64,000 nucleotides of DNA from Fodinibius halophilus (lineage in GTDB: Bacteria > Bacteroidota > Rhodothermia > Balneolales > Balneolaceae). Under the pieces are notes generated by a model that saw only the letters and a list, made by a program, of their open reading frames with translations, was not told the origin of the DNA and did not search any database. Made by a program: the position numbers and the translations under genes. The stretch spans positions 62,001-126,000 of the forward strand of contig NZ_JAALLS010000004.1 of assembly GCF_011059105.1 (NCBI RefSeq), given 5' to 3'. Of this stretch, positions 1 to 64,000 are shown one piece after another. How positions within the stretch are numbered: the stretch's first letter is position 1; each line of letters begins with the position of its first letter.

Positions 1-970
1 GATGGGAGCCTTCCTTAATATCGAAACCGGCTTCGGTCATCTTCTCTCTAAAGTAAGTAGTATTCTCTTCGAGCTTATCTCGAAGTTCCGTAGTCTCACT
101 CAGCAGATCCAGCACCTCAATAGAAGCTCCCGTTATCGCAGGCGCAAGCGTATTGGAAAAGAGATAAGGACGCGATTTCTGACGAAGCATATCTACGATC
201 TCTTGGCTAGCAGCGGTAAATCCACCGGATGCACCACCCAAGGCCTTACCAAGCGTTCCGGTAATGATATCGATACGTCCCATTACATCACGATACTCAT
301 GCACCCCACGGCCGGTTTCACCAATAAAACCTGTAGCGTGGCACTCATCGGACATTACTAAAGCATCATATTTATCGGCCAGGTCACAAATCTTATCGAG
401 CTGAGCGATAGTGCCATCCATAGAGAAGACACCATCGGTGGCAATTACTTTCACTTCTGCATCAGAAGCTTCTTGTAATTTCTCTTCCAGAGCGTCCATG
501 TTATTATGTTCATAAACATAGCGATCAGCTTTACAGAGACGAACGCCGTCAATAATAGATGCGTGATTCAAGCGGTCCGAAATAATCGCATCATCCGGAC
601 CGAGAAGTGGTTCAAAAATCCCGCCATTGGCATCAAAAGCAGCAGCATAGAGGATAGCATCATCGGTACCAAGAAATTCAGCTAGTTTTTCTTCCAGTTC
701 TTTGTGGATGGTTTGTGTACCACAGATAAACCGAACTGATGACATCCCATATCCGTATTCATCAATCGTTTTCTTAGCAGCCTCCAAGACGCGCGGGTGC
801 GATGAAAGTCCCAAATAATTATTGGAACAGAAGTTGATAACCTCTTTCCCCTGGTCCGTTTTGATAACGGCGCCCTGGGGCGTGGTTATAATCCGTTCCT
901 CCTTATAAAGGCCTTCTTCTTTTAACTCTTCGAGTTCTCCTTGTAACCGCTGCTTAATTTTCTTACCCAT
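1..970 (-). CDS. kbl: Glycine C-acetyltransferase (2-amino-3-ketobutyrate CoA ligase), 3' end cut off
   Basis: This PLP enzyme of the alpha-oxoamine synthase family joins glycine and acetyl-CoA to 2-amino-3-ketobutyrate, or runs in reverse during threonine breakdown, in the cytosol. The reading starts at ATG 970 ([10 protein letters not shown]) and stays open to the window edge, giving 323 residues. The family is about 395-400 residues long, so roughly 75 C-terminal residues are missing. Visible family marks are [13 protein letters not shown] (47-59), the [11 protein letters not shown]-binding motif (D208, H211) and the Schiff-base lysine K242 in GTLGKALGG. Related oxoamine synthases (BioF, HemA, Spt) share the fold; the [12 protein letters not shown] segment favours Kbl. 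No threonine dehydrogenase gene is visible next to it inside the window. Confidence 0.9.
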
Positions 971-1175
971 AATCTGTAATGATATTTAGTAATAATTTTA
1001 CTGCTTTAACCAATCAACATACTGCACGTTAACAATGCATTCTCTGGCTTATTCTCTTTCAAAAAAGGATAAGTGAATAAAATCCAGGTGCTTAAAAATT
1101 TCAAATCTAAAATAAGAAGGACTGGCAGAACTAACAATCTGCATGAGGTCCTCATCTACCGAACTGACAGTAGTA

Positions 1176-4031
1176 TTACGTTTTTACTTTCTGTTTCTCT
1201 TCCCGTTCAAACTCTTCTTGCAGATACTGCCCGGTATAACTTTCTTCTACCTTGGCGACATCCTCCGGCGCTCCTTGTGTCAGGATCTCTCCACCTTCTA
1301 CGCCCCCTTCCGGACCGAGATCGATGATCCAGTCAGCTGCCTTAATGAGGTCAAGATTATGCTCAATAACAATAACGGTATTGCCTTTATCTACGAGCTG
1401 CTGAACCACATCAACAAGCATACGTACATCCTGGAAATGCAAGCCGGTAGTAGGCTCATCCAGGATATAAAGCGTATCGCCGGTACCTACTTTAGCAAGC
1501 TCTCGTGCCAGCTTAATACGCTGTGCTTCTCCACCGGATAGTGTCGTACTTGGCTGACCAAGACGGAGATAGCCCAAACCTACATCAACAAGTGTTCCCA
1601 GTATGCGATTAATAGCCGGCACCGAATCAAAGAATTCGTGGGCTTCATTAATCGACATATTCAATACATCAGATATATTTTTCTCTTTGTAATAGATCTC
1701 CAGCGTTTCCCTATTGTACCGGGCACCCTTACACGTCTCACAATCCACATAGACATCAGGCAGGAAGTTCATCTCAATTTTGCGAACTCCATCTCCATTA
1801 CAGGCTTCACATCTACCGCCTTTTACATTAAAGGAAAAACGCCCCTGGTCGTACCCCCGAATCTTTGATTCGGGCAGTTCAGCAAACAACTTACGGATAT
1901 GATCAAACACCTTGGTATACGTTCCGGGATTAGATCGCGGCGTACGCCCAATCGGGCTTTGATCCACCGAAATGATCTTATCCAGATTGTCGATACCATG
2001 CACCTCATCGTATGGAAGGGGGACTGATTTTGAATTATAAAACTCAGAAGACAAAATAGGCTCCAGCGTCTGGTTAATGAGTGAGCTTTTACCACTCCCG
2101 CTAACACCGGTTACACAGATAAACTTACCCAGCGGTATCTCAACATCCAGGTTTTTGAGGTTATGTCCCCGTGCATTTTCGAGACGTACCGATTTACCAT
2201 TACCTTCTCGGCGTTCATCAGGATAGGGAACGACCTCTTCATCCTTCAAGAACTTGGCAGTCATTGAATCGGGATCAAGATCCTCGGGTTTGCCCTCTGT
2301 AACGATTTCTCCGCCATACTCTCCGGCTCCCGGTCCCAGGTCAAGCACATAGTCTGCAGCCTCAATTGTTTCTCGATCGTGCTCTACAACTATTACGCTG
2401 TTCCCCAGATCCCGCAAAGTCTGAAGTGATTTTATCAGCTTCACATTATCCCGCTGATGCAAACCGATACTGGGTTCATCCAGGATATACAGCACGCCCA
2501 CCAGCTGGGTTCCTATCTGGGTTGCCAGGCGTATGCGCTGTGCCTCGCCCCCACTTAGGGTTTGGGCTTCACGATCAAGCGTTAAATAGTTAAGACCAAC
2601 ATTCAGCAGAAAGTCGACACGGTCGCGTACTTCTTTGAGTACCTGGCTGCCAATTTTTTGCTGTCGCTCATTCAACTCCAGGTTATTAATCGTATTCCGG
2701 AGCGTCGTAATATCCATATTCACCAGCTCATCAATGGTATAATCGTCGATACGATAAGAGAGAGCTTCCTTGTTCAATCGACCGCCACCACAATCCGGGC
2801 AATCGATACGGGCCATATATGCTTTGGCTTTATCGCGCTTTTTATTCGACTTACTCTCCTCGTACTGCTCGCGAATCATATTTCGCAGTCCTTTGAAGGA
2901 GTGTTTATAGGTCACATTGTCTTGACGAAAATCATAACTTACATCATACTTCTTATCGCCTCCGCCTTCAAAGAGCAGATCAATAGCCCCATCCGGAAAT
3001 TCTTTGATAGGAGTTTCAAAATCAAGATCCATCGTATCCAGAACTGCTTGCAACTGCTTAAAGGCAAAGATATCACGCGGTTCTCCCAAAAACCGAATAG
3101 CACCATCTTCAATAGTCTGCTCTTTATTGGGAATAACCAGGTCGCGGTCCACATCATAGGAATACCCTAAGCCATCGCAGTTTTGGCAGGCGCCATAGGG
3201 TGAGTTAAAGGAAAAAATATTGGGAGCCGGATCTTCGTAGGCCAATCCACTTTCGGGATCGAACAGATTTTGCGAGTACAGGTGATCTTTAAAAACAACA
3301 TCACCGTCCTCTTCTTTCGGTACTGATAATATCACATTTCCTTCGGCCATCTCAAGAGCCAATCGCACGCTCTCTGCAATACGCTTTTCACTCTTTTCAT
3401 TAATCACAAACCGGTCGACAACTACCTCAATATTGTGCCTTTTATACCGGTCTACCTTCATATCCTCTTCCAGGTCCATCAGCTCGCCATCTACGCGAAC
3501 CTGCACAAAACCCTGCTTCATCGTCTGTTCAAAAAGTTCGCGATAATGTCCTTTTCGGCCACGTACAACCGGTGCTAAACAATATGCTTTTGTGCCCTCG
3601 GGCATATCCATGATGGTTGACACAACTTGATCAGCCGTCTGTTTCTCCATTTTGTTCCCCGATTTCCAGGAATACGGCACCCCTATGCGTGCATATAACA
3701 AGCGCAAAAAGTCGTAAATTTCTGTTACTGTACCTACCGTGGAACGGGGATTTCGATTGGTCGTCTTTTGATCAATTGATATTACGGGAGATAAACCATC
3801 AATAAAATCTACCTCGGGACGCTCCATCATTCCTAAAAACTGACGGGCATAGGCCGACAGAGATTCCAAAAAACGACGTTGTCCTTCGGCATAAATGGTA
3901 TCGAAAGCCAACGAAGACTTTCCCGATCCCGAAATACCGGTCACCACAACAAGCTGCTCCCGGGGAATATTAACATCAATATTTTTGAGATTGTGTTCGC
4001 GCGCGCCGCGGATGACTATATTTTCTCGCAA
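1176..4031 (-). CDS. uvrA: UvrABC excinuclease subunit A
   Basis: UvrA is the damage-sensing ATPase of nucleotide excision repair; it loads UvrB at lesions. At 951 residues it is full length. The first ATPase half has Walker A GISGSGKS (32-39), and the second half has GVSGSGKS near residue 640. Both carry LSGGEAQRI signatures and ILDEP Walker B motifs. The C-terminal zinc module is intact (CEAC near 741, CETC near 764). The first zinc module keeps only its second half (CQNC); the segment just before it has no Cys pair. The only usable start in this frame is TTG at 4031, because a TAA stop lies five codons upstream. It is transcribed toward kbl, 205 bp away. Confidence 0.97.
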
Positions 4032-4169
4032 AGTACGTCCATATTTTTAGATTTAATTAAACTGTAAAAAATACGAATAAATCGTATCTTTTGAAGCTTT
4101 ATTTCCCGATAAATTTACTCACCCGGAAACACCGCTTATAACTGTAACTCTCTCATGTAATTCGTCTGG

Positions 4170-4823
4170 ATGAAGGATCTGTCCATTGATCTCGTCGAAC
4201 TCTTTAAATTTAGCACAAAACAATACGGCAAGTATACCTCTTTTATTATAGGAGCCATGCTTACCTTTCTTGTACTCGGTGTAATCCCGAGAATACACTT
4301 TATGTTGCGTGCTCCCCAACAGCCAACAACAGAATCTCAATTTATCTCTTTAATTATTACCCTCGCACAAGTATTCCTGAGCCTGGGATTCATCAAAATT
4401 ATGTTACAACTGGCACAGGATAAGTATGTAGAGGTAGTTGATATGTTCAACAACTTTAGAACATTCTTAAGCTATTTTGTTGCCAGCTTCCTCTATGGTA
4501 TTGCCGTTATATTAGGTCTATTTCTCTTAGTAGTACCCGGCATCTATATTTACGTTCGCTTTCAATTCTACCCTTATATTATCATCGAAGAAGAGGTCTC
4601 AGCCTTCACTGCACTAAAAAAAAGCTTTTTTTTGTCACAAAGCCTCACCTTAGAACTCTTTTTACTGCAACTGGTAGTCATCACCCTTAACCTCTTGGGT
4701 ATACTACTCTTCGGAGTGGGTATTGTTATAACCTATCCACTCACCACAATGGCAACAGCTATAGCATACAAAAGTATCACACAAGATAGTGACCACATAC
4801 CTTCAACGGCTTATAAGGTATAA
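4170..4823 (+). CDS. Integral membrane protein, four or more TM helices, function unknown
   Basis: This 217-residue protein has hydrophobic stretches at about 25-45, 60-85, 105-140 and 165-200. The motif VVPGIYIYVRFQFYPYII followed by an acidic stretch and FTALKKSF resembles the DUF975 / glycerophosphodiester-phosphodiesterase membrane-domain style of protein (YciC-like), in which an amphipathic 'AL..S..L' helix follows a pair of TM helices. I cannot assign a reaction. It diverges from uvrA across 138 bp and is followed 81 bp later by the WG-repeat lipoprotein, which may be co-transcribed. Start is ATG 4170; no upstream start competes. Confidence 0.7.
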   Translation: MKDLSIDLVELFKFSTKQYGKYTSFIIGAMLTFLVLGVIPRIHFMLRAPQQPTTESQFISLIITLAQVFLSLGFIKIMLQLAQDKYVEVVDMFNNFRTFLSYFVASFLYGIAVILGLFLLVVPGIYIYVRFQFYPYIIIEEEVSAFTALKKSFFLSQSLTLELFLLQLVVITLNLLGILLFGVGIVITYPLTTMATAIAYKSITQDSDHIPSTAYKV

Positions 4824-4904
4824 TTGTGGAAACATTTGTGTCCTGTTTCCATTAAAAGCAAAACAAACATATAACTCTACAAAAAGATCAGCACAACTAC
4901 TCTC

Positions 4905-5945
4905 ATGCGTAATTCATTCTTCAATGGCTTTATAGTACTAGTACTACTATTAGTCTCTTGTAAAACAATTAATTCACCTACTACAAAAACATCATTATAT
5001 CCATATGTCGAAGATAACCAGGTTGGCTTTCTGGATACAAATCTAACCCGCCAAATATCTGCCCAATTTAGTTTTCTAAATAACAGGTTATGGCCCTATC
5101 AATTCTCTGAGGGATTGGCCGCAGTCAATTTTTTGGGTACCGTAGGATATATTGACAGTAACGGTAACATTGCAATTGAACCTCAATTCGACTACGGCAA
5201 ACCATTTAAAAACGGAATTGCCCTGGTACAAGAAGGGGGGCACTTTGGCTTTATCAATCGATCAGGCAATTATATCATTAAGCCAAAATTCTATAATGCC
5301 TACTCTTTTAGTGAGGGACTTGCTGCAGTTCAAAAACGGAGAAACGGGAATTGGGGATATATCACTTCTGATGGAGATCACCCTATCCCATTACAGTTTA
5401 ATGCTGCAAAAAGTTTTAGCGAAGGACTGGCACTTGTACAAACATCTACTCACAATGAGTGGGGATATATTAATAAAGAAGGTGAAACGGTTATCGAACC
5501 GACCTATGACCAAGCTAAATCTTTTTCTGAAGGCCTGGCCCCGGTACAACTCAATTACAAACAGTGGGGATACATCAATAGGAATGGCGCTGTTATCATT
5601 GCCTCTAAATACCTAGAAGCGGAACCGTTTTCTGAAGGTAAAGCTGCGGTTGCCATGCCCCAAGACAAAAACAACCTTGACAAAAAGAAGTATGGTTTTA
5701 TTAATAAGCGTGGAGAGTTCATCATCGAACCCCGTTTTGATAAAGCGTTTAGCTTTCGTGATGGTGTTGCCCGTATTAAGGTGGATAATAAATTTGGCTT
5801 TGTTGATGCCCAAGGCAACATGATAGCTGAACCCATTTACGACCACGCCTGGAACTTTCAATCCGGTATGGCTATGGTTAAACTGGGAAATAAATATGGA
5901 TATATTAACAAACAGGGAATATTTGTACTAGAACCTTTAAGCTAA
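4905..5945 (+). CDS. WG-repeat lipoprotein
   Basis: This 346-residue protein has a lipoprotein signal ending LVLLLVSC (lipid Cys at 19), so it should be membrane-anchored outside the cytoplasm. The rest is a run of about nine WG repeats: each has a WGYI/FGFI core followed by 'G..II.P.YD.A..FSEGLA.V'. WG repeats form beta-rich, probably ligand- or protein-binding arrays, with no enzymatic residues expected. It lies between a membrane protein and DAHP synthase, with no clear functional link to either. Repeat spacing is about 30-45 residues and shows no frameshift. The binding partner is unknown. Confidence 0.88.
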   Translation: MRNSFFNGFIVLVLLLVSCKTINSPTTKTSLYPYVEDNQVGFLDTNLTRQISAQFSFLNNRLWPYQFSEGLAAVNFLGTVGYIDSNGNIAIEPQFDYGKPFKNGIALVQEGGHFGFINRSGNYIIKPKFYNAYSFSEGLAAVQKRRNGNWGYITSDGDHPIPLQFNAAKSFSEGLALVQTSTHNEWGYINKEGETVIEPTYDQAKSFSEGLAPVQLNYKQWGYINRNGAVIIASKYLEAEPFSEGKAAVAMPQDKNNLDKKKYGFINKRGEFIIEPRFDKAFSFRDGVARIKVDNKFGFVDAQGNMIAEPIYDHAWNFQSGMAMVKLGNKYGYINKQGIFVLEPLS

Positions 5946-6076
5946 CCTCTCTTATATAGATATAAAAGCTACCAAAAAAAGTAATTAACAAACTATAACC
6001 CCTTTTCAATTGCTCCTATGCGCATATTTCGGTATCCTTAGGGGTTTATTAGAATGTACCTAGAATAATACTTGCA

Positions 6077-7459
6077 ATGTACTCCAAAAAAACTGTGGCT
6101 CCCGAAGTAGCAAATCCAAACGATTGGTCTCCGCTTTCCTGGAAAGATTATCCGGTTAAACAGCTTCCAACCTATCCCAACCAAGAAGAATTGGAGGAGG
6201 TATATAATCAATTACGCGATAATCCCCCACTAATCACTTCCTGGGAAGTTGAAGCCCTAAAAAAACGCCTTGCTGATGTATCAGCCGGAAAAGGCTTTTT
6301 ATTGCAAGGTGGGGACTGTGCCGAAAGTTTTGCGGACTGTAAATCTCCAAAGATTGTAAACCTGCTTAAGGTTTTAATGCAGATGAGTTTTATCCTGATC
6401 CATGAGATGGAAACATCTGTTATACGCGTGGGCCGTATTGCCGGACAGTATGCCAAGCCACGTTCTAGCGACTATGAGATCGTTGACGGAGAAAAGATCC
6501 CTAATTATCGCGGTGATCTTATTAACAGTATTACGCCCGAACTTGAACAGCGTATTCCCGACCCCGAACGATTACTAACGGGATATAACAAAGCTTCGCT
6601 CACCCTTAACTTCTTGCGAGCGCTCTCCAACGAAGGATTTGCTGACTTGCATCACCCTGAATATTGGGAGCTCGATTTTATGCAGGAAAATGAGTACTAC
6701 AAGGAGTATGAAGCGATGGTCAACTCCATCCAGAAAGCCGTAAACTTTATGGAGACCATTACTCCTAACCAGTTTAATACGCTCCAAAAAATTGATGTAT
6801 ATACCTCCCACGAGGGACTTAATCTCTGGTACGATTCTGCACAGACCCAGCGCGTACCGCGTCGCCAGGGCTGGTATAACCTGAGTGCCCATATGGTATG
6901 GTTAGGTAACAGAACACGCGACCTCGACGGAGCCCACGTAGAATACCTGCGTGGTATCCGAAACCCCATTGGTATTAAAATGGGCCCTAACTATGATATG
7001 GATCATACGCTCAAACTTATCGAGCGGCTGAATCCTATACACGAACAGGGTAAGATTGTACTCATTACTCGTTTTGGTGAAGATCAGGTTGAAGAAGGGT
7101 TGCCGGATCTGATTAAACAGATAAAACATGAAGGGATGCCCGTTGTGTGGAGTTGTGACCCTATGCACGGAAATACCTTTGCTACTGATGATAATATCAA
7201 GACGCGTAATTTTGATGCTATCATTTCTGAAATACGAAAAACCTTTGCTATCCACCGCGATCAGGGCAGTTATCTCGGAGGCGTTCATCTTGAACTTACC
7301 GGCGATAACGTTACTGAATGCGTAGGTGGAGCTAAAGGCCTGCATGAGGGAGAACTTCATGAAAACTACGAAACCTACTGTGATCCCCGCTTGAATTACC
7401 AGCAGAGCCTGGAGTTAGCTTTTCTTATTGCCAAAGAATGGAACGAAAGCTATAAGTAA
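6077..7459 (+). CDS. 3-deoxy-7-phosphoheptulonate synthase, class II (plant-type DAHP synthase)
   Basis: The enzyme condenses phosphoenolpyruvate and erythrose 4-phosphate to DAHP, the first step of the shikimate pathway. At 460 residues it has the usual class II length. Class II marks are abundant: LLQGGDCAESF near 76, RVGRIAGQYAKPRS (115-128), RTRDLDGAHVEYLRGIRNP, VVWSCDPMHGN and GVHLELTGDNVTECVGG near the C-terminus. These supply the metal and phosphate ligands (Cys of GGDC, His of MHGN, Glu of ELTG). Start is ATG 6077 (MYSKKTVAPEV). It appears monocistronic; no other aro gene is nearby, and a 13-bp inverted repeat follows the stop. Confidence 0.96.
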   Translation: MYSKKTVAPEVANPNDWSPLSWKDYPVKQLPTYPNQEELEEVYNQLRDNPPLITSWEVEALKKRLADVSAGKGFLLQGGDCAESFADCKSPKIVNLLKVLMQMSFILIHEMETSVIRVGRIAGQYAKPRSSDYEIVDGEKIPNYRGDLINSITPELEQRIPDPERLLTGYNKASLTLNFLRALSNEGFADLHHPEYWELDFMQENEYYKEYEAMVNSIQKAVNFMETITPNQFNTLQKIDVYTSHEGLNLWYDSAQTQRVPRRQGWYNLSAHMVWLGNRTRDLDGAHVEYLRGIRNPIGIKMGPNYDMDHTLKLIERLNPIHEQGKIVLITRFGEDQVEEGLPDLIKQIKHEGMPVVWSCDPMHGNTFATDDNIKTRNFDAIISEIRKTFAIHRDQGSYLGGVHLELTGDNVTECVGGAKGLHEGELHENYETYCDPRLNYQQSLELAFLIAKEWNESYK

Positions 7460-7472
7460 TATACTGGTTAGT

Positions 7473-7512
7473 GGTTAATAGTTATTGGTGCATATACTGA
7501 TAACTATTAACC
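7473..7512. repeat. 13-bp perfect inverted repeat after DAHP synthase
   Basis: GGTTAATAGTTAT (7473-7485) and its exact complement ATAACTATTAACC (7500-7512) surround a 14-base spacer, starting 13 bp after the stop codon. No T-tract follows, so it is not a classic intrinsic terminator; it may stabilise the mRNA 3' end. Confidence 0.6.
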
Positions 7513-7667
7513 CATTATCCGGTTACCTACCCTCCTGTCACAAATACAGCTCCCCTGTCGGTTTGACTAAATGGGCTGTGACATTTTTTTCACCCTTCTC
7601 TCACAAGCCTGTAAAAAACGCAGACCTGCATTGGCTGAATGTCATAATTTGTACCTCTATATCCTGT

Positions 7668-7683
7668 TGGCATAGGTATTGCT
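7668..7683 (+). promoter_or_regulatory. Sigma54-type (-24/-12) promoter sequence upstream of hsp20
   Basis: TGGCATAGGTATTGCT has the invariant GG (7669-7670) and GC (7681-7682) with exactly 10 bases between them, as required for RpoN promoters; consensus TGGCACG-N4-TTGCW differs at two non-invariant bases. Predicted transcription start is about 7694, giving a roughly 50-base leader to the hsp20 ATG at 7744. The match is seen in sequence; use by RpoN is inferred. Confidence 0.55.
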
Positions 7684-7743
7684 CCCTTAAAAGTGAATTT
7701 GATTCAACCAACATCGAATAAAAATAATTACGAGGTACCAATT

Positions 7744-8172
7744 ATGACACTTATGAAATATACACGACCAGGTAGCAATGCGATGTCGAAGCAGTTTTCT
7801 GATATCATGGACGAATTTTTCAACGACGCTGTGAATTCACGGCGTAATTCGTTCGTTCCCAGCATTGATATCTCTGAAACTGAAGAAGACTTTCAGATTA
7901 CTGCAGAGCTTCCGGGAATGGAAAAAGATGATATTGCTGTCAACTTAGAAAACAGCCGTCTTTCTATAAGCGGTGAACGCAGTTTTGAGAAAGAAGAAAC
8001 CGGTAAGAAATTTCACCGGGTAGAATCTAAGTATGGTTCTTTTGAACGCTCTTTCCAATTACCCGACAATGTTGATGAGGACAGTATTTCAGCAACATAT
8101 GACAACGGATTGTTAAATATCTCTATCCAAAAGAGTGAACAAGAAGTAACTAAGAAAATTGAAATCAGCTAA
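7744..8172 (+). CDS. Small heat-shock protein, Hsp20/alpha-crystallin family
   Basis: This 142-residue ATP-independent holdase should bind unfolding proteins in the cytosol and pass them to DnaK/ClpB. The frame runs further upstream, but the start is set at ATG 7744 (MTLMKYTRPGSN) because ACGAGG lies about ten bases ahead and the family N-terminus fits. The alpha-crystallin domain spans about 40-140, with FQITAELPGMEKDDIAVNLEN, the A-x-Y-x-N-G-L motif (ATYDNGLLNI) and a short C-terminal tail with an I-x-I-like segment. It heads a chaperone/protease cluster (htrA, dnaJ-like) and has a sigma54-type sequence in front and a strong terminator behind, so it is probably monocistronic. Confidence 0.95.
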   Translation: MTLMKYTRPGSNAMSKQFSDIMDEFFNDAVNSRRNSFVPSIDISETEEDFQITAELPGMEKDDIAVNLENSRLSISGERSFEKEETGKKFHRVESKYGSFERSFQLPDNVDEDSISATYDNGLLNISIQKSEQEVTKKIEIS

Positions 8173-8201
8173 CACTACGCTGATCTGACAATCCCCAACA
8201 T

Positions 8202-8238
8202 GCGGGAGTACCCGTGAACAGGTGCTCCCGCTTCTTTT
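8202..8238 (+). terminator. Rho-independent terminator of hsp20
   Basis: GCGGGAGTACC (8202-8212) pairs with GGTGCTCCCGC (8221-8231), an 11-bp stem with one G-U pair and an 8-base loop, followed by TTCTTTTTT. It lies 30 bp after the hsp20 stop. Confidence 0.9.
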
Positions 8239-8334
8239 TTATTAATACTGCACAATAATCTTTGGTTCCCAGTTGTTTATTGAACTGTCAGAATGTAAAA
8301 ATTATTAATCCTGTATTATAAAACGGAGTTCATT

Positions 8335-9828
8335 ATGAAACGATCTCGTTCAACTTATGCACTTTGGGCAATAGCCGCCGTATTAGTAATCGGCTTTTAT
8401 TCGATTGATCTACAACCTAATCAAGCCTCTATCTTTTCGTTTCCGGATTTCCCGGGCAATGATAACGCCGAAAAAGTAAAAAATGAGTCCGCACCTTCAC
8501 TGCAAGAATTTAATGATGCTATTGTTGACGTCGCCGAAGAAGCAAAATCAACGGTAGTTACGGTCAGCGTTACCCAAACGGTACAAGCTCGCCCTAATCC
8601 CCTTAGCCGCTTTTTTGGGGATCCCCGAGAGCAGCAACCCAAACGCTACGAAAGAGAAGGACAAGGTTCCGGGGTTATTGTATCTCAAGATGGATATATA
8701 CTCACCAATAATCATGTAGTTGAAAAAGCAGATGAAGTAGAAGTACAACTATATAACGATAAAGTCTACAAAGCCAAGGTGGTGGGTACCGACCCCCGAA
8801 CTGATATTGCTGTTTTGAAGGTAGATGCTGAAAACCTTGATGTTATCAAGCTCGGCAACAGTGAAAAAGCCCGCGTTGGCGAGATGGTACTGGCAATTGG
8901 AAGTCCCCTAAGCAATGGCCTCGCCCACTCTGTTTCTATGGGTATAATTTCTGCCAAAGATCGTAGCATTGGGATCATTGAAAAAGGTGCCGGTTATGAG
9001 AACTTTATCCAAACGGATGCTGCTATTAACCCAGGGAACTCAGGGGGCGCACTCGTTAACATGAATGGAGAGTTAATTGGCGTTAACACCGCTATTGCTT
9101 CCCGCTCTGGTGGAAGTGATGGAATCGGTTTTGCGGTGCCGGTGGATATTGCAAAGCGCGTTATGAAATCAATTATCGAAAAAGGTAAAGTAGTTCGCGG
9201 CTACCTGGGTATTACTACCGGGGGCGAAGTTGACGACACCATGGCACGAGCTTTAGGACTAGACAAATCGTATGGAATAATTGTAGGTGCGGTAGAAAAA
9301 GACGGTCCTGCTGACAAAGCCGGCCTTAAAGAAGATGATATTATCCAGACCATTAATAGCAAACCTGTGCGAAACTGGAATTCTTTCCGCACCGCTATTG
9401 CCACCTCTTCGCCAGGCACAAAGGTCAAACTAGGTATTGTACGCAATGAGGAAAAAATGACTCTCACTGTAACGCTTGGTGAACTCCCGCAAGATTTAAT
9501 GGCTGATAACAATCAAGACCGACCTAATGTAAATCTAGAAAAGCAGTTAGGTTTTAGTGTGACTGACTTGACCCCTGAAATAGCGCAAGAACTAGGAGTT
9601 AGCAGTAACCAGGATGGCGTTGTCGTTACTCAAATTTCACGCCGTAGTGATGCTTATCAGCAAGGGCTAAGACGAGGGTTTATAATTACTGAGGTTAATA
9701 AAAAACCCGTAGAAAACCTCTCTGAATTTAATGAAGCGATGAACAGGCTTATGGAACAAAAGAAGGATATTGTCTTGCTCCGTGTTAAAACACAAAATGC
9801 CAGTCAACTTATCGCCTTCGAGTTATAA
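8335..9828 (+). CDS. degP: HtrA/DegP-family serine protease with two PDZ domains
   Basis: This envelope protease/chaperone degrades misfolded periplasmic proteins. Its 497 residues hold an N-terminal signal/anchor (6-27), a trypsin-like domain with triad H127 (NNHVV), D157 (TDIAVLKV) and S236 (GNSGGAL), PDZ1 at about 285-380 and PDZ2 at about 400-490. Length and domain order match DegP/MucD. Start is ATG 8335 with CGGAG seven bases upstream. It follows hsp20 as a separate transcript and ends at its own terminator. A second, decayed copy covering only residues about 260 onward is at 13201-13895, on the far side of the ABC/peptide cassette. Confidence 0.97.
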   Translation: MKRSRSTYALWAIAAVLVIGFYSIDLQPNQASIFSFPDFPGNDNAEKVKNESAPSLQEFNDAIVDVAEEAKSTVVTVSVTQTVQARPNPLSRFFGDPREQQPKRYEREGQGSGVIVSQDGYILTNNHVVEKADEVEVQLYNDKVYKAKVVGTDPRTDIAVLKVDAENLDVIKLGNSEKARVGEMVLAIGSPLSNGLAHSVSMGIISAKDRSIGIIEKGAGYENFIQTDAAINPGNSGGALVNMNGELIGVNTAIASRSGGSDGIGFAVPVDIAKRVMKSIIEKGKVVRGYLGITTGGEVDDTMARALGLDKSYGIIVGAVEKDGPADKAGLKEDDIIQTINSKPVRNWNSFRTAIATSSPGTKVKLGIVRNEEKMTLTVTLGELPQDLMADNNQDRPNVNLEKQLGFSVTDLTPEIAQELGVSSNQDGVVVTQISRRSDAYQQGLRRGFIITEVNKKPVENLSEFNEAMNRLMEQKKDIVLLRVKTQNASQLIAFEL

Positions 9829-9857
9829 GCTATCAACTAAAATTCTCACAATTTGAA

Positions 9858-9888
9858 GCCCTCTGGTTAATTTCAGAGGGCTTTTTTT
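9858..9888 (+). terminator. Rho-independent terminator of htrA
   Basis: GCCCTCTG (9858-9865) pairs with CAGAGGGC (9874-9881) around an 8-base loop, then seven T. Its 3' arm and T-tract are the first part of the 29-bp direct repeat found again at 13941-13969. Confidence 0.92.
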
Positions 9889-9904
9889 ATGACAAGCTGA
9901 CGAA
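9876..9904 (+). repeat. Direct repeat, left copy (terminator arm + ATGACAAGCTGACGAA)
   Basis: These 29 bases recur without mismatch at 13941-13969. They cover the 3' arm and T-tract of the htrA terminator and a further 16 non-coding bases ending GACAAGCTGACGAA. Sequence on both outer sides differs between the copies, so the identity starts and stops sharply, like a recombination or attachment core. Between the copies lie the ABC/propeller/peptide cassette and the htrA fragment. Confidence 0.85.
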
Positions 9905-10056
9905 ATTAATTATTTTTATCATGTACCTGATATTATATTGGAAAATAGCCGAAAAATGATAAAACTATTTGAAATAATGTTTTAGAGAAAAGAGCACATA
10001 TATATCATACAATAGTTAGTGACGAGAGTTTCTATCGATGTGCTAAATGAATAGTT

Positions 10057-10863
10057 TCAATCATGAAAATTTTTTTTGTTAATAATTCCTAAATCAACTA
10101 TTAGAGCAATTATACTCACAGAAAGGAAATTCAAAATTTTAAAACTTGATATTGTAAATTGCTGATAAATGATGACTTCCTTAATTTTTTGCAGCATTAC
10201 CGTCACTTTTGGAAAAAGATGATAATTTAAATCCAAAAATTTATACCAAACATTATTCTCAATCAAAGGATAAAGGAGTTTAACCCTAACTTCCAAAAAC
10301 ATAGGCAGAATTAGTAATATAGTTAGAGAAGAAATGATAGCAACTAAAGTACTATCTGCAAGTAAACCTACAAGCAAAATGAATGGAACTATCAATACGG
10401 CAACAATTATATTTGTAAAAAAGGCGTAAAAGTATACTAATGGTATAAAACTGAAATTGATTAAAAGTTGAATAAAAAAAGCTGACCAAAATAACGTTAT
10501 CAATAAAGCAAATATGCTAAACATACCTAGATATTGATTGAAGAAAATTTGAGCTCTACTTATAGGCTTAACACAAAAGAAATCCATAAATGGGGTACTG
10601 TAAAAAATATGTGAGTGGGATGATGTTATGAAGATACCCAATAATAAAACAATCGATATATATATCATGAAACTATCACCGTATCCAGTAACTGTCGATG
10701 GCCTACCCAAATATTTAACATCTAAAATTACTCTTTTAGAAAACTCAAAATTGTAGCTATACAATAGAAACCATCCTAAGAATAGTGATATGATTATACT
10801 TAGGTAGAGTAGTTTAGATTTAGATAATTTCCTTAAATAAATTCTTACTGGTGTTAGTCTCAT
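10057..10863 (-). CDS. ABC-2 type transporter permease
   Basis: This 268-residue integral membrane protein has about six hydrophobic segments (20-40, 68-85, 110-135, 145-170, 172-195, 240-260), matching the size of an ABC-2 exporter permease. It follows the ATPase gene with two bases between stop and start, so the two are almost certainly translated together and form one exporter. The operon continues from a propeller lipoprotein and a Cys-containing secreted peptide, so a role in exporting or giving immunity to that peptide is possible but inferred. The gene is visibly A+T-rich compared with htrA and dnaJ outside the cassette. It ends 152 bp from the htrA-side direct repeat. Confidence 0.82.
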   Translation of the reverse strand: MRLTPVRIYLRKLSKSKLLYLSIIISLFLGWFLLYSYNFEFSKRVILDVKYLGRPSTVTGYGDSFMIYISIVLLLGIFITSSHSHIFYSTPFMDFFCVKPISRAQIFFNQYLGMFSIFALLITLFWSAFFIQLLINFSFIPLVYFYAFFTNIIVAVLIVPFILLVGLLADSTLVAIISSLTILLILPMFLEVRVKLLYPLIENNVWYKFLDLNYHLFPKVTVMLQKIKEVIIYQQFTISSFKILNFLSVSIIALIVDLGIINKKNFHD

Positions 10864-10865
10864 TT

Positions 10866-11759
10866 TCAGTTTAAATATTTTATAACTTCTTTTTCTAGAT
10901 CAAATTGTTTTTTTTCGATTGAGATAATACTAATATTGTTTTGGTCTAGTATGCGCAATGCCTCATTGATACTCTCAGTGCTTACATTAAGATAGTGATA
11001 GGCTTCATTAGAACCCACCGTCAAAAACAGGTTGTTCTCGGGTATAGATTCATCGGACGCAATTGTGATTTGGTGTAAGACCTCTTTCTTTTTTAGATCA
11101 TTAATATCGTAAGTCTTTGAGATACTACCCTGATCTAAAATACCCACTTTATCGCAAATCATTTCCACTTCACCTAGTAAATGAGAATTAATTAGAATCG
11201 TTTTACCATTCTTTTTTGTATTCTTTAGAATTTTTCGGACTGCGTCTTTTGCCATTGGATCTAGGCCATCAGTAGGTTCGTCCAGAATTAATAAATCTGG
11301 ATCATTACAGAAAGCGTGTATCAGTAATAGTTTTTGTTTAGTACCTTTCGAGTATTTGGAAATCCTTTTGTCAACATAGCTTTCAAAGTTCAATAAATGT
11401 ATTAATTCTGAAACTTTCGTGTTGCTACTTAAAGAATCTATATTACCCATATCTTTTAAAAATTGATGCCCTTTCAGAAAGCCAAACGAATTAAACCTCT
11501 CCGGCAAATAACCAATTCTAGAATTTTTTACTGGATTTTTTGGGTTTTCCCCGAAGACTTTACAACTCCCTCCTTCAAATGATAGTAGCCCCAAAATAAT
11601 ACGAATAAAGGTAGTTTTACCAGCACCATTTCTTCCTAATAAGCCAAATGCTTCACCTGGTTTTATAGTCAGGTTGAGATTTTTTAAAACACTGTCAGTG
11701 CTGCTAAATAGTCTATTTTTATAAGATTTAGATATGTTCTTAGCTTTAATTATTTCCAT
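10866..11759 (-). CDS. ABC transporter ATP-binding protein
   Basis: This 297-residue nucleotide-binding subunit energises the adjacent permease. Start is set at ATG 11759 (MEIIKAKNIS), where beta-strand 1 of the ABC fold begins; this overlaps the propeller gene's end by 14 bases, suggesting translational coupling. Walker A is GRNGAGKT (42-49), the signature is a variant YSKGTKQ in place of LSGGQ, Walker B is LLILDEPTDGLD and the H-loop is NSHLLGE. The SKGTKQ signature is common in BcrA/NatA-type exporters that handle antibiotics, lantibiotics or ions. About 80 residues follow the ABC core, as in that class. Substrate is unknown. Confidence 0.93.
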   Translation of the reverse strand: MEIIKAKNISKSYKNRLFSSTDSVLKNLNLTIKPGEAFGLLGRNGAGKTTFIRIILGLLSFEGGSCKVFGENPKNPVKNSRIGYLPERFNSFGFLKGHQFLKDMGNIDSLSSNTKVSELIHLLNFESYVDKRISKYSKGTKQKLLLIHAFCNDPDLLILDEPTDGLDPMAKDAVRKILKNTKKNGKTILINSHLLGEVEMICDKVGILDQGSISKTYDINDLKKKEVLHQITIASDESIPENNLFLTVGSNEAYHYLNVSTESINEALRILDQNNISIISIEKKQFDLEKEVIKYLN

Positions 11760-12717
11760 ATCTTTTATTTTTTGAAATTTCCCAAATTTCAGATTCAAAA
11801 CCACCAGTTATGTAAAAGTTAGAGGAGCTACCGGATTCAATGATCCCAGAAGAAAGTTCTACATCTACTGAATAAAGATATGAATATGACAAATCAAACA
11901 AATAAATGTAGCTTTTAATATCAGAATAAATACCACCTTTAAGAAAAAGTATTTCTTCGTTAGTTGGATCAAATTCTACATTTTGGATAAACGTATTTTG
12001 TGGAGTGCCAATTGTTGATAGTTTAATTTCATTAGTTAGAAAAGGTAAATTAAAGGACTTCTTTAACCTACCAGCAGAGTCATAAATTTGAACTAGATTT
12101 TTATAGCGGTACGCAAATATAAGGTTATTATTGCCATCAACTGTTAGTGTTCCCGCATTTAATAAAGCCGTATCATCCGGATTAACTTGAAAAAACCTGT
12201 TCAATAATTCTTTGTTTAAGCTATAGGTTTCAAAAATAACGCCATTTGGTCTATAAAGCTGAACCACTAAATTTCTGTTATTATCAAATGAAACATCAAA
12301 AGGCCGCCCCTCCTTAACTAATATTTCTTTACATTCAGAAAAGTCCTCTCTAATTAAAATAATTTTATTGGCATCTAAATCAGGTATTGCCATCCAACCG
12401 TATCTCAAATCACCAAATAAAGGTTTGTCTAACTCACAAGGTCCTTTGCCCTTTTTGCCCCACTTCGACAAGAAATCTCCCTTCTTATTAAATTTTAATA
12501 CTTCTCGATTGGATTTATCTATTACAAAAATAAATTTATCGTTCGTTAATAGACCAGAACTTTTGAAGTATGAAGTTGAATCATTAGGACCTCTGATTAA
12601 AGTACTGTCAACAGATAAAATTTCTTCTGATGGAGCAGACCTATTTTTAGCACAACTATTGCACAAGAATACAAATAAAGCTGAAAAACCTAATATGTAT
12701 CTAAATTTTTTTTTCAT
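11746..12717 (-). CDS. 6-bladed beta-propeller lipoprotein
   Basis: This 323-residue protein has a lipoprotein signal (lipid Cys at 22 in FLCNSCAKN), so it should be tethered outside the inner membrane. The body shows repeated propeller strands: 'FVIDKSNREVLKFNKKGDFLSKWGKKGKGPCE', 'AIPDLDANKIIL', 'LTVDGNNNLIFAYRY' and 'VEFDPTNEEILFL'. This is the pattern of the 6-bladed propeller proteins (DUF4221/DUF5128-like) that in Bacteroidota sit beside short NVEALA-type peptides. Here too a Cys-rich secreted peptide is directly upstream, separated by a terminator. It overlaps the ABC ATPase start. A second propeller with a peptide neighbour is at 15818-16906. Its function in any organism is unclear to me. 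Confidence 0.8.
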   Translation of the reverse strand: MKKKFRYILGFSALFVFLCNSCAKNRSAPSEEILSVDSTLIRGPNDSTSYFKSSGLLTNDKFIFVIDKSNREVLKFNKKGDFLSKWGKKGKGPCELDKPLFGDLRYGWMAIPDLDANKIILIREDFSECKEILVKEGRPFDVSFDNNRNLVVQLYRPNGVIFETYSLNKELLNRFFQVNPDDTALLNAGTLTVDGNNNLIFAYRYKNLVQIYDSAGRLKKSFNLPFLTNEIKLSTIGTPQNTFIQNVEFDPTNEEILFLKGGIYSDIKSYIYLFDLSYSYLYSVDVELSSGIIESGSSSNFYITGGFESEIWEISKNKRYGNN

Positions 12718-12741
12718 GTTATTAAGGTATTCAACAATCTT

Positions 12742-12778
12742 TAAAAATAAAAAAGCTACAGCTTTAGAAGCCTGCAGC
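12742..12778 (-). terminator. Terminator/attenuator between peptide gene and propeller
   Basis: Read on the minus strand, GCTGCAG (12778-12772) pairs with CTGTAGC (12761-12755), with one G-U pair, and is followed by TTTTTTATTTTT. It lies after the peptide stop and before the propeller ATG, so most transcripts would end after the peptide, with read-through into propeller-ABC. Confidence 0.7.
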
Positions 12779-12805
12779 CTACAAATACAATTATGGCATT
12801 AAACT

Positions 12806-13123
12806 TTAACCAGTAATTTCATTCCAGTAATAAGCGATATCACAACCAGCACGGCACCCACTTCTCTGCGCACCGTCAAAGAATGTATCTCCAGTATAAT
12901 CCTCATTACATCCAGTGATACATTTATCTCTGGCCTTATCATTTTCTGATTCTTCCTTTTTTGCAAAAGCTGAAGATACGAGTGATATCGCAACACTGTA
13001 GAATTCTCCCTCATTTGCATCAGTTTCTGTTGTTTGATACTGTATATTGAAAGTTAAAGTTACAAATCCTAGTAATACAACTGGTATAACTATGATCTTA
13101 AGTAGTCCTTGTAAATTATTCAT
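12806..13123 (-). CDS. Small secreted peptide precursor with four cysteines (NVEALA-like)
   Basis: This 105-residue protein has an N-terminal hydrophobic helix (8-25) and a middle segment FYSVAISLVSSAFAKKEE. The C-terminal core holds CITGC and GCRAGC, four Cys that could form two disulfides. The layout (TM/leader, an 'AL..' or 'AFA' processing-like segment, then a Cys-rich tail) resembles NVEALA-family peptides of Bacteroidota. The similarity is by pattern only, not by alignment. It is the first gene of the minus-strand cassette, followed by a terminator, a propeller lipoprotein and an ABC exporter. Start is ATG 13123; the upstream region carries a TA-dinucleotide run and then the htrA fragment. 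It could be a signal, toxin or bacteriocin-like peptide; unproven. Confidence 0.65.
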   Translation of the reverse strand: MNNLQGLLKIIVIPVVLLGFVTLTFNIQYQTTETDANEGEFYSVAISLVSSAFAKKEESENDKARDKCITGCNEDYTGDTFFDGAQRSGCRAGCDIAYYWNEITG

Positions 13124-13200
13124 AACAATAATTTAATTAATGTTGGTTAAAGCGCTTGTTATTAACATATATATATATATTCTTTCCCAAATATTAATTC

Positions 13201-13895
13201 GGCAGTGACGGCATCGGCTTTGCCGTACCGGTTGATATTGCCAAACGCGTAATGAAATCAATTATCAAAAATGGGCGTGTAGTACGTGCTTATCTTGATA
13301 TTGCAGGACAGGACATTACCCCTACCCTGGCAAAAGCATTAGAGTTGGATAGCAACAGGGGCATTGTCGTAAACCAAGTAAATGAAGATACCCCCGCAAA
13401 AGAAGCCGGACTTCAAGAAGGCGATATTATCCAAAAGCTAAATGGGAAAGAAATATTAAATTATGGAAACTTTCATACAAACATTGCTACTTCGAGTCCC
13501 GGTGATAAGATACAGTTACATATTTTACGGGACGGTGAAACAAAAAAGATATCTGTTACTCTAGGGGAACTGCCCAATGAACTGACTATGGATGAACAGA
13601 CTACTACTGATAAAACAATGGAAAAACAGCTGGGTTTTCGTGTGCAAGATCTAGCACCTGAAATTGCACAACAGCTTAACTTGGACCAAGACCAAGAAGG
13701 GGTGGTTGTAAGTCAAATTTCACAACGAAGCGAAGCCTACCGGCAGGGCCTGCGTCAAGGACATGTTATTACCAGTGTTGGCAATCAATAGACTTTAATG
13801 ATGCCATCAATAATCTGTTAGAACAAGAAAAAGATGTAGGTTTACTTCGGGTTCTGACCGATGAAAATAACTGTTTAGTTGCCTTTGAGTTATGA
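13201..13895 (+). pseudogene. Decayed 3' fragment of a second htrA/degP gene
   Basis: The translation from GSDGIGFAVPVDIAKRVM onward matches residues about 260-497 of the intact HtrA at 8335-9828: the end of the protease domain, PDZ1 and PDZ2. All triad residues (H, D, S) are absent because the 5' half is missing, and homology begins abruptly at 13201. Near 13790 several codons are lost and the frame breaks: ...ITSVGNQ then TAG, after which DFNDAINNLLEQEKDV...LVAFEL continues in another frame to a TGA at 13893-13895. The DNA is similar but clearly diverged from the intact copy, so this is not a recent tandem duplicate. It is followed by its own terminator and the direct repeat. Confidence 0.92.
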
Positions 13896-13926
13896 GGTAG
13901 ATGATCACTATAGCTAGATACAGGAG

Positions 13927-13953
13927 GCTCTCCCACACAGGAGGGCTTTTTTT
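13927..13953 (+). terminator. Terminator after the htrA fragment
   Basis: GCTCTCC (13927-13933) pairs with GGAGGGC (13940-13946), one G-U pair, followed by seven T. The 5' arm differs from that of the intact htrA terminator, whereas the 3' arm onward is identical to it. Confidence 0.82.
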
Positions 13954-13969
13954 ATGACAAGCTGACGAA
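13941..13969 (+). repeat. Direct repeat, right copy
   Basis: Exact second copy of the 29 bases at 9876-9904. The two copies are in the same orientation, 4,065 bp apart. Recombination between them would leave intact htrA followed directly by the dnaJ promoter region. Confidence 0.85.
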
Positions 13970-14009
13970 CTACTGCTATTAACTTGACAATTCGTTAGCT
14001 TTTGGATTC

Positions 14010-14025
14010 TGGCACTTTATTTGCT
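14010..14025 (+). promoter_or_regulatory. Sigma54-type (-24/-12) promoter sequence upstream of the dnaJ-like gene
   Basis: TGGCACTTTATTTGCT matches the RpoN consensus TGGCACG-N4-TTGCW at every position but one, with GG (14011-14012) and GC (14023-14024) correctly spaced. Predicted start is about 14036, a 40-base leader to ATG 14076. It is the second such site in this chaperone region. Confidence 0.62.
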
Positions 14026-14075
14026 CTCTTATATAGTGAAATCTCGAAAAAGCTCTATGATGCCACAATAACATT

Positions 14076-15119
14076 ATGGAATACAAAAACTATTACGACA
14101 TACTGGGTGTTAGCAAAAATGCTTCTCAGGATGAGATAAAGAAGGCATACCGTAAGAAAGCGGCTAAATACCATCCGGATAAAAACCCCGATGACCCCTC
14201 TGCTGAGGACAAATTTAAAGAGCTTGGTGAGGCATACGAAGTATTGCAAGACCCTGAGAAACGCAAGTTGTATGACAAAGTCGGTAAAGACTGGAAAAAA
14301 TATCAGCGTGCCGGCGGTACTGCTGATGGCTTTGATTGGTCTGATTATGCTCGTCAAAGTCGCCGGAGCCGTGGCTACAGTAATGGGGGACAACAGTATC
14401 AAACCGGATTCGACATCAATGACCTCTTTGGCGGAGGCGGTGGTGGACGAAGCGGAGCCCAACAGGGACAAGGGCGCAGTTTTTCCAGCTTTTTCGAAAC
14501 TATTTTTGGCGGGGCAGGCGGTGCCAGCCCCTTTGGACAGCAAGCCCAAAGCCAACGCTCTCGCCGCTACCAAAGCAATGCCAGACAACAGGGCCGGCAA
14601 GCTACAGCCAAGAAGAATTTAAACGCCGAAGTTACCATCCCACTGAAACAAGCCTACAACGGAACTTCTCGAACAATCCGTGTGGGCGGCGAAAAAATGA
14701 AAGTTAAAATACCTGCCGGTATAGAAGATGGTCAGCGCCTCAAATTAAAAGGGAAAGGATCTACCAAAGCCCGCGGTGGTGCTCGCGGCGATCTTCTTTT
14801 GACCGTTCGTATTGATATGCCGGAAGGTTATGAACGCAAAGGGAATAACCTGTACTACGATCATCCCCTTGATCTTTATACGGCTGTGCTCGGAGGTGAT
14901 ACTGTGGTTGATACTATTGCAGGTAAAGCAAAACTAACAATCCCTGCAGGCACTTCAAGTGGTAAACTGTTTAGACTCAATGGCATGGGCATGCCCGAAT
15001 TCCGTAACTCTTCAAACAAAGGTGACTTGTTAGCCCGCATGCAGGTGCAAGTACCTGAGAACTTATCAAAAGAAGAAGAGAAACTGTTTAATAAGTTGGC
15101 AAAAGAAAGAGATAGTTAA
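14076..15119 (+). CDS. cbpA: CbpA-like DnaJ (J-domain co-chaperone without zinc finger)
   Basis: This 347-residue type II J-protein stimulates DnaK ATPase and delivers clients. The J-domain (1-70) has HPD at 33-35. A Gly/Phe-rich linker follows (about 95-170), then two C-terminal beta domains (about 180-340) with [20 protein letters not shown] and [17 protein letters not shown]. No CxxCxGxG zinc repeats exist, separating it from classical DnaJ. It has its own sigma54-type promoter sequence. Its surroundings are odd: a decayed htrA fragment on the left and a decayed DUF2784-like fragment on the right, whose stop codon overlaps the dnaJ stop by two bases. No chaperone modulator gene (cbpM) is visible. 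Confidence 0.93.
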
Positions 15120-15420
15120 GCAACAATTTCTTTCTTTTTAAAGTCCTTGAAATTCAGATAGAGTGAAATCAGCAGTACTAAAAAGAAACAACTGGCTGTT
15201 GTAAAATCTACTATCATAGCGCTTAGTTCTATCCCCGTTAATTGCTGAATCAAAAACTGAATATAGGAATTGGGCATATCAGTCTCCCCCAGTTTCTGAC
15301 GTACCTGCCAGTGCCAGTGTGTAGAGTGACAATAACCAAAGCCATGCTATAACCAGAGAAAGGTCATAGCCGGCAGCCTAATAAGCCCCCTTTCGGACCT
15401 TTCCCGTTAACCAATCAATG
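15116..15420 (-). pseudogene. Decayed copy of the DUF2784-like membrane protein gene
   Basis: Read on the minus strand, the frame GFGYCHSTHWHWQVRQKLG followed by ETDMPNSYIQFLIQQL aligns with GFGYCPCTHWHWQVRQKLG and YTDMPNSYIKFLIDEL of the intact gene at 17003-17368, and runs to a TAA at 15116-15118. Upstream of this, TAG stops and a short deletion break the frame (FLWL then stop), and only faint N-terminal similarity remains to about 15420. It is therefore a broken relic in the same orientation as the intact gene. Cassette B lies between the two. Confidence 0.85.
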
Positions 15421-15524
15421 GAATACTTAATGGTTTATAATTTGTACCTATTTAGTTTTTTCTTTAGAGTGAAAGTAAGCTTAATTATTTTGGGCTTATA
15501 ATAAATAACTAACCATCAAACATT

Positions 15525-15757
15525 ATGCTTAAAAAACTATTCTATCTTTGAGTATTCTTTTCGGAATATTAGTCTTGGGATCTCCTATTCTCAATTCTTA
15601 TGCAAATATTAACGCTAAGGATACAACTGAAAGTGTAAAATGTAACAGCTCTGGCTCTTGGTGGGTTAGCTGTGACTATGACCCGGGATCAAATACTGTT
15701 ACGATAAATTGTGACTACGGCGGAGAAGACCCCTGTGGAAAAGCGGAAGTAGAATAA
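15525..15757 (+). CDS. Small secreted Cys peptide, frame broken in a run of six A
   Basis: The open frame from 15548 has only a TTG start and encodes a hydrophobic segment ending SPILNSYA and a core with four Cys (VKCNSS, VSCDY, INCDYGG, DPCGK). The likely true start is ATG 15525, but in that frame the reading meets TGA at 15549-15551. If the A-run at 15531-15536 had seven A instead of six, the product would begin MLKKTILSLSILFGILVLGS, a textbook signal peptide, and read straight into the Cys core (about 77 residues). So this is either a sequencing indel, slippage-dependent expression, or a fresh mutation. A perfect 15-bp hairpin and then a propeller gene follow. Confidence 0.6.
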
Positions 15758-15767
15758 TGTAATAATA

Positions 15768-15802
15768 ATAGGAGTGCTTAATAAATAATTAAGCACTCCT
15801 AT
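15768..15802. other. Perfect 15-bp hairpin between peptide and propeller genes
   Basis: ATAGGAGTGCTTAAT (15768-15782) and ATTAAGCACTCCTAT (15788-15802) are exact complements around a 5-base loop. No T-tract follows on the plus strand, so it may act as an mRNA-stabilising or partial-termination element separating the peptide from the propeller, as the terminator does in cassette A. Confidence 0.75.
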
Positions 15803-15817
15803 TCCAAAAAAAATCTT

Positions 15818-16906
15818 ATGAACATTATTGAAAATTTAAGACCAAACCCTCTGTGTATTGCGTTCTTTCTTGCTCTTTTTTTAGTCACAAGCAACAATAA
15901 CGCTTTTAGTCAGTATGCCAAACAGAATCCATCAAAGGCTTTCAAGGATTTATTTGTCAAAAACAAAGAAATATTTATATCAATAGATGAAAATACGCTC
16001 TTAGACAGACCTGTTTCTATACTTCAAACAAAAAACGACCAGCTAATTTGGGGTGAAAAAGAAGGAATAAAAGTTTTTGACCAATCGGGAGCTCTTATAA
16101 AGAAAGTTGAACTATCAGGTCGTGGTCCCGGTGAATTAATTAGGGCTTCGCAATACAATCTAACTGAATCTAATATTACTATTCTAGATGCCTCACAACT
16201 AAAGGTTATAGTTCTAAACAATGATTGTGAATTCCAACACGAATTCTTGGTTGCAAAAAATAGAACCAAGTTACATGCTAAATCAAGCAAGGGTAACTAT
16301 TACACTTTAAATGAATTGATGTTAAACTCAGAGACCCCTGCACTTTCTAAATATGATAGTACAGGTACAAAAATTGCAGAATGGGGAATTGTTCCATTAA
16401 CTGCCAAAACACAAAGAGCAAATCAAAATGGAGGTGGTATTACGTCTGATGGTCGCGGTAACATTTACTATTCATACCAAGGTGATTTTCGGATCTGGAA
16501 GTTAAACACATCTGAAAATTCTATCAGTATATTTAAAAACAAGCCTTCATATTTCAAACCAATATCACAAAAAGAATTACAAACAACTCAAAGAGCAAGA
16601 AAACTTTTTTATCTGGGCTATAAGGGAACCAGACTTACGGGGCTTTTCTTTCTTAAACCGAACATTATACTACAACAATTTGAAACTGGAAACCCTTTTA
16701 ATAAGCCTAAAGAAGAATTAACCTACTATTTAGAAATTTGGAATACTAGTGGTGAAAAATTAGCCTCCAAAATCGAAATACCTTATCCCATCGCTTGGGT
16801 TGATCAGAACTCAATTACACTACCTACGATGTATCCCTCAAAAATTTTACAACAAAAAGGGGAAATTAAGGCATTTAAAACTTTCACCATACAAATTTCA
16901 AAGTAG
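15818..16906 (+). CDS. Secreted 6-bladed beta-propeller protein
   Basis: This 362-residue protein has a cleavable signal peptide (hydrophobic 12-25, probable cut at AFS-Q near 31). The pattern 'IKVFDQSGALIKKVELSGRGPGEL' followed by 'ITILDASQLKVIVLN' and 'ITSDGRGNIYYSYQGDFRIWKLN' is that of the 6-bladed propeller family seen next to NVEALA peptides; the GRGPGE motif matches GKGPCE in the cassette A propeller. There is no lipid Cys here. It lies 60 bp after the Cys peptide, with a hairpin between, and 96 bp before the convergent DUF2784-like gene. No ABC genes accompany this second module. Function unknown. Confidence 0.78.
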   Translation: MNIIENLRPNPLCIAFFLALFLVTSNNNAFSQYAKQNPSKAFKDLFVKNKEIFISIDENTLLDRPVSILQTKNDQLIWGEKEGIKVFDQSGALIKKVELSGRGPGELIRASQYNLTESNITILDASQLKVIVLNNDCEFQHEFLVAKNRTKLHAKSSKGNYYTLNELMLNSETPALSKYDSTGTKIAEWGIVPLTAKTQRANQNGGGITSDGRGNIYYSYQGDFRIWKLNTSENSISIFKNKPSYFKPISQKELQTTQRARKLFYLGYKGTRLTGLFFLKPNIILQQFETGNPFNKPKEELTYYLEIWNTSGEKLASKIEIPYPIAWVDQNSITLPTMYPSKILQQKGEIKAFKTFTIQISK

Positions 16907-17002
16907 AAAATATCCATATCGCCGCATCCGAACTAAGTTCCCCCAAAAACTTATCGGATATGTAAAGAGAGCCTTTAAGTGAACTTAGAGTGTCTACCTA
17001 AA

Positions 17003-17368
17003 TCAGCCTTCACCAACTTTCCAGTTTACATAAACTGAAACTACTAGAACAGCCACAAAAAGTATCCCGGTCCACATATCAACAACATTTGCTGATACCT
17101 TAATGCCTAGAAGCTCATCTATCAAAAATTTAATGTATGAATTAGGCATATCAGTATACCCCAGTTTTTGGCGCACCTGCCAGTGCCAATGGGTACACGG
17201 GCAGTACCCAAAACCATACCATATGCCAAGGCCAAACCAAGAAAAAGCTGTCAACAAGAGCGTTGCCAAATTCCATCGCCGTGTTTTCTTCCATATCCAC
17301 CCGAAGAGATTAAATAGGATGAACAGGGTATGGAAAATGATAAAACCGACATCCAAAAGAGTATACAT
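17003..17368 (-). CDS. DUF2784-like small membrane protein
   Basis: This 121-residue protein has about three to four TM helices (5-25, 33-50, 95-115) and the family-type motif GFGYCPCTHWHWQVRQKLG, reminiscent of the 'YCPLT.WE...R...G' signature of DUF2784. Function is unknown. Start is ATG 17368. A broken copy lies at 15116-15420 in the same direction, so cassette B appears to sit within a former duplication. It diverges from the S1/P1 nuclease gene across 87 bp. Confidence 0.75.
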   Translation of the reverse strand: MYTLLDVGFIIFHTLFILFNLFGWIWKKTRRWNLATLLLTAFSWFGLGIWYGFGYCPCTHWHWQVRQKLGYTDMPNSYIKFLIDELLGIKVSANVVDMWTGILFVAVLVVSVYVNWKVGEG

Positions 17369-17455
17369 ATTAAAAATTCGTTAAACGACTTACCTTTCTG
17401 TTAAAAAGTAGTGATATTCAGCTTTGATAAAAATCACTCTTAGAACGTACTAGAC

Positions 17456-18235
17456 ATGTTGATTACTTTCCTGTTTGCCTTCTTGTTACTCAACCCTGCC
17501 ACAAATGATCATGATACCAATGTTTGGGGTACCAATGGTCACCGTATTGTGGGAGATATTGCCGCTGATTATTTAAGTCCGGATGCTCGCAAAGCGGTAG
17601 ACCGTGTACTGGGCCCTACCTCCATGGCTATTGCCAGCACCTGGATGGATCGCATTAAATCTGACCCCGCTTACGATCACACGCACAGCTGGCACTGGGT
17701 TACCATTCCCGATGGGATGACATACGAAGAGACGGAAAAAAATCCTGATGGAGATCTGATCAATACTATTCGTACTATTGTTCGGGAATTAAAAAGTGGT
17801 GCCCTTAACAAGCAAGAGGAACAGGAAAACCTTAAAATGCTTATCCACTTAATTGGGGATATTCACCAACCCCTGCATGTAGGCACCGGCAAAGATCGCG
17901 GTGGCAATGCCACGGAGGTTGAGTGGTTTTATGAGGAATCGAATCTGCACCGCGTTTGGGATTCGGAGATGATCAAAGATCGCAAATTGAGCTATACTGA
18001 GTTTTCTACGGCTATCAATCATCCTACTGATGAGCAGTTAAAAGAATGGCAAGATTCTGGTGTTTTGGACTGGGCAAAAGAATCTATGGCGCTTCGCGAG
18101 CAGGTATATGATCTGCCTGAGGACCACCAAATTGGTTATGAATACCAATATGAAAATTATGATCTTCTCAACAGGCAACTTCTTAAAGCCGGGGTACGCC
18201 TTGCCGGCGTACTCAATGAGATCTATGGTGATTAA
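17456..18235 (+). CDS. S1/P1-type zinc nuclease
   Basis: This 259-residue secreted nuclease should cut single-stranded DNA/RNA and 3' nucleotides using three zinc ions. After a signal peptide (1-14) the family ligands are all visible: W24 (mature N-terminal region WGTNGHRI), H29, D65, H80 (HSWHW), H131, D135, H141 (HLIGDIHQPLH) and H165, D169 (LHRVWD). Spacings of +4 and +10 match P1 nuclease. Start is ATG 17456. No partner gene; the following 694 bp hold only repeats. Confidence 0.93.
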   Translation: MLITFLFAFLLLNPATNDHDTNVWGTNGHRIVGDIAADYLSPDARKAVDRVLGPTSMAIASTWMDRIKSDPAYDHTHSWHWVTIPDGMTYEETEKNPDGDLINTIRTIVRELKSGALNKQEEQENLKMLIHLIGDIHQPLHVGTGKDRGGNATEVEWFYEESNLHRVWDSEMIKDRKLSYTEFSTAINHPTDEQLKEWQDSGVLDWAKESMALREQVYDLPEDHQIGYEYQYENYDLLNRQLLKAGVRLAGVLNEIYGD

Positions 18236-18364
18236 TATCTCTTTGTATTGTAACCTTGCCTGCCAACGGCTGTAATGCTGTTACCAACTCAACGTTCTCA
18301 AAATGAAGTCTCCCTCCATGCTTGCAGGGAGGGAACAAGGGTGGGTCAGCCCAGCACGAGCGGA

Positions 18365-18397
18365 ACGACACGGCAATCTCCCTGAATAAACTGGTTG
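18365..18397 (+). repeat. 33-bp dispersed repeat, copy 1
   Basis: ACGACACGGCAATCTCCCTG followed by AATAAACTGGTTG; one base differs from 18708-18740 (ACGACACGG against ACGACGCGG). Flanks differ between the copies. Confidence 0.75.
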
Positions 18398-18707
18398 ATG
18401 TATAAGGGATTCTCTTTAGGAGATCCTGAAATAAATTCAGGATGACAAGAGTTTTTATAAAAAGGAAAAGAATAGATATTCTCGGACATCCTCCGCCACT
18501 ACGTTAAAACTTCGAGGCGCATAGCTGCACCTTCTTCGGTTTCCTTCAACAGCCCCATCACTAGTAGTGCCACAAGGAGGAATTTTTCTTGCCCTTTAGA
18601 TCCTACGCGAACCTCTTAAGGGAGATCCCTCGGCTACGCTTGGGATGGCATTGCTTTTGTCTTTTAATCAACGGCTGTCATTGCGAGGAGTACCGTGGGT
18701 TCGCGGG

Positions 18708-18740
18708 ACGACGCGGCAATCTCCCTGAATAAACTGGTTG
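18708..18740 (+). repeat. 33-bp dispersed repeat, copy 2
   Basis: One mismatch to 18365-18397. Preceded by GTCATTGCGAGGAGTACC, giving the ATTGCGAGGA...GCGGCAATCTC half-palindromic layout of common extragenic repeats. Confidence 0.75.
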
Positions 18741-18795
18741 GGGTGTGAAGACTGCCCTTTAACTTCATTCGTTGCGCTCAAGATGACTCTACCCT

Positions 18796-18818
18796 CGCGC
18801 AAGCGTCTCGCTTGTGCG
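18796..18818. repeat. REP-like palindrome, copy 1
   Basis: CGCGCAAGCG, then TCT, then CGCTTGTGCG: a near-perfect hairpin with a 3-base loop. A second copy with one base changed is at 23666-23688. Confidence 0.75.
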
Positions 18819-18929
18819 TTTATCCGTTTCCTCCACCATTGTAGCTCTGTGAAACGAGGTACTAGTAAGCACACCTCTCCCGCTTCGCGGTGCTCCCCTC
18901 AAGGGGAGATGGATTATCCCCAAAAAGTA

Positions 18930-19466
18930 CTAGCCGAACACTTGCCCCATCACCTCTTCGTGCATCTGCATCGCATCTTCGCCCCACAGGACAAAGCGTA
19001 TTAAACTTAAAGATCGCGAGGTTGATACTTCTTCCTTGACTGTTCGAAATGCAACCTCGGCCGCCTCTTCCATCGGGTAACCAAACGCTCCTGTTGAAAT
19101 AGAGGGAAATGCGACTCTTGAGATATCATGTTCTTTAGCCAGTTGCAGGGAATTACGATAACAGTTTGCCAACAGCTCCTCTTCTGGCTCATCTTTCCCA
19201 TATACCGGTCCCAGGCAATGAATGACATAATCATTCGGCAGACCATGTCCACCGGAAATAACAGCTTCACCGGGTTTGATAGGCGCCATAGAACGGGTTT
19301 CTTCTGTTAGTTTTGGTCCTGCCGCATGATGAATAGCCCCAGCTACACCTCCACCGGTGCGAAGCTGGGCATTAGCCGCATTAACCACTGCTTCGATATC
19401 AGATTGACTGGCGATATCTCCTCGCTTAAGTTCGATTGTCACATCATTGAGTGTAACGGTATCCAT
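18930..19466 (-). CDS. Macrodomain protein (ADP-ribose derivative hydrolase)
   Basis: This 178-residue single macrodomain probably removes acetyl from O-acetyl-ADP-ribose or mono-ADP-ribose from proteins or nucleic acids. The fold is marked by IELKRGDIASQSDIEAVVNA (11-30), the binding loop AQLRTGGGVAGAIHHAAG (33-50), YVIHCLGPVYG and AFPSISTGAFGYPMEEAA, as in the MacroD/YmdB group. It is full length for the family. Start ATG 19466. It stands alone, between a repeat-rich stretch and the clpB upstream region. Confidence 0.92.
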   Translation of the reverse strand: MDTVTLNDVTIELKRGDIASQSDIEAVVNAANAQLRTGGGVAGAIHHAAGPKLTEETRSMAPIKPGEAVISGGHGLPNDYVIHCLGPVYGKDEPEEELLANCYRNSLQLAKEHDISRVAFPSISTGAFGYPMEEAAEVAFRTVKEEVSTSRSLSLIRFVLWGEDAMQMHEEVMGQVFG

Positions 19467-19932
19467 ATCTCCCCAAGATTTATTAGCATTACATAGAACG
19501 TAATATCCCAGACGCTTTCATTCAATCCAAAAATGGTATCTCTGTTTCAAATGATAAGAGTCCACCATCTTCCTTTTCGGTTGAATCTTCAGCTGTAATG
19601 AGACGCCTATTCCACAAAATAGCCATCCCATATGCTTCTCATTTTGACCCTCTTTCTCTATTCATCTTCTCCTGTTAAAGTGTTCTAATTCTCTGTTTTT
19701 ATGTGATTTTGTCAATAAAACATCCCCGGATATCGCCTTAGAATCTGTCAAAGATACTTATTTCGGTTTGATGTTGGCAGAAAGCTGTTATTTTTCTGAT
19801 GAAAAGGCAATAGCTTCCAACTTTAATACCATAAGAGTCTGTAATTTAGACATAAATGCAAGTGCGGTATGGTATTAGCACATATTATAGTGAAAGGATA
19901 AAAAGAAAATTTTTAAATAGATCTACTCCATT
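19467..19932. other. Intergenic region upstream of clpB, no gene seen
   Basis: This region between the divergent macrodomain and clpB genes must hold the clpB promoter. No CIRCE element, sigma54 site with correct GG-GC spacing, or hairpin of note was found. AAAGGA about 30 bases before the clpB ATG is too distant to be a good ribosome site. Confidence 0.5.
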
Positions 19933-22566
19933 ATGAATTTGGATAAACTTACACTTAAAGCACAAGAGGCTGTCAAAGATGCGGTTGATCTGGCTTCTGA
20001 GAATAACCACCAAGCAGTTGATCCATCGCATATTTTGTTAGCCTTGTTATCAGATTCTGATAATGTGGTAAATACCGTACTAAACAAGGTTGGCGTACGA
20101 CTGCCACAGCTTAAAAATGAATTACAAAGTCGGGTAGATAAGCTACCGGTTGTCAAAGGCGCCTCTGTTTCGGGTCAATATTTGTCAAATGATTCCAAGG
20201 GACTTTTTGATGAGGCACAAAAGTCGGCCGACGAACTTGGTGATGAATATATCAGTTCGGAACATGTACTCATTGGTATGCTGGAAACCAGCAATAAGGC
20301 CGGCAGCCTGTTAAAAGAACACGGCGTTAAGAAACAAGATGTCTTAAAAATATTGCAGGATGTTCGCGGCTCTCAAAAAGTGGACGACCCTAATGCCGAA
20401 AGCCGCTATAATGCACTGGATAAATATGGCCGAGACCTGAATGAAGAAGCCGAGAAGAATAAGCTAGATCCAGTTATTGGGCGTGATCATGAGATTCGCC
20501 GCGTAATGCAGATTCTCTCGCGCCGTACCAAAAACAACCCAGTACTGATTGGAGAACCCGGCGTTGGTAAAACAGCTATTGCCGAAGGCCTCGCCCTGCG
20601 GATTACCAAAGGCGATGTGCCGGAAAGCTTGAAGACAAAACGCATTGTTGCCCTCGATATGGGGGCCCTGATGGCCGGTACCAAGTTCCGGGGAGAATTC
20701 GAAGAACGTCTTAAAGCGATTGTCAATGAGATTACCGATTCGGCCGGTGAAACCATTCTCTTTATTGATGAGATCCATACCCTCGTAGGAGCCGGTGCTG
20801 CCGAGGGGGCCGTAGATGCTGCCAATATCCTTAAACCATCGCTGGCACGCGGAGAACTGCATGCTATCGGTGCTACTACCCTCGATGAATACCGTAAACA
20901 TATCGAAAAGGACCGTGCGCTGGAACGTCGTATGCAGAAGGTACTCATTGAAGAACCCTCGGTTGAAGATACGGTTTCCATCCTGCGAGGACTCCAAGAA
21001 CGCTATGAGCTGCACCATGGGGTCAAAATCCGTGACGAAGCTCTTGTAGCCGCTGCAGAGCTCTCGCATCGGTATATCAGCGAGCGTTTCTTGCCCGATA
21101 AAGCGATCGACCTTATTGACGAATCGGCCTCGCGACTGCGGCTGGAGATCGATTCCATGCCGGAAGAGCTTGACCAGGTAGAACGACAGATTCGTCAGCT
21201 CGAAATCGAACGCGAGGGCTTAAAACGCGGTGACAATGAAGAAAAGATTGAAAATATTGAAAAAGAGCTGGCCGACCTCGAAGAGGAACGTTCGACCATG
21301 CGCAATCAGTGGGATACTGAACGCGATCTCATCAAGAAAACGCGGGACCTGAAGAAAGCTATTGAAACAGCCCGCAACCAGGCTGAAAAAGCTGAGCGGG
21401 AAGGGCAGTATGAAAAGGTGGCCGAACTGCGCTATGGCACCATCAATCAGCTAGAAACAGACCTTGAGGAAACCAAGGAACAACTGGAAGAGGTGCAAGA
21501 AGGCCGCGCCATGCTCAAAGAAGAAGTGGAGTATGAAGATATCGCCGATATCGTATCACGGTGGACCGGCATCCCGGTAACAAAGATGCTGGAAAGTGAG
21601 CGCGAAAAATTAGTTCACCTGGAAGATGAACTCCATAAACGCGTAGTAGGACAAGATCCTGCTATTGAAACAGTATCCAATGCGGTACGTCGTTCGCGCG
21701 CCGGCCTGCAAGATGCCCAGCGCCCCATCGGCTCGTTCTTCTTCCTTGGTTCAACCGGTGTGGGTAAAACCGAGCTGGCCCGCTCGTTGGCCGACTTCCT
21801 CTTTAATGATGAGGATGCGATGGTCCGTATCGATATGAGTGAATATATGGAGCGCCACAGCGTAAGCCGACTGGTGGGAGCGCCTCCTGGCTATGTAGGC
21901 TACGACGAAGGCGGTCAGCTTACAGAAGCGGTACGCCGCAAGCCGTACTCCGTAATCTTGCTGGATGAGATCGAAAAAGCACATGCCGATGTATTCAACA
22001 TGTTGCTACAGGTTCTTGATGAAGGTCGACTAACTGATAACAAAGGCGTTACCGTCGACTTTACTAATACGATCATCATCATGACCAGCAATATCGGATC
22101 GCATCTAATATCAGATAAGATTGAAGAAACCGGTGGGGAGTTTACTGATGAAGTTTATAATAAGCTTCAAAATAAGCTGATGGATCAGCTTAAGAAGGAG
22201 ATCCGTCCGGAGTTTCTCAATCGTGTGGATGATATCATCGTTTTCCATCCGCTCGAGCAAGAACATATCCGTGATATCGTAGACATACAGCTAAAACGGG
22301 TTCACAAGATGCTCGAGAAGAAAGATATCAAGCTGTCGGTATCCGACCCTGTAAAAGATTGGTTGGCCGAACGCGGTTACGATCCGGTCTACGGTGCTCG
22401 TCCGCTGAAGCGTCTGATCCAAACGAAGATCATTGATCAGCTTGCAACAGAGCTCATTAAACGTCCAGAAGAAGGCGAAACACAGTTTGAGGCGACCATC
22501 AGTGATGATGGCGAACGCATTGAATTTGCTGAAATCTATGAAGACGCCGAGGCCTGGGCTGAGTAA
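19933..22566 (+). CDS. clpB: ATP-dependent disaggregase ClpB
   Basis: This Hsp100 hexamer rescues proteins from aggregates with DnaK/DnaJ. Its 877 residues show the N-domain (1-150), NBD1 with Walker A GEPGVGKT (207-214), the long coiled-coil M-domain (about 410-530, rich in E/K/R heptads), and NBD2 with GSTGVGKT (606-613), the pore loop GYVGYDEGG and the sensor GARPLKR near the C-terminus. There is no ClpP-binding IGL loop, consistent with ClpB. Start ATG 19933 ([14 protein letters not shown]). With hsp20, htrA and cbpA nearby it completes a heat-stress set within 15 kb, though on separate transcripts. Confidence 0.97.
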
Positions 22567-22682
22567 GACCGGTTTACAGTGAGCAGTAGGCAGTATTCAG
22601 ATTAACAGCTAACGACCGGTTATTTAGCTGGATGTTGATTTCGCTCATTACCTACTCCAATGACTTTCACTGCTTCTATCTA

Positions 22683-22705
22683 CTCCCGTATCTCTGCTAC
22701 GGGAG
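22683..22705. other. Hairpin downstream of clpB
   Basis: CTCCCGTA (22683-22690) pairs with TACGGGAG (22698-22705) around 7 bases. No T-run follows; a possible transcript end or mRNA 3' structure, 117 bp past the clpB stop and 76 bp from the convergent gene. Confidence 0.5.
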
Positions 22706-22780
22706 AGGTAGGAGCTTTCCTCATTCTGGTACAAATCACAGGAATGAAGAATAGATTTTGGAAAGAATTATCTACTAACT

Positions 22781-23533
22781 TTAGCTATTCCCAAAATCTA
22801 TAGTTAATTGTTCAACCGGAACCTGGTTTATGGTCAATATTAAACCATATTTGCCTCGAAGCTGTGATTGCAACTGAGTAATACCGCTGTTTAAATCTAA
22901 TTTGAACCGATATAATTGGTCTCCATGCTTGTCCTTTAATTTCACAAGTTTATTCGTTTGCTCGCTTAGCGCTTTTGCAAATCTTGGAAGCGTTGCCTGC
23001 ACATCCCATTGCCCATTTTTCATTTCACTTTTAAACTCTACCTTCTCTTTAGGTTGATTTGTGGCTGCCTGTTCAAGTTTTTCAGCAGCATCAACAGACA
23101 AAGCATATTGTTTCTGCTTAATACTATCTCGATGAATATTATAGTTAAAATAATTTTGCATACGTGATAGAACCGAATCTCGAGCTGACTCAAAATCAGT
23201 GCTTTCTTTCCAGCGAATTTCGACCTTATAATTCTGCCGGGTATGGGGATTATCCAGCACTTTAATGGGATTATTGACATACAGTTCATCCAATATATAA
23301 TTTAAGTCACCGTAACGCTGAAAGAACATAGGACCGGTGGCTTTCCCCTGAACAGCGTTACCAACGTTACTAAATTTTGCCTGAAAGTCGGCCCCATCCA
23401 TTACAAAAAGTACAGAATCTTGCAAACCAACAGCTTTTGTGGCGACTTCTTGCTTTGTATTCTCATTTTCTTGTGCCCACCCAATAGCCAAAAGAAGAAG
23501 AGAAATCAGAAATGTATTTTTAAAAAACTGCAT
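22781..23533 (-). CDS. Secreted protein of unknown function
   Basis: This 250-residue protein has a clear signal peptide (MQFFKNTFLISLLLLAIGWA, cut near 20). The mature part is soluble and charged, with 'VLFVMDGADFQAKF', a predicted amphipathic middle and 'ALSEQTNKLVKLKDKHGDQL', but no Cys pair and no catalytic pattern I recognise. It is probably periplasmic. Convergent with clpB; the amidase with T9SS tail lies upstream, 197 bp away, with a REP-like palindrome between. Confidence 0.7.
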   Translation of the reverse strand: MQFFKNTFLISLLLLAIGWAQENENTKQEVATKAVGLQDSVLFVMDGADFQAKFSNVGNAVQGKATGPMFFQRYGDLNYILDELYVNNPIKVLDNPHTRQNYKVEIRWKESTDFESARDSVLSRMQNYFNYNIHRDSIKQKQYALSVDAAEKLEQAATNQPKEKVEFKSEMKNGQWDVQATLPRFAKALSEQTNKLVKLKDKHGDQLYRFKLDLNSGITQLQSQLRGKYGLILTINQVPVEQLTIDFGNS

Positions 23534-23665
23534 GATAAATAGATATAGTATATAACTTAGATGATAGTTTATGCCAGCTACAGTAAAACGAAATAATTTT
23601 CCTTCAAAAAATATTTATAGAAAGTAAGAATTAATAAAAAAACTCTTCTCACCAACTACTATCAT

Positions 23666-23688
23666 CGCGCAAGCATCTCGCTTGTGCG
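23666..23688. repeat. REP-like palindrome, copy 2
   Basis: CGCGCAAGCA, TCT, CGCTTGTGCG; one base different from 18796-18818, 4.9 kb away. Lies between two minus-strand genes. Confidence 0.75.
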
Positions 23689-23730
23689 ATATCCCCCAAT
23701 ATAGACAAACACAATGGTTACAAACGCCGA

Positions 23731-25215
23731 TTACTTTACCAGAACCATTTTTTGAACTGTTGATTGGTCCTCGAATTCAATCCGGCAAAAATAGATGCCA
23801 GAGGCATAGTCCGACGCATTCCACGGAACCTCGTGTGGCCCTGCTGAATATACTCTGCGTGCAATTTCTTCCACGAACTGTCCCATTGTGTTCCATACCG
23901 TAAGACGTACAATGCCGGCTTCAGCAAGGGAAAAGGTGATGTTTGTTGTCTCCCTAAAAGGGTTGGGATAATTACGTACAGAATCTACAGCAACAATAGG
24001 TTCAGAGGACTCCTCAATTAATCCTTTTACCCTGTTTCGTATTTGGGGCAACTGGGTATATAGATTCTCTCCCGGGCACAAGGTACTGCACCCATCGCGA
24101 TGTCCGCTTATGGTTTTTAAGTTTAGCTGACTTGAACTATGATACTCACTAGCCAGTGGATCAATTTCTTTCTCATCAGACTTCCAAGCCAACAATTCAG
24201 AAAGTGATTCTTTTGCCTCTTCAGATGGATTTACTTCTTCAAAATTGCCCATCATACAAACACCCATAGTATTGGAATTTGTCCCGCAGAAATGGGCGCC
24301 CTGCACTTCATCATCGCCGTTGATCCAACCTCGTCCCTGGTACACTACTCCATTGGGATCCACCAGCCAGTTATAGCCAATATCGCTCCAACCATTGGTG
24401 TTCACATGATAATCCCATATCGCCCTAACTACGGCCGGCCAGTCATTCGATGAGTTTGTACCGGCGGAATGGTGTACAATTTGATGCGTAACATCGGTCA
24501 ACGGGTAGGAACCGCTGGGCTGTTGGCCATCGGGGCAATCCCACCCGGTACGACTCACATAATCGGGCATAGGGTATTGCTGCTTATTTTGTTTCCTCGG
24601 ATCGGTTCTGCGGCCAGACTTGGCCTTTGCATTTATCTCTTTCAATCGCTTGGCAGACGTAGCTCCGGGGCTGGTGAACGAAAATCGCAATGAACGCAGG
24701 TTTACCCCGGCAGAAGCCTCCCCTTTTATCGATATCCGAAATTGAATAGCAGCTGTTGACTTGGGCAAATACTGTAGTGTCCCTACTAACGTATCCGCAG
24801 TTGTAGTAAGATGTGCATCAGGGTTAATCGGTTTCCATGCAGACCACTGCTGATTATCCTTTGAATAACGAAGCTCTAACCCAACAGCTGATATACCATC
24901 CGGGGTATTAGCGAAGATCAGCTGACTGCCAACCCCTAAGAAGGGAGCCGCCTTTTCAATTGGAACAGCTATCTCATCCGACAATAGGGAAGCATCTTCA
25001 TCGGAAGTAGCAGCCTCAATACCCTTCTTCGTTTTAACTACGTTATCTGTCGCCTTTAACTGGTGAGTAGTACTAAAATTGATTGCAATATATTCTGTAT
25101 GAATTGTAGCAGAACTTTTTTGCCAATCTGATACTTTTTGTTGACCAATCAGCTGGGAGGACACCACCAGTAGAATAGTTAAAAACCCAATAACGCTCTT
25201 GAGTTTAAAATCCAT
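23731..25215 (-). CDS. PGRP-type N-acetylmuramoyl-L-alanine amidase with T9SS tail
   Basis: This 494-residue secreted peptidoglycan amidase starts with a signal peptide (1-25). An Ig-like N-terminal region (about 80-190) follows, then a PGRP/Amidase_2 domain from YVSRTGWDCP with zinc ligands in IVHHSAG (near 245) and GHRDGCSTLCPG, plus the GWSDIGYNWLVDPNG core with catalytic Tyr. The last 75 residues form a type A T9SS sorting domain (NYPNPFRETTNITF ... GQFVEEI ... GIYFCRI ... KMVLVK), so it should leave through the type IX system and be surface-attached or released. The target could be peptidoglycan of other cells, as it acts outside. Start ATG 25215. Confidence 0.92.
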   Translation of the reverse strand: MDFKLKSVIGFLTILLVVSSQLIGQQKVSDWQKSSATIHTEYIAINFSTTHQLKATDNVVKTKKGIEAATSDEDASLLSDEIAVPIEKAAPFLGVGSQLIFANTPDGISAVGLELRYSKDNQQWSAWKPINPDAHLTTTADTLVGTLQYLPKSTAAIQFRISIKGEASAGVNLRSLRFSFTSPGATSAKRLKEINAKAKSGRRTDPRKQNKQQYPMPDYVSRTGWDCPDGQQPSGSYPLTDVTHQIVHHSAGTNSSNDWPAVVRAIWDYHVNTNGWSDIGYNWLVDPNGVVYQGRGWINGDDEVQGAHFCGTNSNTMGVCMMGNFEEVNPSEEAKESLSELLAWKSDEKEIDPLASEYHSSSQLNLKTISGHRDGCSTLCPGENLYTQLPQIRNRVKGLIEESSEPIVAVDSVRNYPNPFRETTNITFSLAEAGIVRLTVWNTMGQFVEEIARRVYSAGPHEVPWNASDYASGIYFCRIEFEDQSTVQKMVLVK

Positions 25216-25343
25216 ATTAAATTCAGTTTAGGGTATAATTAGACCATTGGTAACTGAATAAATATTAAGTGCATATCCAAATGAATGTTTCGAACTATCT
25301 TATGGCAGCTCAAGTATATGCTGGATTTCAGGAGCTATCCCAT

Positions 25344-25748
25344 TTAGAACAAGCCAATAATAAGACCGGCAATTCCAAATCCTACGAGATGGTATCCACC
25401 GTCAATGGCAAACAATTTTAACGACATATCATTATACAGACCGTTTACTCCTACTGTTGTGAGCACAAAGCCTGCTCCCGCCGAAAGCCCCACATACAAT
25501 CCCTGCAGTGCTGTATTGGTACCGAGGGCCGCTATAAACAGTGCCAATGAGAGGCCCACGATCAATTGCAAAATAAATGAATACAGGTAAATAACAGGAT
25601 TCGGGGGCTCCGGATGCTCATCCATTCCCTTTTCTCTCATCCACACCTTTCCCCAAAGCGGTCCATACCAAATTCCACCAATTAAAAAATAGGCCGCGCC
25701 AGCCGCTATAATCGACAACCAGTTTAATGATATAAATAACTCTCCCAT
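25344..25748 (-). CDS. DUF1761 membrane protein
   Basis: This 134-residue protein has four TM helices (8-25, 52-72, 78-100, 112-132). The family marks are WLSIIAAGAAYFLIGGIWYGP near the N-terminus and DGGYHLVGFGIAGLIIGL at the C-terminus. DUF1761 proteins have no established function. Start ATG 25748. It may be in one unit with the upstream VOC gene on the same strand, 77 bp away. Confidence 0.88.
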   Translation of the reverse strand: MGELFISLNWLSIIAAGAAYFLIGGIWYGPLWGKVWMREKGMDEHPEPPNPVIYLYSFILQLIVGLSLALFIAALGTNTALQGLYVGLSAGAGFVLTTVGVNGLYNDMSLKLFAIDGGYHLVGFGIAGLIIGLF

Positions 25749-25825
25749 CTTTCCTCCGTTTTATTATTTATAAAATATATTACACCAACGATATTATGGT
25801 TTTCACCATTTAAAGCCATACAAAA

Positions 25826-26239
25826 CTATTTTCCCCTTTCTACCAAGCTAAACCAATTGCCAAAAGGATCTTCAAATATAGCTTCTGTCCCGTAGAACTC
25901 TTCTTGTGGGGACTTTTTAAAATAAACGCCTTTACTTTTTAACTCTTCATAGGTTGCATAAATATCAGTACAGTCAAACACTCCAAAGCCAAATACTCCA
26001 TCTCTGATAAGACTCTGTAAAGCACCAGCTTGTTTTTTATCGAGGCTCATACCTACTTCTGCCTCCATGAGAATAATTTCCGGTTCAGGCTGATCCGGAG
26101 AACAGATTGTAACCCATCGGTTCCCCTCTCCCATATCAGCATCCTCTTTTAGCTCAAATCCCAGCGTATCTACATAAAAATCGATGGCCTCATCCTGGTC
26201 AAGAACATATATAGTTGCATGCGATAATCGTGAAATCAT
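25826..26239 (-). CDS. VOC-family (glyoxalase/bleomycin resistance-like) protein
   Basis: This 137-residue member of the vicinal oxygen chelate fold starts at ATG 26239 (MISRLSHATIYVLDQDEAID); 12 further residues upstream are in frame but do not belong to the fold. Paired beta-alpha-beta-beta-beta modules are visible: 'FYVDTLGFELKEDADMGEG' then 'WVTICSPDQPEPEIILM' and 'DIYATYEELKSKGVYFKKSP' then 'ATFEDPFGNWFSLVE'-like ending AIFEDPFGNWFSLVERGK. Likely metal site: H in the first strand and E in the last. Substrate unknown. It lies 85 bp downstream of an AraC-type gene on the same strand that may control it. Confidence 0.85.
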   Translation of the reverse strand: MISRLSHATIYVLDQDEAIDFYVDTLGFELKEDADMGEGNRWVTICSPDQPEPEIILMEAEVGMSLDKKQAGALQSLIRDGVFGFGVFDCTDIYATYEELKSKGVYFKKSPQEEFYGTEAIFEDPFGNWFSLVERGK

Positions 26240-26323
26240 AGTCGTTGTGTTTAGTGAATAATTAGTGATACACACTCAAATCTATATAAGCATACCAAAC
26301 TTTGCTTCTCGAAAGTTGCGGTA

Positions 26324-26740
26324 TTAATAAAACTGTTGCACAAAGCATCCGGGCACAACAGTTTTGGGATTTATTGCTCTATTATTTCTCTTTGCCCGAT
26401 ATGTTGATGGCGATTCGCCCACTCGTCTTTTGAACAAGGATGAAAATGATCCCACACTCTCAAATCCCACTTCAAAACAGACCTCGGAAACGGACATATT
26501 TTCTTCTCTCAGTAGTTCACGGGCCTTCTTTAGGCGCAAACCCGTACAATATTGATGGGGTGTTTGTCCATACGTATCCTTAAAAAGACGTAAAAAGTGA
26601 TATTTTGAAAAATGAGCCTCATCTGATATTAGGTCTAAATCTATTGACTCATCAAAATGGGTATCAATATACCGCTTGGCTGCAACGATACGTCGATAAC
26701 GATATGCTTTCGGATAATCCCGTTGGTCTTGTTCACTCAT
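26324..26740 (-). CDS. AraC-family regulator, DNA-binding domain only
   Basis: This 138-residue protein is made almost wholly of the double helix-turn-helix AraC domain: AKRYIDTHFDESIDLDLISD, HFSKYHFLRLFKDTYGQTP, then VSEVCFEVGFESVGSFSSLF and FKRRVGESPSTYR. There is no separate effector-binding domain, so the short form may act constitutively or sense through a partner. The next genes on the same strand are the VOC protein and DUF1761 protein. Such short AraC proteins commonly accompany VOC genes; control of them is inferred. Confidence 0.9.
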   Translation of the reverse strand: MSEQDQRDYPKAYRYRRIVAAKRYIDTHFDESIDLDLISDEAHFSKYHFLRLFKDTYGQTPHQYCTGLRLKKARELLREENMSVSEVCFEVGFESVGSFSSLFKRRVGESPSTYRAKRNNRAINPKTVVPGCFVQQFY

Positions 26741-26899
26741 GATTTTATGGTTGGTGATCGCCTACATCGGGTACTAAAATAGATATGTACGAAAAAACAG
26801 CATCAATTGTAAGGCTATCCGGAATAATCTACTCTCAGCGAATAGCTATATTTCTCCCCTCTTTTAGTATTTCTATTCCACCAAACCTTACTAAAATAA

Positions 26900-26927
26900 G
26901 TAGTGACACGGTGCACCGTGCCACTAC
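26900..26927. repeat. 28-bp palindrome with no loop
   Basis: GTAGTG-A-CACGGTG followed by CACCGTG-C-CACTAC: perfectly symmetric except for one A/C mismatch, with a 14-bp core CACGGTGCACCGTG and no spacer. It lies 31 bp past the M29 aminopeptidase stop; on that strand CTTATTTTAG follows, so a terminator role is possible. Confidence 0.7.
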
Positions 26928-26957
26928 CCAAGAAACTGCCTTATATTTAAATAACTA

Positions 26958-28061
26958 TTATCCTAATAATTGATCTGGATTCAATCCCTTCAGATCATCC
27001 ACAATAAACTCGCGCCCTTCGCGAATTTTTTCGCCGTCGAGATACACATCAGCGCCAATACAAACCAGATCCCAGTGGATATTACTTTCGTTTCCGTTGG
27101 GAGCAATTTCGTAGTCATTGCCAAGCGTCAGGTGATTAGAACCGTAAATCTTTTCATCAAACAAGATATCGTACATCGGTTCTTCAATCACGGGATTCAG
27201 CCCAAAACTAAACTCACCAAACTGTCGCGCGCCGGCATCAGTATCCAAAATATCCTGCAATGCCTCATTGTTTGAGGAATCGGAATCGATAACCACACCG
27301 TCACGGACTTCCAGCTTCACATACTCAAAAGGGTTGCCCTGATAGACCGACGGCGCATAAGTAATATGCCCGTTCACGGATGATAAAATAGGTGAAGAAA
27401 AGAGCTCGCCGTCTGGAATATTGCGCTTTCCGAAACAGGGGATCCAGGTCTGTCCCTTCACCGAAAATTCAATATCAGTTCCTTCCCCTTCCAGGCGAAT
27501 CATATCCGTATCTTCCAATCGATCTTGCAGAGGTTTCATCGCTTCAGCCAGCTCCGTGTAATCGAGCAAACAAGCGTTATAGTAAAACTCTTCAAATTCG
27601 TGCGTCGGCATTTTGGCATTCATCGCAAACGCTTCTGAGGGATAGCGCAACACTACCCATTTGGTATTATTTACCCGTTCCTTATAATGTACAGGATCAA
27701 CGAAGTGATCGGCATAGGCCTTATTTTCCTTTTTGCCGACATTGGCTTTTTCGTAGATATTCAATGATGCCCGAACCCCCACAAATGCATCCATCTCTTT
27801 CATTTTGGGCAGCTGGTCGTGCTGGGCCTGCCCCTTCCAAAATTCCTCATCCCCGGTTTCAATTAACATACGGCGCACCTGGGTGTCTTCAATCTGCACA
27901 AAAGGGTTAACCTCCATAGCACGGGCATGTTCTACCAATGCACGCAGCAGCCCGATACCGTTAAGCCCCACCAGCTGGAGCATTACATTTTGTCCCTTTT
28001 CCAACTCACAACTAAACTCTAATATTTTCTTCGCTAATTGTTTATCCTTATTTGAATACAT
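26958..28061 (-). CDS. M29-family metallo-aminopeptidase (AmpS/aminopeptidase T-like)
   Basis: This 367-residue cytosolic aminopeptidase is full length for family M29. Family marks: KGQNVMLQLVGLNGIGLLRALVEHA near the N-terminus, VDPVHYKERVNNTKW, the metal-binding region GLNPVIEEPMYDILFDEKIYG with acidic ligands, then GSNHLTLGNDYE and NESNIHWDLVCIGADVYLDG supplying His and Asp. Start ATG 28061. Codon use is similar to neighbours. It has no obvious operon partner; the upstream gene is the broken four-helix-bundle gene. Confidence 0.92.
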   Translation of the reverse strand: MYSNKDKQLAKKILEFSCELEKGQNVMLQLVGLNGIGLLRALVEHARAMEVNPFVQIEDTQVRRMLIETGDEEFWKGQAQHDQLPKMKEMDAFVGVRASLNIYEKANVGKKENKAYADHFVDPVHYKERVNNTKWVVLRYPSEAFAMNAKMPTHEFEEFYYNACLLDYTELAEAMKPLQDRLEDTDMIRLEGEGTDIEFSVKGQTWIPCFGKRNIPDGELFSSPILSSVNGHITYAPSVYQGNPFEYVKLEVRDGVVIDSDSSNNEALQDILDTDAGARQFGEFSFGLNPVIEEPMYDILFDEKIYGSNHLTLGNDYEIAPNGNESNIHWDLVCIGADVYLDGEKIREGREFIVDDLKGLNPDQLLG

Positions 28062-28113
28062 ATTGTTACTATTTCGTGATTCGTATTACGTACTAAATTT
28101 AGATCTAAACAGC

Positions 28114-28593
28114 TCAAAAACAGATCTCAATACCTTCTATTACTTCACTTTCCGTCATGCTTTGTACCGTGTAACTGACATTTTTTTCATTAATCTTTTG
28201 CCCTCGCTTCTTGGGTATAATGTGAAGCAACATTTTTATAATTTCAGTTAACAATTGAAGTCTGGATTCTAAAAACTCTTCATCTATTTCTTTTCACATC
28301 TTAAAATACCACCCTCTGCACTCACGAGCAGAGCCCAAGGCATATTCATAGAATCGAGCCTGATCGAGTTTAGATTTCCTAGAATATCCTTCTGCAATAT
28401 TTGCACTAACAGAACCTGCTGAACGATATAGTTGGTCACAAGAGGAAATAAGTATTTTGTTTTGTGCCAGTTCAGAAATATCATTCCAAGCTATATCTGA
28501 CAAAAATAATGAATATCGGTATACATTCATATTCCATAGAGGATCCGCAGTTAGTTCTTCCGGTATCTCATTAATCCACTCTCTATACTTCAT
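28114..28593 (-). pseudogene. Four-helix-bundle (23S rRNA IVS-type) gene with one in-frame TGA
   Basis: The first 99 codons give a four-helix-bundle protein with the family motifs LYRSAGSVSANIAEGYSR and RFYEYALGSARECRGWYF. TGA at 28294-28296 then stops it, but the same frame continues with KEIDEEFLESRLQLLTEIIK and MLLHIIPKKRGQ to a TGA at 28114-28116, which is exactly the fourth helix expected of the family. A single substitution (for example TGG to TGA) explains it. The product is either truncated by its last helix or the gene is dead. Such genes are often scattered in the genome or within rRNA; no rRNA is near. Start ATG 28593. Confidence 0.85.
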
Positions 28594-28651
28594 AATTCCT
28601 AAGGTAATATTTTAAGTGAACCGACACGCGATACGTAATACGCAATAGGTG

Positions 28652-31600
28652 TCAGTAATCAAAATTCCATTTTAGATCTATCCCTTGCCGAATACCATTG
28701 CCCTGGCGAATAAGTAGTTTTAGATCTTCGCGCAGCATATATTCAAGCAAAAAGCTGGTATCCGGGGTAGAACCGGTTATTACATTTTGAATTGCCAAAA
28801 AAACCTTGGGATTTAAATACCAGCCTGTCGTTATTTGAGTGCCACTTTCTTCGCCCACCTGTATATTATCAATTTTAACCACATCAATACCCAGCTTTTT
28901 CGTTGCCAAGGCCCCTACCCTATCCAGTAATACATCAAGGGCCACATTGGCTGCCGAGGCATTCCCTGAGCCGGCAACTACTTGCTTCCATGAATTAAGG
29001 GCATAGAAAGGTTGTCCAAAGATGGTATAGCTTATAATATTTTCCAGCTGCATTGTGGGACGACTCTTGTATTTAAATTTGGGATTTTCTACCGTGCCCT
29101 CAATGATGTACCAAATCGTAATATCTTCTTGCGTTTGTGGGGGCTTATATTTTGTTCGTATCATAAGTTCGGGGTTCATAGGATCTCCTGAAAAAGTTAC
29201 TTCCCCCTCTTCTAAATTAAACCTTTTACCGAAAGGACGCGCATACCCGCTGGGCGTTGTTATTGTTCCAAAAAGATCCAGCGATTTTGCTTTCTCCTTC
29301 ACCAGGTCTAAGCCCCCATCCAGTTCAATCTCCATATCCAGATACCGTTTATTACGGATATAAAACCTTCGGTCAAAAGAAACATTCATATCCAAAGCAA
29401 GCGAATCATAGATACTAACATTTTTTTCAGGTTTAGCAAGCGTATCGAGCTGGACCGTTTCAACCGATTTTTCCCCGAAGTTTTGCAACTGTAAAAAACC
29501 ACTGACAAAATCCAGGTTCCCCGATATTTTAGGCTGATTTACCTTACCCTCAGCATGGGCATCTAAATTAATTACCGCGTTGTACTGATCGGTATTGGCA
29601 ATTCGAAAATTTTGTCCCTTCACATCTATATCTATTGCACCCGGCCTCATATTCATAAGTTCAACTTTTCCGCTTGCGCTCATTGTGCCCTTATCGCTTT
29701 TGGCAGAGAACTGTTCCAGCTGAATCCGATCCGGCTCAAAGTTGAGCGTAGATTGTACGTTCCGAACCGTTATGCCAGCCGGAACTATGCGAAATGATCC
29801 ATTACGAAATACTAATTGACCATCGGCTTTTAGATCTTCCAGCACCCCGGTAACCTGTACTGACCCATTCAGTTCCCCTTTTACTTTTCGGAATTGCCGG
29901 CGATCTAAAAAATCATTGACTGCAGCCAAATTAAAATTGTTTGTCTCTGCCTCTACCGATATTGAATCCTTTTTACCGGGCAGATCTACTTTGAAAGTCC
30001 TCATATTGATATAAAAAGGAAGCTTCGCATCTATTTCTGCTGCCTTTTGCTGTAGTGATGAAACCGATGCATCAAGTTCAAGCTCCTCTTCATCATGACT
30101 ATAGTCTAAACCTGCGGTTACCGAATCCACAGAAACTCCAGAAAGTATTGCTTCACTCAATGTTGCATCGGCAGCAAAACGAGGATTCCCGGCTTTGCCG
30201 TCAAGGGTTCCCCGAAAAGAAAATAAGCCGGTAGTATTTGTAATACCTGCTTCTGCAAAGATAGAGCTAAACCTATCAATAGAAATTTTACGAATATTCA
30301 TAGTACCGCTTACCGGTTCATCAAAAAATTGTACAGGTAAATTTTCGGGATCACCCAACTGAAATGGCAAATTGGCTTTACCGGTGATTAGCTCCTGTTT
30401 ATCGTGTCTCACAGAAAGGTCCCCCTGAAGGCGCTCGTCAGTAATATTTGCATTTACCAACAGGGTATCAAAACTGGTCTCTTTATACTCTACATCCGAT
30501 AACACCATCTGCCCTTGGGCGTTGAGCATAGTGTCTTCCCGGACAAACTCCATACGCCCTGACAGCAATCCTTTAAAAAAGGTTTTGCCCAGCAAACAAC
30601 TCTGTACCACAGCCGTATTCAGTGATTTCCCATGGATTAAAGCCTCTTGTCGATTTGCATTCAGTACCGGTATCGCCATCTCAAAGAAAGCTCCATCGCC
30701 CGATGACACCCGCATCTTCTCCATTCGAAGGGTATCACCAATCAACGTGACATCAAAAGGAGCCTCAAGACTTAGCATGCGATAATCACTGATGATATTA
30801 TATTCGCGGGTCCTAACCCGAATAGAGTCTGTTGCAACCTTGTATTCACCCGATTGTTCAATTCGTCCCTCATTGGGACTTGAAAACTGAAGATCAAACT
30901 GCCCATTGGTAAGAGAATCGGAATAAGCGCCCTGGGTTTGAAGCCCTAAATCCTGTATTGTAAATCCTGAAAATATGGGTCCTTCCAAGTCCACATTCAA
31001 TTTATAATCTACCCCCTCATGCATACGCATATTCAATGCCCCTTTTGCCCTATCTGCTGCAAACAACTGCCCGTAGGTGGCATCAGTAAAATCGAAGGTT
31101 CCCATAAACTGCAGGTCATCTCCATTAACAGGGCGCAAACGACCGTCGACCCTTCCTTGCGCTGCTAAATCCTCAACATCTGTCAAAGGTGCCAGCGCAT
31201 TCATATCTTTTAACTGCAGGGCAAGGGTAAGTTCATTCTCCGAATCATACTTCCGCAGCACATTTATTCGTCCCTTTAAGGAACCTTCTGCAATAGTACT
31301 CTTTAGCTGCGTACTGTCAATTATTGCCACCGTATCCTTCAGAGCCAGGCGGCCAGAAAAATTTCGCAACAATTCTCCATTTACCAATGAAGAATCGATA
31401 TCTACCGAAGCATCTAACTCGAAATTTCCTATAGTATTTCCTTCTCCTTTACCGGATACCCTTGCATTAATAGCTGTTGGAAAATCGGGGATCCCCATTA
31501 AAGCAGCAATATCCAGCTTACGGCTTTTAACTCTATAATTATATGCCGGAGTTTGAGATATGTTTTCTATTTCGGTCATTACCGTCAGCTCTCCTTCTCG

Positions 31601-33115
31601 AATATCAAACCGACCATCCAACGATACATCGCTACCACTCACCTGCCCTTCCATGGTACCTTCTGATATTGGCTGGCCCATCAGCTGACTGTTATTAATT
31701 CTCAGAAAATAGTCCCATGACTGCTCTTGGGGATACCACCCCTCTCCTGATATTTCGGAATTGAATGACATATCTCCCGCATAGGTAGTATCCCCTGTCC
31801 AATAACCGGGATTAAAATGGTCGCCCTGAAGCTGTACTCCAACAATTGGAAAGTCTGACCATACCCGCTCTGCATTAAAATTAGCAGCCAACTTCTGCTC
31901 TCCCGCCTTGAGTTCTAAATCAAAAGTAGCATTCGCATCATTAAGTTTCCCGTCTCCTTTAAGCTGATCAATATTGTAGGACGCATAATTGATATCATGA
32001 GCAGTAACCTGAAGCGCGCCATATCCACTTTGATAATCCCCAAAAGGTACGCTCCCACTAAAATTGGCATTCAATTGAGCCAAAGCCGGCAGTGTTGTAT
32101 CAGCAAACAATATCGCCGGGTCAAAATTTGTGATATCTGTCGAAAGTTTTTCCAGCACAATGCCTTTATCCCAATGCAGTTGACTGGTGAGGGTGAGCTT
32201 TTGGAGCCCCTCGGCCTGCATATCCAGGGTAGTCTTAAGCTGTTCGGGACTGCCTTCTAATCCTATACTAAACAGAATATTTTCGCGCAATGGCATTCCT
32301 TCTGCATAGGTTACAATATCTTTCCATGAAATCGGGGAGGCCTCAACATTTAGTTGACCGGTTGAATCTCCGGGGGTTAGCGATCCCGAACTCTGTATCA
32401 TCGTGCGGCTGGTTGCCAGCACCAACTTCTCCAGCGACAGTTTCTCTGCATCAACCGATGCGCTCGTAGCCACTTGCAATGGATCTGACAACTTGCTTTG
32501 ATACAGTTTAAACGACAAATCGCGCAAATTAACATTGTAGTACGGCTGGTTGTAGCTCCCACTACTTGCAATCCCCAATTCTTTAACCATAAAGCTATCC
32601 AAAGGCAGTAAACTGTCGGACTTTACCGACAGGATACCATTATGCAATTGAAAATTATTGACATCAATGGCCCACCCCATCCCACCCGATGTAGTATCGG
32701 CTGACTCTTTAAGCAAATCCTGAATATTCCATCGGCCCTTTTCTTCATGCAGCTTTAAATTGGGATGGGAAATATCCAGTTCCGAAATATCAATTGTACC
32801 CCCAGCCAAAGCCCAGATATTATAAGCTACGTTAATTGAATCTATGGCTGCAAGAGAATCTCCATTTTGTTTTAAATAAAGATTTGAAATTTTCATCTCC
32901 TTCCACAGATCACCGGAAAGTTCTCCTATAGTCAGTTCTCCCCGGATCTGTTCATTCGCAGAGGTAACGACCGTATCTTTGACCCAATCTTGAACAAGTG
33001 CTGTTTTTAGTGACAGTCTTAGCAGCAGTAGTAATACAGCTATTCCACCCAGGGTCCATAACAGGCGTTTACCCCACCTCTTCAATCTGCTATTTTTTGT
33101 AGATTCTGCTGTCAT
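28652..33115 (-). CDS. tamB: TamB/DUF490-family envelope protein
   Basis: This 1487-residue protein has a single N-terminal TM helix (about 14-34) and a very long beta-rich periplasmic body with repeating 'G.L.....I...D' strands, typical of AsmA/TamB bridges. The C-terminal DUF490 region includes GTITTPSGYARPFGKRFNL, VTFSGDP and LLIRQGNGIRQGIDLKWNFDY. TamB works with TamA and is thought to carry phospholipids to, or help assemble proteins in, the outer membrane. Its ATG (33115) overlaps the stop codon of the tamA-like gene by one base (TAATG), so the two are translationally coupled. Full length for the family. Confidence 0.92.
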   Translation of the reverse strand: MTAESTKNSRLKRWGKRLLWTLGGIAVLLLLLRLSLKTALVQDWVKDTVVTSANEQIRGELTIGELSGDLWKEMKISNLYLKQNGDSLAAIDSINVAYNIWALAGGTIDISELDISHPNLKLHEEKGRWNIQDLLKESADTTSGGMGWAIDVNNFQLHNGILSVKSDSLLPLDSFMVKELGIASSGSYNQPYYNVNLRDLSFKLYQSKLSDPLQVATSASVDAEKLSLEKLVLATSRTMIQSSGSLTPGDSTGQLNVEASPISWKDIVTYAEGMPLRENILFSIGLEGSPEQLKTTLDMQAEGLQKLTLTSQLHWDKGIVLEKLSTDITNFDPAILFADTTLPALAQLNANFSGSVPFGDYQSGYGALQVTAHDINYASYNIDQLKGDGKLNDANATFDLELKAGEQKLAANFNAERVWSDFPIVGVQLQGDHFNPGYWTGDTTYAGDMSFNSEISGEGWYPQEQSWDYFLRINNSQLMGQPISEGTMEGQVSGSDVSLDGRFDIREGELTVMTEIENISQTPAYNYRVKSRKLDIAALMGIPDFPTAINARVSGKGEGNTIGNFELDASVDIDSSLVNGELLRNFSGRLALKDTVAIIDSTQLKSTIAEGSLKGRINVLRKYDSENELTLALQLKDMNALAPLTDVEDLAAQGRVDGRLRPVNGDDLQFMGTFDFTDATYGQLFAADRAKGALNMRMHEGVDYKLNVDLEGPIFSGFTIQDLGLQTQGAYSDSLTNGQFDLQFSSPNEGRIEQSGEYKVATDSIRVRTREYNIISDYRMLSLEAPFDVTLIGDTLRMEKMRVSSGDGAFFEMAIPVLNANRQEALIHGKSLNTAVVQSCLLGKTFFKGLLSGRMEFVREDTMLNAQGQMVLSDVEYKETSFDTLLVNANITDERLQGDLSVRHDKQELITGKANLPFQLGDPENLPVQFFDEPVSGTMNIRKISIDRFSSIFAEAGITNTTGLFSFRGTLDGKAGNPRFAADATLSEAILSGVSVDSVTAGLDYSHDEEELELDASVSSLQQKAAEIDAKLPFYINMRTFKVDLPGKKDSISVEAETNNFNLAAVNDFLDRRQFRKVKGELNGSVQVTGVLEDLKADGQLVFRNGSFRIVPAGITVRNVQSTLNFEPDRIQLEQFSAKSDKGTMSASGKVELMNMRPGAIDIDVKGQNFRIANTDQYNAVINLDAHAEGKVNQPKISGNLDFVSGFLQLQNFGEKSVETVQLDTLAKPEKNVSIYDSLALDMNVSFDRRFYIRNKRYLDMEIELDGGLDLVKEKAKSLDLFGTITTPSGYARPFGKRFNLEEGEVTFSGDPMNPELMIRTKYKPPQTQEDITIWYIIEGTVENPKFKYKSRPTMQLENIISYTIFGQPFYALNSWKQVVAGSGNASAANVALDVLLDRVGALATKKLGIDVVKIDNIQVGEESGTQITTGWYLNPKVFLAIQNVITGSTPDTSFLLEYMLREDLKLLIRQGNGIRQGIDLKWNFDY

Positions 33116-35028
33116 TAAAATGCTTGTCCTATACTTACATGTATACCAATCCTATCCCAGGCACTACCAAAATCTTGTCCGTTATATCGATTTAAATCTT
33201 TATCAGTAGGATTGATCTTATATCCTATATCAACCCGTATTGGTCCTAATGGAGATTCATAGCGTAATCCTCCCCCGGTGCCAAACTGTAGGGGTCTTGT
33301 ATTCGTACGGTGGAAAGTATGCCATACCTGCCCGCCATCCAGGAAAAAAGCAATACCCAATCCATCCAGAAAAAAGTTAAGCTCTTGTCTGAGCTCAATA
33401 TTAAAACCTAACATGGCGCGTCCTCCCCGTGGAATGTACTGCTGAAATCCCTTACTGTCTGTTTGGGCACGTTTAGGCCCCAACTGTTGACGATACCATC
33501 CCCGAACCGAATTTGTACCTCCCAGGTAAAATCGGATATTATTGGGCAAAGAGTCTGACGGGACGTTATACAGCGCTCCCCCCTGGAGACGCATTGCCAA
33601 CATAGTAGTATTAGAAAGTCGTGTAAAACGCCGAACATCAGCCGATAGTTTTTGAAACTGAAAGCTGGCCAGCCCAAACAGGCCTGAAAATTCTAAGTAG
33701 GGTTGAAAAACCCATCCTTTCTGCTCCCGCCCCAATGTTTGGTTGTAGTATCCGCTGAACTGAAAAGAAGATAGATCATACTCCAATGTCGTATCAGGCA
33801 AACTACTGTTATATCGCTGTGAAAGCTCTTTATTTTTGGTAAACTCATATGAGCCTGAAGCCGTTAAATTTTCGGTATAACGATAGATTAAGCTATTGGT
33901 AATACCGGCTCGTAACAGTTCATAATTGTTTTGCAAAAGATGTTGGCCGAATGGAGATATAGTAACACTACTCTTGGTGTTATAAATGTAGGGGAAAAGG
34001 TAATCCACCCGAAAAGACTGCTCTATAAAAGAACCATGTGCGGTAGTTGTTAAACGATGTCCCCGCTGGGTTACATTTCGGTGCTTCCAGCTTGCTTGTC
34101 CACGCAAATACTCTTCCGTTCCAAAACCGGCCATTAGCTCTACAGACCGCAGTTTATGCTCTCGCACGCGCATCTGTAGGTCCAAGGTAGAATCTTGAGA
34201 CTGCTCGGGGATGCTAATAGTAACAAATCGAAAAAGGTGGTGATTGAACAACTCTTGCTGAGCTACTCTCAGCTTTTCTAAACTATACCGTTCTCCTTTT
34301 TTGAGATCGCCTTCTCTCAAGACATATTTCTTAGAGATATTTTCAGCTCCCTCAACCGAAATATCATTGATATATGTTCTTGGTCCCAGATCCCCCTTAA
34401 TAGTCACATAAGCTGCGAGCTTAGACGTATCAATCCTTGCATCAACTGAAACCTGTGCATAGGCAAAACCGAGGTTTTTAAACACATCAGTAAACTTACC
34501 AATCACTTCTGGTTTTCTAATTGTTTCGTACCGCTTGCCTTTGCGATATGCCTGCTTCTTTTTAACTCGTTGGAACGATTCATCTGCCTGGATTTCCTCG
34601 GTATCAACACCATTTGTATGCAATTTATAGTCCACCGACTGAATCCGGATAGGGAGCTGCTCATCAATTTCAAAAACAACTTTCTTTTTCCAGGATTTTT
34701 TTCCCTCCTCGATACGATAACTGACCTCCACATTAACAAATCCGCGCCTTCGATAGTAATTCTGTAATCGAATGACATCTTTTTTAAGATTTATCTCATT
34801 AATTGCGTATCCGGTTTGATCCCAAAAAGAAAGTTTCTCCCAAAAGGTCGGTTGTTCAGTAGCAACCTGTTCCTTCAACACCACCGCGGGGTATTGGGTG
34901 TTTCCTTCGAACCGTACTTTCCAAACCTGGTCGGGGATACCGGCATCCTGGGCAACAGCCTCCGGTATTGGCAAAAAAAACATCCCCATAAAACCCATTA
35001 AAAAAAAGTAAAAACGTCTTGGAGCCAT
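33115..35028 (-). CDS. tamA: TamA/BamA-like Omp85 outer-membrane protein
   Basis: This 637-residue Omp85 protein starts at ATG 35028 (MAPRRFYFFLMG), which gives a proper signal peptide (to about 28, ...PEAVAQ); 26 in-frame codons upstream are not protein-like. POTRA-type modules cover about 35-300 (VWKVRFEGNTQYPAVVLKEQ; YINDISVEGAENISKKYVLREGD) and a 16-strand barrel follows, with the Omp85 motifs VRGWYRQQLG (the VRGF/Y lid) and GLRYESPLGPIRVDIGYKIN. It ends with an aromatic residue (IGQAF), as outer-membrane barrels do. It is coupled to tamB by a one-base overlap, which supports TamA rather than BamA. Confidence 0.9.
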   Translation of the reverse strand: MAPRRFYFFLMGFMGMFFLPIPEAVAQDAGIPDQVWKVRFEGNTQYPAVVLKEQVATEQPTFWEKLSFWDQTGYAINEINLKKDVIRLQNYYRRRGFVNVEVSYRIEEGKKSWKKKVVFEIDEQLPIRIQSVDYKLHTNGVDTEEIQADESFQRVKKKQAYRKGKRYETIRKPEVIGKFTDVFKNLGFAYAQVSVDARIDTSKLAAYVTIKGDLGPRTYINDISVEGAENISKKYVLREGDLKKGERYSLEKLRVAQQELFNHHLFRFVTISIPEQSQDSTLDLQMRVREHKLRSVELMAGFGTEEYLRGQASWKHRNVTQRGHRLTTTAHGSFIEQSFRVDYLFPYIYNTKSSVTISPFGQHLLQNNYELLRAGITNSLIYRYTENLTASGSYEFTKNKELSQRYNSSLPDTTLEYDLSSFQFSGYYNQTLGREQKGWVFQPYLEFSGLFGLASFQFQKLSADVRRFTRLSNTTMLAMRLQGGALYNVPSDSLPNNIRFYLGGTNSVRGWYRQQLGPKRAQTDSKGFQQYIPRGGRAMLGFNIELRQELNFFLDGLGIAFFLDGGQVWHTFHRTNTRPLQFGTGGGLRYESPLGPIRVDIGYKINPTDKDLNRYNGQDFGSAWDRIGIHVSIGQAF

Positions 35029-35207
35029 TGAGTTAGCAGGCAAGGTTGAAAAATAGAATTCCTTAAATTTTGTATCGAATAATAAGATATTGGGCGAATG
35101 CATCAAAAAGAGACTTTAATAATAGTACGTAAAGGAAATAAGCATTTTTGAGTGGCTATTTTTTCATTACCTTTTCTTGCTCATTCAGGAATCTAAAATA
35201 TACTTTT

Positions 35208-36494
35208 ATGACTTCTCGGAGCTCTGGCATTCTATTGGGTTATTCACTGTTCATACTTTCACTATTGCTGATAAGCTGTAGCAGTTCGGAAGAGTTTAGC
35301 GGTTTTTCATACGATCCCGAAGGCGTTACTGTTACTACAGATAAGGAGATCCAACCCCAACATAAACGCAGAATTGGTGTTGACGGGGGATCAATATGGG
35401 CCAGCAATGAGTTTGCCGGGGCCCGGATGAGTGACTTTTACCAGGTTAATGACACTTTATATCGTGTGGTAATTGAACCTGAGAATCATCCGATTAATAA
35501 CAGCCCTTGGTACGCTTTTAAGATATGGAGCGACACCAATAAGACCATCGATCTGCAACTAAAATACAAGCATGGCAAACACCGGTATATCCCTAAGCTC
35601 AGCAATAACGGCAACCAATGGCGCCCCATAGACACTACCAAGGTGCGCACCGACACCACGACCGGCACAGCAACTTTTGAGCTTAAGGTGTCAGCAGAAC
35701 CCCTTTGGATTGCGGCACAAGAACTTCTTACCTGGCATAGTTATCGCCGATGGGCAGATTCACTGGCCTCTCAGCATTGGGTAACCCTGGATACTGTTGG
35801 ATACTCACACCAACAACGCCCCATAGTTAAAATGAATATTACCCAAACAGAAAAAGACCAATCTCGGGGCGTATTGATTATCACCGGTCGTCTTCATCCA
35901 CCGGAAGTTACTGGGGCCTTGGCGAGCCAAATCTTTATCAATGAACTAACCGCTGATACCCCGCTGGCTTCACAATTTCGCAGTGAATTTGAAGTCTGGG
36001 CCTATCCCTTTGCTAACCCCGATGGCGTACAACAGGGACACTGGCGCCATAATGCCGGAGGGGTTGATCTTAACAGAGACTGGAAATCTTTTAACCAGCC
36101 GGAAACGAAAGCTATTAGGGATGACCTGGCACAAATAAAAGATGACACCCTCCGCAAGGTCTATTATGGTATTGACTTTCACTCTACAGATGAAAATATC
36201 TTTTATCCCATAAACCGCGAGATCGATACTTTTCCGGATGATTTTACTTTTCATTGGATCGACAGCCTAAAGAAAGCTTTTCCAGACTATCCTGTTGAAG
36301 TAGAAGCTTTTGACACCAGCTCTCCCATTACCAAAAACTGGATTTATCATACTTTCGGGGCTGATGGGGTGACCTATGAACTAAATGACCGGGCGAATCG
36401 GGATAGCCTCCGGACCGTCACCCAAAAAAGTGCCCGGATTATTATGCGTCAACTTTTAGACGAAAAGAAAAAACGGAAAAAACCGACTAAATAA
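35208..36494 (+). CDS. M14-family zinc carboxypeptidase lipoprotein
   Basis: Start is taken as ATG 35208 (MTSRSSGILLGYS), which yields a lipoprotein signal with lipid Cys in LLLISC (about 24-25); a longer in-frame reading from 35148 has no signal logic. 428 residues. A beta-sandwich N-domain precedes the M14 domain: zinc ligands H and E in RLHPPEVTGA, the N-R pair in HNAGGVDLNRDW, H in DFHSTDENIFYP, and catalytic E in GVTYELND. This is the M14 arrangement of the Bacteroidota DUF2817-like carboxypeptidases, probably cleaving peptides or peptidoglycan at the outer membrane. It diverges from tamA by 179 bp and is followed by the CDF gene. Confidence 0.9.
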   Translation: MTSRSSGILLGYSLFILSLLLISCSSSEEFSGFSYDPEGVTVTTDKEIQPQHKRRIGVDGGSIWASNEFAGARMSDFYQVNDTLYRVVIEPENHPINNSPWYAFKIWSDTNKTIDLQLKYKHGKHRYIPKLSNNGNQWRPIDTTKVRTDTTTGTATFELKVSAEPLWIAAQELLTWHSYRRWADSLASQHWVTLDTVGYSHQQRPIVKMNITQTEKDQSRGVLIITGRLHPPEVTGALASQIFINELTADTPLASQFRSEFEVWAYPFANPDGVQQGHWRHNAGGVDLNRDWKSFNQPETKAIRDDLAQIKDDTLRKVYYGIDFHSTDENIFYPINREIDTFPDDFTFHWIDSLKKAFPDYPVEVEAFDTSSPITKNWIYHTFGADGVTYELNDRANRDSLRTVTQKSARIIMRQLLDEKKKRKKPTK

Positions 36495-36564
36495 CCAAAA
36501 ATTCATGGTTCCTTCATCTTTGATTCTTAAGCTTAGTATCGCGCTTAAAGAACGATGAGCTACC

Positions 36565-37476
36565 ATGAAACACGACCACAGACATCAACACCAGCACGGC
36601 AAAGGCCAAACAGAGGGTCGCCTATGGATTTCAATTGGGCTTAACCTAACTATAACCTTAGCAGAATTTATAGGTGGTATTGTTTCCGGAAGTCTGTCTC
36701 TACTTTCTGATGCTCTGCACAATCTCAATGATACCGCCTCTCTGGGCATCAGCCTGGTAGCCCGAAAAGTCTCTAAGAAAGAGGCCAACACCGATAAGAC
36801 GTTTGGCTATAAACGAGCTGAAATTATTGGTGCTTTTGTCAACCTCATCACGCTGGTTATCATTGCCCTTTTCTTAATAAAAGAAGGAGTCGAACGATTT
36901 TATAATCCCCAACCCATCGATGGGATGGTGATGTTTGTTGTGGCAATTATTGGCCTTTTGGGGAATGTGATTACAGCTTTGCTCCTATCCCGCAGCTCTA
37001 AAGAAAATATCAATATTCGCAGTGCCTATATACATATTTTATCCGATGCCTTTTCTTCTGTCGGTGTTATTTTAGCTGGTATTCTTATCATAGAGTTTCA
37101 ACTCTATATTATTGATACCATCCTCACTCTGGTTATTGCAGGCTACATTCTCTGGCAAAGCTATTACATGCTGCAAAAAACCATAAACATTTTGATGGCA
37201 AGTACACCTGCCAATATCGTAATCCCCGAAGTTAAAGATGCAATGACAGCTATTACCGGGGTGCGCAACATTCACCACCTGCACGTTTGGCGTCTGGATG
37301 AACAACATATTTTGCTGGAAAGTCATGTCGTAATTGATAAGGATGATATGACGGAAATGGAAGCTATAAAATCGCAACTTAAAACTCTGCTGGGAGCCAA
37401 TTTTAATATCCATCATTCTACACTGGAGTTTGAATTTGAACCCTGTAAGGAATACGCCGAGACCCCCAATAACTAA
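36565..37476 (+). CDS. Cation diffusion facilitator (CzcD/ZitB-type metal exporter)
   Basis: This 303-residue CDF antiporter exports divalent metals from the cytosol. The N-terminus is His-rich (HDHRHQHQHG, 3-12). Six TM helices follow, with metal site residues in SDALHNLND (TM2) and ILSDAFSSVG (TM5, HxxxD-type). The soluble C-terminal domain (about 205-290) has VRNIHHLHVWRLDEQH and ends HSTLEFEFEPC. The metal may be Zn or another divalent ion. Nine bases separate it from the small CxGxC protein, so it likely opens the operon with the TonB receptor, SCO1 and PCuAC genes. Confidence 0.93.
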   Translation: MKHDHRHQHQHGKGQTEGRLWISIGLNLTITLAEFIGGIVSGSLSLLSDALHNLNDTASLGISLVARKVSKKEANTDKTFGYKRAEIIGAFVNLITLVIIALFLIKEGVERFYNPQPIDGMVMFVVAIIGLLGNVITALLLSRSSKENINIRSAYIHILSDAFSSVGVILAGILIIEFQLYIIDTILTLVIAGYILWQSYYMLQKTINILMASTPANIVIPEVKDAMTAITGVRNIHHLHVWRLDEQHILLESHVVIDKDDMTEMEAIKSQLKTLLGANFNIHHSTLEFEFEPCKEYAETPNN

Positions 37477-37485
37477 GCTGGACCT

Positions 37486-37866
37486 ATGATCAAAAAAGCC
37501 GTTACCATAGCACTGATATTGTCTGTACTGGGCTCGCTGGTTCGTTTTGCAATGCCTCTTACATGGTATATTGCCAACTATGACTACATCACTTCTGAAC
37601 TTTGTGTAAACAGGGACAATCCGGACATTGAGTGCGACGGGATGTGCCAGCTCGAAAAGAAGATGCATGAACGACAAGAAAAACAGGCACAGGAAGTGCC
37701 TCACCAGCGAGTAGATCGGCAAGCACGAATCTTACTGTTCTTTACTGACACTGTACCCCCTGTTCCAAACTTCAGCAGGGCCGGCCAATCTATACATATT
37801 GCAAATATAAAAGACTATTCTCTCTGGCTTTCAGAGCCCCCCTCCCCTCCTCCCCAAATTGGTTAA
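37486..37866 (+). CDS. Small membrane-anchored protein with CxGxCxL motif and Pro-rich end
   Basis: This 126-residue protein has one N-terminal hydrophobic helix (5-28), then 'ELCVNRDNPDIECDGMCQLEKK': three Cys in the pattern C-x(10)-C-x(3)-C, a likely soft-metal site. A charged His/Gln region follows and the end is SEPPSPPPQIG. Small proteins of this kind precede metal-related TonB receptors in Bacteroidota; I do not know an established function. It sits between the CDF exporter (9 bp) and the TonB receptor. The 128-residue protein at 56976 has a similar overall plan with a Pro-rich C-terminus (EPDPPRLG). Confidence 0.72.
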   Translation: MIKKAVTIALILSVLGSLVRFAMPLTWYIANYDYITSELCVNRDNPDIECDGMCQLEKKMHERQEKQAQEVPHQRVDRQARILLFFTDTVPPVPNFSRAGQSIHIANIKDYSLWLSEPPSPPPQIG

Positions 37867-37965
37867 GGCGAACAACATCTCACTTCTCTGTCAATTTTAG
37901 TGGCAATATATAGTCATAACGACAGAACTATAATCGCGAACCAATTTTCAAGCAATACCAGAACT

Positions 37966-40275
37966 ATGAATATTATAAAATACACAACTACTGCTATACT
38001 ACTTTTGTGCGCCATTAGCACATCATTAGCACAACAAACAGCCACCATTAATGGACAGGTTTTCAATGAAGAAAACAATAAACCGCTCCCGGGTGTAAAC
38101 GTAATCATTAAAAATACCAACAACGGGGCTTCTACTAACAGCGAAGGTAAATTTCAGCTCTTAGAAATAAGCCCGGGATCTCACACTGTTATTTTCTCAT
38201 TCATTGGTTTTAAAAAAGTAACCAAAGGTGTGCAGCTGTCGGCCGGCGAAATGATGGAACTGGAAATACAATTAACACCCCAAGCCATGCTCTTAAATGG
38301 CATCCAGGTTACGGCCCTGCGTCCCGACCAAATTGCCGAAGCCAAGATGAAAGAGGCCGATGTCAAAGAAGCAAACCCAAGAGATTCCGGAGAACTGCTT
38401 CGGAATATTGCCGGCGTTGATGCCGTGCGGCGTGGTCCCGTTGGTCTTGATCCCGTCATTCGTGGATTACGAGAAACAGAGGTCGGTACTTACCTTGACG
38501 GTACCCGTATTTTCCCCGGCGGACCTGCCCGCATGGACTCGCCCCTCAGCCACCTCGACCCTACCGCTATCAAAAAAATTGAAGTGGTCAAAGGCCCGTA
38601 TGCCCTCACCTGGGGTGCCGGCAATATGAGTGCCGTCCATGTTGAGACTCAACCCCTCAATACGGTAACCCAAGTATTTGGCGGAACGGTATCCAGCGGA
38701 TACGACTCGAACCTCGGAGCTATTGAAGAAGCGGTATCGGTACGGGGCAGTACCGGCAAATTTGGCTATTGGGTACACGGCGCCTGGCGCGAAGGCGATG
38801 ATTTTGAATCCGGCAATGGTACTCGAATTCCGGGCAATTTTTTATCCAGAGAACTACGGGCTAAGCTTGGCTATGCCATCACGCCCAATTCCTATGTAAA
38901 TATTTCGGTGGGATACCAAAACCAGGAAAACCTTGATTACCCCGGCCGCCTGCTTAATGCCGACTTTTTTGATACCTATAACTATTCGGCTAACTGGGAA
39001 TGGACTCCTGAAAACGGCATCCTCAGTTCATTAAAGGCGCAAGCCTATATTAACAATGTCGACCACGGCATGGATAACGATGGAAAGCCAACGGCACAGG
39101 CCGACGCCAATCGTATGCCGCCATTTCCGTTAGACGTCACTGTTGATGCACAGGCGCATGTAACCGGCGGAAATATCATGGCAGAGCTCAATCCCGCTTC
39201 TTCATGGAAGCTGGAAATAGGAACAGATATCTACAGTGCCAATCGTGACGCCGTACGGACTATTGATCGACGTAACGAAGGCATGAAACCCGCCATGTTT
39301 CCACTTGTTGACCAGATGTGGCCCGATGCTACCATCACCGATCTGGGGCTATTTACGAAAGTGAAGCATTCTTTTACAGATCGGCTGAATGCGACCTCCA
39401 CCGTTCGGCTGGACCTGGTATATACCGATGCCGGACCAACCAGCGACTTCTTTGCCAATAATGTGGCTACCGATCTAAAACAATCCGAAACTAATCTAAG
39501 CGGTTCATTCACGCTCAACTATATTGCCAACAAACAATGGACAATAGGAGCCGGGCTTGGGTCGGTCGTCCGAACTGCTGATGCTACAGAGCGCTACTCC
39601 GATCGTATTCCGGCCAGTAAAGCACAAACCAGTGCCGAATTCGTCGGAAATCCATCACTTGATCCTGAGCGCAGCACCCAAGCTGATTTATGGTTGGATG
39701 CCGCCTACAATTCCTGGAACCTATCCGTTAATCTATTTGGTCGACAAATTGATGATTACATCACTTTTGAGGCTACCAATCTTCCAAAACGACTCCCGCT
39801 AAGCCCTGATACGGTATTTCAATATATTAATGGCAAAGCGCGTTTCTGGGGCGTGGATCTTTCAGCCTCTTACCGAATCACCAATGAACTGTCAATTAAT
39901 AGCGGAGCCCATTACCTTTGGGGCACGGATGTATCGTTAGATGAACCGGCACTAGGGATCTCTCCCTTTGGCATTGATGGTGGGCTTCGCTACGAGTCGG
40001 CCCAACGACCTTGGTTCGTTGAAAGCAGCTTCCATTGGACCTCCGAGCAAGATCGTGTAGCAATCACCCGTGGTGAAACACCAACAAATGGATATATTAC
40101 AACGGATATAAAAACCGGGCTAACTGTTTGGAACCGGTTATCGCTGCAAGGCGGTATCAAAAATCTGACGAACGCCCAGTATGTGAATCACCTGAATGCC
40201 AAAAATCCTTTTACCAAGCAACCGATTCCGGAACCGGGTCGCGTATTTCATCTGGATATCACCTATAAATTTTAA
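37966..40275 (+). CDS. TonB-dependent outer-membrane receptor, probably for copper
   Basis: This receptor of 769 residues starts at ATG 37966 (MNIIKYTTTAILLLC), giving a signal peptide to SLAQQ; 22 in-frame codons before it are not signal-like. A carboxypeptidase-regulatory-like domain (about 25-105) is followed by the plug with DPVIRGLRETEVGTYLDG and FPGGPARMDSPLSHLDP, then a 22-strand barrel ending in an aromatic residue (DITYKF). The ARMDSP segment resembles the NRMDPPTS of OprC/NosA-type copper receptors, although the Cys before it is replaced. With SCO1 and PCuAC directly downstream, copper uptake is the best guess. Its TonB box was not clearly located. Confidence 0.85.
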   Translation: MNIIKYTTTAILLLCAISTSLAQQTATINGQVFNEENNKPLPGVNVIIKNTNNGASTNSEGKFQLLEISPGSHTVIFSFIGFKKVTKGVQLSAGEMMELEIQLTPQAMLLNGIQVTALRPDQIAEAKMKEADVKEANPRDSGELLRNIAGVDAVRRGPVGLDPVIRGLRETEVGTYLDGTRIFPGGPARMDSPLSHLDPTAIKKIEVVKGPYALTWGAGNMSAVHVETQPLNTVTQVFGGTVSSGYDSNLGAIEEAVSVRGSTGKFGYWVHGAWREGDDFESGNGTRIPGNFLSRELRAKLGYAITPNSYVNISVGYQNQENLDYPGRLLNADFFDTYNYSANWEWTPENGILSSLKAQAYINNVDHGMDNDGKPTAQADANRMPPFPLDVTVDAQAHVTGGNIMAELNPASSWKLEIGTDIYSANRDAVRTIDRRNEGMKPAMFPLVDQMWPDATITDLGLFTKVKHSFTDRLNATSTVRLDLVYTDAGPTSDFFANNVATDLKQSETNLSGSFTLNYIANKQWTIGAGLGSVVRTADATERYSDRIPASKAQTSAEFVGNPSLDPERSTQADLWLDAAYNSWNLSVNLFGRQIDDYITFEATNLPKRLPLSPDTVFQYINGKARFWGVDLSASYRITNELSINSGAHYLWGTDVSLDEPALGISPFGIDGGLRYESAQRPWFVESSFHWTSEQDRVAITRGETPTNGYITTDIKTGLTVWNRLSLQGGIKNLTNAQYVNHLNAKNPFTKQPIPEPGRVFHLDITYKF

Positions 40276-40299
40276 CCTTGCAATCACTAACCCATTTTT

Positions 40300-40893
40300 A
40301 TGAAAAATACTGCAATTAAGTTATTAATTGCTTTTTCTACAGCGATAATTCTGGCCTCGTGTAACAGCGGGCCAGAGCCGCTGTATGACTTAAGTGACAC
40401 TTCTTATCCACTGCGTAATATCGACAGCAGTCGCGTTTATTTTCCCGACGACTTTGAGGGAGAAATTTCGGTTATCAGCTTTATTTTCACCCACTGCCCG
40501 GATGTGTGTCCCGCTATTACTGCTAATATGAGTAACATCCAGCGAGGCCTTAAAGATACTACGGATATTCAGTTTATTGAGATCTCTTTCGATCCACAAC
40601 GTGATACACCCAGTGTTCTAAAAGCCTATAAAAAGCGTTATAAATTGAACGATCAGTTCACCTTTTTGACCGGACAGCCGGAAACAGTGGATTCATTGCT
40701 CAAAAAAATGGAAATTGTAGCCGTAAAAACATTTTCGGATTCACTGGTTCAAGACAGCAGCAACTATAACATGCGCCATTCCAATACCATCTATCTTATG
40801 GATAAAAATGGACGCATACGTGCTGAATATCCGGCCAGTGTTATTCCGCCAGAACATGTCATTGAAGATATTCAAAGCCTACGTAACCTATGA
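40300..40893 (+). CDS. SCO1/SenC copper chaperone lipoprotein
   Basis: SCO proteins deliver copper to the CuA site of cytochrome c oxidase or to N2O reductase. Its 197 residues have a lipoprotein signal (lipid Cys 21 in ILASC) and a thioredoxin fold with the copper ligands C66 and C70 (FTHCPDVCP) and H160 (NMRHSNT), all present. The motif FDPQRDTPS is typical. Start ATG 40300, 24 bp after the TonB receptor; its stop overlaps the PCuAC start by four bases (ATGA), so these two are coupled. Confidence 0.95.
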   Translation: MKNTAIKLLIAFSTAIILASCNSGPEPLYDLSDTSYPLRNIDSSRVYFPDDFEGEISVISFIFTHCPDVCPAITANMSNIQRGLKDTTDIQFIEISFDPQRDTPSVLKAYKKRYKLNDQFTFLTGQPETVDSLLKKMEIVAVKTFSDSLVQDSSNYNMRHSNTIYLMDKNGRIRAEYPASVIPPEHVIEDIQSLRNL

Positions 40894-41366
40894 GATTACC
40901 TGACCCTATTACGTTTATCCTTCTTGTAAGCTGTGTTCTATTTTTGGGATGCAGCTCAGAATCTAAATCAGAGAAAAGTACCAATGAGGTTATTCTGGGA
41001 AAAGTAGAGCTTGCTAACGGCTGGGCTCGACCGGCTGCAAAAGGACAAACAAGCAGCATCTACCTGGTCATCACCAACGGTACGGCCTCTCGGGATACCC
41101 TATTGGGTGCCAGCAGCCCTATTTCCGATGTTGTAGAGCTCCATCAATCCATTCAACACGACGATGGAACGATATCGATGGAACAGGCTGGTAATCAGGT
41201 TATCGCGGCCGGTGAAAAGCTAAACCTCGAGCCCGGCGGATATCATCTTATGCTGAAAAACATAAACAGAGAGCTTACTGTAGGTGATTCACTCTCGGTA
41301 ACGCTCAACTTTGCCCGTGTTGGTTCTAAAACCATAACAGTACTCACAAAGACTCAACAAAATTAA
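40890..41366 (+). CDS. PCuAC-type periplasmic copper chaperone lipoprotein
   Basis: PCu(A)C proteins bind Cu(I) and pass it to SCO or to oxidase subunit II. Its 158 residues have a lipoprotein signal (lipid Cys 21, LFLGC) and a cupredoxin-like domain with the ligands H85, M97, H119 and M121 in the family pattern (LH...ISM...YHLML, 21 residues between M97 and H119). It overlaps the SCO gene by four bases and ends the operon. Together with the TonB receptor and SCO1 this is a complete outer-membrane-to-oxidase copper path, lacking only the oxidase. Confidence 0.93.
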   Translation: MRLPDPITFILLVSCVLFLGCSSESKSEKSTNEVILGKVELANGWARPAAKGQTSSIYLVITNGTASRDTLLGASSPISDVVELHQSIQHDDGTISMEQAGNQVIAAGEKLNLEPGGYHLMLKNINRELTVGDSLSVTLNFARVGSKTITVLTKTQQN

Positions 41367-41871
41367 GCTTACAATTTATGCTTCAATATATACTTTGGTA
41401 AAAAGAAGCTAAACTTCCTATAAATACAACACAGCAAAATTTCGATATCACTCTTCCCTTTCAAAAGTAATATCCGAGGTAATATTTGTTGGGCCATAGC
41501 CAACCGACTTTTAACAATCAATACTTGTATCTTAATTACTGTATAATATTTTAGACCCGTAGATCAGTAGGATTGATATTACTGTCAAAGATTTCAATTA
41601 AAATGACGCCAACCATACTATCACCTTTGCAACGGTAACAGCAGGTACTTTCCCAAAAAAACAAAGCATCCCAACCTTCCAACCTTTATGTTAGAAAGCT
41701 TTAATTATACATTGTACTGATATCTATACTTCAAATTTTGACCACATTTTATTACTCTATGGGGCTAAAAAAAGCAATAGGAAGGAATAATGCTTAATAG
41801 GTTCGTTGGTATCTGATGCCAATAAGAAACGTCTAAACGTATCATCATACATTGCAAAATACCGGTAGGAT
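41367..41871. other. Intergenic, nothing recognised
   Basis: 505 bp between the copper operon and the AraC gene. A+T-rich; no start with coding-like reading, no clear hairpin plus T-run, no repeat shared with the rest of the window. Confidence 0.5.
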
Positions 41872-42891
41872 ATGAAAAGCCGTATTGAATATTCTCAGCA
41901 GTTATTTTCGGTCGCTGACTTTCCCCAAATAATGGGAAAATCGAACGGGGATATTGCACATTATGAAGACAAGCAACAATTTATTAATGACAACAAGCAT
42001 CAATCCACGGTGCTTACCTACCGTAAGTTGAGTGATGATATCCTGTTGCTGCATCAGCAAACGGAATGCCACAGGGATCATCGCATCCATTTTACTCCGC
42101 AACACCGTAAACGGCATTACCAGCTTAAATTTCTACTAACGAGTAACAATACGATTCAAATTCGTAAGAATGGGGACTGCTATGATATTTTTCAAGGATT
42201 TATGACCTTGTATAATAATACGACGGGCTATACTATTGACTTGCCCAAAGGCTTTGCCAAAGAAAGTTTACAGGCGATTATCAGTCACCGGTTTCTTGAT
42301 CAGTATGTATCGCCCCAGTCGGTTCAAAACAAAATGTTGTATGACACACTCACCCAACAATCTGATCAGCTTTTTGTCTTACCGAAGGCTCCGTCTCCAG
42401 TCAAAAAGAAGCTTATCCAAATTGCAGACCAGCTGAACAGATCTGAGGATCAGAACCCACCGAATCTGCGTCTGCTCAATATTATGAGTACCATGCTGGT
42501 GCAGCTATTCCAAATGGATTTGCCCCATGTAGATCAGTCCTCAGGTATCGATAATCTGAAAGAAAATGTGGCCCACCGGGTAGCCGAGTACCTGGAAAGC
42601 CGCCTTACCTACTCTTTCCCGGGTATGGAATTTCTGGCGACCCAGTTCGGTATCTCGGTATCCGGATTAAAACGGCACTTTAAGCGGGCCTTTGCAACCA
42701 CTCCATTCCAGTACTACCGAGATAAGCAGATGCAATTGGCCCGTAACAAGCTGAAGAATACGGATAAAAACGTGGGGGATATTGCGCAACATATGGGCTT
42801 TGATGATTCCTCAAACTTTATTCGCGCATTTAAGGCCGAATTTGATATTACGCCCGGGCAATACCAGCAGCAACAGGCTGCCAAACACTAA
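41872..42891 (+). CDS. AraC-family transcriptional regulator
   Basis: This 339-residue regulator has an N-terminal region (1-220) without a known sensor signature but with a predicted cupin-like beta pattern (RHYQLKFLLTSNNTIQIR). The C-terminal AraC DNA-binding domain (about 235-335) includes LATQFGISVSGLKRHFKRAF, TTPFQYYRDKQMQLARNKLK, VGDIAQHMGFDDSSNFIRAF and FDITPGQYQQQ. It resembles the long regulators that in other bacteria control siderophore or metal receptors (PchR/YbtA style), so it might control the copper operon just upstream; this is inference. Start ATG 41872. Confidence 0.88.
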   Translation: MKSRIEYSQQLFSVADFPQIMGKSNGDIAHYEDKQQFINDNKHQSTVLTYRKLSDDILLLHQQTECHRDHRIHFTPQHRKRHYQLKFLLTSNNTIQIRKNGDCYDIFQGFMTLYNNTTGYTIDLPKGFAKESLQAIISHRFLDQYVSPQSVQNKMLYDTLTQQSDQLFVLPKAPSPVKKKLIQIADQLNRSEDQNPPNLRLLNIMSTMLVQLFQMDLPHVDQSSGIDNLKENVAHRVAEYLESRLTYSFPGMEFLATQFGISVSGLKRHFKRAFATTPFQYYRDKQMQLARNKLKNTDKNVGDIAQHMGFDDSSNFIRAFKAEFDITPGQYQQQQAAKH

Positions 42892-43668
42892 AAAGGAGAT
42901 TTAAACCAACTTTTGTAAGCAATAGATCTGCCATCCCCCCCACGGACACACTGTACCCAAGGCTATCTAAAAAGACCAAATGAAGGTCATACCCCTTAAA
43001 TAACCGATCTCCCTAAATCTCTCTTATAGACAGTACTCGGTCACAGCTCCGGGAAGAACTTTAGGAATTCTCAATTTAACAAACGAGTTCTTCCGTGGAG
43101 AATGAAGACAAGAGGATTGACCAATTCGGTATGATAATCCTTTTTTCCAATCTCCTAAATCCCTCTTCTCCAAGAGGGACTTTGTAGATGCCCATTCCAT
43201 GCATCAGAATCTATGAAGTAAATCTAACATCCATTCGCATTTTTACTTCTCCGTCGTCTTAACGTACCGGACCGCAAAAAGCTGCCTTATCCTCCGCTAC
43301 CCCCTTATATGACTCCCCGACCCATCACTATACATGGTGGGCTTATCTGACTATCGTAATTTGAGCTCATTTGGATATATTTCTTTGCCCGTAATTTCTT
43401 TTCTTATCCCAAGAAATTAGGCAGTATGTTACGTAGGCTATAATATAAACGGCAATTACGGTAGTAAAGGATACACTCATTTTCTGTGGGATTATTTGGT
43501 CATGCAGATTAGCAGTACAATAGGTAAAATATCATCACAAACCCCCTCTGCACGCTATTAAAATATGACCGTTTGTTGCTAAAACAAGGTGAGCAGTTCG
43601 CCTTCTAAGGATGCCGGCGTTACTATTGCTGTTGGCTTTTACAAAAAAACAAAGAGACGGTTTTTCAC
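42892..43668. other. Intergenic with degenerate repeat fragments
   Basis: 777 bp, no credible gene. It has a small hairpin CCCTCTTCTCCAAGAGGG (43161-43178) inside an 'AATCTCCTAAATCCCTCTTC' segment of the dispersed extragenic type, and a diverged partner of that segment near 43005. The promoter of the giant secreted protein should be near the right end. Confidence 0.45.
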
Positions 43669-46600
43669 ATGTACAACAATAGTCAGTATCATTTTATCTT
43701 TTCTACGCGTAATAAGCTCATTTCTTGTATCCAGTACTTAATAAAACCTCTGGTATTTTTGGTGGTCATACTTTGCGGGATATCATCAAACCTATATGCC
43801 CAAACAGATTATACCTCATCCTTATCCGGTGGCGACAATCCTCTAAGCAGTATACCCGAAACTGCAAGTGGAGTTATTACTGGTGACTTTGATAATGATG
43901 GAGATGTCGATGTGTTAGCATTTGATGACAATGGCAATTTCGATTCATACAACTTTTACGCCAATGATGGCTCAGGGACATATTCTGTAGTTACCGGTTC
44001 TTCTAACCCCTTTGATGGAATAGCCGCAAGTGATATTTTTTTCGTAGGCGATCATACCTATGTAGCAGATTTTGATAATGATGGCGACCAGGATATTTGG
44101 GATTATCGAGGCGAGAATGCTAATGATGATCAAAATATCTATCTGGAAAACACCGGCGGCAGCTATACCTCTTCCAAATCGGGAGGAAGCAACCCGCTTT
44201 CAGCCATTCCTGATGCTGACGGTGGCGTTATTGTCGGCGACTTTGACAATGATGGAGATGTCGATGTGTTAGCATTTGATGATGATTCGTATTCCTCATT
44301 TAGTTTCTACGCCAATTATGGCTCAGGATCATTCTCCAAGGTTACCGGATCCTCTAACCCCTTTGATGGAATAGCCGCAAGTGATATTTTTTTTACAGCA
44401 GACAATACTTTTGTAGCAGATTTTGATGGCGATGGTGACCAAGATATTTGGGATTATCGAGGTCAAACCAGTGGGGATTCACAAAATATTTATCTGGAAA
44501 ATACCGGCGGCAGTTATACCTCTTCGAAATCCGGAGGAAGCAATCCTCTTTCAGGAATACCTGATGTTGCAACCGGCGTTATTGTTGGCGACTTCGATGG
44601 TGATGGTGATATTGATGTATTGGCGTATGATGATGATACCTATACCTCATTTAGTTTCTACGCCAATAATGGCTCAGGATCATTCTCCAAGGTCACCGGA
44701 TCCTCTAACCCCTTTAATGGAATAGCTGACGGGAACATTTTTTATGCAGCAAGTAATACCCTGGCAGCTGATTTTGATAACGACGGGGACCAGGATATTT
44801 GGGATTATAAAGGAGATACTTCCAATATCTATTTAAAAAAACAAGGTAGTCCCAACACTGCTCCTACTGATATCACCCTTAGCTCCAATTCCATTAACCA
44901 AAGCGATGGCACAAACGCTACCGTAGGCAACTTAACAACCACCGATGCCGATGGCGGCGACACCCATAGCTACAGCTTGGTTTCAGGGACAGGAGATACA
45001 GACAATGGCAGCTTTAACATCAGCGGCAGTGATTTACGAGCCAATGACGCCTCAAACCTGCCATCCGGCAGTTACAGCGTTCGCATCCAAACGGATGATG
45101 GCATTGATACTTATCAAAAAGCCTTTACCATCACCGTGAATGATGATTTGGCGCCAAGTTATGAAAACAGCACGCCTTCGGTTTCGGGCACAACCGTATC
45201 CCAAACCACCCTTACCGTACGGTTAAATGAAATAGGCACTGCTTATTATGTGGCCGTACCCGACGGGGATGGGGCACCCAGTGCATCCCAAGTAAAAAAT
45301 GGCCAAAACAGTAGTGGAAGTGCAGCTTTAGCCAGTGGCAGTATTAATATCAGCTCCGCCTCCCAGGATTTTACCGATGACATTACCGGTTTGAACTCCA
45401 ATACCGCTTACGATATTTATGTGGTGGCCCAGGATGATGAAGGTACGCCCAACCTGCAGGGCAGTGCCACCAAAGTGGATGTGACCACACTTAATGCAGC
45501 TCCCACTTTCACAAATCTGGCTGATGCCGTGGAAACCACCGATGAAGATACCGGAGTGGAAATCCTATTTTCGAGCATTATTGGCCAGTCGGATGCAAAC
45601 GACAGCGATGGAACGGTAGATGCTTTTGTGGTACAATCGATAAGCAGTGGAACGCTTACCATCAACGGTTCGGCTTATGCTGCAGGAACCAACGATGAGA
45701 TAACACCCGCCAAAAGCGGCAACTGGACGCCCGATGCCGATGCCAATGGGACCCTCAACGCCTTTAGTATCACCGCTAAAGATGACGCAGGAGCAGAAAG
45801 TTCGACTGCCGTACAAGCCCAAATAGATGTGACCGCGGTAAATGACAGTCCGGTAATTACCAGCAACGGCGGCGGAGCAACGGCATCCCTAAATATTGCA
45901 GAAAATACCACCGCTGCTACCACCGTAACGGCCAGCGATGCGGATGGGGATAACTTGGCCTTTGCCCTCTCAGGTGGAGCCGATTCGGCACTCTTTACGA
46001 TTGACCCCAACTCCGGTGCCCTTACATTCAGCTTAACCCCGGATTACGAGTCCCCCAATGACAATAATAACGACAATGTGTATGACGTTACCGTAAGCGC
46101 ATCCGATGGTAATGATACAGACAGCCAGGATATTTCGATAACCGTAACCGACGAAAATGAAGCGCCCACATTTACGGATGGAGCCACTACCACCCTTTCG
46201 GTCAATGAAGATGACGGGGCCACAGCTATTAACAACCTGCTGGAAATTACCGATGATGACAACGGGAACACCCTTAGCTGGAGCGTGAGCTCTGCCCCGG
46301 CTAAAGGATCGCTCAGCGGGTTCCCAGCCAACGAGACCTCCAGCAACGGTTCGGTTACCCCAAGCGGGCTCACTTACACTCCCAATGCCGATGCTACCGG
46401 CAGCGACAGTTTCGATATTCAAATTTCCGACGGAACTACAAGCAACACCATTACTGTCAATGTGGATATCAATGCTCGTCCAACAGTAACGATTACCTCT
46501 GCGGAATCAGATCCCACCAATGCCGCATCCTTCGATGTAACAGCCACATTTAATGAATCTGTTACCGGCTTTGACGCTTCCGATATTACCGTTGGCAACG

Positions 46601-49600
46601 GCTCAGTAAATAGCGTATCCGGTTCAGGAACAACCTATACTATAACTGTCAGCCCAACGAATGACGGTTCCGTAACTGTCGACATTCCTGCAGGCGGAGC
46701 CACCGATGGCGCCGGCGCCGGTAATGAAGCTGCATCCCAGTTTAGTATCACCTATGACGGAACCCCACCGGCTGCTCCCGCTTCATTAGATCTTGCCTCA
46801 GGCAGCGATACCGGGGATTCTAATACCGATAATAATACCAACAATACCACATCCACGATCAATGGCACGGCGCCGGCCAACACCACCGTCGCCATTACAT
46901 CTGACCAAGATGGGCAGCTGGGGACAGCAACTGCCGACGGAACGGGCAACTGGAGCTTCACGCCCGGTACTGCGCTTTCGGAAGCGAACCATAATATTAC
47001 GGCCACTGCAACAGATGCAGCGGGCAATACGAGCAGTTCTTCGTCTGCACTTTCAGTCATTATCGACACCAGCGCTCCCAACGCCCCTGCTACCCTTGAC
47101 ATGCTGGCCGGCAGTGATACCGGCGATTCGGATTCCGACAATATTACCAGTAATGATACACCTGCCATCAGCGGTACGGCTGAAGCAAACAGTATTATTG
47201 AAATAAACAGTGATAAAGATGGCAGCCTCGGCACCACTACAGCCAACAGTTCCGGTGACTGGAGCTTTACGCCGGGTAGTGCTATTACGGAAGCTACCCA
47301 TGCTATAACAGCCCAGGCTACTGACGCCGCGGGCAACACGGGCAGCAGCTCTTCGAGTCTGTCCATCACGGTTGATAAAACCAGTCCCACTACGCCGGCC
47401 GCCCCAGACCTGCTGGCCGATAGCGATACCGGGGACTCCGATACGGATAACCAAACAAATGATACCACTCCTGCTTTTAGCGGCAGCACTGAGAGTAATG
47501 CCTTTATTTCATTAAAAAGTGATCAGGATGGTGTTATCGGTTCTGCCATTGCCAACGGTTCAGGTGACTGGGAGATCACTGCATCTACCTTAACCGAGAC
47601 CACCCATAACATTACCGTCATCGTAACCGATCAGGCCGGAAACAGTACCACCTCTGCCCCGCTAAGCCTGGACATTGATGTTACCGCTCCTTCTTCTCCG
47701 GCAATACCTGACCTCGCGTCCGGAAGCGACAGCGGCACTTCTTCAACAGATGACCTGACCAACAATACCACACCCACGATTAATGGCACGGCGCCGGCCA
47801 ACACCACCGTCGCCATTACATCTGACCAAGATGGACAGCTGGGGACAGCAACTGCCAACGGAACGGGCAACTGGAGCTTCTCACCCAGCACAGCACTTTC
47901 GGAAGCGACCCATAATATTACGGCCACGGCATCAGATGCAGCGGGCAACACTTCCTCGTCATCCGGCAATTTCGCTATTACCATTGACACCTCAGCGCCA
48001 CAACTTACGGCAAGCACGCCCTCCGATGGGGCCACCGATGCCAACTACCAAACCGACCTTATACTTACTTTTGATGAAGACCTTGTTGCCGGTTCTGCGG
48101 GCAATACCAGTATCGATATATATCTGAGCGACGGTACCCTGCACGAATCCATTGATGTGAGCCAGGCCACCATTACGGCTAATGAAATTACAGCCGATAT
48201 TAATACCGACCTTACGCCAACCAAAAGCTACTATGTGCTGGTTGGATCAGATGCCCTGATTGATAAAGCCGGAAATGTATACCCAGGTATCAGTAGTTCC
48301 GGTACTCTTACATTTACTGTCGATAATACGCCCCCTACTGCTAGTAACGATACTAAAAGCACAGATGAAGAAAATAGTGTGACGGTAGATGTGCTCAGTA
48401 ACGACAGCGATAGTGAAGGCAGTGTCGATCCCTCTACCGTAACGGTCACTTCTGCCCCTGCAAACGGCAGTACCAGCGTCAATGCTACCTCCGGGGAAAT
48501 TACCTATACTCCCAATACTGACTTTAGCGGCAGCGACTCCTTTGAGTATACCGTGCAGGATCTCCAGGGTGGTCTTTCGCAACCCGCTACTGTGACCATC
48601 ACTGTTAACGGCGTAAACGATGCGCCCGTAATTACATCACCATCCTCGGTATCCCCCGATGAAGATACCGGATTTGCATTTAGCGGATCTAATACAATTT
48701 CACTTACCGATATTGATGCCGGCACCGGTACCCTTTTGGTTAGCCTTACGGTCAACAACGGTACCCTAATGCTGGGGACCACCTCACATATTACTTTTAC
48801 CAGCGGCACCAACGGCAACAGCAGTTGGGAAATATCGGGATCACTCAGTGACCTTAATACGGCCCTTGCTAGTCTCAGTTACACAGGCAACCAAAATTTC
48901 AACGGTTCTGATGAACTGAACATGCTCGTTAATGATCAAGGAAATACAGGAGCAGATCCCGGCCTCAGCGGCGATGCATCCAGTGAAGAAGATAAAGCAA
49001 AGATATCACTGAATGTACAACCCGTGAATGATGATCCGATCTTTAGTTCCAGTCAAACAGCCAACATCGATGAAAATAGCACCGGTGTAATACTGGATGT
49101 GAATGCCACAGACGGTGATGGCGGAGCCGATGATGCCAATATCAGTTATGCTATAAGCGGTATTGACAGCGCGCCATTCAGCATTGATAAAAGTTCGGGT
49201 ATCCTCTCGCTCAACAACCCTCAGAATTTCGAAGCGCCGGGCGATGCCAATCAAGATAATAACTATGAATTTACCGTTGATGCCGATGATGGTGTGAATA
49301 CGGTATCACAAACCATTACCGTTTCAATAAATGATATACGTCCCGCCATGGCCGACCAATCGGTAGGAAGTGTGGACGAAAACGCAAGTAACGGCACCGT
49401 TGTGGGAACTATTGTTACCACTGATGATACACCCACTCAATTTGTTATTAGTAGTGGAAATACAGATGACGCGTTCCAAATAGATAACAGCGGGCAAGTT
49501 TTAGTTGCCAACCAGAGTGTAATCGATTATGAAACAAAAAATCAATATGACTTTACGGTTGAAACGAATGACAAACCATCAGGAAATGGTATTTCAGCAG

Positions 49601-52600
49601 TTATTTCGCTCACTATTAATGATGTAGATGAAGCGCCTGTATTTATCTCTGAAACTTCCGTGGACTTCCCCGAAAATAGTTCCAATCCGGTTATTGATGT
49701 TGAAGCAAATGACGGCGAAGGCAACAGCGCTGATAACAATATCACCTACAGCTTAAGCAGTGCTGATGATAGTTCTTTGTTTACTATCGATACACAAAAC
49801 GGAGTGCTCAGTTTTTCTTCTGCCCCTGATTTTGAGCAGCCTTCAGATCAAGATGGAAATAACGAATACCTGGTTCATATCAAGGCTGATGATGGAAATA
49901 AAAGTACCATGCAGACCTTAACAGTGACCGTTACTGCCGTAAATGATGCACCAAAAATCAGCGGTGTGCCGGATACGAACGTTGATGAAGATGCTCTCTA
50001 TAGCTTTACGCCCAAGGCCCAAGATCCCGAAGATGACGAACTGACGTTCGTAGTTGCCAACAAGCCCGACTGGGCCAGCTTTGACCCCGCTTCGGGCGAA
50101 CTGTCCGGAACCCCGACCAACGACAATGTCGGTACCACTACAGGAATTGAAATTACCGTATCCGACGGCAATGGCGGGTCGGCCGCGCTGGCAGCCTTTG
50201 ATCTTGAGGTAGTAAATACCAACGATGCTCCGGTCGTCGACCAGGGTATCCAAGACCAGTCTGCTACACAAAATACATCCTTTACATTTACGATCCCGAA
50301 CGATGCATTCAGCGATGTAGACACTGGCGATGTATTATCACTCTCAGTATCGGGACTACCTGACGGATTAGGTTTTACTTCTTCTAATAGCACAATAACC
50401 GGTACACCCACAAGTACTGATTTGGGAAGTAATACCATCCAGGTAACTGCTACTGATAAATCCGGTGCAACAGTTAGTACCTCTTTTGAGTTGAGTGTCA
50501 CTCCAGAGACCCCGGGTCAAGTTGTGCTTGCAACACCAACAGATGCAAGTATTGATGTGGGGTTAACTCCTGAACTACAATGGAAGGCGCTCTCCTCGGC
50601 TCGTACCTATGAGTTACAGCTGTCGACCTCAAAAGGTTTTGCAAAAGGAGACATTGTTATCAACAAAAATAATATATCACAAAACAACCTCACAGTATCA
50701 ACCGATTTAGACCGCAATACCACCTACTACTGGCGAGTGCGGGGACACAACTACAGTGCTACCGGTGATTGGTCAAAGGCCTTCAGCTTTACTACCATAC
50801 CAGAAGTACCGCAAAAAGTTGTATTAAAAAATCCTGCCAACCAGGAAACTGATTTACCGGTGCTACCGACATTACAGTGGGCAGCAGCGGATGGTTCTGT
50901 TACCTATGATATTCGTGTAGCCCGGGATAATACTTTTAATGATGTTGTTGTTTCCAAAGAAATTACGGAAATGAGTTATGCTATTAAACAGTCCCTCGAT
51001 TTAGCCACTACATATTACTGGCAGGTCCGTGGTACAAATACCGGGGGTAATGGACAATGGTCTGATACTTTTACCTTTACGACTATTCCACAGGTACCCG
51101 AACAAGTTTCTCTGGTCTCTCCAACTGAAAATGCCGGAAGTATTGCCCGAGATGTAACCCTAAAGTGGGATGATGCCGTAAGAGCAGATTCATATGCGAT
51201 AGAGATAGCAACTGACCAAAACTTTACCGATGTGATTACTGCTGTAGCAGATCTGTCAAATTCACAATATCTACTTAAAAGAAACTTACAAGATAACACC
51301 CAATACTTTTGGCGTGTACAGGCCAGCAACAGCGGTGGAACCGGCAAATGGTCAAAAGTATGGTCATTTACAACCAAAGCAACAGCTCCGCAACTTACTT
51401 TCCCCGGCCAACAAGAGGAAGGAATAAGTATTGCTCCGCAGCTTGCCTGGAGTGCAGATTATGAAGACACTCGGTTTCATCTGCGAGTAAGCAGTGTCCA
51501 GAATTTTAAAACACTTGTTATCGATACCCTGCTTAATAATAGTAAGTTCAGCTTAACAGGTTTAGAAACTAACACAACCTATTATTGGCAGGCACGAGTT
51601 GAAACTGAAGCAACAACCGGTCCGTGGGCTGCTGTGCAGAGCTTTACCACCCGGACCCCTCCACAGGATGATACCGTTGACCAGGAAATTGTCTTTGGTG
51701 ATAATGGACAAGACAGTGGAGATCAACAATTAGACAAGTTTGACTACCGGCTTGTAGGCCTGCCCGGCAGCAAGGTTATATCCGTTGAAGATCTTTTTGA
51801 AGGGGAATACGGTACCAACTGGAAGGTGTTCAAAGATGATGGTTCAGCTGAAGACTTTTTGGTTGAGCACTCTCAGAAAAACCCGTTGTCATTCCGAACA
51901 GGCAATGGGTATTGGGTCTTAAGTAAGAACGCAGTAAATATTCAAGAGAACCTTGCAACCGTAGAGATATCTGAGAATGACACCTATAGCTTAACGCTCA
52001 ATCCCGGCTGGAATATTGTCAGCAATCCATTTAATAAAGTGGCAGACTGGAATCAGGTACAGGCTTTTAATAACCAATCGATGACGTTATATGCATACGA
52101 GGGAAGCTTTTCTGAAGCTACCGAAATGGTTCCTTTTAAAGGGTATTATGTGTATAATGATTCTGATGCTACATTAGCGTTGTCCATCCCTTATACCAGC
52201 TTAGCAAAACGAGGCTCCCAATCATCCCCAAAGAAAAAGAAAGCGGGTACGCAACGCTCCATTACGCTTTCCATTACCGGGGCAGAACAGAATATAAGTT
52301 CAGCCTTGAATATTGTCTATCCCCAATATTCTGCGAAGAAAGATAGCTTGAACCAGTATCATCCACCGTTAGAGCTAAGTAAGTTTGGAGCAACGTTTGT
52401 TGAAGAGAACAATGGATATCGCAAACAGATGCTGAAAACCCTGGCTGACTCTTTCGACGAGAAACGTAATCACTATAAGGTGAGTATTAAGTCGACGAAA
52501 CAAGAAATAATCCGTTGGGAAGCAAATATTCGGGGACTTGATAAGGGTACTGCTGTACTTGTGGTGGATGCAGAAGAAGGTCGTACGCAGATCCTTCACC

Positions 52601-52968
52601 ACGGGGAGCAATACCCTTTCATGTCGGTTGCAGGGTATAAGACCTTTGATCTGTATATCGGCTCTGAGGATGAGCTATCTACTATCAAAGATAATTTAAC
52701 ACCACACGAAATTACCCTTAAGCAAAACTATCCAAATCCTTTTAACCCAACAACGACCATTCAGTTCGGCCTGGACAAAAAAGATGATGTACAGCTTGAG
52801 GTCTTTGATATCCTGGGCCGAAAAGTACAGACACTAGTAAACGAGACCCGTTCAGCCGGATGGCATAAAGTTTCTTTCAATGGCAGCCGAATGGCCAGCG
52901 GCACCTATTTTTATCGCCTGGTGATTGGCCAGCAAATTAAAACCCGAAAAATGATTCTCATCAAATAA
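43669..52968 (+). CDS. Giant multi-domain T9SS-secreted protein (FG-GAP, cadherin/Ig-like, fibronectin-like repeats)
   Basis: This 3099-residue protein has a long signal peptide (cut after LYAQ near 45). Residues about 50-395 are three near-identical FG-GAP/VCBS-type repeats with Ca-binding DFDNDGDVDV loops. Cadherin-like and Ig-like repeats fill about 400-2275 (repeated VNDAPVITS, DADGDNLAF and ENSTGVILDVNATDGDGG patterns), including four 'TSDQDGQLGTATA'-type domains of Bap style at about 1025-1440. Four fibronectin-like repeats (W.....A.TY.L..S....F) follow at about 2280-2665. After a charged linker and a carbohydrate-binding-like region, the last 75 residues are a T9SS domain (NYPNPFNPTTTIQF ... 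RKMILIK). A surface adhesin or matrix protein is likely. The acidic composition suits Ca binding. Confidence 0.92.
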   Translation: MYNNSQYHFIFSTRNKLISCIQYLIKPLVFLVVILCGISSNLYAQTDYTSSLSGGDNPLSSIPETASGVITGDFDNDGDVDVLAFDDNGNFDSYNFYANDGSGTYSVVTGSSNPFDGIAASDIFFVGDHTYVADFDNDGDQDIWDYRGENANDDQNIYLENTGGSYTSSKSGGSNPLSAIPDADGGVIVGDFDNDGDVDVLAFDDDSYSSFSFYANYGSGSFSKVTGSSNPFDGIAASDIFFTADNTFVADFDGDGDQDIWDYRGQTSGDSQNIYLENTGGSYTSSKSGGSNPLSGIPDVATGVIVGDFDGDGDIDVLAYDDDTYTSFSFYANNGSGSFSKVTGSSNPFNGIADGNIFYAASNTLAADFDNDGDQDIWDYKGDTSNIYLKKQGSPNTAPTDITLSSNSINQSDGTNATVGNLTTTDADGGDTHSYSLVSGTGDTDNGSFNISGSDLRANDASNLPSGSYSVRIQTDDGIDTYQKAFTITVNDDLAPSYENSTPSVSGTTVSQTTLTVRLNEIGTAYYVAVPDGDGAPSASQVKNGQNSSGSAALASGSINISSASQDFTDDITGLNSNTAYDIYVVAQDDEGTPNLQGSATKVDVTTLNAAPTFTNLADAVETTDEDTGVEILFSSIIGQSDANDSDGTVDAFVVQSISSGTLTINGSAYAAGTNDEITPAKSGNWTPDADANGTLNAFSITAKDDAGAESSTAVQAQIDVTAVNDSPVITSNGGGATASLNIAENTTAATTVTASDADGDNLAFALSGGADSALFTIDPNSGALTFSLTPDYESPNDNNNDNVYDVTVSASDGNDTDSQDISITVTDENEAPTFTDGATTTLSVNEDDGATAINNLLEITDDDNGNTLSWSVSSAPAKGSLSGFPANETSSNGSVTPSGLTYTPNADATGSDSFDIQISDGTTSNTITVNVDINARPTVTITSAESDPTNAASFDVTATFNESVTGFDASDITVGNGSVNSVSGSGTTYTITVSPTNDGSVTVDIPAGGATDGAGAGNEAASQFSITYDGTPPAAPASLDLASGSDTGDSNTDNNTNNTTSTINGTAPANTTVAITSDQDGQLGTATADGTGNWSFTPGTALSEANHNITATATDAAGNTSSSSSALSVIIDTSAPNAPATLDMLAGSDTGDSDSDNITSNDTPAISGTAEANSIIEINSDKDGSLGTTTANSSGDWSFTPGSAITEATHAITAQATDAAGNTGSSSSSLSITVDKTSPTTPAAPDLLADSDTGDSDTDNQTNDTTPAFSGSTESNAFISLKSDQDGVIGSAIANGSGDWEITASTLTETTHNITVIVTDQAGNSTTSAPLSLDIDVTAPSSPAIPDLASGSDSGTSSTDDLTNNTTPTINGTAPANTTVAITSDQDGQLGTATANGTGNWSFSPSTALSEATHNITATASDAAGNTSSSSGNFAITIDTSAPQLTASTPSDGATDANYQTDLILTFDEDLVAGSAGNTSIDIYLSDGTLHESIDVSQATITANEITADINTDLTPTKSYYVLVGSDALIDKAGNVYPGISSSGTLTFTVDNTPPTASNDTKSTDEENSVTVDVLSNDSDSEGSVDPSTVTVTSAPANGSTSVNATSGEITYTPNTDFSGSDSFEYTVQDLQGGLSQPATVTITVNGVNDAPVITSPSSVSPDEDTGFAFSGSNTISLTDIDAGTGTLLVSLTVNNGTLMLGTTSHITFTSGTNGNSSWEISGSLSDLNTALASLSYTGNQNFNGSDELNMLVNDQGNTGADPGLSGDASSEEDKAKISLNVQPVNDDPIFSSSQTANIDENSTGVILDVNATDGDGGADDANISYAISGIDSAPFSIDKSSGILSLNNPQNFEAPGDANQDNNYEFTVDADDGVNTVSQTITVSINDIRPAMADQSVGSVDENASNGTVVGTIVTTDDTPTQFVISSGNTDDAFQIDNSGQVLVANQSVIDYETKNQYDFTVETNDKPSGNGISAVISLTINDVDEAPVFISETSVDFPENSSNPVIDVEANDGEGNSADNNITYSLSSADDSSLFTIDTQNGVLSFSSAPDFEQPSDQDGNNEYLVHIKADDGNKSTMQTLTVTVTAVNDAPKISGVPDTNVDEDALYSFTPKAQDPEDDELTFVVANKPDWASFDPASGELSGTPTNDNVGTTTGIEITVSDGNGGSAALAAFDLEVVNTNDAPVVDQGIQDQSATQNTSFTFTIPNDAFSDVDTGDVLSLSVSGLPDGLGFTSSNSTITGTPTSTDLGSNTIQVTATDKSGATVSTSFELSVTPETPGQVVLATPTDASIDVGLTPELQWKALSSARTYELQLSTSKGFAKGDIVINKNNISQNNLTVSTDLDRNTTYYWRVRGHNYSATGDWSKAFSFTTIPEVPQKVVLKNPANQETDLPVLPTLQWAAADGSVTYDIRVARDNTFNDVVVSKEITEMSYAIKQSLDLATTYYWQVRGTNTGGNGQWSDTFTFTTIPQVPEQVSLVSPTENAGSIARDVTLKWDDAVRADSYAIEIATDQNFTDVITAVADLSNSQYLLKRNLQDNTQYFWRVQASNSGGTGKWSKVWSFTTKATAPQLTFPGQQEEGISIAPQLAWSADYEDTRFHLRVSSVQNFKTLVIDTLLNNSKFSLTGLETNTTYYWQARVETEATTGPWAAVQSFTTRTPPQDDTVDQEIVFGDNGQDSGDQQLDKFDYRLVGLPGSKVISVEDLFEGEYGTNWKVFKDDGSAEDFLVEHSQKNPLSFRTGNGYWVLSKNAVNIQENLATVEISENDTYSLTLNPGWNIVSNPFNKVADWNQVQAFNNQSMTLYAYEGSFSEATEMVPFKGYYVYNDSDATLALSIPYTSLAKRGSQSSPKKKKAGTQRSITLSITGAEQNISSALNIVYPQYSAKKDSLNQYHPPLELSKFGATFVEENNGYRKQMLKTLADSFDEKRNHYKVSIKSTKQEIIRWEANIRGLDKGTAVLVVDAEEGRTQILHHGEQYPFMSVAGYKTFDLYIGSEDELSTIKDNLTPHEITLKQNYPNPFNPTTTIQFGLDKKDDVQLEVFDILGRKVQTLVNETRSAGWHKVSFNGSRMASGTYFYRLVIGQQIKTRKMILIK
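46858..46959 (+). repeat. Near-identical 102-bp internal repeat of the giant gene, copy 1
   Basis: Matches 47779-47880 with three mismatches in 102 bases, although the neighbouring repeat units of the same domain class are far more diverged. It encodes INGTAPANTTVAITSDQDGQ and onward. Indicates recent duplication or gene conversion. Confidence 0.85.
47779..47880 (+). repeat. Near-identical 102-bp internal repeat of the giant gene, copy 2
   Basis: Partner of 46858-46959, 921 bp downstream and in frame; three mismatches, one of them coding (Asp to Asn in TADG/TANG). Confidence 0.85.
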
Positions 52969-52978
52969 ACAGCTATTT

Positions 52979-54142
52979 ATGACTATGAATCTTAATAAAC
53001 CTCTACTGTGGATTGTTGGCTTTGTGCTGCTATCTTTTCTTGTTTCTATCAATGTGGTAAAGGGGCAAGATACTACAGACTTTGAGTTAGTTGGCGACCC
53101 TCAAAATTCAGCACTTTCACCTATTGTTCAACATATAAAAGAGATAAAAAAAGGCATCAATACCGATGCCGGTTGGCGAGATTTTTCCCTCTCAGGAGAG
53201 CATCCTGCTATTGGGCGATTAAATGCTCTGGTTGACAAACAAAAAATTTCGACATTACGCATTCCCACTAAATTGCAGTTGCTGAATAAGGGCGCTGACT
53301 CTTTTGAAGTGCGAAATTTGTATGCTAAAACAGCACAAACCGATACTCTGGAGCATAAGGAGTTGGTACTCACTTTTAATAATGATGCACAGCTAGTTGA
53401 TGCCAAGCTTGGGCAGGATGTTCACAACTATCAACTTGCTCTTGATCGTAACATCGTCGCTTCTTCTGCCGAACAGCGAGTTGTTGAAAAACATTTGCGC
53501 AGGTTTCAAAATGCTCTTGCAGAACAAGATACAACCCTCATCCGGGACTATTTGGCATCAAATGCGTTGATTGTAAAAGGAAATATTGCCCGCTATTATT
53601 TTAACGATTCATTGGGTCCATACTATCAATATGTGAAACGATCACCGGAATCATATAATCGTACAATCGTAAATAACTCTGGTAATGCTACCCTGAAAAT
53701 TAATAGCCTTACTGTATACCGACACCCCTTTTTGCAGCAGGTCTATATTGCTACTTTTCAGCAACGGTGGAATAGCCCACAATACTCAGATCTAGGAAAT
53801 GTGGTAATGGTCTTCAATTTGCAAGGGGAACCCATGATCCAACTACGTTCGTGGCAGCAATTTCCTTTTGAAACAGGATTCCTGGATTCAAGCAATGAGT
53901 TTATTACCAATATTCCAATTCCACTACTTGGCTCTCCAGCATATATCCCTTCTGCGTTACAGACTGCGCCTGTATCAAAAAAACAGGGAGAGACAAAGGG
54001 TAAAGGTTTTTTGGCAACACATAAAAAATTGCTGCTTATTTCGGCAGGTACCACGGCTGCTATTTCTATAGGAGCGGCCCTGCTTACCGGTGGTGGTGAA
54101 AGTAAGTTGCCAAATCCGCCCGGGCGACCATCATTTCGCTAA
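52979..54142 (+). CDS. Secreted protein with C-terminal TM and Gly/Pro tail, unknown function
   Basis: This 387-residue protein has a signal peptide (to about 29, NVVKGQ), a mixed alpha/beta body including an NTF2-like-looking central part (HLRRFQNALAEQDTTLIRDY followed by IYFND-type strands), and a C-terminal TM helix (about 352-370, LLLISAGTTAAISIGAALL). It ends with the short tail GGGESKLPNPPGRPSFR. It begins 10 bp after the giant T9SS gene, so the pair is an operon, and it may anchor or help present the giant protein. ATG 52979 and ATG 52985 are both possible starts. I do not recognise the family. Confidence 0.75.
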   Translation: MTMNLNKPLLWIVGFVLLSFLVSINVVKGQDTTDFELVGDPQNSALSPIVQHIKEIKKGINTDAGWRDFSLSGEHPAIGRLNALVDKQKISTLRIPTKLQLLNKGADSFEVRNLYAKTAQTDTLEHKELVLTFNNDAQLVDAKLGQDVHNYQLALDRNIVASSAEQRVVEKHLRRFQNALAEQDTTLIRDYLASNALIVKGNIARYYFNDSLGPYYQYVKRSPESYNRTIVNNSGNATLKINSLTVYRHPFLQQVYIATFQQRWNSPQYSDLGNVVMVFNLQGEPMIQLRSWQQFPFETGFLDSSNEFITNIPIPLLGSPAYIPSALQTAPVSKKQGETKGKGFLATHKKLLLISAGTTAAISIGAALLTGGGESKLPNPPGRPSFR

Positions 54143-54266
54143 AATCACCTATTTTTTTGAAATGGATGGAGCAATAAACCCATCTAACTTATCGACTTAG
54201 ATAGACCAATTTTCACCCTTCTTATTACGAACTTACAACTGGGGGTTGAAGAATAATTGTTTTTAT

Positions 54267-54395
54267 AGGGACCTTTGCAAAACCAGGCAGTTATCCTGAA
54301 TGTAATGAAGGATCTCCCTTTCAACGGCAGCAGATGGATACTGGAGATTCTTCGACAAGCTCAGAATGACGAAATCAAAGGTTTTGCAAAGCCCT
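54267..54395. mobile_element. Small MITE-like element with terminal inverted repeats
   Basis: AGGGACCTTTGCAAAACC (54267-54284) faces GGTTTTGCAAAGCCCT (54380-54395): 12 bp pair perfectly (CTTTGCAAAACC) and the AGGG/CCCT ends add four more with a small bulge. Inside are TTATCCTGAATGTAATGAAG and TTCTTCGACAAGCTCAGAAT, a common dispersed extragenic sequence. No coding capacity. It could be a non-autonomous element or a palindromic extragenic repeat. Confidence 0.55.
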
Positions 54396-54508
54396 CTTAT
54401 AGGCTTTAGGATGACGAACCTTGCCTCCTTCATATGCAGTATACAGCAAATTCCCTGCCGTAGCTCCATAAATTCCTTCCCTTGTGATTTCATTTTTTTA
54501 TCTTTGGT

Positions 54509-54573
54509 ACGGCGATGGAGTTCACTTTTAACTCTTCGGCACATCATTGTCTACCGAACTGATGACTCCTACA
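54509..54573 (+). promoter_or_regulatory. Fluoride riboswitch (crcB motif) upstream of crcB
   Basis: The crcB-motif core is present: GGCGATGGAGTTC (54511-54523), then a stem TTCGG (54535-54539) pairing with CCGAA (54554-54558), then CTGATGACTCCTAC (54559-54572). GGAGT and ACTCC pair to close the outer helix, and GGCGATG and CTGATGACTCC are the conserved segments of the class. It lies about 100 bases before the crcB fluoride-exporter ATG, the standard partner. I see no obvious T-tract terminator, so control may act at translation or by a weak terminator. Confidence 0.88.
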
Positions 54574-54670
54574 TAAATTCATCATGCTTGGCAGCCCCTA
54601 CTACCCTCGGGCGGCGGGAAGAATGAAACCTGATTTTTCAAAAATTGATAACTGAATACACAGGCGTCTT

Positions 54671-55042
54671 ATGTTTCAATCTATTTTGATGGTAGGAGTT
54701 GGCGGTTTTGCCGGCAGTATCCTCCGCTACTTAATCTCCTATTATATTAACATATACAGCTCTTCCCAATTCCCTTTGGGTACCTTTGTCGTCAACCTGG
54801 CGGGCTCTTTTCTTATTGGGATTATTATTGCAGCTTCGCTAAATGAAAATATGAGTCAACAAACCCGGCTTTTGCTGGCCACCGGATTCTGTGGGGGTTT
54901 TACCACCTTTTCATCTTTTTCTTACGAATTCTTTTCCCTGCTCCAAAATGAACATACCGGCTATGCTTTCCTTTATGCCGGTGCCAGTTTTGCATTGGGG
55001 TTATTTTTTGTGTGGATGGGTTTTAGTTTGATAAAGGGCTAA
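54671..55042 (+). CDS. crcB: Fluoride ion channel/exporter CrcB (Fluc)
   Basis: Fluc proteins are dimeric F- channels that expel fluoride. Its 123 residues form four TM helices with the signature GGFAGSILRYLISY (11-24), the N-containing FVVNLAGSFLIGI (TM2), and GFCGGFTTFSSFSYE (TM3 with the TTFSSF pore motif). Full length. Start ATG 54671 (MFQSILMVGVG). Preceded by a fluoride riboswitch, so expression should rise with fluoride. Monocistronic, ending at a hairpin shared with the convergent phosphatase gene. Confidence 0.97.
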   Translation: MFQSILMVGVGGFAGSILRYLISYYINIYSSSQFPLGTFVVNLAGSFLIGIIIAASLNENMSQQTRLLLATGFCGGFTTFSSFSYEFFSLLQNEHTGYAFLYAGASFALGLFFVWMGFSLIKG

Positions 55043-55079
55043 GGTTCTAAAACTAAGAAGGTATCCGACTACAAATAGA

Positions 55080-55113
55080 GCAGGGACCCAATACATTGGG
55101 CCCCTGCAATTTT
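55080..55113. terminator. Bidirectional terminator between crcB and phosphatase
   Basis: GCAGGG-A-CCCAA (55080-55091) pairs with TTGGG-C-CCCTGC (55096-55107), loop of four, one A/C mismatch, then AATTTT on the plus strand. It lies between two convergent stop codons. Confidence 0.82.
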
Positions 55114-55132
55114 ACTATAAATATGGTCTCCT

Positions 55133-56779
55133 CTATTTAAACTGCAGTACATTTGCAGGCGAACCACTTGGCAATGCTATATCCAACATAGTAGAAATAG
55201 TAGGCGCAATTTGTGGGATGACCGTCCGGCGACCGGTACTCCCCTGTGGCACATTCCATCCATAAAAAAGAAGCGGTACATGGGTATCATAGTTATAGGG
55301 CGAGCCATGCGAGGTCCCGGTAGGATAGCTGGAATCCAACCAGCCCGATTTTAACTGTATATATACATCGCCTGATCGGTCATACATAAAGCCGCGCTGA
55401 TACATCGCCTGTTGTCCGATATTAAAACTTTTATACTGATAATTATGAGCGGTATTGGTGGACTTTACCCCTTCAAACTGGAGCAGAAAATCAGCCACGT
55501 TATCCTGTACTTCCTTAAGTGCTAACCCTTCACTGGATATCAACTCCCGATCCAAATAGATCTGTTGGTTTGTGTAATTCTCAATCCATTCTCCGGAACC
55601 ATACGTATTATTCAAAAAGGATGACAGTTTATCGACAACAGCATCACTGTCAAAGTAGCCGCCCGGCAGGTTTTTATCCTTGAGTTCAGCAGGTACATCC
55701 ACCACTCCATGATCAGACGTTAACATCACCATATAATTTCCCTTGCCAACCTTCTTATCAAGATAAGTAAGCAGGTCTGCCAAGTCACGATCAAGGCGCA
55801 GATAGGTATCCTGTAACTCAATGGAATGTGGACCGTATTGATGCCCCACATAATCAGTAGAAGAAAAACTTACGGCAAGAAAATCTGTTATTTTATCACT
55901 TCCCAACTCTTCATGCTGTACCGCTTCTTTAGCTAGCTCCTTTACCAGTGTATTACCAAAAGGCGATCCTTTTACGGCCCAATATTCATCTTCCGAATAG
56001 TCTCCCAGTTTATGAGGAAAAACCGGTTTTTCCTCATCCCCGGACGTGCCTTCATAGGGCGTATCATCGGGATTGCTCTCGGTATACTGCTCAATGGGCA
56101 GCAACGTATTCCAGGTTTTGTTGCTTAATTCTCGTGCTAAACCGTGCTCATTAAACTCTTTCAACCATGTTGGCAACTCCGACATATACCAAGAACTGCT
56201 CACAAAATATCCGTTCGTATCATCATACCAATAGGCTGCATCGCCCAGGTGACCGGCCGGTAATACTGCGCCCCGGTCTTTAATAGATATCGCTACTACT
56301 TTACTCTCTGAGCTGGCGGACTTAAGTTCGTCGGTTACCGTAGTACTCAATAAATTCTTTGGAGACATCTGTCCGGTATCCCCTTCAGTGCCTACCGGCT
56401 GTACTGTTGAATCTGCTACTACATACATATCATCATCTATAGAACGATCATACCAAGAGTTCCCGACGATCCCATTTACAGAAGGCGTTGTCCCGGTATA
56501 GACGGCAGCATGACCCGGACCGGTATAAGTGGGCACATAGTTAAAGTGATTGTTTGTAAAACTAAATCCTTTATTAACCAACCTTTTGAACCCGTCGTCT
56601 TCAAATTTATCCCAATACAAGGGCAAATAGTCGTAGCGCATCTGGTCAACAACAACTCCTACTACCAGCTTCGGGCGATCCGTTATTGAGCTCTTTGCAT
56701 CCTGGTCTTGCGACCACCCCGTTTGAATTCCAATGAGTAAAATGAGAAGCGTAAGGCTAATGTTTTTCACGAGTTTCAT
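55133..56779 (-). CDS. pafA: PafA-type alkaline phosphatase
   Basis: This 548-residue secreted phosphomonoesterase belongs to the alkaline phosphatase superfamily. After a signal peptide (about 1-23) come D45 (VVVDQMR), the nucleophile T86 in YVPTYTGPGH, N107, the K-x-R pair in SIKDRGAVLPAG, D/H in SSTDYVGHQYG, DH in LTSDHG and a final H in GTSHGSPYNYDTHVP. Spacing D45-T86-N107 equals that of Chryseobacterium PafA (D38, T79, N100), so this is the T-nucleophile, phosphate-insensitive class rather than PhoA. The likely role is release of phosphate from organic phosphates outside the cell. Start ATG 56779. Confidence 0.94.
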   Translation of the reverse strand: MKLVKNISLTLLILLIGIQTGWSQDQDAKSSITDRPKLVVGVVVDQMRYDYLPLYWDKFEDDGFKRLVNKGFSFTNNHFNYVPTYTGPGHAAVYTGTTPSVNGIVGNSWYDRSIDDDMYVVADSTVQPVGTEGDTGQMSPKNLLSTTVTDELKSASSESKVVAISIKDRGAVLPAGHLGDAAYWYDDTNGYFVSSSWYMSELPTWLKEFNEHGLARELSNKTWNTLLPIEQYTESNPDDTPYEGTSGDEEKPVFPHKLGDYSEDEYWAVKGSPFGNTLVKELAKEAVQHEELGSDKITDFLAVSFSSTDYVGHQYGPHSIELQDTYLRLDRDLADLLTYLDKKVGKGNYMVMLTSDHGVVDVPAELKDKNLPGGYFDSDAVVDKLSSFLNNTYGSGEWIENYTNQQIYLDRELISSEGLALKEVQDNVADFLLQFEGVKSTNTAHNYQYKSFNIGQQAMYQRGFMYDRSGDVYIQLKSGWLDSSYPTGTSHGSPYNYDTHVPLLFYGWNVPQGSTGRRTVIPQIAPTISTMLDIALPSGSPANVLQFK

Positions 56780-56975
56780 GCTTATTTTGTTTTATCAAAA
56801 TTTGATAACCAAAAGTAACTTCTTTTCGTTAAATATCGAATTATATTACTGTAAAATAATTTAAGTTTAGCTGTGTTATTAAAAGCTGTAATTCCATCAA
56901 TCAGCGATAGGTAAAGAACAGCATTTTTAATACCTTTATAAATTATTGTTTGCAAATTTATACCATAACTGCCAA

Positions 56976-57362
56976 GTGACTAACGCCATAAAATATATAT
57001 TCTTATTCACGCTTATTCTTGCTGTGGGCAGTGCTATATCTCAGCAAAATATGGCACAGTTTTATAATATTGGCAGTCCACAATCAGGTTCAAAAACGCT
57101 ATGTCAACAACTCACCAACGGAAGCATCTCCAATCCTTCCGGAGACGTTGATCCCCTTTTTGAACATACTTCTAAATCGAATGCCGATAACGGTCAGCCT
57201 AAAACCATTACGAGCTGCAACTCATCGCTGAATATTCTTCCGGCGAAAAACAATTTTTCTTTTAATCCGGGAGAATATAAAATAAACATCAGCTTCCATA
57301 ACGCCTTACTCTCCTCTCAAACATTTGTATTTCAAGAGCCCGATCCCCCTCGGCTTGGTTGA
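56976..57362 (+). CDS. Small secreted protein with Pro-rich C-terminus, unknown
   Basis: About 128 residues. No ATG fits: the frame opens at TTG 56946, and GTG 56976 (read VTNAIKYIFLFTLILAVGSA) gives a cleaner signal peptide ending SAISQ, so I prefer it. The mature part has two isolated Cys (TLCQQ, ITSCNSS), no recognisable domain, and ends FQEPDPPRLG. This layout recalls the 126-residue protein at 37486 (hydrophobic N-terminus, few Cys, ...SEPPSPPPQIG), but the sequences are not clearly alignable. It lies at the start of the DoxX/DsrE/TlpA cluster, 124 bp before the DoxX-like gene. Confidence 0.5.
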   Translation: MTNAIKYIFLFTLILAVGSAISQQNMAQFYNIGSPQSGSKTLCQQLTNGSISNPSGDVDPLFEHTSKSNADNGQPKTITSCNSSLNILPAKNNFSFNPGEYKINISFHNALLSSQTFVFQEPDPPRLG

Positions 57363-57486
57363 TGTATACCCAATCCGGATGCTCTTATATCCGGTCGGTC
57401 TATCCTATTAAAAATCAGTAGTACTTTTGCAACACCTTGCCATAGGTTTGCGCTATTTGACCAATCATCCAATCAACCAAATTGAA

Positions 57487-57906
57487 ATGCAGCAAATTCA
57501 TCTATCTCACAAAAAGGCAGAAATCATCTTTCGAATCATGCTTAGCCTTATCTTTATCATAGCGGGTAGTAATCACTTGTTTGCGACTTCTGCCGTATCC
57601 CGTCGACTGCAAAACTCTGACCTGGGTACATGGCTTACTACTTATTTACCGCCTGAACTGCTGGTACTATTAGCAGGGATCGGATTAATAGTGGCAGGCT
57701 TTTTTCTTCTACTGGGATTTAAAACCCGCCTGGCGGAGTCTGTACTGTTACTTATCATCATTCCCATAACCATAGTCATACAACTTCAGGGTCTCCATAC
57801 CCTGGGACCACTTTTTAAAAACATTGGTTTGATGGGTGCCCTCATCCATTTCATGGCTAATGGCAGCACTCATTATTCGACTGATCATTATCTGTCTAAT
57901 GAGTAA
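57487..57906 (+). CDS. DoxX-like membrane protein
   Basis: This 139-residue protein starts at ATG 57487 (MQQIHLSHKKAEIIFRIML). Four TM helices (about 13-32, 52-75, 80-98, 108-125) and the motifs IFRIMLSLIFIIAGSNHLF, LLAGIGLIVAGFFLLLGFKTR and GPLFKNIGLMGALIHF follow the DoxX/MauE style. DoxX proteins are tied to quinone-linked thiosulfate oxidation or act as general membrane redox partners; which applies is open. Genes for a DsrE-like protein and two TlpA-type thioredoxins follow on the same strand with short gaps, suggesting a thiol/sulfur redox operon. Confidence 0.8.
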   Translation: MQQIHLSHKKAEIIFRIMLSLIFIIAGSNHLFATSAVSRRLQNSDLGTWLTTYLPPELLVLLAGIGLIVAGFFLLLGFKTRLAESVLLLIIIPITIVIQLQGLHTLGPLFKNIGLMGALIHFMANGSTHYSTDHYLSNE

Positions 57907-57933
57907 CCTTAACACGAAAAGAATTTATTGATT

Positions 57934-58380
57934 ATGAAAACATACAATCTTCTATTACTCACACTTTTTCTACTTACTGGAACATTTATTCCATCACAAG
58001 CACAACCATCTGCATACGAAAACACTATTGCAGCAATACAATCAGATAAAAAAAACAACAACTATGCACTTCTTGTTCGTAACTACAATCATCTAAAAGC
58101 TGCTGTCAAAACCGTTGAGATGATGACCGAAGATAATCCAAATACTGTTAATAAGTTCGAAGTTATTATCTGCGGCAAAAAAATTACTGATATTCAGAAG
58201 CACCAACCATTGATTAAAAGAGCAAAACAAAAAGGTATCACCTTAACGGCCTGCGGAATGTCCATGAATAAGTTTTCAATGGATAAGGAAGAGTTGCCTA
58301 AAGGCATAGGTGTTGTACCAAATGGACTGATCCGAATCTTTAAATTACAAGATGACGGATATAAAACTATCACGCTTTAA
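57934..58380 (+). CDS. Periplasmic DsrE-family protein
   Basis: Start ATG 57934 (MKTYNLLLLTLFLL); 148 residues. A signal peptide (cut near 21, PSQAQP) puts this DsrE fold outside the cytosol. The fold is marked by NYNHLKAAVKTVEMM, VIICGKKITDIQKHQPLIKRA and the conserved ITLTACGMSMNKF with the sulfur-carrier-like Cys, then ELPKGIGVVPNGLIRIFKLQDDGYKTI. DsrE proteins carry or relay persulfide sulfur. In this setting (TlpA thioredoxins next door, rhodaneses 4 kb away) a sulfur-relay role is plausible. Confidence 0.86.
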   Translation: MKTYNLLLLTLFLLTGTFIPSQAQPSAYENTIAAIQSDKKNNNYALLVRNYNHLKAAVKTVEMMTEDNPNTVNKFEVIICGKKITDIQKHQPLIKRAKQKGITLTACGMSMNKFSMDKEELPKGIGVVPNGLIRIFKLQDDGYKTITL

Positions 58381-58391
58381 AACAATACCAG

Positions 58392-58634
58392 ATGCATTTA
58401 TTAAAACAACGCAAAGAACTTATCTCTTTGATTGCAGTAGTTATCCTGCTTGGCATTGCTGCTCATGACCTGTTTAGCGAGCAACAGGATAACACTACAA
58501 TCCTTAATTCCGGAAAAATGATTGATCCCACGACTATCAGTGGACGAGCAGCCTGTGAAGTACCAATCCCGGATATATCCAAACGAAAACAATCAGAACT
58601 ATCCGCCTTCGAGGCAAAAGATTTTTTCAACTAA
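58392..58634 (+). CDS. Small membrane-anchored protein, unknown
   Basis: 80 residues: one N-terminal TM helix (about 11-28, ELISLIAVVILLGIAAHDL) and a short periplasmic tail with a single Cys (RAACEVPIPD). It begins 11 bp after the DsrE-like gene and ends 15 bp before the TlpA-like gene, so it belongs to the operon. No family recognised; a single exposed Cys near redox proteins suggests a thiol substrate or partner. Confidence 0.55.
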   Translation: MHLLKQRKELISLIAVVILLGIAAHDLFSEQQDNTTILNSGKMIDPTTISGRAACEVPIPDISKRKQSELSAFEAKDFFN

Positions 58635-58649
58635 CCGTTATTTTTGATT

Positions 58650-59219
58650 ATGAATTTTCTTCGATTTTCAACACATATATTTTCTATAATCCCGGTAGCC
58701 CTGCTAATAATAGCATGCGGAGCCCCAAATAAAAAAGTCTCAGATAGCACTCAAACATCCAAAGGACAAACTGCAAACACCCAAGACTCATCTCAACAAC
58801 AGTTTAAAGAAGCGCCAGATTTCACCCTCAAAACCATGAAGGGCGATACATTTACCCTTTCTGATCATAAAGGAAAGGTGGTGGTCCTTAATTTCTGGGC
58901 AACTTGGTGTGGCCCCTGCCGCGAAGAAATCCCCGATTTTATGGAGCTCTACAAAGAGATGAAAAACGACGGAGTACTATTTGTGGGCGTTTCACTCGAC
59001 GACGAAGGCTGGGCCAAAGTTCGCCCCTATGCCAATGAAATGGACATAAATTATCCGATCATGGTTGACGACGACAATGTATCGCGCAAATATGGGCCCA
59101 TTCGCGCCATTCCAACAACGTTAATCATCAACAAAAAAGGACAAGTGGAATATGTAGCACCCGGCATGCTGACAAAAGAAAAACTAAAGCCCATACTCAC
59201 TAAATTAGCCAATCGGTAA
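58650..59219 (+). CDS. TlpA-type thioredoxin lipoprotein (CGPC)
   Basis: Start ATG 58650 (MNFLRFSTHIFS); 189 residues. A lipoprotein signal (LLIIAC, lipid Cys near 23) is followed by a Ser/Thr/Gln linker and a TlpA/ResA-like domain with VLNFWATWCGPCREEIPDF and the cis-Pro in RAIPTTLIIN. It should reduce periplasmic disulfides for cytochrome c or oxidase maturation or for the neighbouring sulfur carriers. The next gene encodes a second TlpA-like protein with a CPPC site. Confidence 0.92.
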   Translation: MNFLRFSTHIFSIIPVALLIIACGAPNKKVSDSTQTSKGQTANTQDSSQQQFKEAPDFTLKTMKGDTFTLSDHKGKVVVLNFWATWCGPCREEIPDFMELYKEMKNDGVLFVGVSLDDEGWAKVRPYANEMDINYPIMVDDDNVSRKYGPIRAIPTTLIINKKGQVEYVAPGMLTKEKLKPILTKLANR

Positions 59220-59243
59220 CCTATAATTTTTTATATCTGAACT

Positions 59244-59864
59244 ATGACATCTACAGAAAAAAATAAAACATCAGGTTGGAAACGAAGCCTTATTGAATGG
59301 TCTGTTATTGGGGTTGTTATTGCCCTGCTCTATTTTACAGGCTGGCATACCGAAGTCTTAGGCACACTACAACGCGGCATGCTCTGGACCGGCCTCTTTG
59401 ATGCCGATACCTCTCAGGTTACGACCACAGATGGGCCGGTATTAACCTCACAGGATTACCAGTTTGAACTGCTGCAAACCAATGGGAGCAGAACTAATCT
59501 CAGTAATTTTAAAGGCGATGTTATTTTCTTGAATGTATGGGCTTCGTGGTGCCCGCCCTGTGTAGCCGAGATGCCTACCATTGAAACGCTCTACAATGAA
59601 GTAAGTGACAATAAAAACATCCGCTTTATCTTACTTTCGATGGACCAAGAGCCGCAAAAGGCTGTTCAATTTATGCAGGGTAAAGAGTTTGATATGCCCT
59701 ACTATTTTCCTGCTTCTAAACTTCCTGCTGAGTTTCAGAGTCAGTACTTACCTACGACATACGTAATCTCCAAAGAGGGGAAAATCATCTATAAGAAAGA
59801 AGGTATTGCTGACTACAGCGCCACCGTATTCATGCAATGGATAGAAGAGATGGCAGAAAGATAG
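59244..59864 (+). CDS. Membrane-anchored TlpA-like thioredoxin (CPPC)
   Basis: This 206-residue protein has an N-terminal TM helix (about 18-37, SVIGVVIALLYFTGWHTEV) without cleavage site, and a thioredoxin domain with FLNVWASWCPPCVAEMPTI and cis-Pro in QYLPTTYVIS. The CPPC active site, compared with CGPC in the preceding gene, predicts a different redox potential, so the two may form an electron-transfer pair. It begins 24 bp after the first TlpA gene and ends the plus-strand operon. Confidence 0.9.
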   Translation: MTSTEKNKTSGWKRSLIEWSVIGVVIALLYFTGWHTEVLGTLQRGMLWTGLFDADTSQVTTTDGPVLTSQDYQFELLQTNGSRTNLSNFKGDVIFLNVWASWCPPCVAEMPTIETLYNEVSDNKNIRFILLSMDQEPQKAVQFMQGKEFDMPYYFPASKLPAEFQSQYLPTTYVISKEGKIIYKKEGIADYSATVFMQWIEEMAER

Positions 59865-60035
59865 CAACTTAACAGCTGTAGTGTTTATCAGCTGAGTTGT
59901 ATATGCGAAGTGCCTTTTAATCTCTACTCTGCTCCCAAGTGTAGGTAGGTATAGAAATATTTGCCGGTACATTCGCCCAACCACACCCTCAGTATTCAGA
60001 TGAACACTAGGCTTTCTAAACTCTATCCTTTTGTT

Positions 60036-60494
60036 CTACAACCATCGACGAACCTCTTGCAGGTATTCCCGATACTCATCCCCAAATTTTTCAAGTAACG
60101 CTTTTTCTTCTGGCTTAATCTGATATTTATTCAGATACCCTATAAACAGTGGTACACAGAAAAGGCTCAATATATTCTGTAGTACCAGGCTGTAGGCAAC
60201 CAATAACAAAAGAAAAGCAACATACATCGGATTACGTGAAACCTTATAGACTCCCCCGGTGACAAGATTTGCGGCCTTATCGAGGTTCTGCGGATCTACA
60301 GAGGTTGTATTACGATAAAATTGATAGAGGCTCAATACTCCAAACAGCACTCCGATAGCCAGTATTATTTCTGCGATAATATTGTGCCACGGCAGCCCTA
60401 AAAAACCCACTTCATTGAAAAAATAATCGATACTCCACATTAGCCCTACAAATATTCCTGTTACTATCGCCGGCGGTATCTTGAGCTTCATCAA
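60036..60494 (-). CDS. Isoprenylcysteine carboxyl methyltransferase-family (PEMT/ICMT) protein
   Basis: This 152-residue integral membrane methyltransferase-like protein has four TM helices and the family C-terminal signature: LVTGGVYKVSRNPMYVAFLLLL followed by IKPEEKALLEKFGDEYREYL. The RNPMY and EE...F...Y residues bind SAM in this family. The substrate in bacteria is unknown; lipids or isoprenoids are likely. It starts 5 bp after the sterol-desaturase-family gene, forming a two-gene operon. Confidence 0.88.
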   Translation of the reverse strand: MMKLKIPPAIVTGIFVGLMWSIDYFFNEVGFLGLPWHNIIAEIILAIGVLFGVLSLYQFYRNTTSVDPQNLDKAANLVTGGVYKVSRNPMYVAFLLLLVAYSLVLQNILSLFCVPLFIGYLNKYQIKPEEKALLEKFGDEYREYLQEVRRWL

Positions 60495-60499
60495 TTAAC

Positions 60500-61327
60500 T
60501 TACTCTTTATTCTCTTTAGGATTCCCTTTCCTAAAAGGCATCGTAAATAATCCCTTCACCTTTTTATCTTCACTTCTATCAAATTCATCAAGACCAATAT
60601 GCAATGTTTTTAGCGGATTGTGAAGTCGAAATGTTTTTCCTATCCGATCCCAAAAAGAAAACAGGGAACTGTAATTAGAATCGGTTTCGGGTTGCCAACG
60701 TGAGTGGTGCACTTTATGCATGGCTGGTGTAACAATAATAGCTCGCAATATCTTATCTGCTTTTTCCGGCAATGCGATATCAGCATGATGAAACTGCACA
60801 ACCGCAAACATCAATGTTTCATACAGCAACAGCTCCCAGAGGTATAACCCAATCAGCAATATTACTCCAATGCGAAGGCCCGAAGAAAAAATAATTTCTC
60901 CGGTATGAAACCGGCTGGCGGTGGTCACATCCATTTTATCATCGGCATGGTGCACACGGTGAAAACGCCATAGAAATGGAATCTTATGATTAATAACGTG
61001 CCAAAGGTACATCCAAAAGTCCATCAAAAATATTGCTCCAATGGTATGTGCCCAAGCTGGCATACCCAGCCAATTGAGTATCCCAAACTGATGTTCATAC
61101 GCCCAATTTGAAGCCCATAGCCAGGTACCTACAAAAAATACCGAAATGATAAGTACATTCGTCAGGCCCAAAGCCATATTAGCCAGTAAGTGCTTACTCT
61201 TTTCTTTGAGCGAGCCGTTAAAGAAATCAAAAAACGGATGGGCTTGTTCCAGCATCATCAGAATAATAAGACCAATGACAGCAGCCAGAACCTGAGACTG
61301 CTCCATTAAATTAATAAGTGCCTGCAT
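60500..61327 (-). CDS. Sterol desaturase/fatty acid hydroxylase-family di-iron enzyme
   Basis: This 275-residue membrane di-iron oxygenase has several TM helices and the histidine boxes HVINHKIPFLWRFHRVHH and MHKVHHS (H-x3-H, H-x2-HH, H-x2-HH), plus H in the QFHHAD segment. It probably hydroxylates or desaturates a lipid or carotenoid; the exact substrate cannot be told. The C-terminal tail carries HNPLKTLHIGLDEF. In operon with the ICMT-like methyltransferase downstream (5 bp), so a lipid hydroxylated here may be methylated next; this is inference. Confidence 0.9.
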   Translation of the reverse strand: MQALINLMEQSQVLAAVIGLIILMMLEQAHPFFDFFNGSLKEKSKHLLANMALGLTNVLIISVFFVGTWLWASNWAYEHQFGILNWLGMPAWAHTIGAIFLMDFWMYLWHVINHKIPFLWRFHRVHHADDKMDVTTASRFHTGEIIFSSGLRIGVILLIGLYLWELLLYETLMFAVVQFHHADIALPEKADKILRAIIVTPAMHKVHHSRWQPETDSNYSSLFSFWDRIGKTFRLHNPLKTLHIGLDEFDRSEDKKVKGLFTMPFRKGNPKENKE

Positions 61328-61428
61328 AATGTTGTATTAAACTCAAGGATAAACTGTTAATCATCATAAGAAACAACTAAATTTCATTTGATCAAATATC
61401 CCATTACTGTGTTAAGAAACTCAATAAC

Positions 61429-62049
61429 ATGAAAACAGAAGCAGAAGCTAAAAAGTTTTGGAATGAACGCTATTCAGGTAATCACTTTGTGTACGGCAAA
61501 CATCCCAATACATTTTTTAAACAACAGCTGGATAAACTGCCGACCGGCAAACTACTTATGCCAGCTGAAGGAGAAGGTAGAAATGCGGTATATGCCGCTG
61601 AACAAGGCTGGTCGGTAACAGCTTTTGATGTAAGTTCCAAAGCGCAGAAAAAAGCGCTGGAACTTGCTAAGCGTCATCACGTAGCTATTACTTACGAGGT
61701 AAATACTTTCCAGGATTTTTCATTTGAACCCAATAGCTTTGATGCTATCGGTTTTATCTATGCTCATATTCATGAGTCATTACGTCGTGAACTGCATCGA
61801 AAATTTATCAAAGCTTTGAAACCAGGTGGCACACTACTGCTTGAGGCATTTTCAAAAGAGCAACTGGAGAATAACTCCGGCGGTCCCGGTACTCTTGAAA
61901 TGCTTTACTCCAAAGAAGAACTCCTAACAGATTTTAAATCCCTGGATACCAGCATAGCCGAATCACTTGAGGTAACTCTTTCAGAAGGAGATCATCACAA
62001 GGGACAAGCAAATATTATTCGCATTATAGCCCAAAAACCCGGTAACTAA
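61429..62049 (+). CDS. SAM-dependent methyltransferase (TehB/thiopurine-type)
   Basis: This 206-residue class I methyltransferase has WNERYSGNHFVYGKHPN near the N-terminus, motif I LLMPAEGEGRNAVYAA, motif II VTAFDVSSKAQ and motif IV region FDAIGFIYAHIHESLRREL. The N-terminal 'YG..PN.FF' is typical of the group that includes TehB and thiopurine S-methyltransferase; it may methylate small thiols or metalloids. Start ATG 61429 (MKTEAEAKKFW). Divergent from the hydroxylase gene by 101 bp and convergent with the rhodanese genes (13 bp gap). Confidence 0.86.
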   Translation: MKTEAEAKKFWNERYSGNHFVYGKHPNTFFKQQLDKLPTGKLLMPAEGEGRNAVYAAEQGWSVTAFDVSSKAQKKALELAKRHHVAITYEVNTFQDFSFEPNSFDAIGFIYAHIHESLRRELHRKFIKALKPGGTLLLEAFSKEQLENNSGGPGTLEMLYSKEELLTDFKSLDTSIAESLEVTLSEGDHHKGQANIIRIIAQKPGN

Positions 62050-62062
62050 ACTAAGCTCGGTA

Positions 62063-62461
62063 CTACTCACTTTCAAAGCCACCATCCACCAGCTGCTGGT
62101 AACCGCCTACATTATAGACATTCTTGAAGCCGTATTTTTTCATCAGCTTAAGAGACTTTCCGCTCCGGTTACCCGACCGACAATACAGGTAGTAGGTTTT
62201 ATCTTTATCAAGTGAGTCGAGCTGAGCCTCAAACTCTCCGCTCAAATAATCATACTGATAATCAACTCTTGCAATATGACCCGCATCGTACTCTTCCTGG
62301 GTTCGAACATCTATTACGATACCACCTTTCTGATCAAGTTCTTTTCGAAATTCACTGGGATCCAATCTGTTATCAGATGACGACGATTCATTGCCACATG
62401 CTTGTAGCATCAAAAAGCCTAATAGAGCAACTAATCCGATCGAAACTATTCGTTTAATCAT
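62063..62461 (-). CDS. Rhodanese-domain lipoprotein
   Basis: 132 residues: lipoprotein signal (LQAC, lipid Cys 22) and one rhodanese domain with VIDVRTQEEYDAGHI and the active-site loop YCRSGNRSGKS, whose Cys carries the persulfide. It should be a periplasmic sulfurtransferase tethered to the membrane. It is the last gene of a minus-strand row of sulfur genes (31 bp after the next rhodanese), and the two rhodaneses are close paralogs (both end NVYNVGG...GFE.E). Confidence 0.93.
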   Translation of the reverse strand: MIKRIVSIGLVALLGFLMLQACGNESSSSDNRLDPSEFRKELDQKGGIVIDVRTQEEYDAGHIARVDYQYDYLSGEFEAQLDSLDKDKTYYLYCRSGNRSGKSLKLMKKYGFKNVYNVGGYQQLVDGGFESE

Positions 62462-62492
62462 AATTAAATAAGTATTAGATTAACATATAAAT

Positions 62493-62879
62493 CTATTCTG
62501 TTTCAAATCCAGCTTTTGCCAAATCCTGAAACCCTCCTACATTATACACATTTTCAAAGCCTTTTTTGTTCATAATGTGGGCTGCTTTTCCGCTTCTGTT
62601 ACCCGATCGGCAATACAAAAAATAGGTCTCATTCTTATCCAGCTTATCTAACTGCTGTTGGAACTCCCCGGAGATAACATCAAAGTTATGATCTGCCTGC
62701 TTTAGATGCCCCTGTTTATATTCATCAGCAGTACGTACATCAATAATAGTTCCGGATTCATTTTTCATTTTCTCTTTAAAACCCTCCGGTGAGAGCACCT
62801 CTTGGGCATTTTTCTGGGAAAGATAAAAAAGGCCAAATGCCACTACTAAAAGTATAATTACTATTAACGCTGTATTCAT
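62493..62879 (-). CDS. Membrane-anchored rhodanese
   Basis: 128 residues: an N-terminal TM/signal-anchor (about 4-20, no lipid Cys) then one rhodanese domain with IIDVRTADEYKQGHL and YCRSGNRSGKA (active Cys). It is a paralog of the next gene (62063-62461) by tandem duplication; identical YCRSGNRSGK loops and NVYNVGG ends show this. It lies between the TauE/SafE exporter and the lipoprotein rhodanese, consistent with periplasmic persulfide or thiosulfate handling. Confidence 0.92.
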   Translation of the reverse strand: MNTALIVIILLVVAFGLFYLSQKNAQEVLSPEGFKEKMKNESGTIIDVRTADEYKQGHLKQADHNFDVISGEFQQQLDKLDKNETYFLYCRSGNRSGKAAHIMNKKGFENVYNVGGFQDLAKAGFETE

Positions 62880-62972
62880 TTTCAGTTATAATTGTTTAAC
62901 GCTTTACAAAACCAGTTGTCATTGCAAACAAAGTGACGGTTTTTAAAGCCTTCTTGTTGTAATTAAACGTTC

Positions 62973-63734
62973 CTAAATATTCATATAGCTGATATAACCG
63001 CCCATCAGAATGAGAAATACGGCAAATCCTTTTTTTAATTTTTTGTTGGAAATCTTGCTGGATACTTTTTTTCCAACCAGACTGCCCACGGCACCAATCA
63101 AGCTAAACACAAGAATCAGTTCCCAGTTCATCGACATATCCAGCTCGGCCAACACCTCCACATATTTATAAAAGCCACTAAAGCTCTTCAGGGCAATAAT
63201 TAACAAGCTGGTGCCCACCGCCAGGCTCATGGGCAATCCGCCCAGCAGTACAAGTGCCGGAACAATAAGAAAACCGCCGCCGACCCCGACTAAACCTGTT
63301 AAGATTCCTACTGCCAAACCTTCAATGATAATTTTCCACCAGGCGTGGGTGACCTTTGGCTCACCGTCAATGTGAATGCGCTCCTTGTTATCTCTGAACA
63401 TCATAACGGCTGCTACAATCATCACAAGAGCAAACAGAAGCAGTTGAAAAGTGCCCGTCACATAACCGGCAATAATAGCTCCTCCATAGGTACCGGCCAT
63501 TCCCGGTAGCCCAAAAAGGATAACACTTCTCCAGTGCACCTGCTTCTTTAACGCATAGGGAATAAATCCTGCAAAGCTGATAGCCCCAACGATGCCGAGG
63601 GATTCTGCAATAGCTACTTTCTCGGGTTCATCGGCCAGATAAATAAGTACCGGGACCGTCAAAATTGAGCCGCCGGAACCCAACAGGCCCAGGGATAACC
63701 CAACCAGTAACGCCCCAATCCAAGATAAAATCAT
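62973..63734 (-). CDS. TauE/SafE-family sulfite/sulfur-anion exporter
   Basis: This 253-residue membrane protein has seven to eight TM helices and two internal repeats marked by [19 protein letters not shown] (near the N-terminus) and [20 protein letters not shown] (about 143-162), the TauE/SafE fold signature. It probably exports sulfite, sulfoacetate or a related anion. It is located between rhodaneses and a rhodanese-domain hydrolase, so removal of sulfite made by persulfide oxidation is the natural reading. Start ATG 63734. Confidence 0.92.
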
Positions 63735-63787
63735 ATCGCCTACCTATGTATTAGAGGCCGGGGATTCCCCGACCCAAGCAATTCCTA

Positions 63788-64000
63788 TTATTGTGCAGCA
63801 GCTTTATCTTTTTTATCAGCGTACTTGTGCTCCCAGTTTTCGTAATCATCGTCAACCCATTGCACATCAAAGCCTTCTTTATCAAGCAGACCGCTTGCAT
63901 ACGAGGCACGTCCCCCTGCGGCACAATGGACCAGCAGCTGTTTATCTTTTGGTAGTTTGTCCAGCTCATCTGCAAGACGGGTGTGCGCAATATTTATCGC
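63788..64000 (-). CDS. C-terminal rhodanese domain of a larger protein (probably MBL-fold/persulfide dioxygenase type), cut by the window edge
   Basis: The minus-strand frame from the window edge reads AINIAHTRLADELDKLPKDK then QLLVHCAAGGRASYASGLL with the rhodanese active-site Cys in VHCAAGG, and ends KKDKAAAQ before TAA (63788-63790). 71 residues are visible. The 'GA.NIAHTRL..EL..LP' lead-in is usual for MBL-fold hydrolases fused to a rhodanese domain (ETHE1/BLH group), which oxidise glutathione persulfide to sulfite; the fused N-terminal part is outside the window, so this is inferred. The TauE/SafE gene follows 53 bp downstream. Confidence 0.8.
   Translation of the reverse strand, partial: AINIAHTRLADELDKLPKDKQLLVHCAAGGRASYASGLLDKEGFDVQWVDDDYENWEHKYADKKDKAAAQ

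Follow-up and report, generated by a model that had tools for sequence, protein, structure and literature searches.

Peptide and propeller cassettes beside partial copies of conserved genes at the dnaJ locus of Fodinibius halophilus

The dnaJ-like gene of Fodinibius halophilus is flanked by two cassettes, each situated between a complete and an incomplete copy of a conserved neighbouring gene (htrA on one side, a DUF2784 gene on the other). These probably represent two independent gains, in each of which a cassette and part of its neighbour gene from a related bacterium were circularised and joined to the locus by one homologous crossover. On the htrA side, the truncated copy is foreign, the intact htrA and dnaJ are native, and the switch between the two lies inside a 29-nt block. 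The broken gene copies that adjoin the cassettes most likely reflect single homologous crossovers as the means of entry, instead of a mobile element belonging to the cassettes themselves. Known recombination chemistry is well illustrated by this natural locus, which provides a record of how foreign genes can enter between conserved ones with no mobile element involved, and in which the donor lineage, the crossover site and the mosaic are readable.

Order and affiliation of the genes around dnaJ

Within the window (the whole 64,000-nucleotide stretch of DNA analysed), the locus is composed of intact htrA, cassette A, an htrA 3′ fragment, dnaJ, a DUF2784 relic, cassette B and intact DUF2784 (Table 1), and all parts were found where an earlier note on this DNA had placed them. 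The homology of inner and outer copies proposed there was also confirmed by alignment. The htrA fragment and intact htrA share 58% amino acid identity over residues 260-454 (E 3e-66), and the DUF2784 relic and intact copy share 64% over residues 51-117 (E 1e-23).

Table 1. Features of the dnaJ locus, numbered by position in the window.
Feature	Position	Strand	Remarks
Intact htrA (Do-family serine protease)	8335..9828	+	TIGR02037 458 bits, cut-off 416; native (tree with G010)
29-nt block, first copy	9876..9904	+	T-run of htrA terminator + TGACAAGCTGACGA; exact repeat of 13941-13969
Cassette A	9905..13199		30% GC; missing from dnaJ loci of 15 relatives
Cassette A probable membrane protein	10057..10863	-	permease by position and by eye; no Pfam/NCBIfam match
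Cassette A ABC transporter ATPase	10866..11804	-	PF00005, 94 bits
Cassette A propeller protein	11746..12717	-	PF17170 DUF5128 23.9 bits, cut-off 22.9
Cassette A peptide gene, 105 aa, Cys-containing	12806..13123	-	no family above cut-off
htrA 3′ fragment, foreign, 5′-truncated	13200..13895	+	one frameshift near 13790; 89% aa to G006
29-nt block, second copy; putative crossover site of insertion A	13941..13969	+	left G006-like, right G010-like
Sigma-54-type -24/-12 sequence TGGCAC-N5-TTGC	14010..14024	+	upstream of dnaJ
dnaJ-like gene, native	14076..15119	+	PF00226, PF01556; no zinc-finger domain match
DUF2784 relic	15116..15440	-	native-like C-terminal half; N-terminus lost
Cassette B	15441..16960 (ends approximate)		34% GC; missing from dnaJ loci of 15 relatives
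Cassette B peptide gene, Cys-containing	15548..15757 (putative start)	+	no family above cut-off
Cassette B propeller protein	15818..16906	+	PF17170 35.1 bits, cut-off 22.9
Intact DUF2784	17003..17368	-	PF10861 79.3 bits; C-terminus 17003-17120, native-like 17121-17368

The dnaJ loci of 15 relatives (coded G0xx; stretches of 10.9-19.3 kb each) were used for comparison, and the nearest relative of this genome is G010. The uninterrupted gene order that the earlier note proposed to look for was recovered. A single htrA lies immediately upstream of dnaJ in 13 of the 15 loci (the exceptions are G009, where a phage-like insert lies between them, and G018, on whose contig no htrA is seen), one DUF2784 gene lies downstream in 13 (none was found in G018 and G022), and no second htrA, second DUF2784 or propeller gene occurs at dnaJ in any of the 15. 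An insert of approximately 1.6 kb is present between dnaJ and DUF2784 in 4 of 13 relatives, with an outer-membrane-like gene in each. The idea that this interval is a common hot spot for propeller cassettes was rejected, because the protein of 465-482 residues encoded by these four inserts is outer-membrane-like (as judged by eye rather than by a family scan) and not a propeller.

Phylogenetic trees place the intact htrA with G010 (support 100/100) and the htrA fragment with G006 (support 100/97). The fragment is 89% identical to the G006 protein, compared with 52-59% for the other 11 copies in the genus, and its relatives in a searched genome-contig collection are restricted to two distant Psychromonas loci. 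The switch from G006-like to G010-like sequence falls within the 29-nt stretch that is present at both 9876-9904 and 13941-13969. This block comprises part of the htrA terminator and of the dnaJ upstream region, and its core motif is present in 10 of 11 genus relatives, with G011 as the exception. The second block together with the dnaJ upstream region (13941-14080) is 91% identical to G010, and relative to G010 no target sequence has been lost at insertion A up to the block.

dnaJ resembles native sequence, as does the region upstream of it. The gene groups with G010 (support 100/99), and the sigma-54-type sequence that precedes it is exact in the window and in 9 of the 15 relatives, with one mismatch in four more; a sigma-54 gene was found in all 12 genus genomes. 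The possibility raised in the earlier note that a single foreign allelic block containing dnaJ was recombined into the locus would explain the symmetric gene order, but it is contradicted by the trees and mosaics, which associate dnaJ and its upstream region with G010 and the htrA fragment with G006, and we regard it as highly improbable.

On the other side of dnaJ, the C-terminal half of the DUF2784 relic is still open in frame and is closest to G010 (65% nucleotide identity, the best of 13, followed by G004 at 63%). Its protein homology extends to position ~15346, from which point the DNA alignment is weak to ~15440 and the sequence too decayed to read for donor DNA. The ‘intact’ DUF2784 gene looks like a chimera as judged from its sequence affinities. 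Positions 17121-17368 are 87% (core) and 76% (N-terminus) identical to G010, although for the N-terminus the margin over G009 (74%) is small. The C-terminus (17003-17120) is unlike all relatives at 43-56% identity, but the C-terminal stretches compared span only 118 nt and fast divergence could also account for this pattern, such that a foreign origin of this segment is less firm. The earlier description of intact copies outside and decayed copies inside can be refined by origin: the htrA fragment is foreign and the outer htrA native, whereas the DUF2784 relic is native-like and the outer gene appears chimeric.

The two cassettes are different from each other and are alike only in kind, each carrying a small peptide gene and a propeller gene. 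The propellers are only 28% identical over 81 residues (E 2e-4), and cassette A has two further genes, one for an ABC ATPase and the other for a probable membrane protein, on the opposite strand. Neither window peptide matches a leader or curated family above the cut-off in Pfam or NCBIfam. No relatives of the cassette A peptide or of its membrane protein were detected in 37 other genomes, nor of the latter in the genome-contig collection.

Possible routes of cassette entry

We propose that foreign cassettes separately entered both intervals of a native htrA-dnaJ-DUF2784 locus. The donor DNA in each case would have been a cassette with part of an adjoining conserved gene, which became circular. 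For insertion A, a donor order of htrA, block and cassette A would have been permuted by circularisation, and a crossover in the 29-nt block that separates htrA from dnaJ would yield native htrA, block, cassette A, donor htrA 3′ end, block and native dnaJ. For insertion B, a crossover in the conserved DUF2784 core would leave the native C-terminal half beside dnaJ as the relic, followed by cassette B and a chimeric gene with a donor C-terminus and a native N-terminus. Both outcomes leave htrA, DUF2784 and the dnaJ upstream region whole, and so the insertions could persist. The earlier suggestion of two related elements at the edges of dnaJ is therefore retained with respect to two separate insertions, but the donors of A and B apparently differ and the cassettes are joined via sequence of neighbouring genes. 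We infer the circle, the entry route, the donor order and any benefit of the cassettes.

Single crossovers are supported by the trees, the repeated block with the switch inside it, the reciprocal DUF2784 mosaic, the relatives without inserts, the low GC content of the cassettes, and comparable gene remnants at tyrA in this genome and, as a 5′ fragment, in G007. At each site a homologous stretch is doubled around foreign DNA, namely the 29-nt block at A and the DUF2784 core at B. The mosaic is evident in the right copy at A and at both ends at B, whereas the donor part of the left copies is too short or decayed to read. Against this explanation, the block is just 29 nt in length, and A taken alone might be a joint at the block end without duplication. 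At other loci, a foreign gene end beside the argS cassette is a better fit to linear entry, and gyrA is a plain replacement. Linear transforming DNA could have joined the dnaJ locus through homology at one end only, in the block or the DUF2784 core (homology-facilitated illegitimate recombination), or have recombined between sister chromatids so as to leave a short duplication. The argS site has such an appearance, with a cassette followed by a truncated G006-like gene end and, beyond it, native-side sequence. Interchromatid integration after transformation produces tandem duplications in pneumococcus, but these are ~100-900 kb in the available text (PMC3784515). ComEC-family genes occur in all 12 genus genomes, but E. 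coli also has one. The illegitimate route is described as mostly deleting target DNA (PMC3240628), but here the target is doubled at B and nothing is lost at A. Linear entry deserves consideration but is, in our estimation, unlikely.

If a tandem duplication had arisen in the donor and then been moved by an ordinary double crossover, the same final order would be expected and a circle would be unnecessary. However, none of the 15 loci represents such a donor, and both crossovers would need to fall in short stretches at A, with distinct donors for A and B, which makes this route quite improbable. Another possibility treats the cassettes as transposons or as site-specific elements, with the gene ends as their target repeats. 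It draws on the repeated gene ends that adjoin cassettes at htrA, DUF2784 and tyrA, and on a phage-like element of G009, bearing a recombinase as labelled by eye, that is inserted at the dnaJ start. This element initially suggested site-specific integration at the 29-nt block, but the element and its repeat lie at the dnaJ start and not at the block; the repeat ATGGAATATAAAAAC was spotted by eye in its flanks, and a scripted search gave another 13-mer. Moreover, the listed genes of cassettes A and B include no recombinase match in Pfam or NCBIfam, none of 24 listed inverted repeat pairs spans both ends of either cassette, and the repeated gene ends are of unequal length and lie at different positions, one of them being a gene 5′ end in G007 found by a fragment scan. 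We therefore give this possibility very little weight.

Relation to known recombination systems

The single-crossover route has a precedent in E. coli conjugation with non-replicating plasmids (PMC3240628, from its available text), where PCR pointed to partial target duplication in 56 of 60 clones and sequencing confirmed it in 14 (109-950 bp), an outcome ascribed to one crossover with a circle missing part of a homology arm. Those integrants likewise hold foreign DNA between whole and truncated homologous copies, with duplication rather than deletion, whereas the present case concerns a natural locus, a diverged donor and two events at one gene. Merodiploids formed by transformation in Streptococcus pneumoniae are also tandem copies generated by homologous recombination of incoming DNA, but the ~100-900 kb between their repeats (in the text available for PMC3784515) contrasts with a few kb containing foreign DNA here.

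Neisseria minimal mobile elements, as defined in the available portion of PMC3082526, are varied whole-gene cassettes located between two conserved genes and lacking mobility genes. The dnaJ-DUF2784 interval, which holds nothing, an outer-membrane-like gene or cassette B, conforms to this description, as does argS, and no mobility genes are present (for cassettes A and B, among the listed genes scanned). However, the Neisseria elements are exchanged via conserved flanks, broken copies of flanking genes fall outside that definition, and the comparison here is across species rather than strains. Our literature searches on propellers with leader peptides or bacteriocins, on recombination in Balneolaceae and on partial duplication by single crossover did not return this type of locus, and no paper on NVEALA was found.

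Propeller cassettes elsewhere in the genus

Similar repeated gene ends occur beside a cassette at the tyrA locus of this genome, where G006 rather than G010 is the closer match for each of the three copies, and native and donor sequences are consequently indistinguishable. Among 15 stretches of this genome, three (the dnaJ locus, tyrA and L116, the last with a 19-residue match) contain gene fragments with a propeller between the copies, as do 2 of 12 from other genomes, hand-picked from propeller matches. In the comparison sets, this pattern is absent from all 23 control stretches of this genome (a propeller lies at the edge of two of them) and occurs at 2 of 13 dnaJ loci of relatives. In three further stretches (L121, L125 and L147) gene fragments occur with no intervening propeller, and a hit in L137 was excluded because the paralogue of the parent gene is cut by the stretch end. 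The excess relative to controls falls short of significance (Fisher p 0.054 to 0.23 depending on the set; 0.14 for this genome with the window omitted), and a general rule of broken gene ends at propeller loci was rejected on this basis.

A broader, speculative and rather doubtful scenario is that bacteriocin-like peptide and propeller cassettes spread without recombinases. Excised or degraded pieces would circularise with a scrap of a conserved gene and re-enter through a single crossover at the same gene in other species, with the scraps serving as address labels, cassettes piling up at htrA, DUF2784, tyrA, argS and gyrA, and a trail of broken gene ends remaining. If the pattern seen at the dnaJ locus held in complete genomes, broken gene ends could reveal the source of cassettes and the way they joined, which is seldom recorded in the sequence.

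At other loci of the genus, DUF5128 propellers alternate with short peptides, C39-type ABC proteins and a LanC-like protein, and two array peptides score 19.8 and 18.8 bits against NF047798, under its cut-off of 23.5. These arrays resemble bacteriocin-like clusters with C39 export proteins, whereas the window peptides have neither a family match nor an adjoining C39 exporter. Propeller matches number 27 in this genome, 26 in G005, one in G010 and zero in 5 of 11 genus relatives, and this uneven spread is the more interesting lead, forming a question separate from the origin of the locus.

Gene order at the dnaJ locus

The DNA examined comes from a 4.19-Mb draft genome of Fodinibius halophilus (G000; contig C34, 62001-126000). 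The earlier note gave the gene order and coordinates around dnaJ correctly, and all parts were located in the window. Cassettes A and B each pair a gene for a small Cys-containing peptide with a DUF5128-type propeller gene, and cassette A, which lies on the opposite strand to B, has additional genes for an ABC ATPase and for a probable membrane protein. The two propellers are 28% identical over 81 residues only, and GC content is low in both cassettes (30% and 34% versus 43% for the whole window).

Features around dnaJ (window positions)
Feature	Position	Strand
htrA, intact	8335-9828	
Cassette A	9905-13199	
htrA 3' fragment	13200-13895	
dnaJ	14076-15119	
DUF2784 relic	15116 to about 15440	minus
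Cassette B	about 15441-16960	
DUF2784 gene, intact	17003-17368	minus

The dnaJ loci of 15 relatives were compared, 11 from within the genus and four from elsewhere in the family. One htrA lies immediately upstream of dnaJ in 13 of them; the exceptions are G009, where a phage-like element intervenes, and G018, whose contig has no htrA. Likewise, 13 loci have one DUF2784 gene downstream, four of these with another gene of 465-482 residues in between, and none was found after dnaJ in G018 and G022. A second htrA, a second DUF2784 gene or a propeller is present at none of the 15 loci, and none shows the same order with intact inner copies, the arrangement that the earlier note named as contrary to its reading.

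Several smaller features were observed in the window. In the stretch 15525-15560, the ATG at 15525 and peptide B are in different frames after a six-A run, and the peptide B start may have been lost or frameshifted. Short repeats at 18360-18761, REP-like by eye, recur elsewhere in the genome (stretch L122), and 43868-44808 and 46789-47951 are direct DNA repeats of 80-86% identity.

Ancestry of the duplicated segments

The htrA fragment is 89% identical at the protein level to htrA of one congener, G006, and 52-59% identical to the other 11 genus copies, including that of G000 itself. In phylogenetic trees the fragment groups with G006 (support 100/97), whereas dnaJ (100/99) groups with the nearest relative, G010, as does intact htrA (100/100). 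The proposal that a single foreign block including dnaJ was recombined in is therefore replaced. In 100-column windows from 13200 to about 13967, identity to G006 is 0.80-0.94 and identity to G010 is 0.49-0.76; in the next window the values are 0.89 for G010 and 0.63 for G006. Because these identities flip and the G010-like match begins, at finer scale, at 13941, the switch falls within 13941-13969, an exact 29-nt repeat of 9876-9904. Alignment explains why both parents have similar sequence in this block: it includes the T-run from the htrA terminator together with TGACAAGCTGACGA, which belongs to a dyad upstream of dnaJ. Its core motif is present in 10 of the 11 genus relatives (absent in G011) and in another relative, G021.

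On the 3' side of the block, upstream of dnaJ, is a sigma-54-type promoter sequence, TGGCAC-N5-TTGC (14010-14024), which is exact upstream of dnaJ in nine of 15 relatives and has one mismatch in four more (13/15 with at most one). The conserved promoter sequence and upstream dyad make sigma-54 regulation of the dnaJ-like gene a candidate worth testing. The G009 phage-like element (L113/L035, G009:C5, about 292080-300810), about 8.7 kb at the dnaJ start, separates dnaJ from its sigma-54-type promoter, now on the insert's far side.

The intact DUF2784 gene still codes for a protein of full length. Its C-terminal 118 nt (17003-17120) match the copies of 13 relatives at 43-56% identity and the relic at 45%, whereas for its core (17121-17223) and N-terminal part G010 is the best match of the 13 (87%, next 80%; and 76%, next 74%). 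G010 is also the best of 13 for the C-terminal half of the relic (65%), with G004 close behind (63%); this half of the G010 gene is 42-55% identical to those of the other 12 relatives. The intact gene thus looks chimeric from these alignments, although the stretches are short and rapid C-terminal divergence is an alternative. The complementary mosaic of the two copies places a native-like C-terminus beside dnaJ and a native-like N-terminus beside the next gene, with cassette B and an unplaced DUF2784 C-terminus between these native-like parts.

Proposed integration by single crossover

One crossover between a circle and the chromosome would account for the layout of the locus, leaving a homologous stretch on both sides of the foreign DNA, with the left copy entered by native sequence and the right copy entered by donor and left by native sequence. 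For the insertion beside htrA, a donor order of htrA-block-cassette A would become cassette A-htrA'-block after circularisation; the insertion beside DUF2784 would have involved a circle carrying cassette B and a DUF2784 end. As described for E. coli, incoming non-replicating plasmids gave PCR evidence of such target duplications in 56 of 60 clones, the duplications spanning 109-950 bp in 14 sequenced clones, and those authors inferred partial loss of a homology arm, re-circularisation and a single crossover [PMC3240628]. Homology-facilitated illegitimate recombination, by the same account, generally deletes target DNA [PMC3240628]. Interchromatid integration after transformation is reported to yield tandem duplications as well, but on a much larger scale (about 100-900 kb) [PMC3784515].

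The locus is probably a well-preserved natural case of a known recombination outcome, which would have occurred twice at one gene. ComEC-family genes are present in all 12 genus genomes; E. coli too has one, and their presence therefore says little about the route of entry.

Other propeller loci

Stretches were searched for fragments of non-propeller genes close to a fuller copy. A propeller lies between fragment and fuller copy in three of 15 G000 stretches (the dnaJ locus, tyrA and one 19-residue match) and in two of 12 from other genomes, namely a 5' fragment of an RND-like pump gene in G007 and a C39-ABC gene fragment within a G011 propeller array; a match in L137 was left out as a stretch-end artefact. 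Controls gave 0 of 23 G000 stretches and two of 13 relatives' dnaJ loci, and enrichment over these was not significant (p 0.054-0.23 by set; 0.14 for G000 without the window).

The clearest further case of repeated gene ends beside cassettes is tyrA (L118 6519-12553, G000:C12). At the G010 site, 85 bp of the tyrA 3' end are common to both flanks; in G000 this stretch occurs in three copies, one on either side of the propeller cassettes and one between them. All three are closer to G006 than to G010, so native and donor copies are inseparable. The argS site (L121 11200-13562, G000:C23) has the order cassette (peptide-propeller-ABC-permease), decayed end of the next gene, serA, intact gene. The gene end matches G006 at 91 of 123 nt and G010 at 77 of 123, serA is in two frames 88-89% like G002, and G006 carries a propeller here, together with a relative of one small gene. 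This site argues for linear entry. At gyrA, 0.6 kb is replaced by 2.4 kb with no duplication.

DUF5128 matches number 27 in G000, 26 in G005, 14 each in G007 and G009, 13 in G011, 10 in G006 and one in G010, with none in G001, G002, G003, G004 and G008. In arrays, propeller genes alternate with short peptides that have a common conserved N-terminal leader; examples are L114, L115 and L117 (G000 C45, C41 and C27) and G005:C1:1191532-1238147, and they are very uneven between species. Two array peptides match NF047798 (bacteriocin-like) below its cut-off, one G011 array holds a C39-type export ABC protein and a LanC-like protein, and the two peptides in the window match no family above cut-off. 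A fair guess is that the cassettes represent a putative antagonistic or signalling peptide system. How recombination scars relate to the spread of peptide/propeller cassettes is a question deserving a larger survey. The 7356-base contig L146 (G005:C9), which carries a propeller and a transposase-like gene (IS110-like by eye), has ends that overlap by 1484 bp at 99.9%, and is either circular or flanked by two insertion-sequence copies.

What the first reader, a model, noticed from the sequence alone, without database searches (positions are those of the whole stretch)
10057..13123. Cys peptide + propeller lipoprotein + ABC exporter module
A short secreted four-Cys peptide, a strong terminator, a propeller lipoprotein overlapping an ABC ATPase, and a tightly coupled permease form a logical unit: abundant peptide, less abundant receptor/handling protein and exporter. 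The peptide layout resembles NVEALA peptides, whose genes sit by 6-bladed propeller genes in Bacteroidota and whose job is not settled. Here an exporter with a bacitracin/lantibiotic-type SKGTKQ signature is added, hinting at peptide signalling, toxin/immunity or bacteriocin-like use.
Basis: partly seen in the sequence, partly recalled or inferred. Interest (0 to 1): 0.72.

Follow-up and report, generated by a model that had tools for sequence, protein, structure and literature searches.

The report
Imported hairpin-peptide, propeller and ABC operon
A bacterium has picked up a four-gene cassette that makes a small secreted cysteine-stapled peptide, a propeller-shaped lipoprotein and an ABC transporter; related cassettes recur across a whole bacterial phylum, yet this search found no database family for the peptide and no paper on the system.

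Summary
On the minus strand at 13123-10057 lie a 105-aa secreted four-Cys peptide, a six-bladed-propeller lipoprotein, an ABC ATPase (start overlaps the propeller by 14 nt) and a permease. The peptide is not a Pfam or NCBIfam NVEALA member, but it belongs to a family I could assemble: C-x6-C-x3-C-x(n)-C-x3-C-x6-C, a symmetric disulfide-stapled helical hairpin (the window copy keeps the inner four Cys). I found 22 loci in 20 genomes. A propeller gene follows the peptide in all 22; an ABC ATPase follows in 17 of the 18 with enough sequence. A second complete copy sits elsewhere in this genome. A permease-seeded search independently recovered another CX3C...CX3C peptide (G103). The peptide is under purifying selection. 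The cassette is a 4,065-bp, AT-rich import downstream of degQ, absent from the closest relative and bounded by an exact 29-bp repeat. In this genome 13 of 28 propellers have a Cys-rich small ORF directly upstream (control 8 of 87), so this is the ABC-linked flavour of a wider peptide-propeller repertoire. Most likely it is a secreted peptide with its own binding protein and ABC clearance pump, organised like LanI/LanFEG self-protection. Whether the peptide kills, signals or is a structural subunit is open.

The parts
12806..13123 (-). 105-aa secreted peptide; NVEALA-like leader layout, predicted SPI site after SSAFA (residue 54), core CITGC-X17-CRAGC forming a helical hairpin
   Evidence: (AF2 helices 59-74 and 80-103 in a model numbered from residue 2, pLDDT 85-90)
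12738..12780 (-). stem-loop followed by U6 between peptide and propeller genes; terminator or attenuator candidate
   Evidence: -13.4 kcal/mol, z -0.25 (weak here; significant hairpins at L059, L036, L012)
11746..12717 (-). six-bladed beta-propeller lipoprotein, 323 aa
   Evidence: PF17170 E 2.8e-5, above the gathering cut-off; profile A4 matches NHL propellers in the PDB
10866..11759 (-). ABC ATPase, 297 aa from the ATG; Walker A GRNGAGKT, signature SKGTKQ; overlaps propeller gene by 14 nt
   Evidence: PF00005 2e-26; DrrA/GldA group; NosF 7o0y 137 bits
10057..10863 (-). ABC permease, 268 aa, ABC-2 type by gene context; no Pfam or NCBIfam hit
   Evidence: profile A3 matches only PmtD in the PDB, E 0.016
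9905..13969 (.). 4,065-bp imported segment holding the cassette; 27-35% GC against 40-47% in the flanks
   Evidence: empty site in closest relative G014
9876..9904 (+). left 29-bp direct repeat GAGGGCTTTTTTTATGACAAGCTGACGAA (degQ terminator tail)
13941..13969 (+). right 29-bp direct repeat, identical
13201..13897 (+). diverged 3' fragment of a second degQ carried by the import (58% aa identity to the host degQ at 8335-9828)
8335..9828 (+). intact host degQ, the gene next to which the cassette sits
15548..15757 (+). second small Cys-rich peptide (69 aa), different core, in a second insert absent from G014
15818..16906 (+). second six-bladed propeller, partner of the 15548 peptide; no ABC
   Evidence: PF17170 E 1.1e-8

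Best explanation
A horizontally acquired peptide operon. Sec exports a small peptide into the periplasm, where it folds as two antiparallel helices stapled by ladder-like disulfides (C2-C5 and C3-C4 here; also C1-C6 in most relatives). The propeller lipoprotein, made from the same transcript at a lower level, binds that peptide. The ABC-2-type ATPase/permease pair, translationally coupled to it, uses ATP to push the peptide (free or membrane-inserted) away from the inner membrane. Functionally this is a secreted bioactive peptide plus dedicated binding and self-protection proteins, organised like lantibiotic LanI/LanFEG or the staphylococcal PSM exporter Pmt. Shown here: gene unit, conservation, selection, hairpin prediction, import. 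Inferred: disulfide pairing, peptide-propeller binding, transport of the peptide, and biological activity.
For: Propeller follows the peptide in 22/22 loci and ABC in 17/18. A permease-seeded search recovered G103 with an independent CX3C...CX3C peptide upstream. Purifying selection: omega 0.11-0.36; peptide and propeller dN are close to equal within the f6 family and both exceed the ATPase. Peptide distances track propeller distances after controlling for the ATPase (partial r 0.36, permutation p 0.0004), but not the ATPase after controlling for the propeller (p 0.09). Symmetric 7/4|4/7 Cys spacing with joint loss of C1 and C6 in the window copy; AF2 hairpin pLDDT 85-90. Disulfide-type partners in sister loci: MauE with a CxxC protein in the other class, C39-VKOR plus Thioredoxin_4 beside GG-leader Cys-rich peptide/propeller pairs in this genome. 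13 of 28 propellers in this genome pair with Cys-rich peptides against 8 of 87 controls, Fisher p 4.6e-5. Recent import. Nisin immunity design of lipoprotein plus ABC: PMC4828448.
Against: No direct evidence of peptide binding, transport or activity. The peptides carry a Sec signal, so export across the inner membrane does not need the ABC pair. No dedicated outer-membrane exit. No close known toxin or bacteriocin family. In G611 no ABC was found downstream, and G062 keeps ABC and permease with only a propeller remnant and no peptide, so the parts are separable.
Confidence: 0.5

Rival explanations
1. Assembly module: the peptide is a small disulfide-rich structural subunit of a propeller-based envelope protein, as MauA is to the MauB propeller in methylamine dehydrogenase, with MauE/CxxC proteins making the disulfides and a NosFY-like ABC pair powering maturation.
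For: MauE and CxxC partners sit in most other-class loci; peptide and propeller evolve at similar rates; usually one peptide per propeller; ATPase closest stand-alone PDB matches include NosF.
Against: No invariant residue in the peptide core beyond the four inner Cys, so no cofactor such as TTQ; no cytochrome or enzyme subunit in the operons; MauE absent from the window operon and from the Balneolaceae and f6 loci.
Confidence: 0.2
2. Cell-cell signalling: the peptide is a pheromone, the propeller its envelope receptor, with transcription controlled by the small AraC-like regulator.
For: A short AraC-like HTH gene precedes the peptide in all six non-window Balneolaceae loci with upstream sequence and lies upstream in G103; many parallel pairs in one genome.
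Against: No regulator in the window cassette, the second copy L059 or the f6 loci; the short AraC proteins have no visible sensor domain; no transmembrane signalling part.
Confidence: 0.2
3. Metal handling: the Cys-lined hairpin binds Cu(I) or a similar ion, the propeller accepts it, and the ABC pair is part of a NosDFY-like metal or sulfur route.
For: CXXXC motifs on helices as in Csp-type copper proteins (own knowledge); NosF-like ATPase.
Against: C1-C6 symmetric pairing fits disulfides; oxidase-type partners (MauE, VKOR, thioredoxin) in sister loci; no metal genes nearby.
Confidence: 0.07
4. Unrelated neighbours: a spurious ORF beside a propeller-ABC operon.
For: None beyond the short length of the peptide.
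Against: 22 loci with the same order, purifying selection, a second copy in the genome.
Confidence: 0.01

Closest known systems
NVEALA peptides (PF14055) with 6-bladed propellers, Bacteroidota
   Same: Small Cys-rich secreted peptide next to a six-bladed propeller; leader layout in the window copy
   Different: No HMM match; different Cys spacing; helical-hairpin core; ABC pair present; most relatives have a plain signal peptide
Plant alpha-hairpinins (4C motif CX3CX4-20CX3C; PMC11591084)
   Same: Window core is CX3C-X17-CX3C with a helix-loop-helix model; the vicilin leader 7uv1 appears as an insignificant fold match (E 5.9)
   Different: Bacterial, no sequence homology, extra outer Cys pair at x6 in relatives; activity unknown
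LanI/LanFEG lantibiotic self-immunity
   Same: Peptide, then lipoprotein, then ABC transporter in one cluster
   Different: No modification enzymes, Sec leader, propeller lipoprotein, Gram-negative envelope, ATPase below the TIGR03740 cut-off
Pmt phenol-soluble modulin exporter
   Same: Permease profile matches PmtD over its full length, weakly (E 0.016)
   Different: ATPase below PmtA/PmtC model cut-offs; one ABC pair; peptide has a Sec signal
NosDFY
   Same: Envelope protein plus NosF-like ATPase plus about 270-aa permease
   Different: NosD is a beta-helix, not a propeller; no nos genes
MauABDE (methylamine dehydrogenase)
   Same: Small Cys-rich subunit, propeller, MauE and thioredoxin-like partner in sister loci
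   Different: No catalytic Trp pair, no ABC in mau, no MauE in the window operon

Membership tests
NVEALA (PF14055) | Match to the family HMM | tested here: not met
   No hit at E<=1 for the peptide; no match over cut-off in the genome
NVEALA (PF14055) | Located beside a six-bladed propeller gene | tested here: met
   PF17170 at 11746-12717
alpha-hairpinin | CX3C-X4-20-CX3C motif | tested here: met
   C68, C72, C90, C94; motif as in PMC11591084
alpha-hairpinin | Helix-loop-helix with two disulfides | tested here: inconclusive
   Helices predicted at pLDDT 85-90; disulfides not measured
alpha-hairpinin | Homology to plant hairpinins | tested here: not met
   No PDB sequence match to profile A2 at E<=1; no significant fold match
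Lantibiotic immunity (LanI/LanFEG) | ATPase over the lantibiotic-protection model cut-off | tested here: not met
   TIGR03740 147.4 bits, cut-off 309.75
Lantibiotic immunity (LanI/LanFEG) | Lipoprotein and ABC transporter next to the peptide gene | tested here: met
Lantibiotic immunity (LanI/LanFEG) | Lanthionine synthesis genes in the cluster | tested here: not met
   None among ORFs 9829-14075
Pmt exporter | Permease related to PmtD | tested here: inconclusive
   Profile A3 against PDB, E 0.016
Pmt exporter | ATPase over PmtA/PmtC model cut-offs | tested here: not met
   103.5 and 108.9 bits against 350 and 375
MADH-type Mau cluster | MauE in the operon | tested here: not met
   Absent in the window; present in G132, G193 and others by Pfam or sequence
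Six-bladed propeller DUF5128 (PF17170) | Score over the gathering cut-off | tested here: met
   23.9 bits against 22.9
Known anti-phage defence systems (PADLOC) | Specific hits in the operon | tested here: not met
   Only generic ATPase similarity

The most novel reading that the evidence does not exclude
Disulfide-stapled helical-hairpin peptides with cognate propeller proteins and ABC pumps are an undescribed, mobile peptide-antagonism or communication system, and six-bladed propellers are the general partner (receptor or immunity) proteins for Cys-rich secreted peptides in this phylum, with a dozen or so parallel pairs in one genome.
Probability: 0.35. Interest if true: 0.85.

Novelty: new variant of a known kind. 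Interest (0 to 1): 0.6.

Why it matters
It gives the abundant, functionally unassigned PF17170 propellers a testable partner: a small Cys-rich peptide encoded directly upstream. It defines a peptide family not found in Pfam, NCBIfam, PHROGs or PADLOC, supplies a minimal four-gene unit that can be moved to a laboratory strain, and links the open question of NVEALA-like peptides to transport and disulfide chemistry.

Tried and rejected
AlphaFold of the permease was poor (pLDDT 41), so no fold search was made with it. Foldseek of the peptide found nothing significant. I first searched TIGR04149 as NVEALA from memory; it is GG_sam_targ_CFB (no match over cut-off), and PF14055 was then used. Peptide-search hits in G005, G352, G356, G031, G032 and G173:C1 were rejected as spurious (no propeller, inside other genes, or antisense). 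Distant permease hits in G009, G012, G013, G017, G018, G019, G071, G074, G091:C54 and G000:C23 (169623) look like a different ABC pair: the neighbourhoods read have no propeller, and several have an XRE-type regulator instead; G009, G012, G013 and G017 were grouped with them by score only. G015 and G096 are other ABC pairs. Flanking gene fragments like degQ' are not a general feature of the family. A first run of the distance comparison had two peptides out of frame and was replaced. Literature searches found no paper on the module.

Full report
WHAT IS THERE. On the minus strand of 10057-13123 lie four consecutive ORFs: a 105-aa peptide (12806-13123), a 323-aa propeller lipoprotein (11746-12717), an ABC ATPase and a 268-aa permease (10057-10863). 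The ATPase is best started at the ATG at 11759, so it overlaps the propeller gene by 14 nt, and the permease starts 2 nt after the ATPase stop: translational coupling by layout. Pfam confirms the propeller (PF17170, E 2.8e-5) and the ATPase (PF00005, E 2e-26), and gives nothing for the peptide or permease. NCBIfam, PHROGs and PADLOC give nothing significant for the peptide. The stem-loop between peptide and propeller is followed by U6 but is not exceptional against shuffles; three of five other loci tested do have significant hairpins in that gap.

THE PEPTIDE FAMILY. Searching the family of the window's genome with the peptide alone found relatives in other genera, directly upstream of a propeller lipoprotein and an ABC ATPase. 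Rebuilt profiles extended this to a second family of the same class and to another class of the phylum. Named records include Balneolaceae bacterium MES10, Rhodothermia bacterium 7_bin.32, UBA2664 and LH_M91. In total there are 22 loci in 20 genomes. A propeller gene follows the peptide in all 22 (for G625a, read from the ORF list), and an ABC ATPase in 17 of the 18 with enough downstream sequence (the exception, G611, contains unresolved bases). A search seeded only with the permease recovered G103, whose operon again starts with a CX3C...CX3C peptide. The window's genome holds a second full copy at G000:C23 (L059: peptide 7695-7910, propeller, ATPase, permease).

STRUCTURE OF THE PEPTIDE. 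The alignments show C-x6-C-x3-C-x(n)-C-x3-C-x6-C. Spacings of 7 and 4 mirrored as 4 and 7 put all six Cys on facing sides of two antiparallel helices, so pairs C1-C6, C2-C5 and C3-C4 are expected (inference). The window copy lacks C1 and C6 together, which fits their pairing. AlphaFold2 on six sequences gives a low-confidence leader and a helical hairpin with pLDDT 85-90. No solved structure matches by sequence or significantly by fold. The four-Cys core formally meets the plant alpha-hairpinin motif CX3CX4-20CX3C (PMC11591084), but there is no evidence of homology.

SELECTION AND CO-EVOLUTION. Peptide omega is 0.11-0.36. Within the f6 family peptide and propeller dN are close to equal (0.117/0.125, 0.246/0.258, 0.270/0.276) while ATPase dN is 0.06-0.09. 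Across 15 loci, peptide distances correlate with propeller distances after controlling for the ATPase (partial r 0.36, permutation p 0.0004); the reverse control gives p 0.09. This is modest evidence for a direct peptide-propeller relation.

TRANSPORTER. The ATPase belongs to the DrrA/GldA/NosF group and stays far below the lantibiotic and PSM model cut-offs. The permease profile matches only PmtD in the PDB, weakly (E 0.016). The SKGTKQ signature is not specific. The permease structure prediction failed.

IMPORT. In the closest relative G014, window 1-9904 aligns to one continuous stretch and window 13941-15345 continues from it, overlapping by 29 bp. The exact repeat GAGGGCTTTTTTTATGACAAGCTGACGAA at 9876-9904 and 13941-13969 bounds a 4,065-bp insert of 27-35% GC against 40-47% in the flanks. 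It carries the cassette, antiparallel to degQ, plus a diverged degQ 3' fragment (58% identity). A second insert, between 15345 and 17121, has the same plan: a Cys-rich peptide and propeller antiparallel to an intact DUF2784 gene (17003-17368), with a DUF2784 3' fragment at 15116-15277.

THE WIDER SYSTEM. The genome has 27 PF17170 propellers. Adding the L059 propeller, 13 of 28 have a small ORF with at least four Cys directly upstream, against 8 of 87 other genes (Fisher p 4.6e-5). Two leader types occur: secretory, and a GG-type leader (MSFMKTLSRDEMKNVKAG). Nearby are AraC-like regulators, a MauE gene and a C39-VKOR plus Thioredoxin_4 pair. In the other class the ABC-type operon itself often contains a MauE and CxxC protein. 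The redox partners fit disulfide-bonded exported peptides.

INTERPRETATION. The unit is best read as a secreted, stapled peptide with a dedicated binding protein and an ABC pump; the order peptide-lipoprotein-ABC parallels lantibiotic self-immunity (PMC4828448). Binding, transport and activity are inferred. Assembly of a propeller complex (MauAB-like) and peptide signalling remain serious rivals. NosDFY, MADH and Csp comparisons rest on own knowledge.

Noticed in passing
window 15116-17368: Second imported peptide-propeller pair next to DUF2784, with the same plan as the first: intact host gene, antiparallel cassette, diverged 3' fragment of the host gene.
   Followed up: partly
window 9876-9904 and 13941-13969: Exact 29-bp direct repeat at the import ends, made of the degQ terminator tail; no integrase or transposase inside.
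   Followed up: partly
L114 (G000:C45), L116, L119: GG-leader Cys-rich peptides (MSFMKTLSRDEMKNVKAG...) beside propellers; at L114 with AraC-like regulators and a C39-VKOR fusion plus thioredoxin: possible undescribed exported peptide clusters.
   Followed up: partly
L034 5669-5872: Peptide gene of G064 is out of frame at a T10 run: sequencing error or phase variation.
   Followed up: no
L155 687-2509: G062 keeps ABC ATPase and permease with only a propeller remnant and no peptide: decayed module or orphan transporter.
   Followed up: no
L064 5688-10415: G193 has two near-identical MauE genes, one before a six-Cys peptide operon and one before a different Cys-rich peptide, linking the two peptide types.
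   Followed up: no
window 43669-52968: Very long ORF of 3099 aa, not examined.
   Followed up: no
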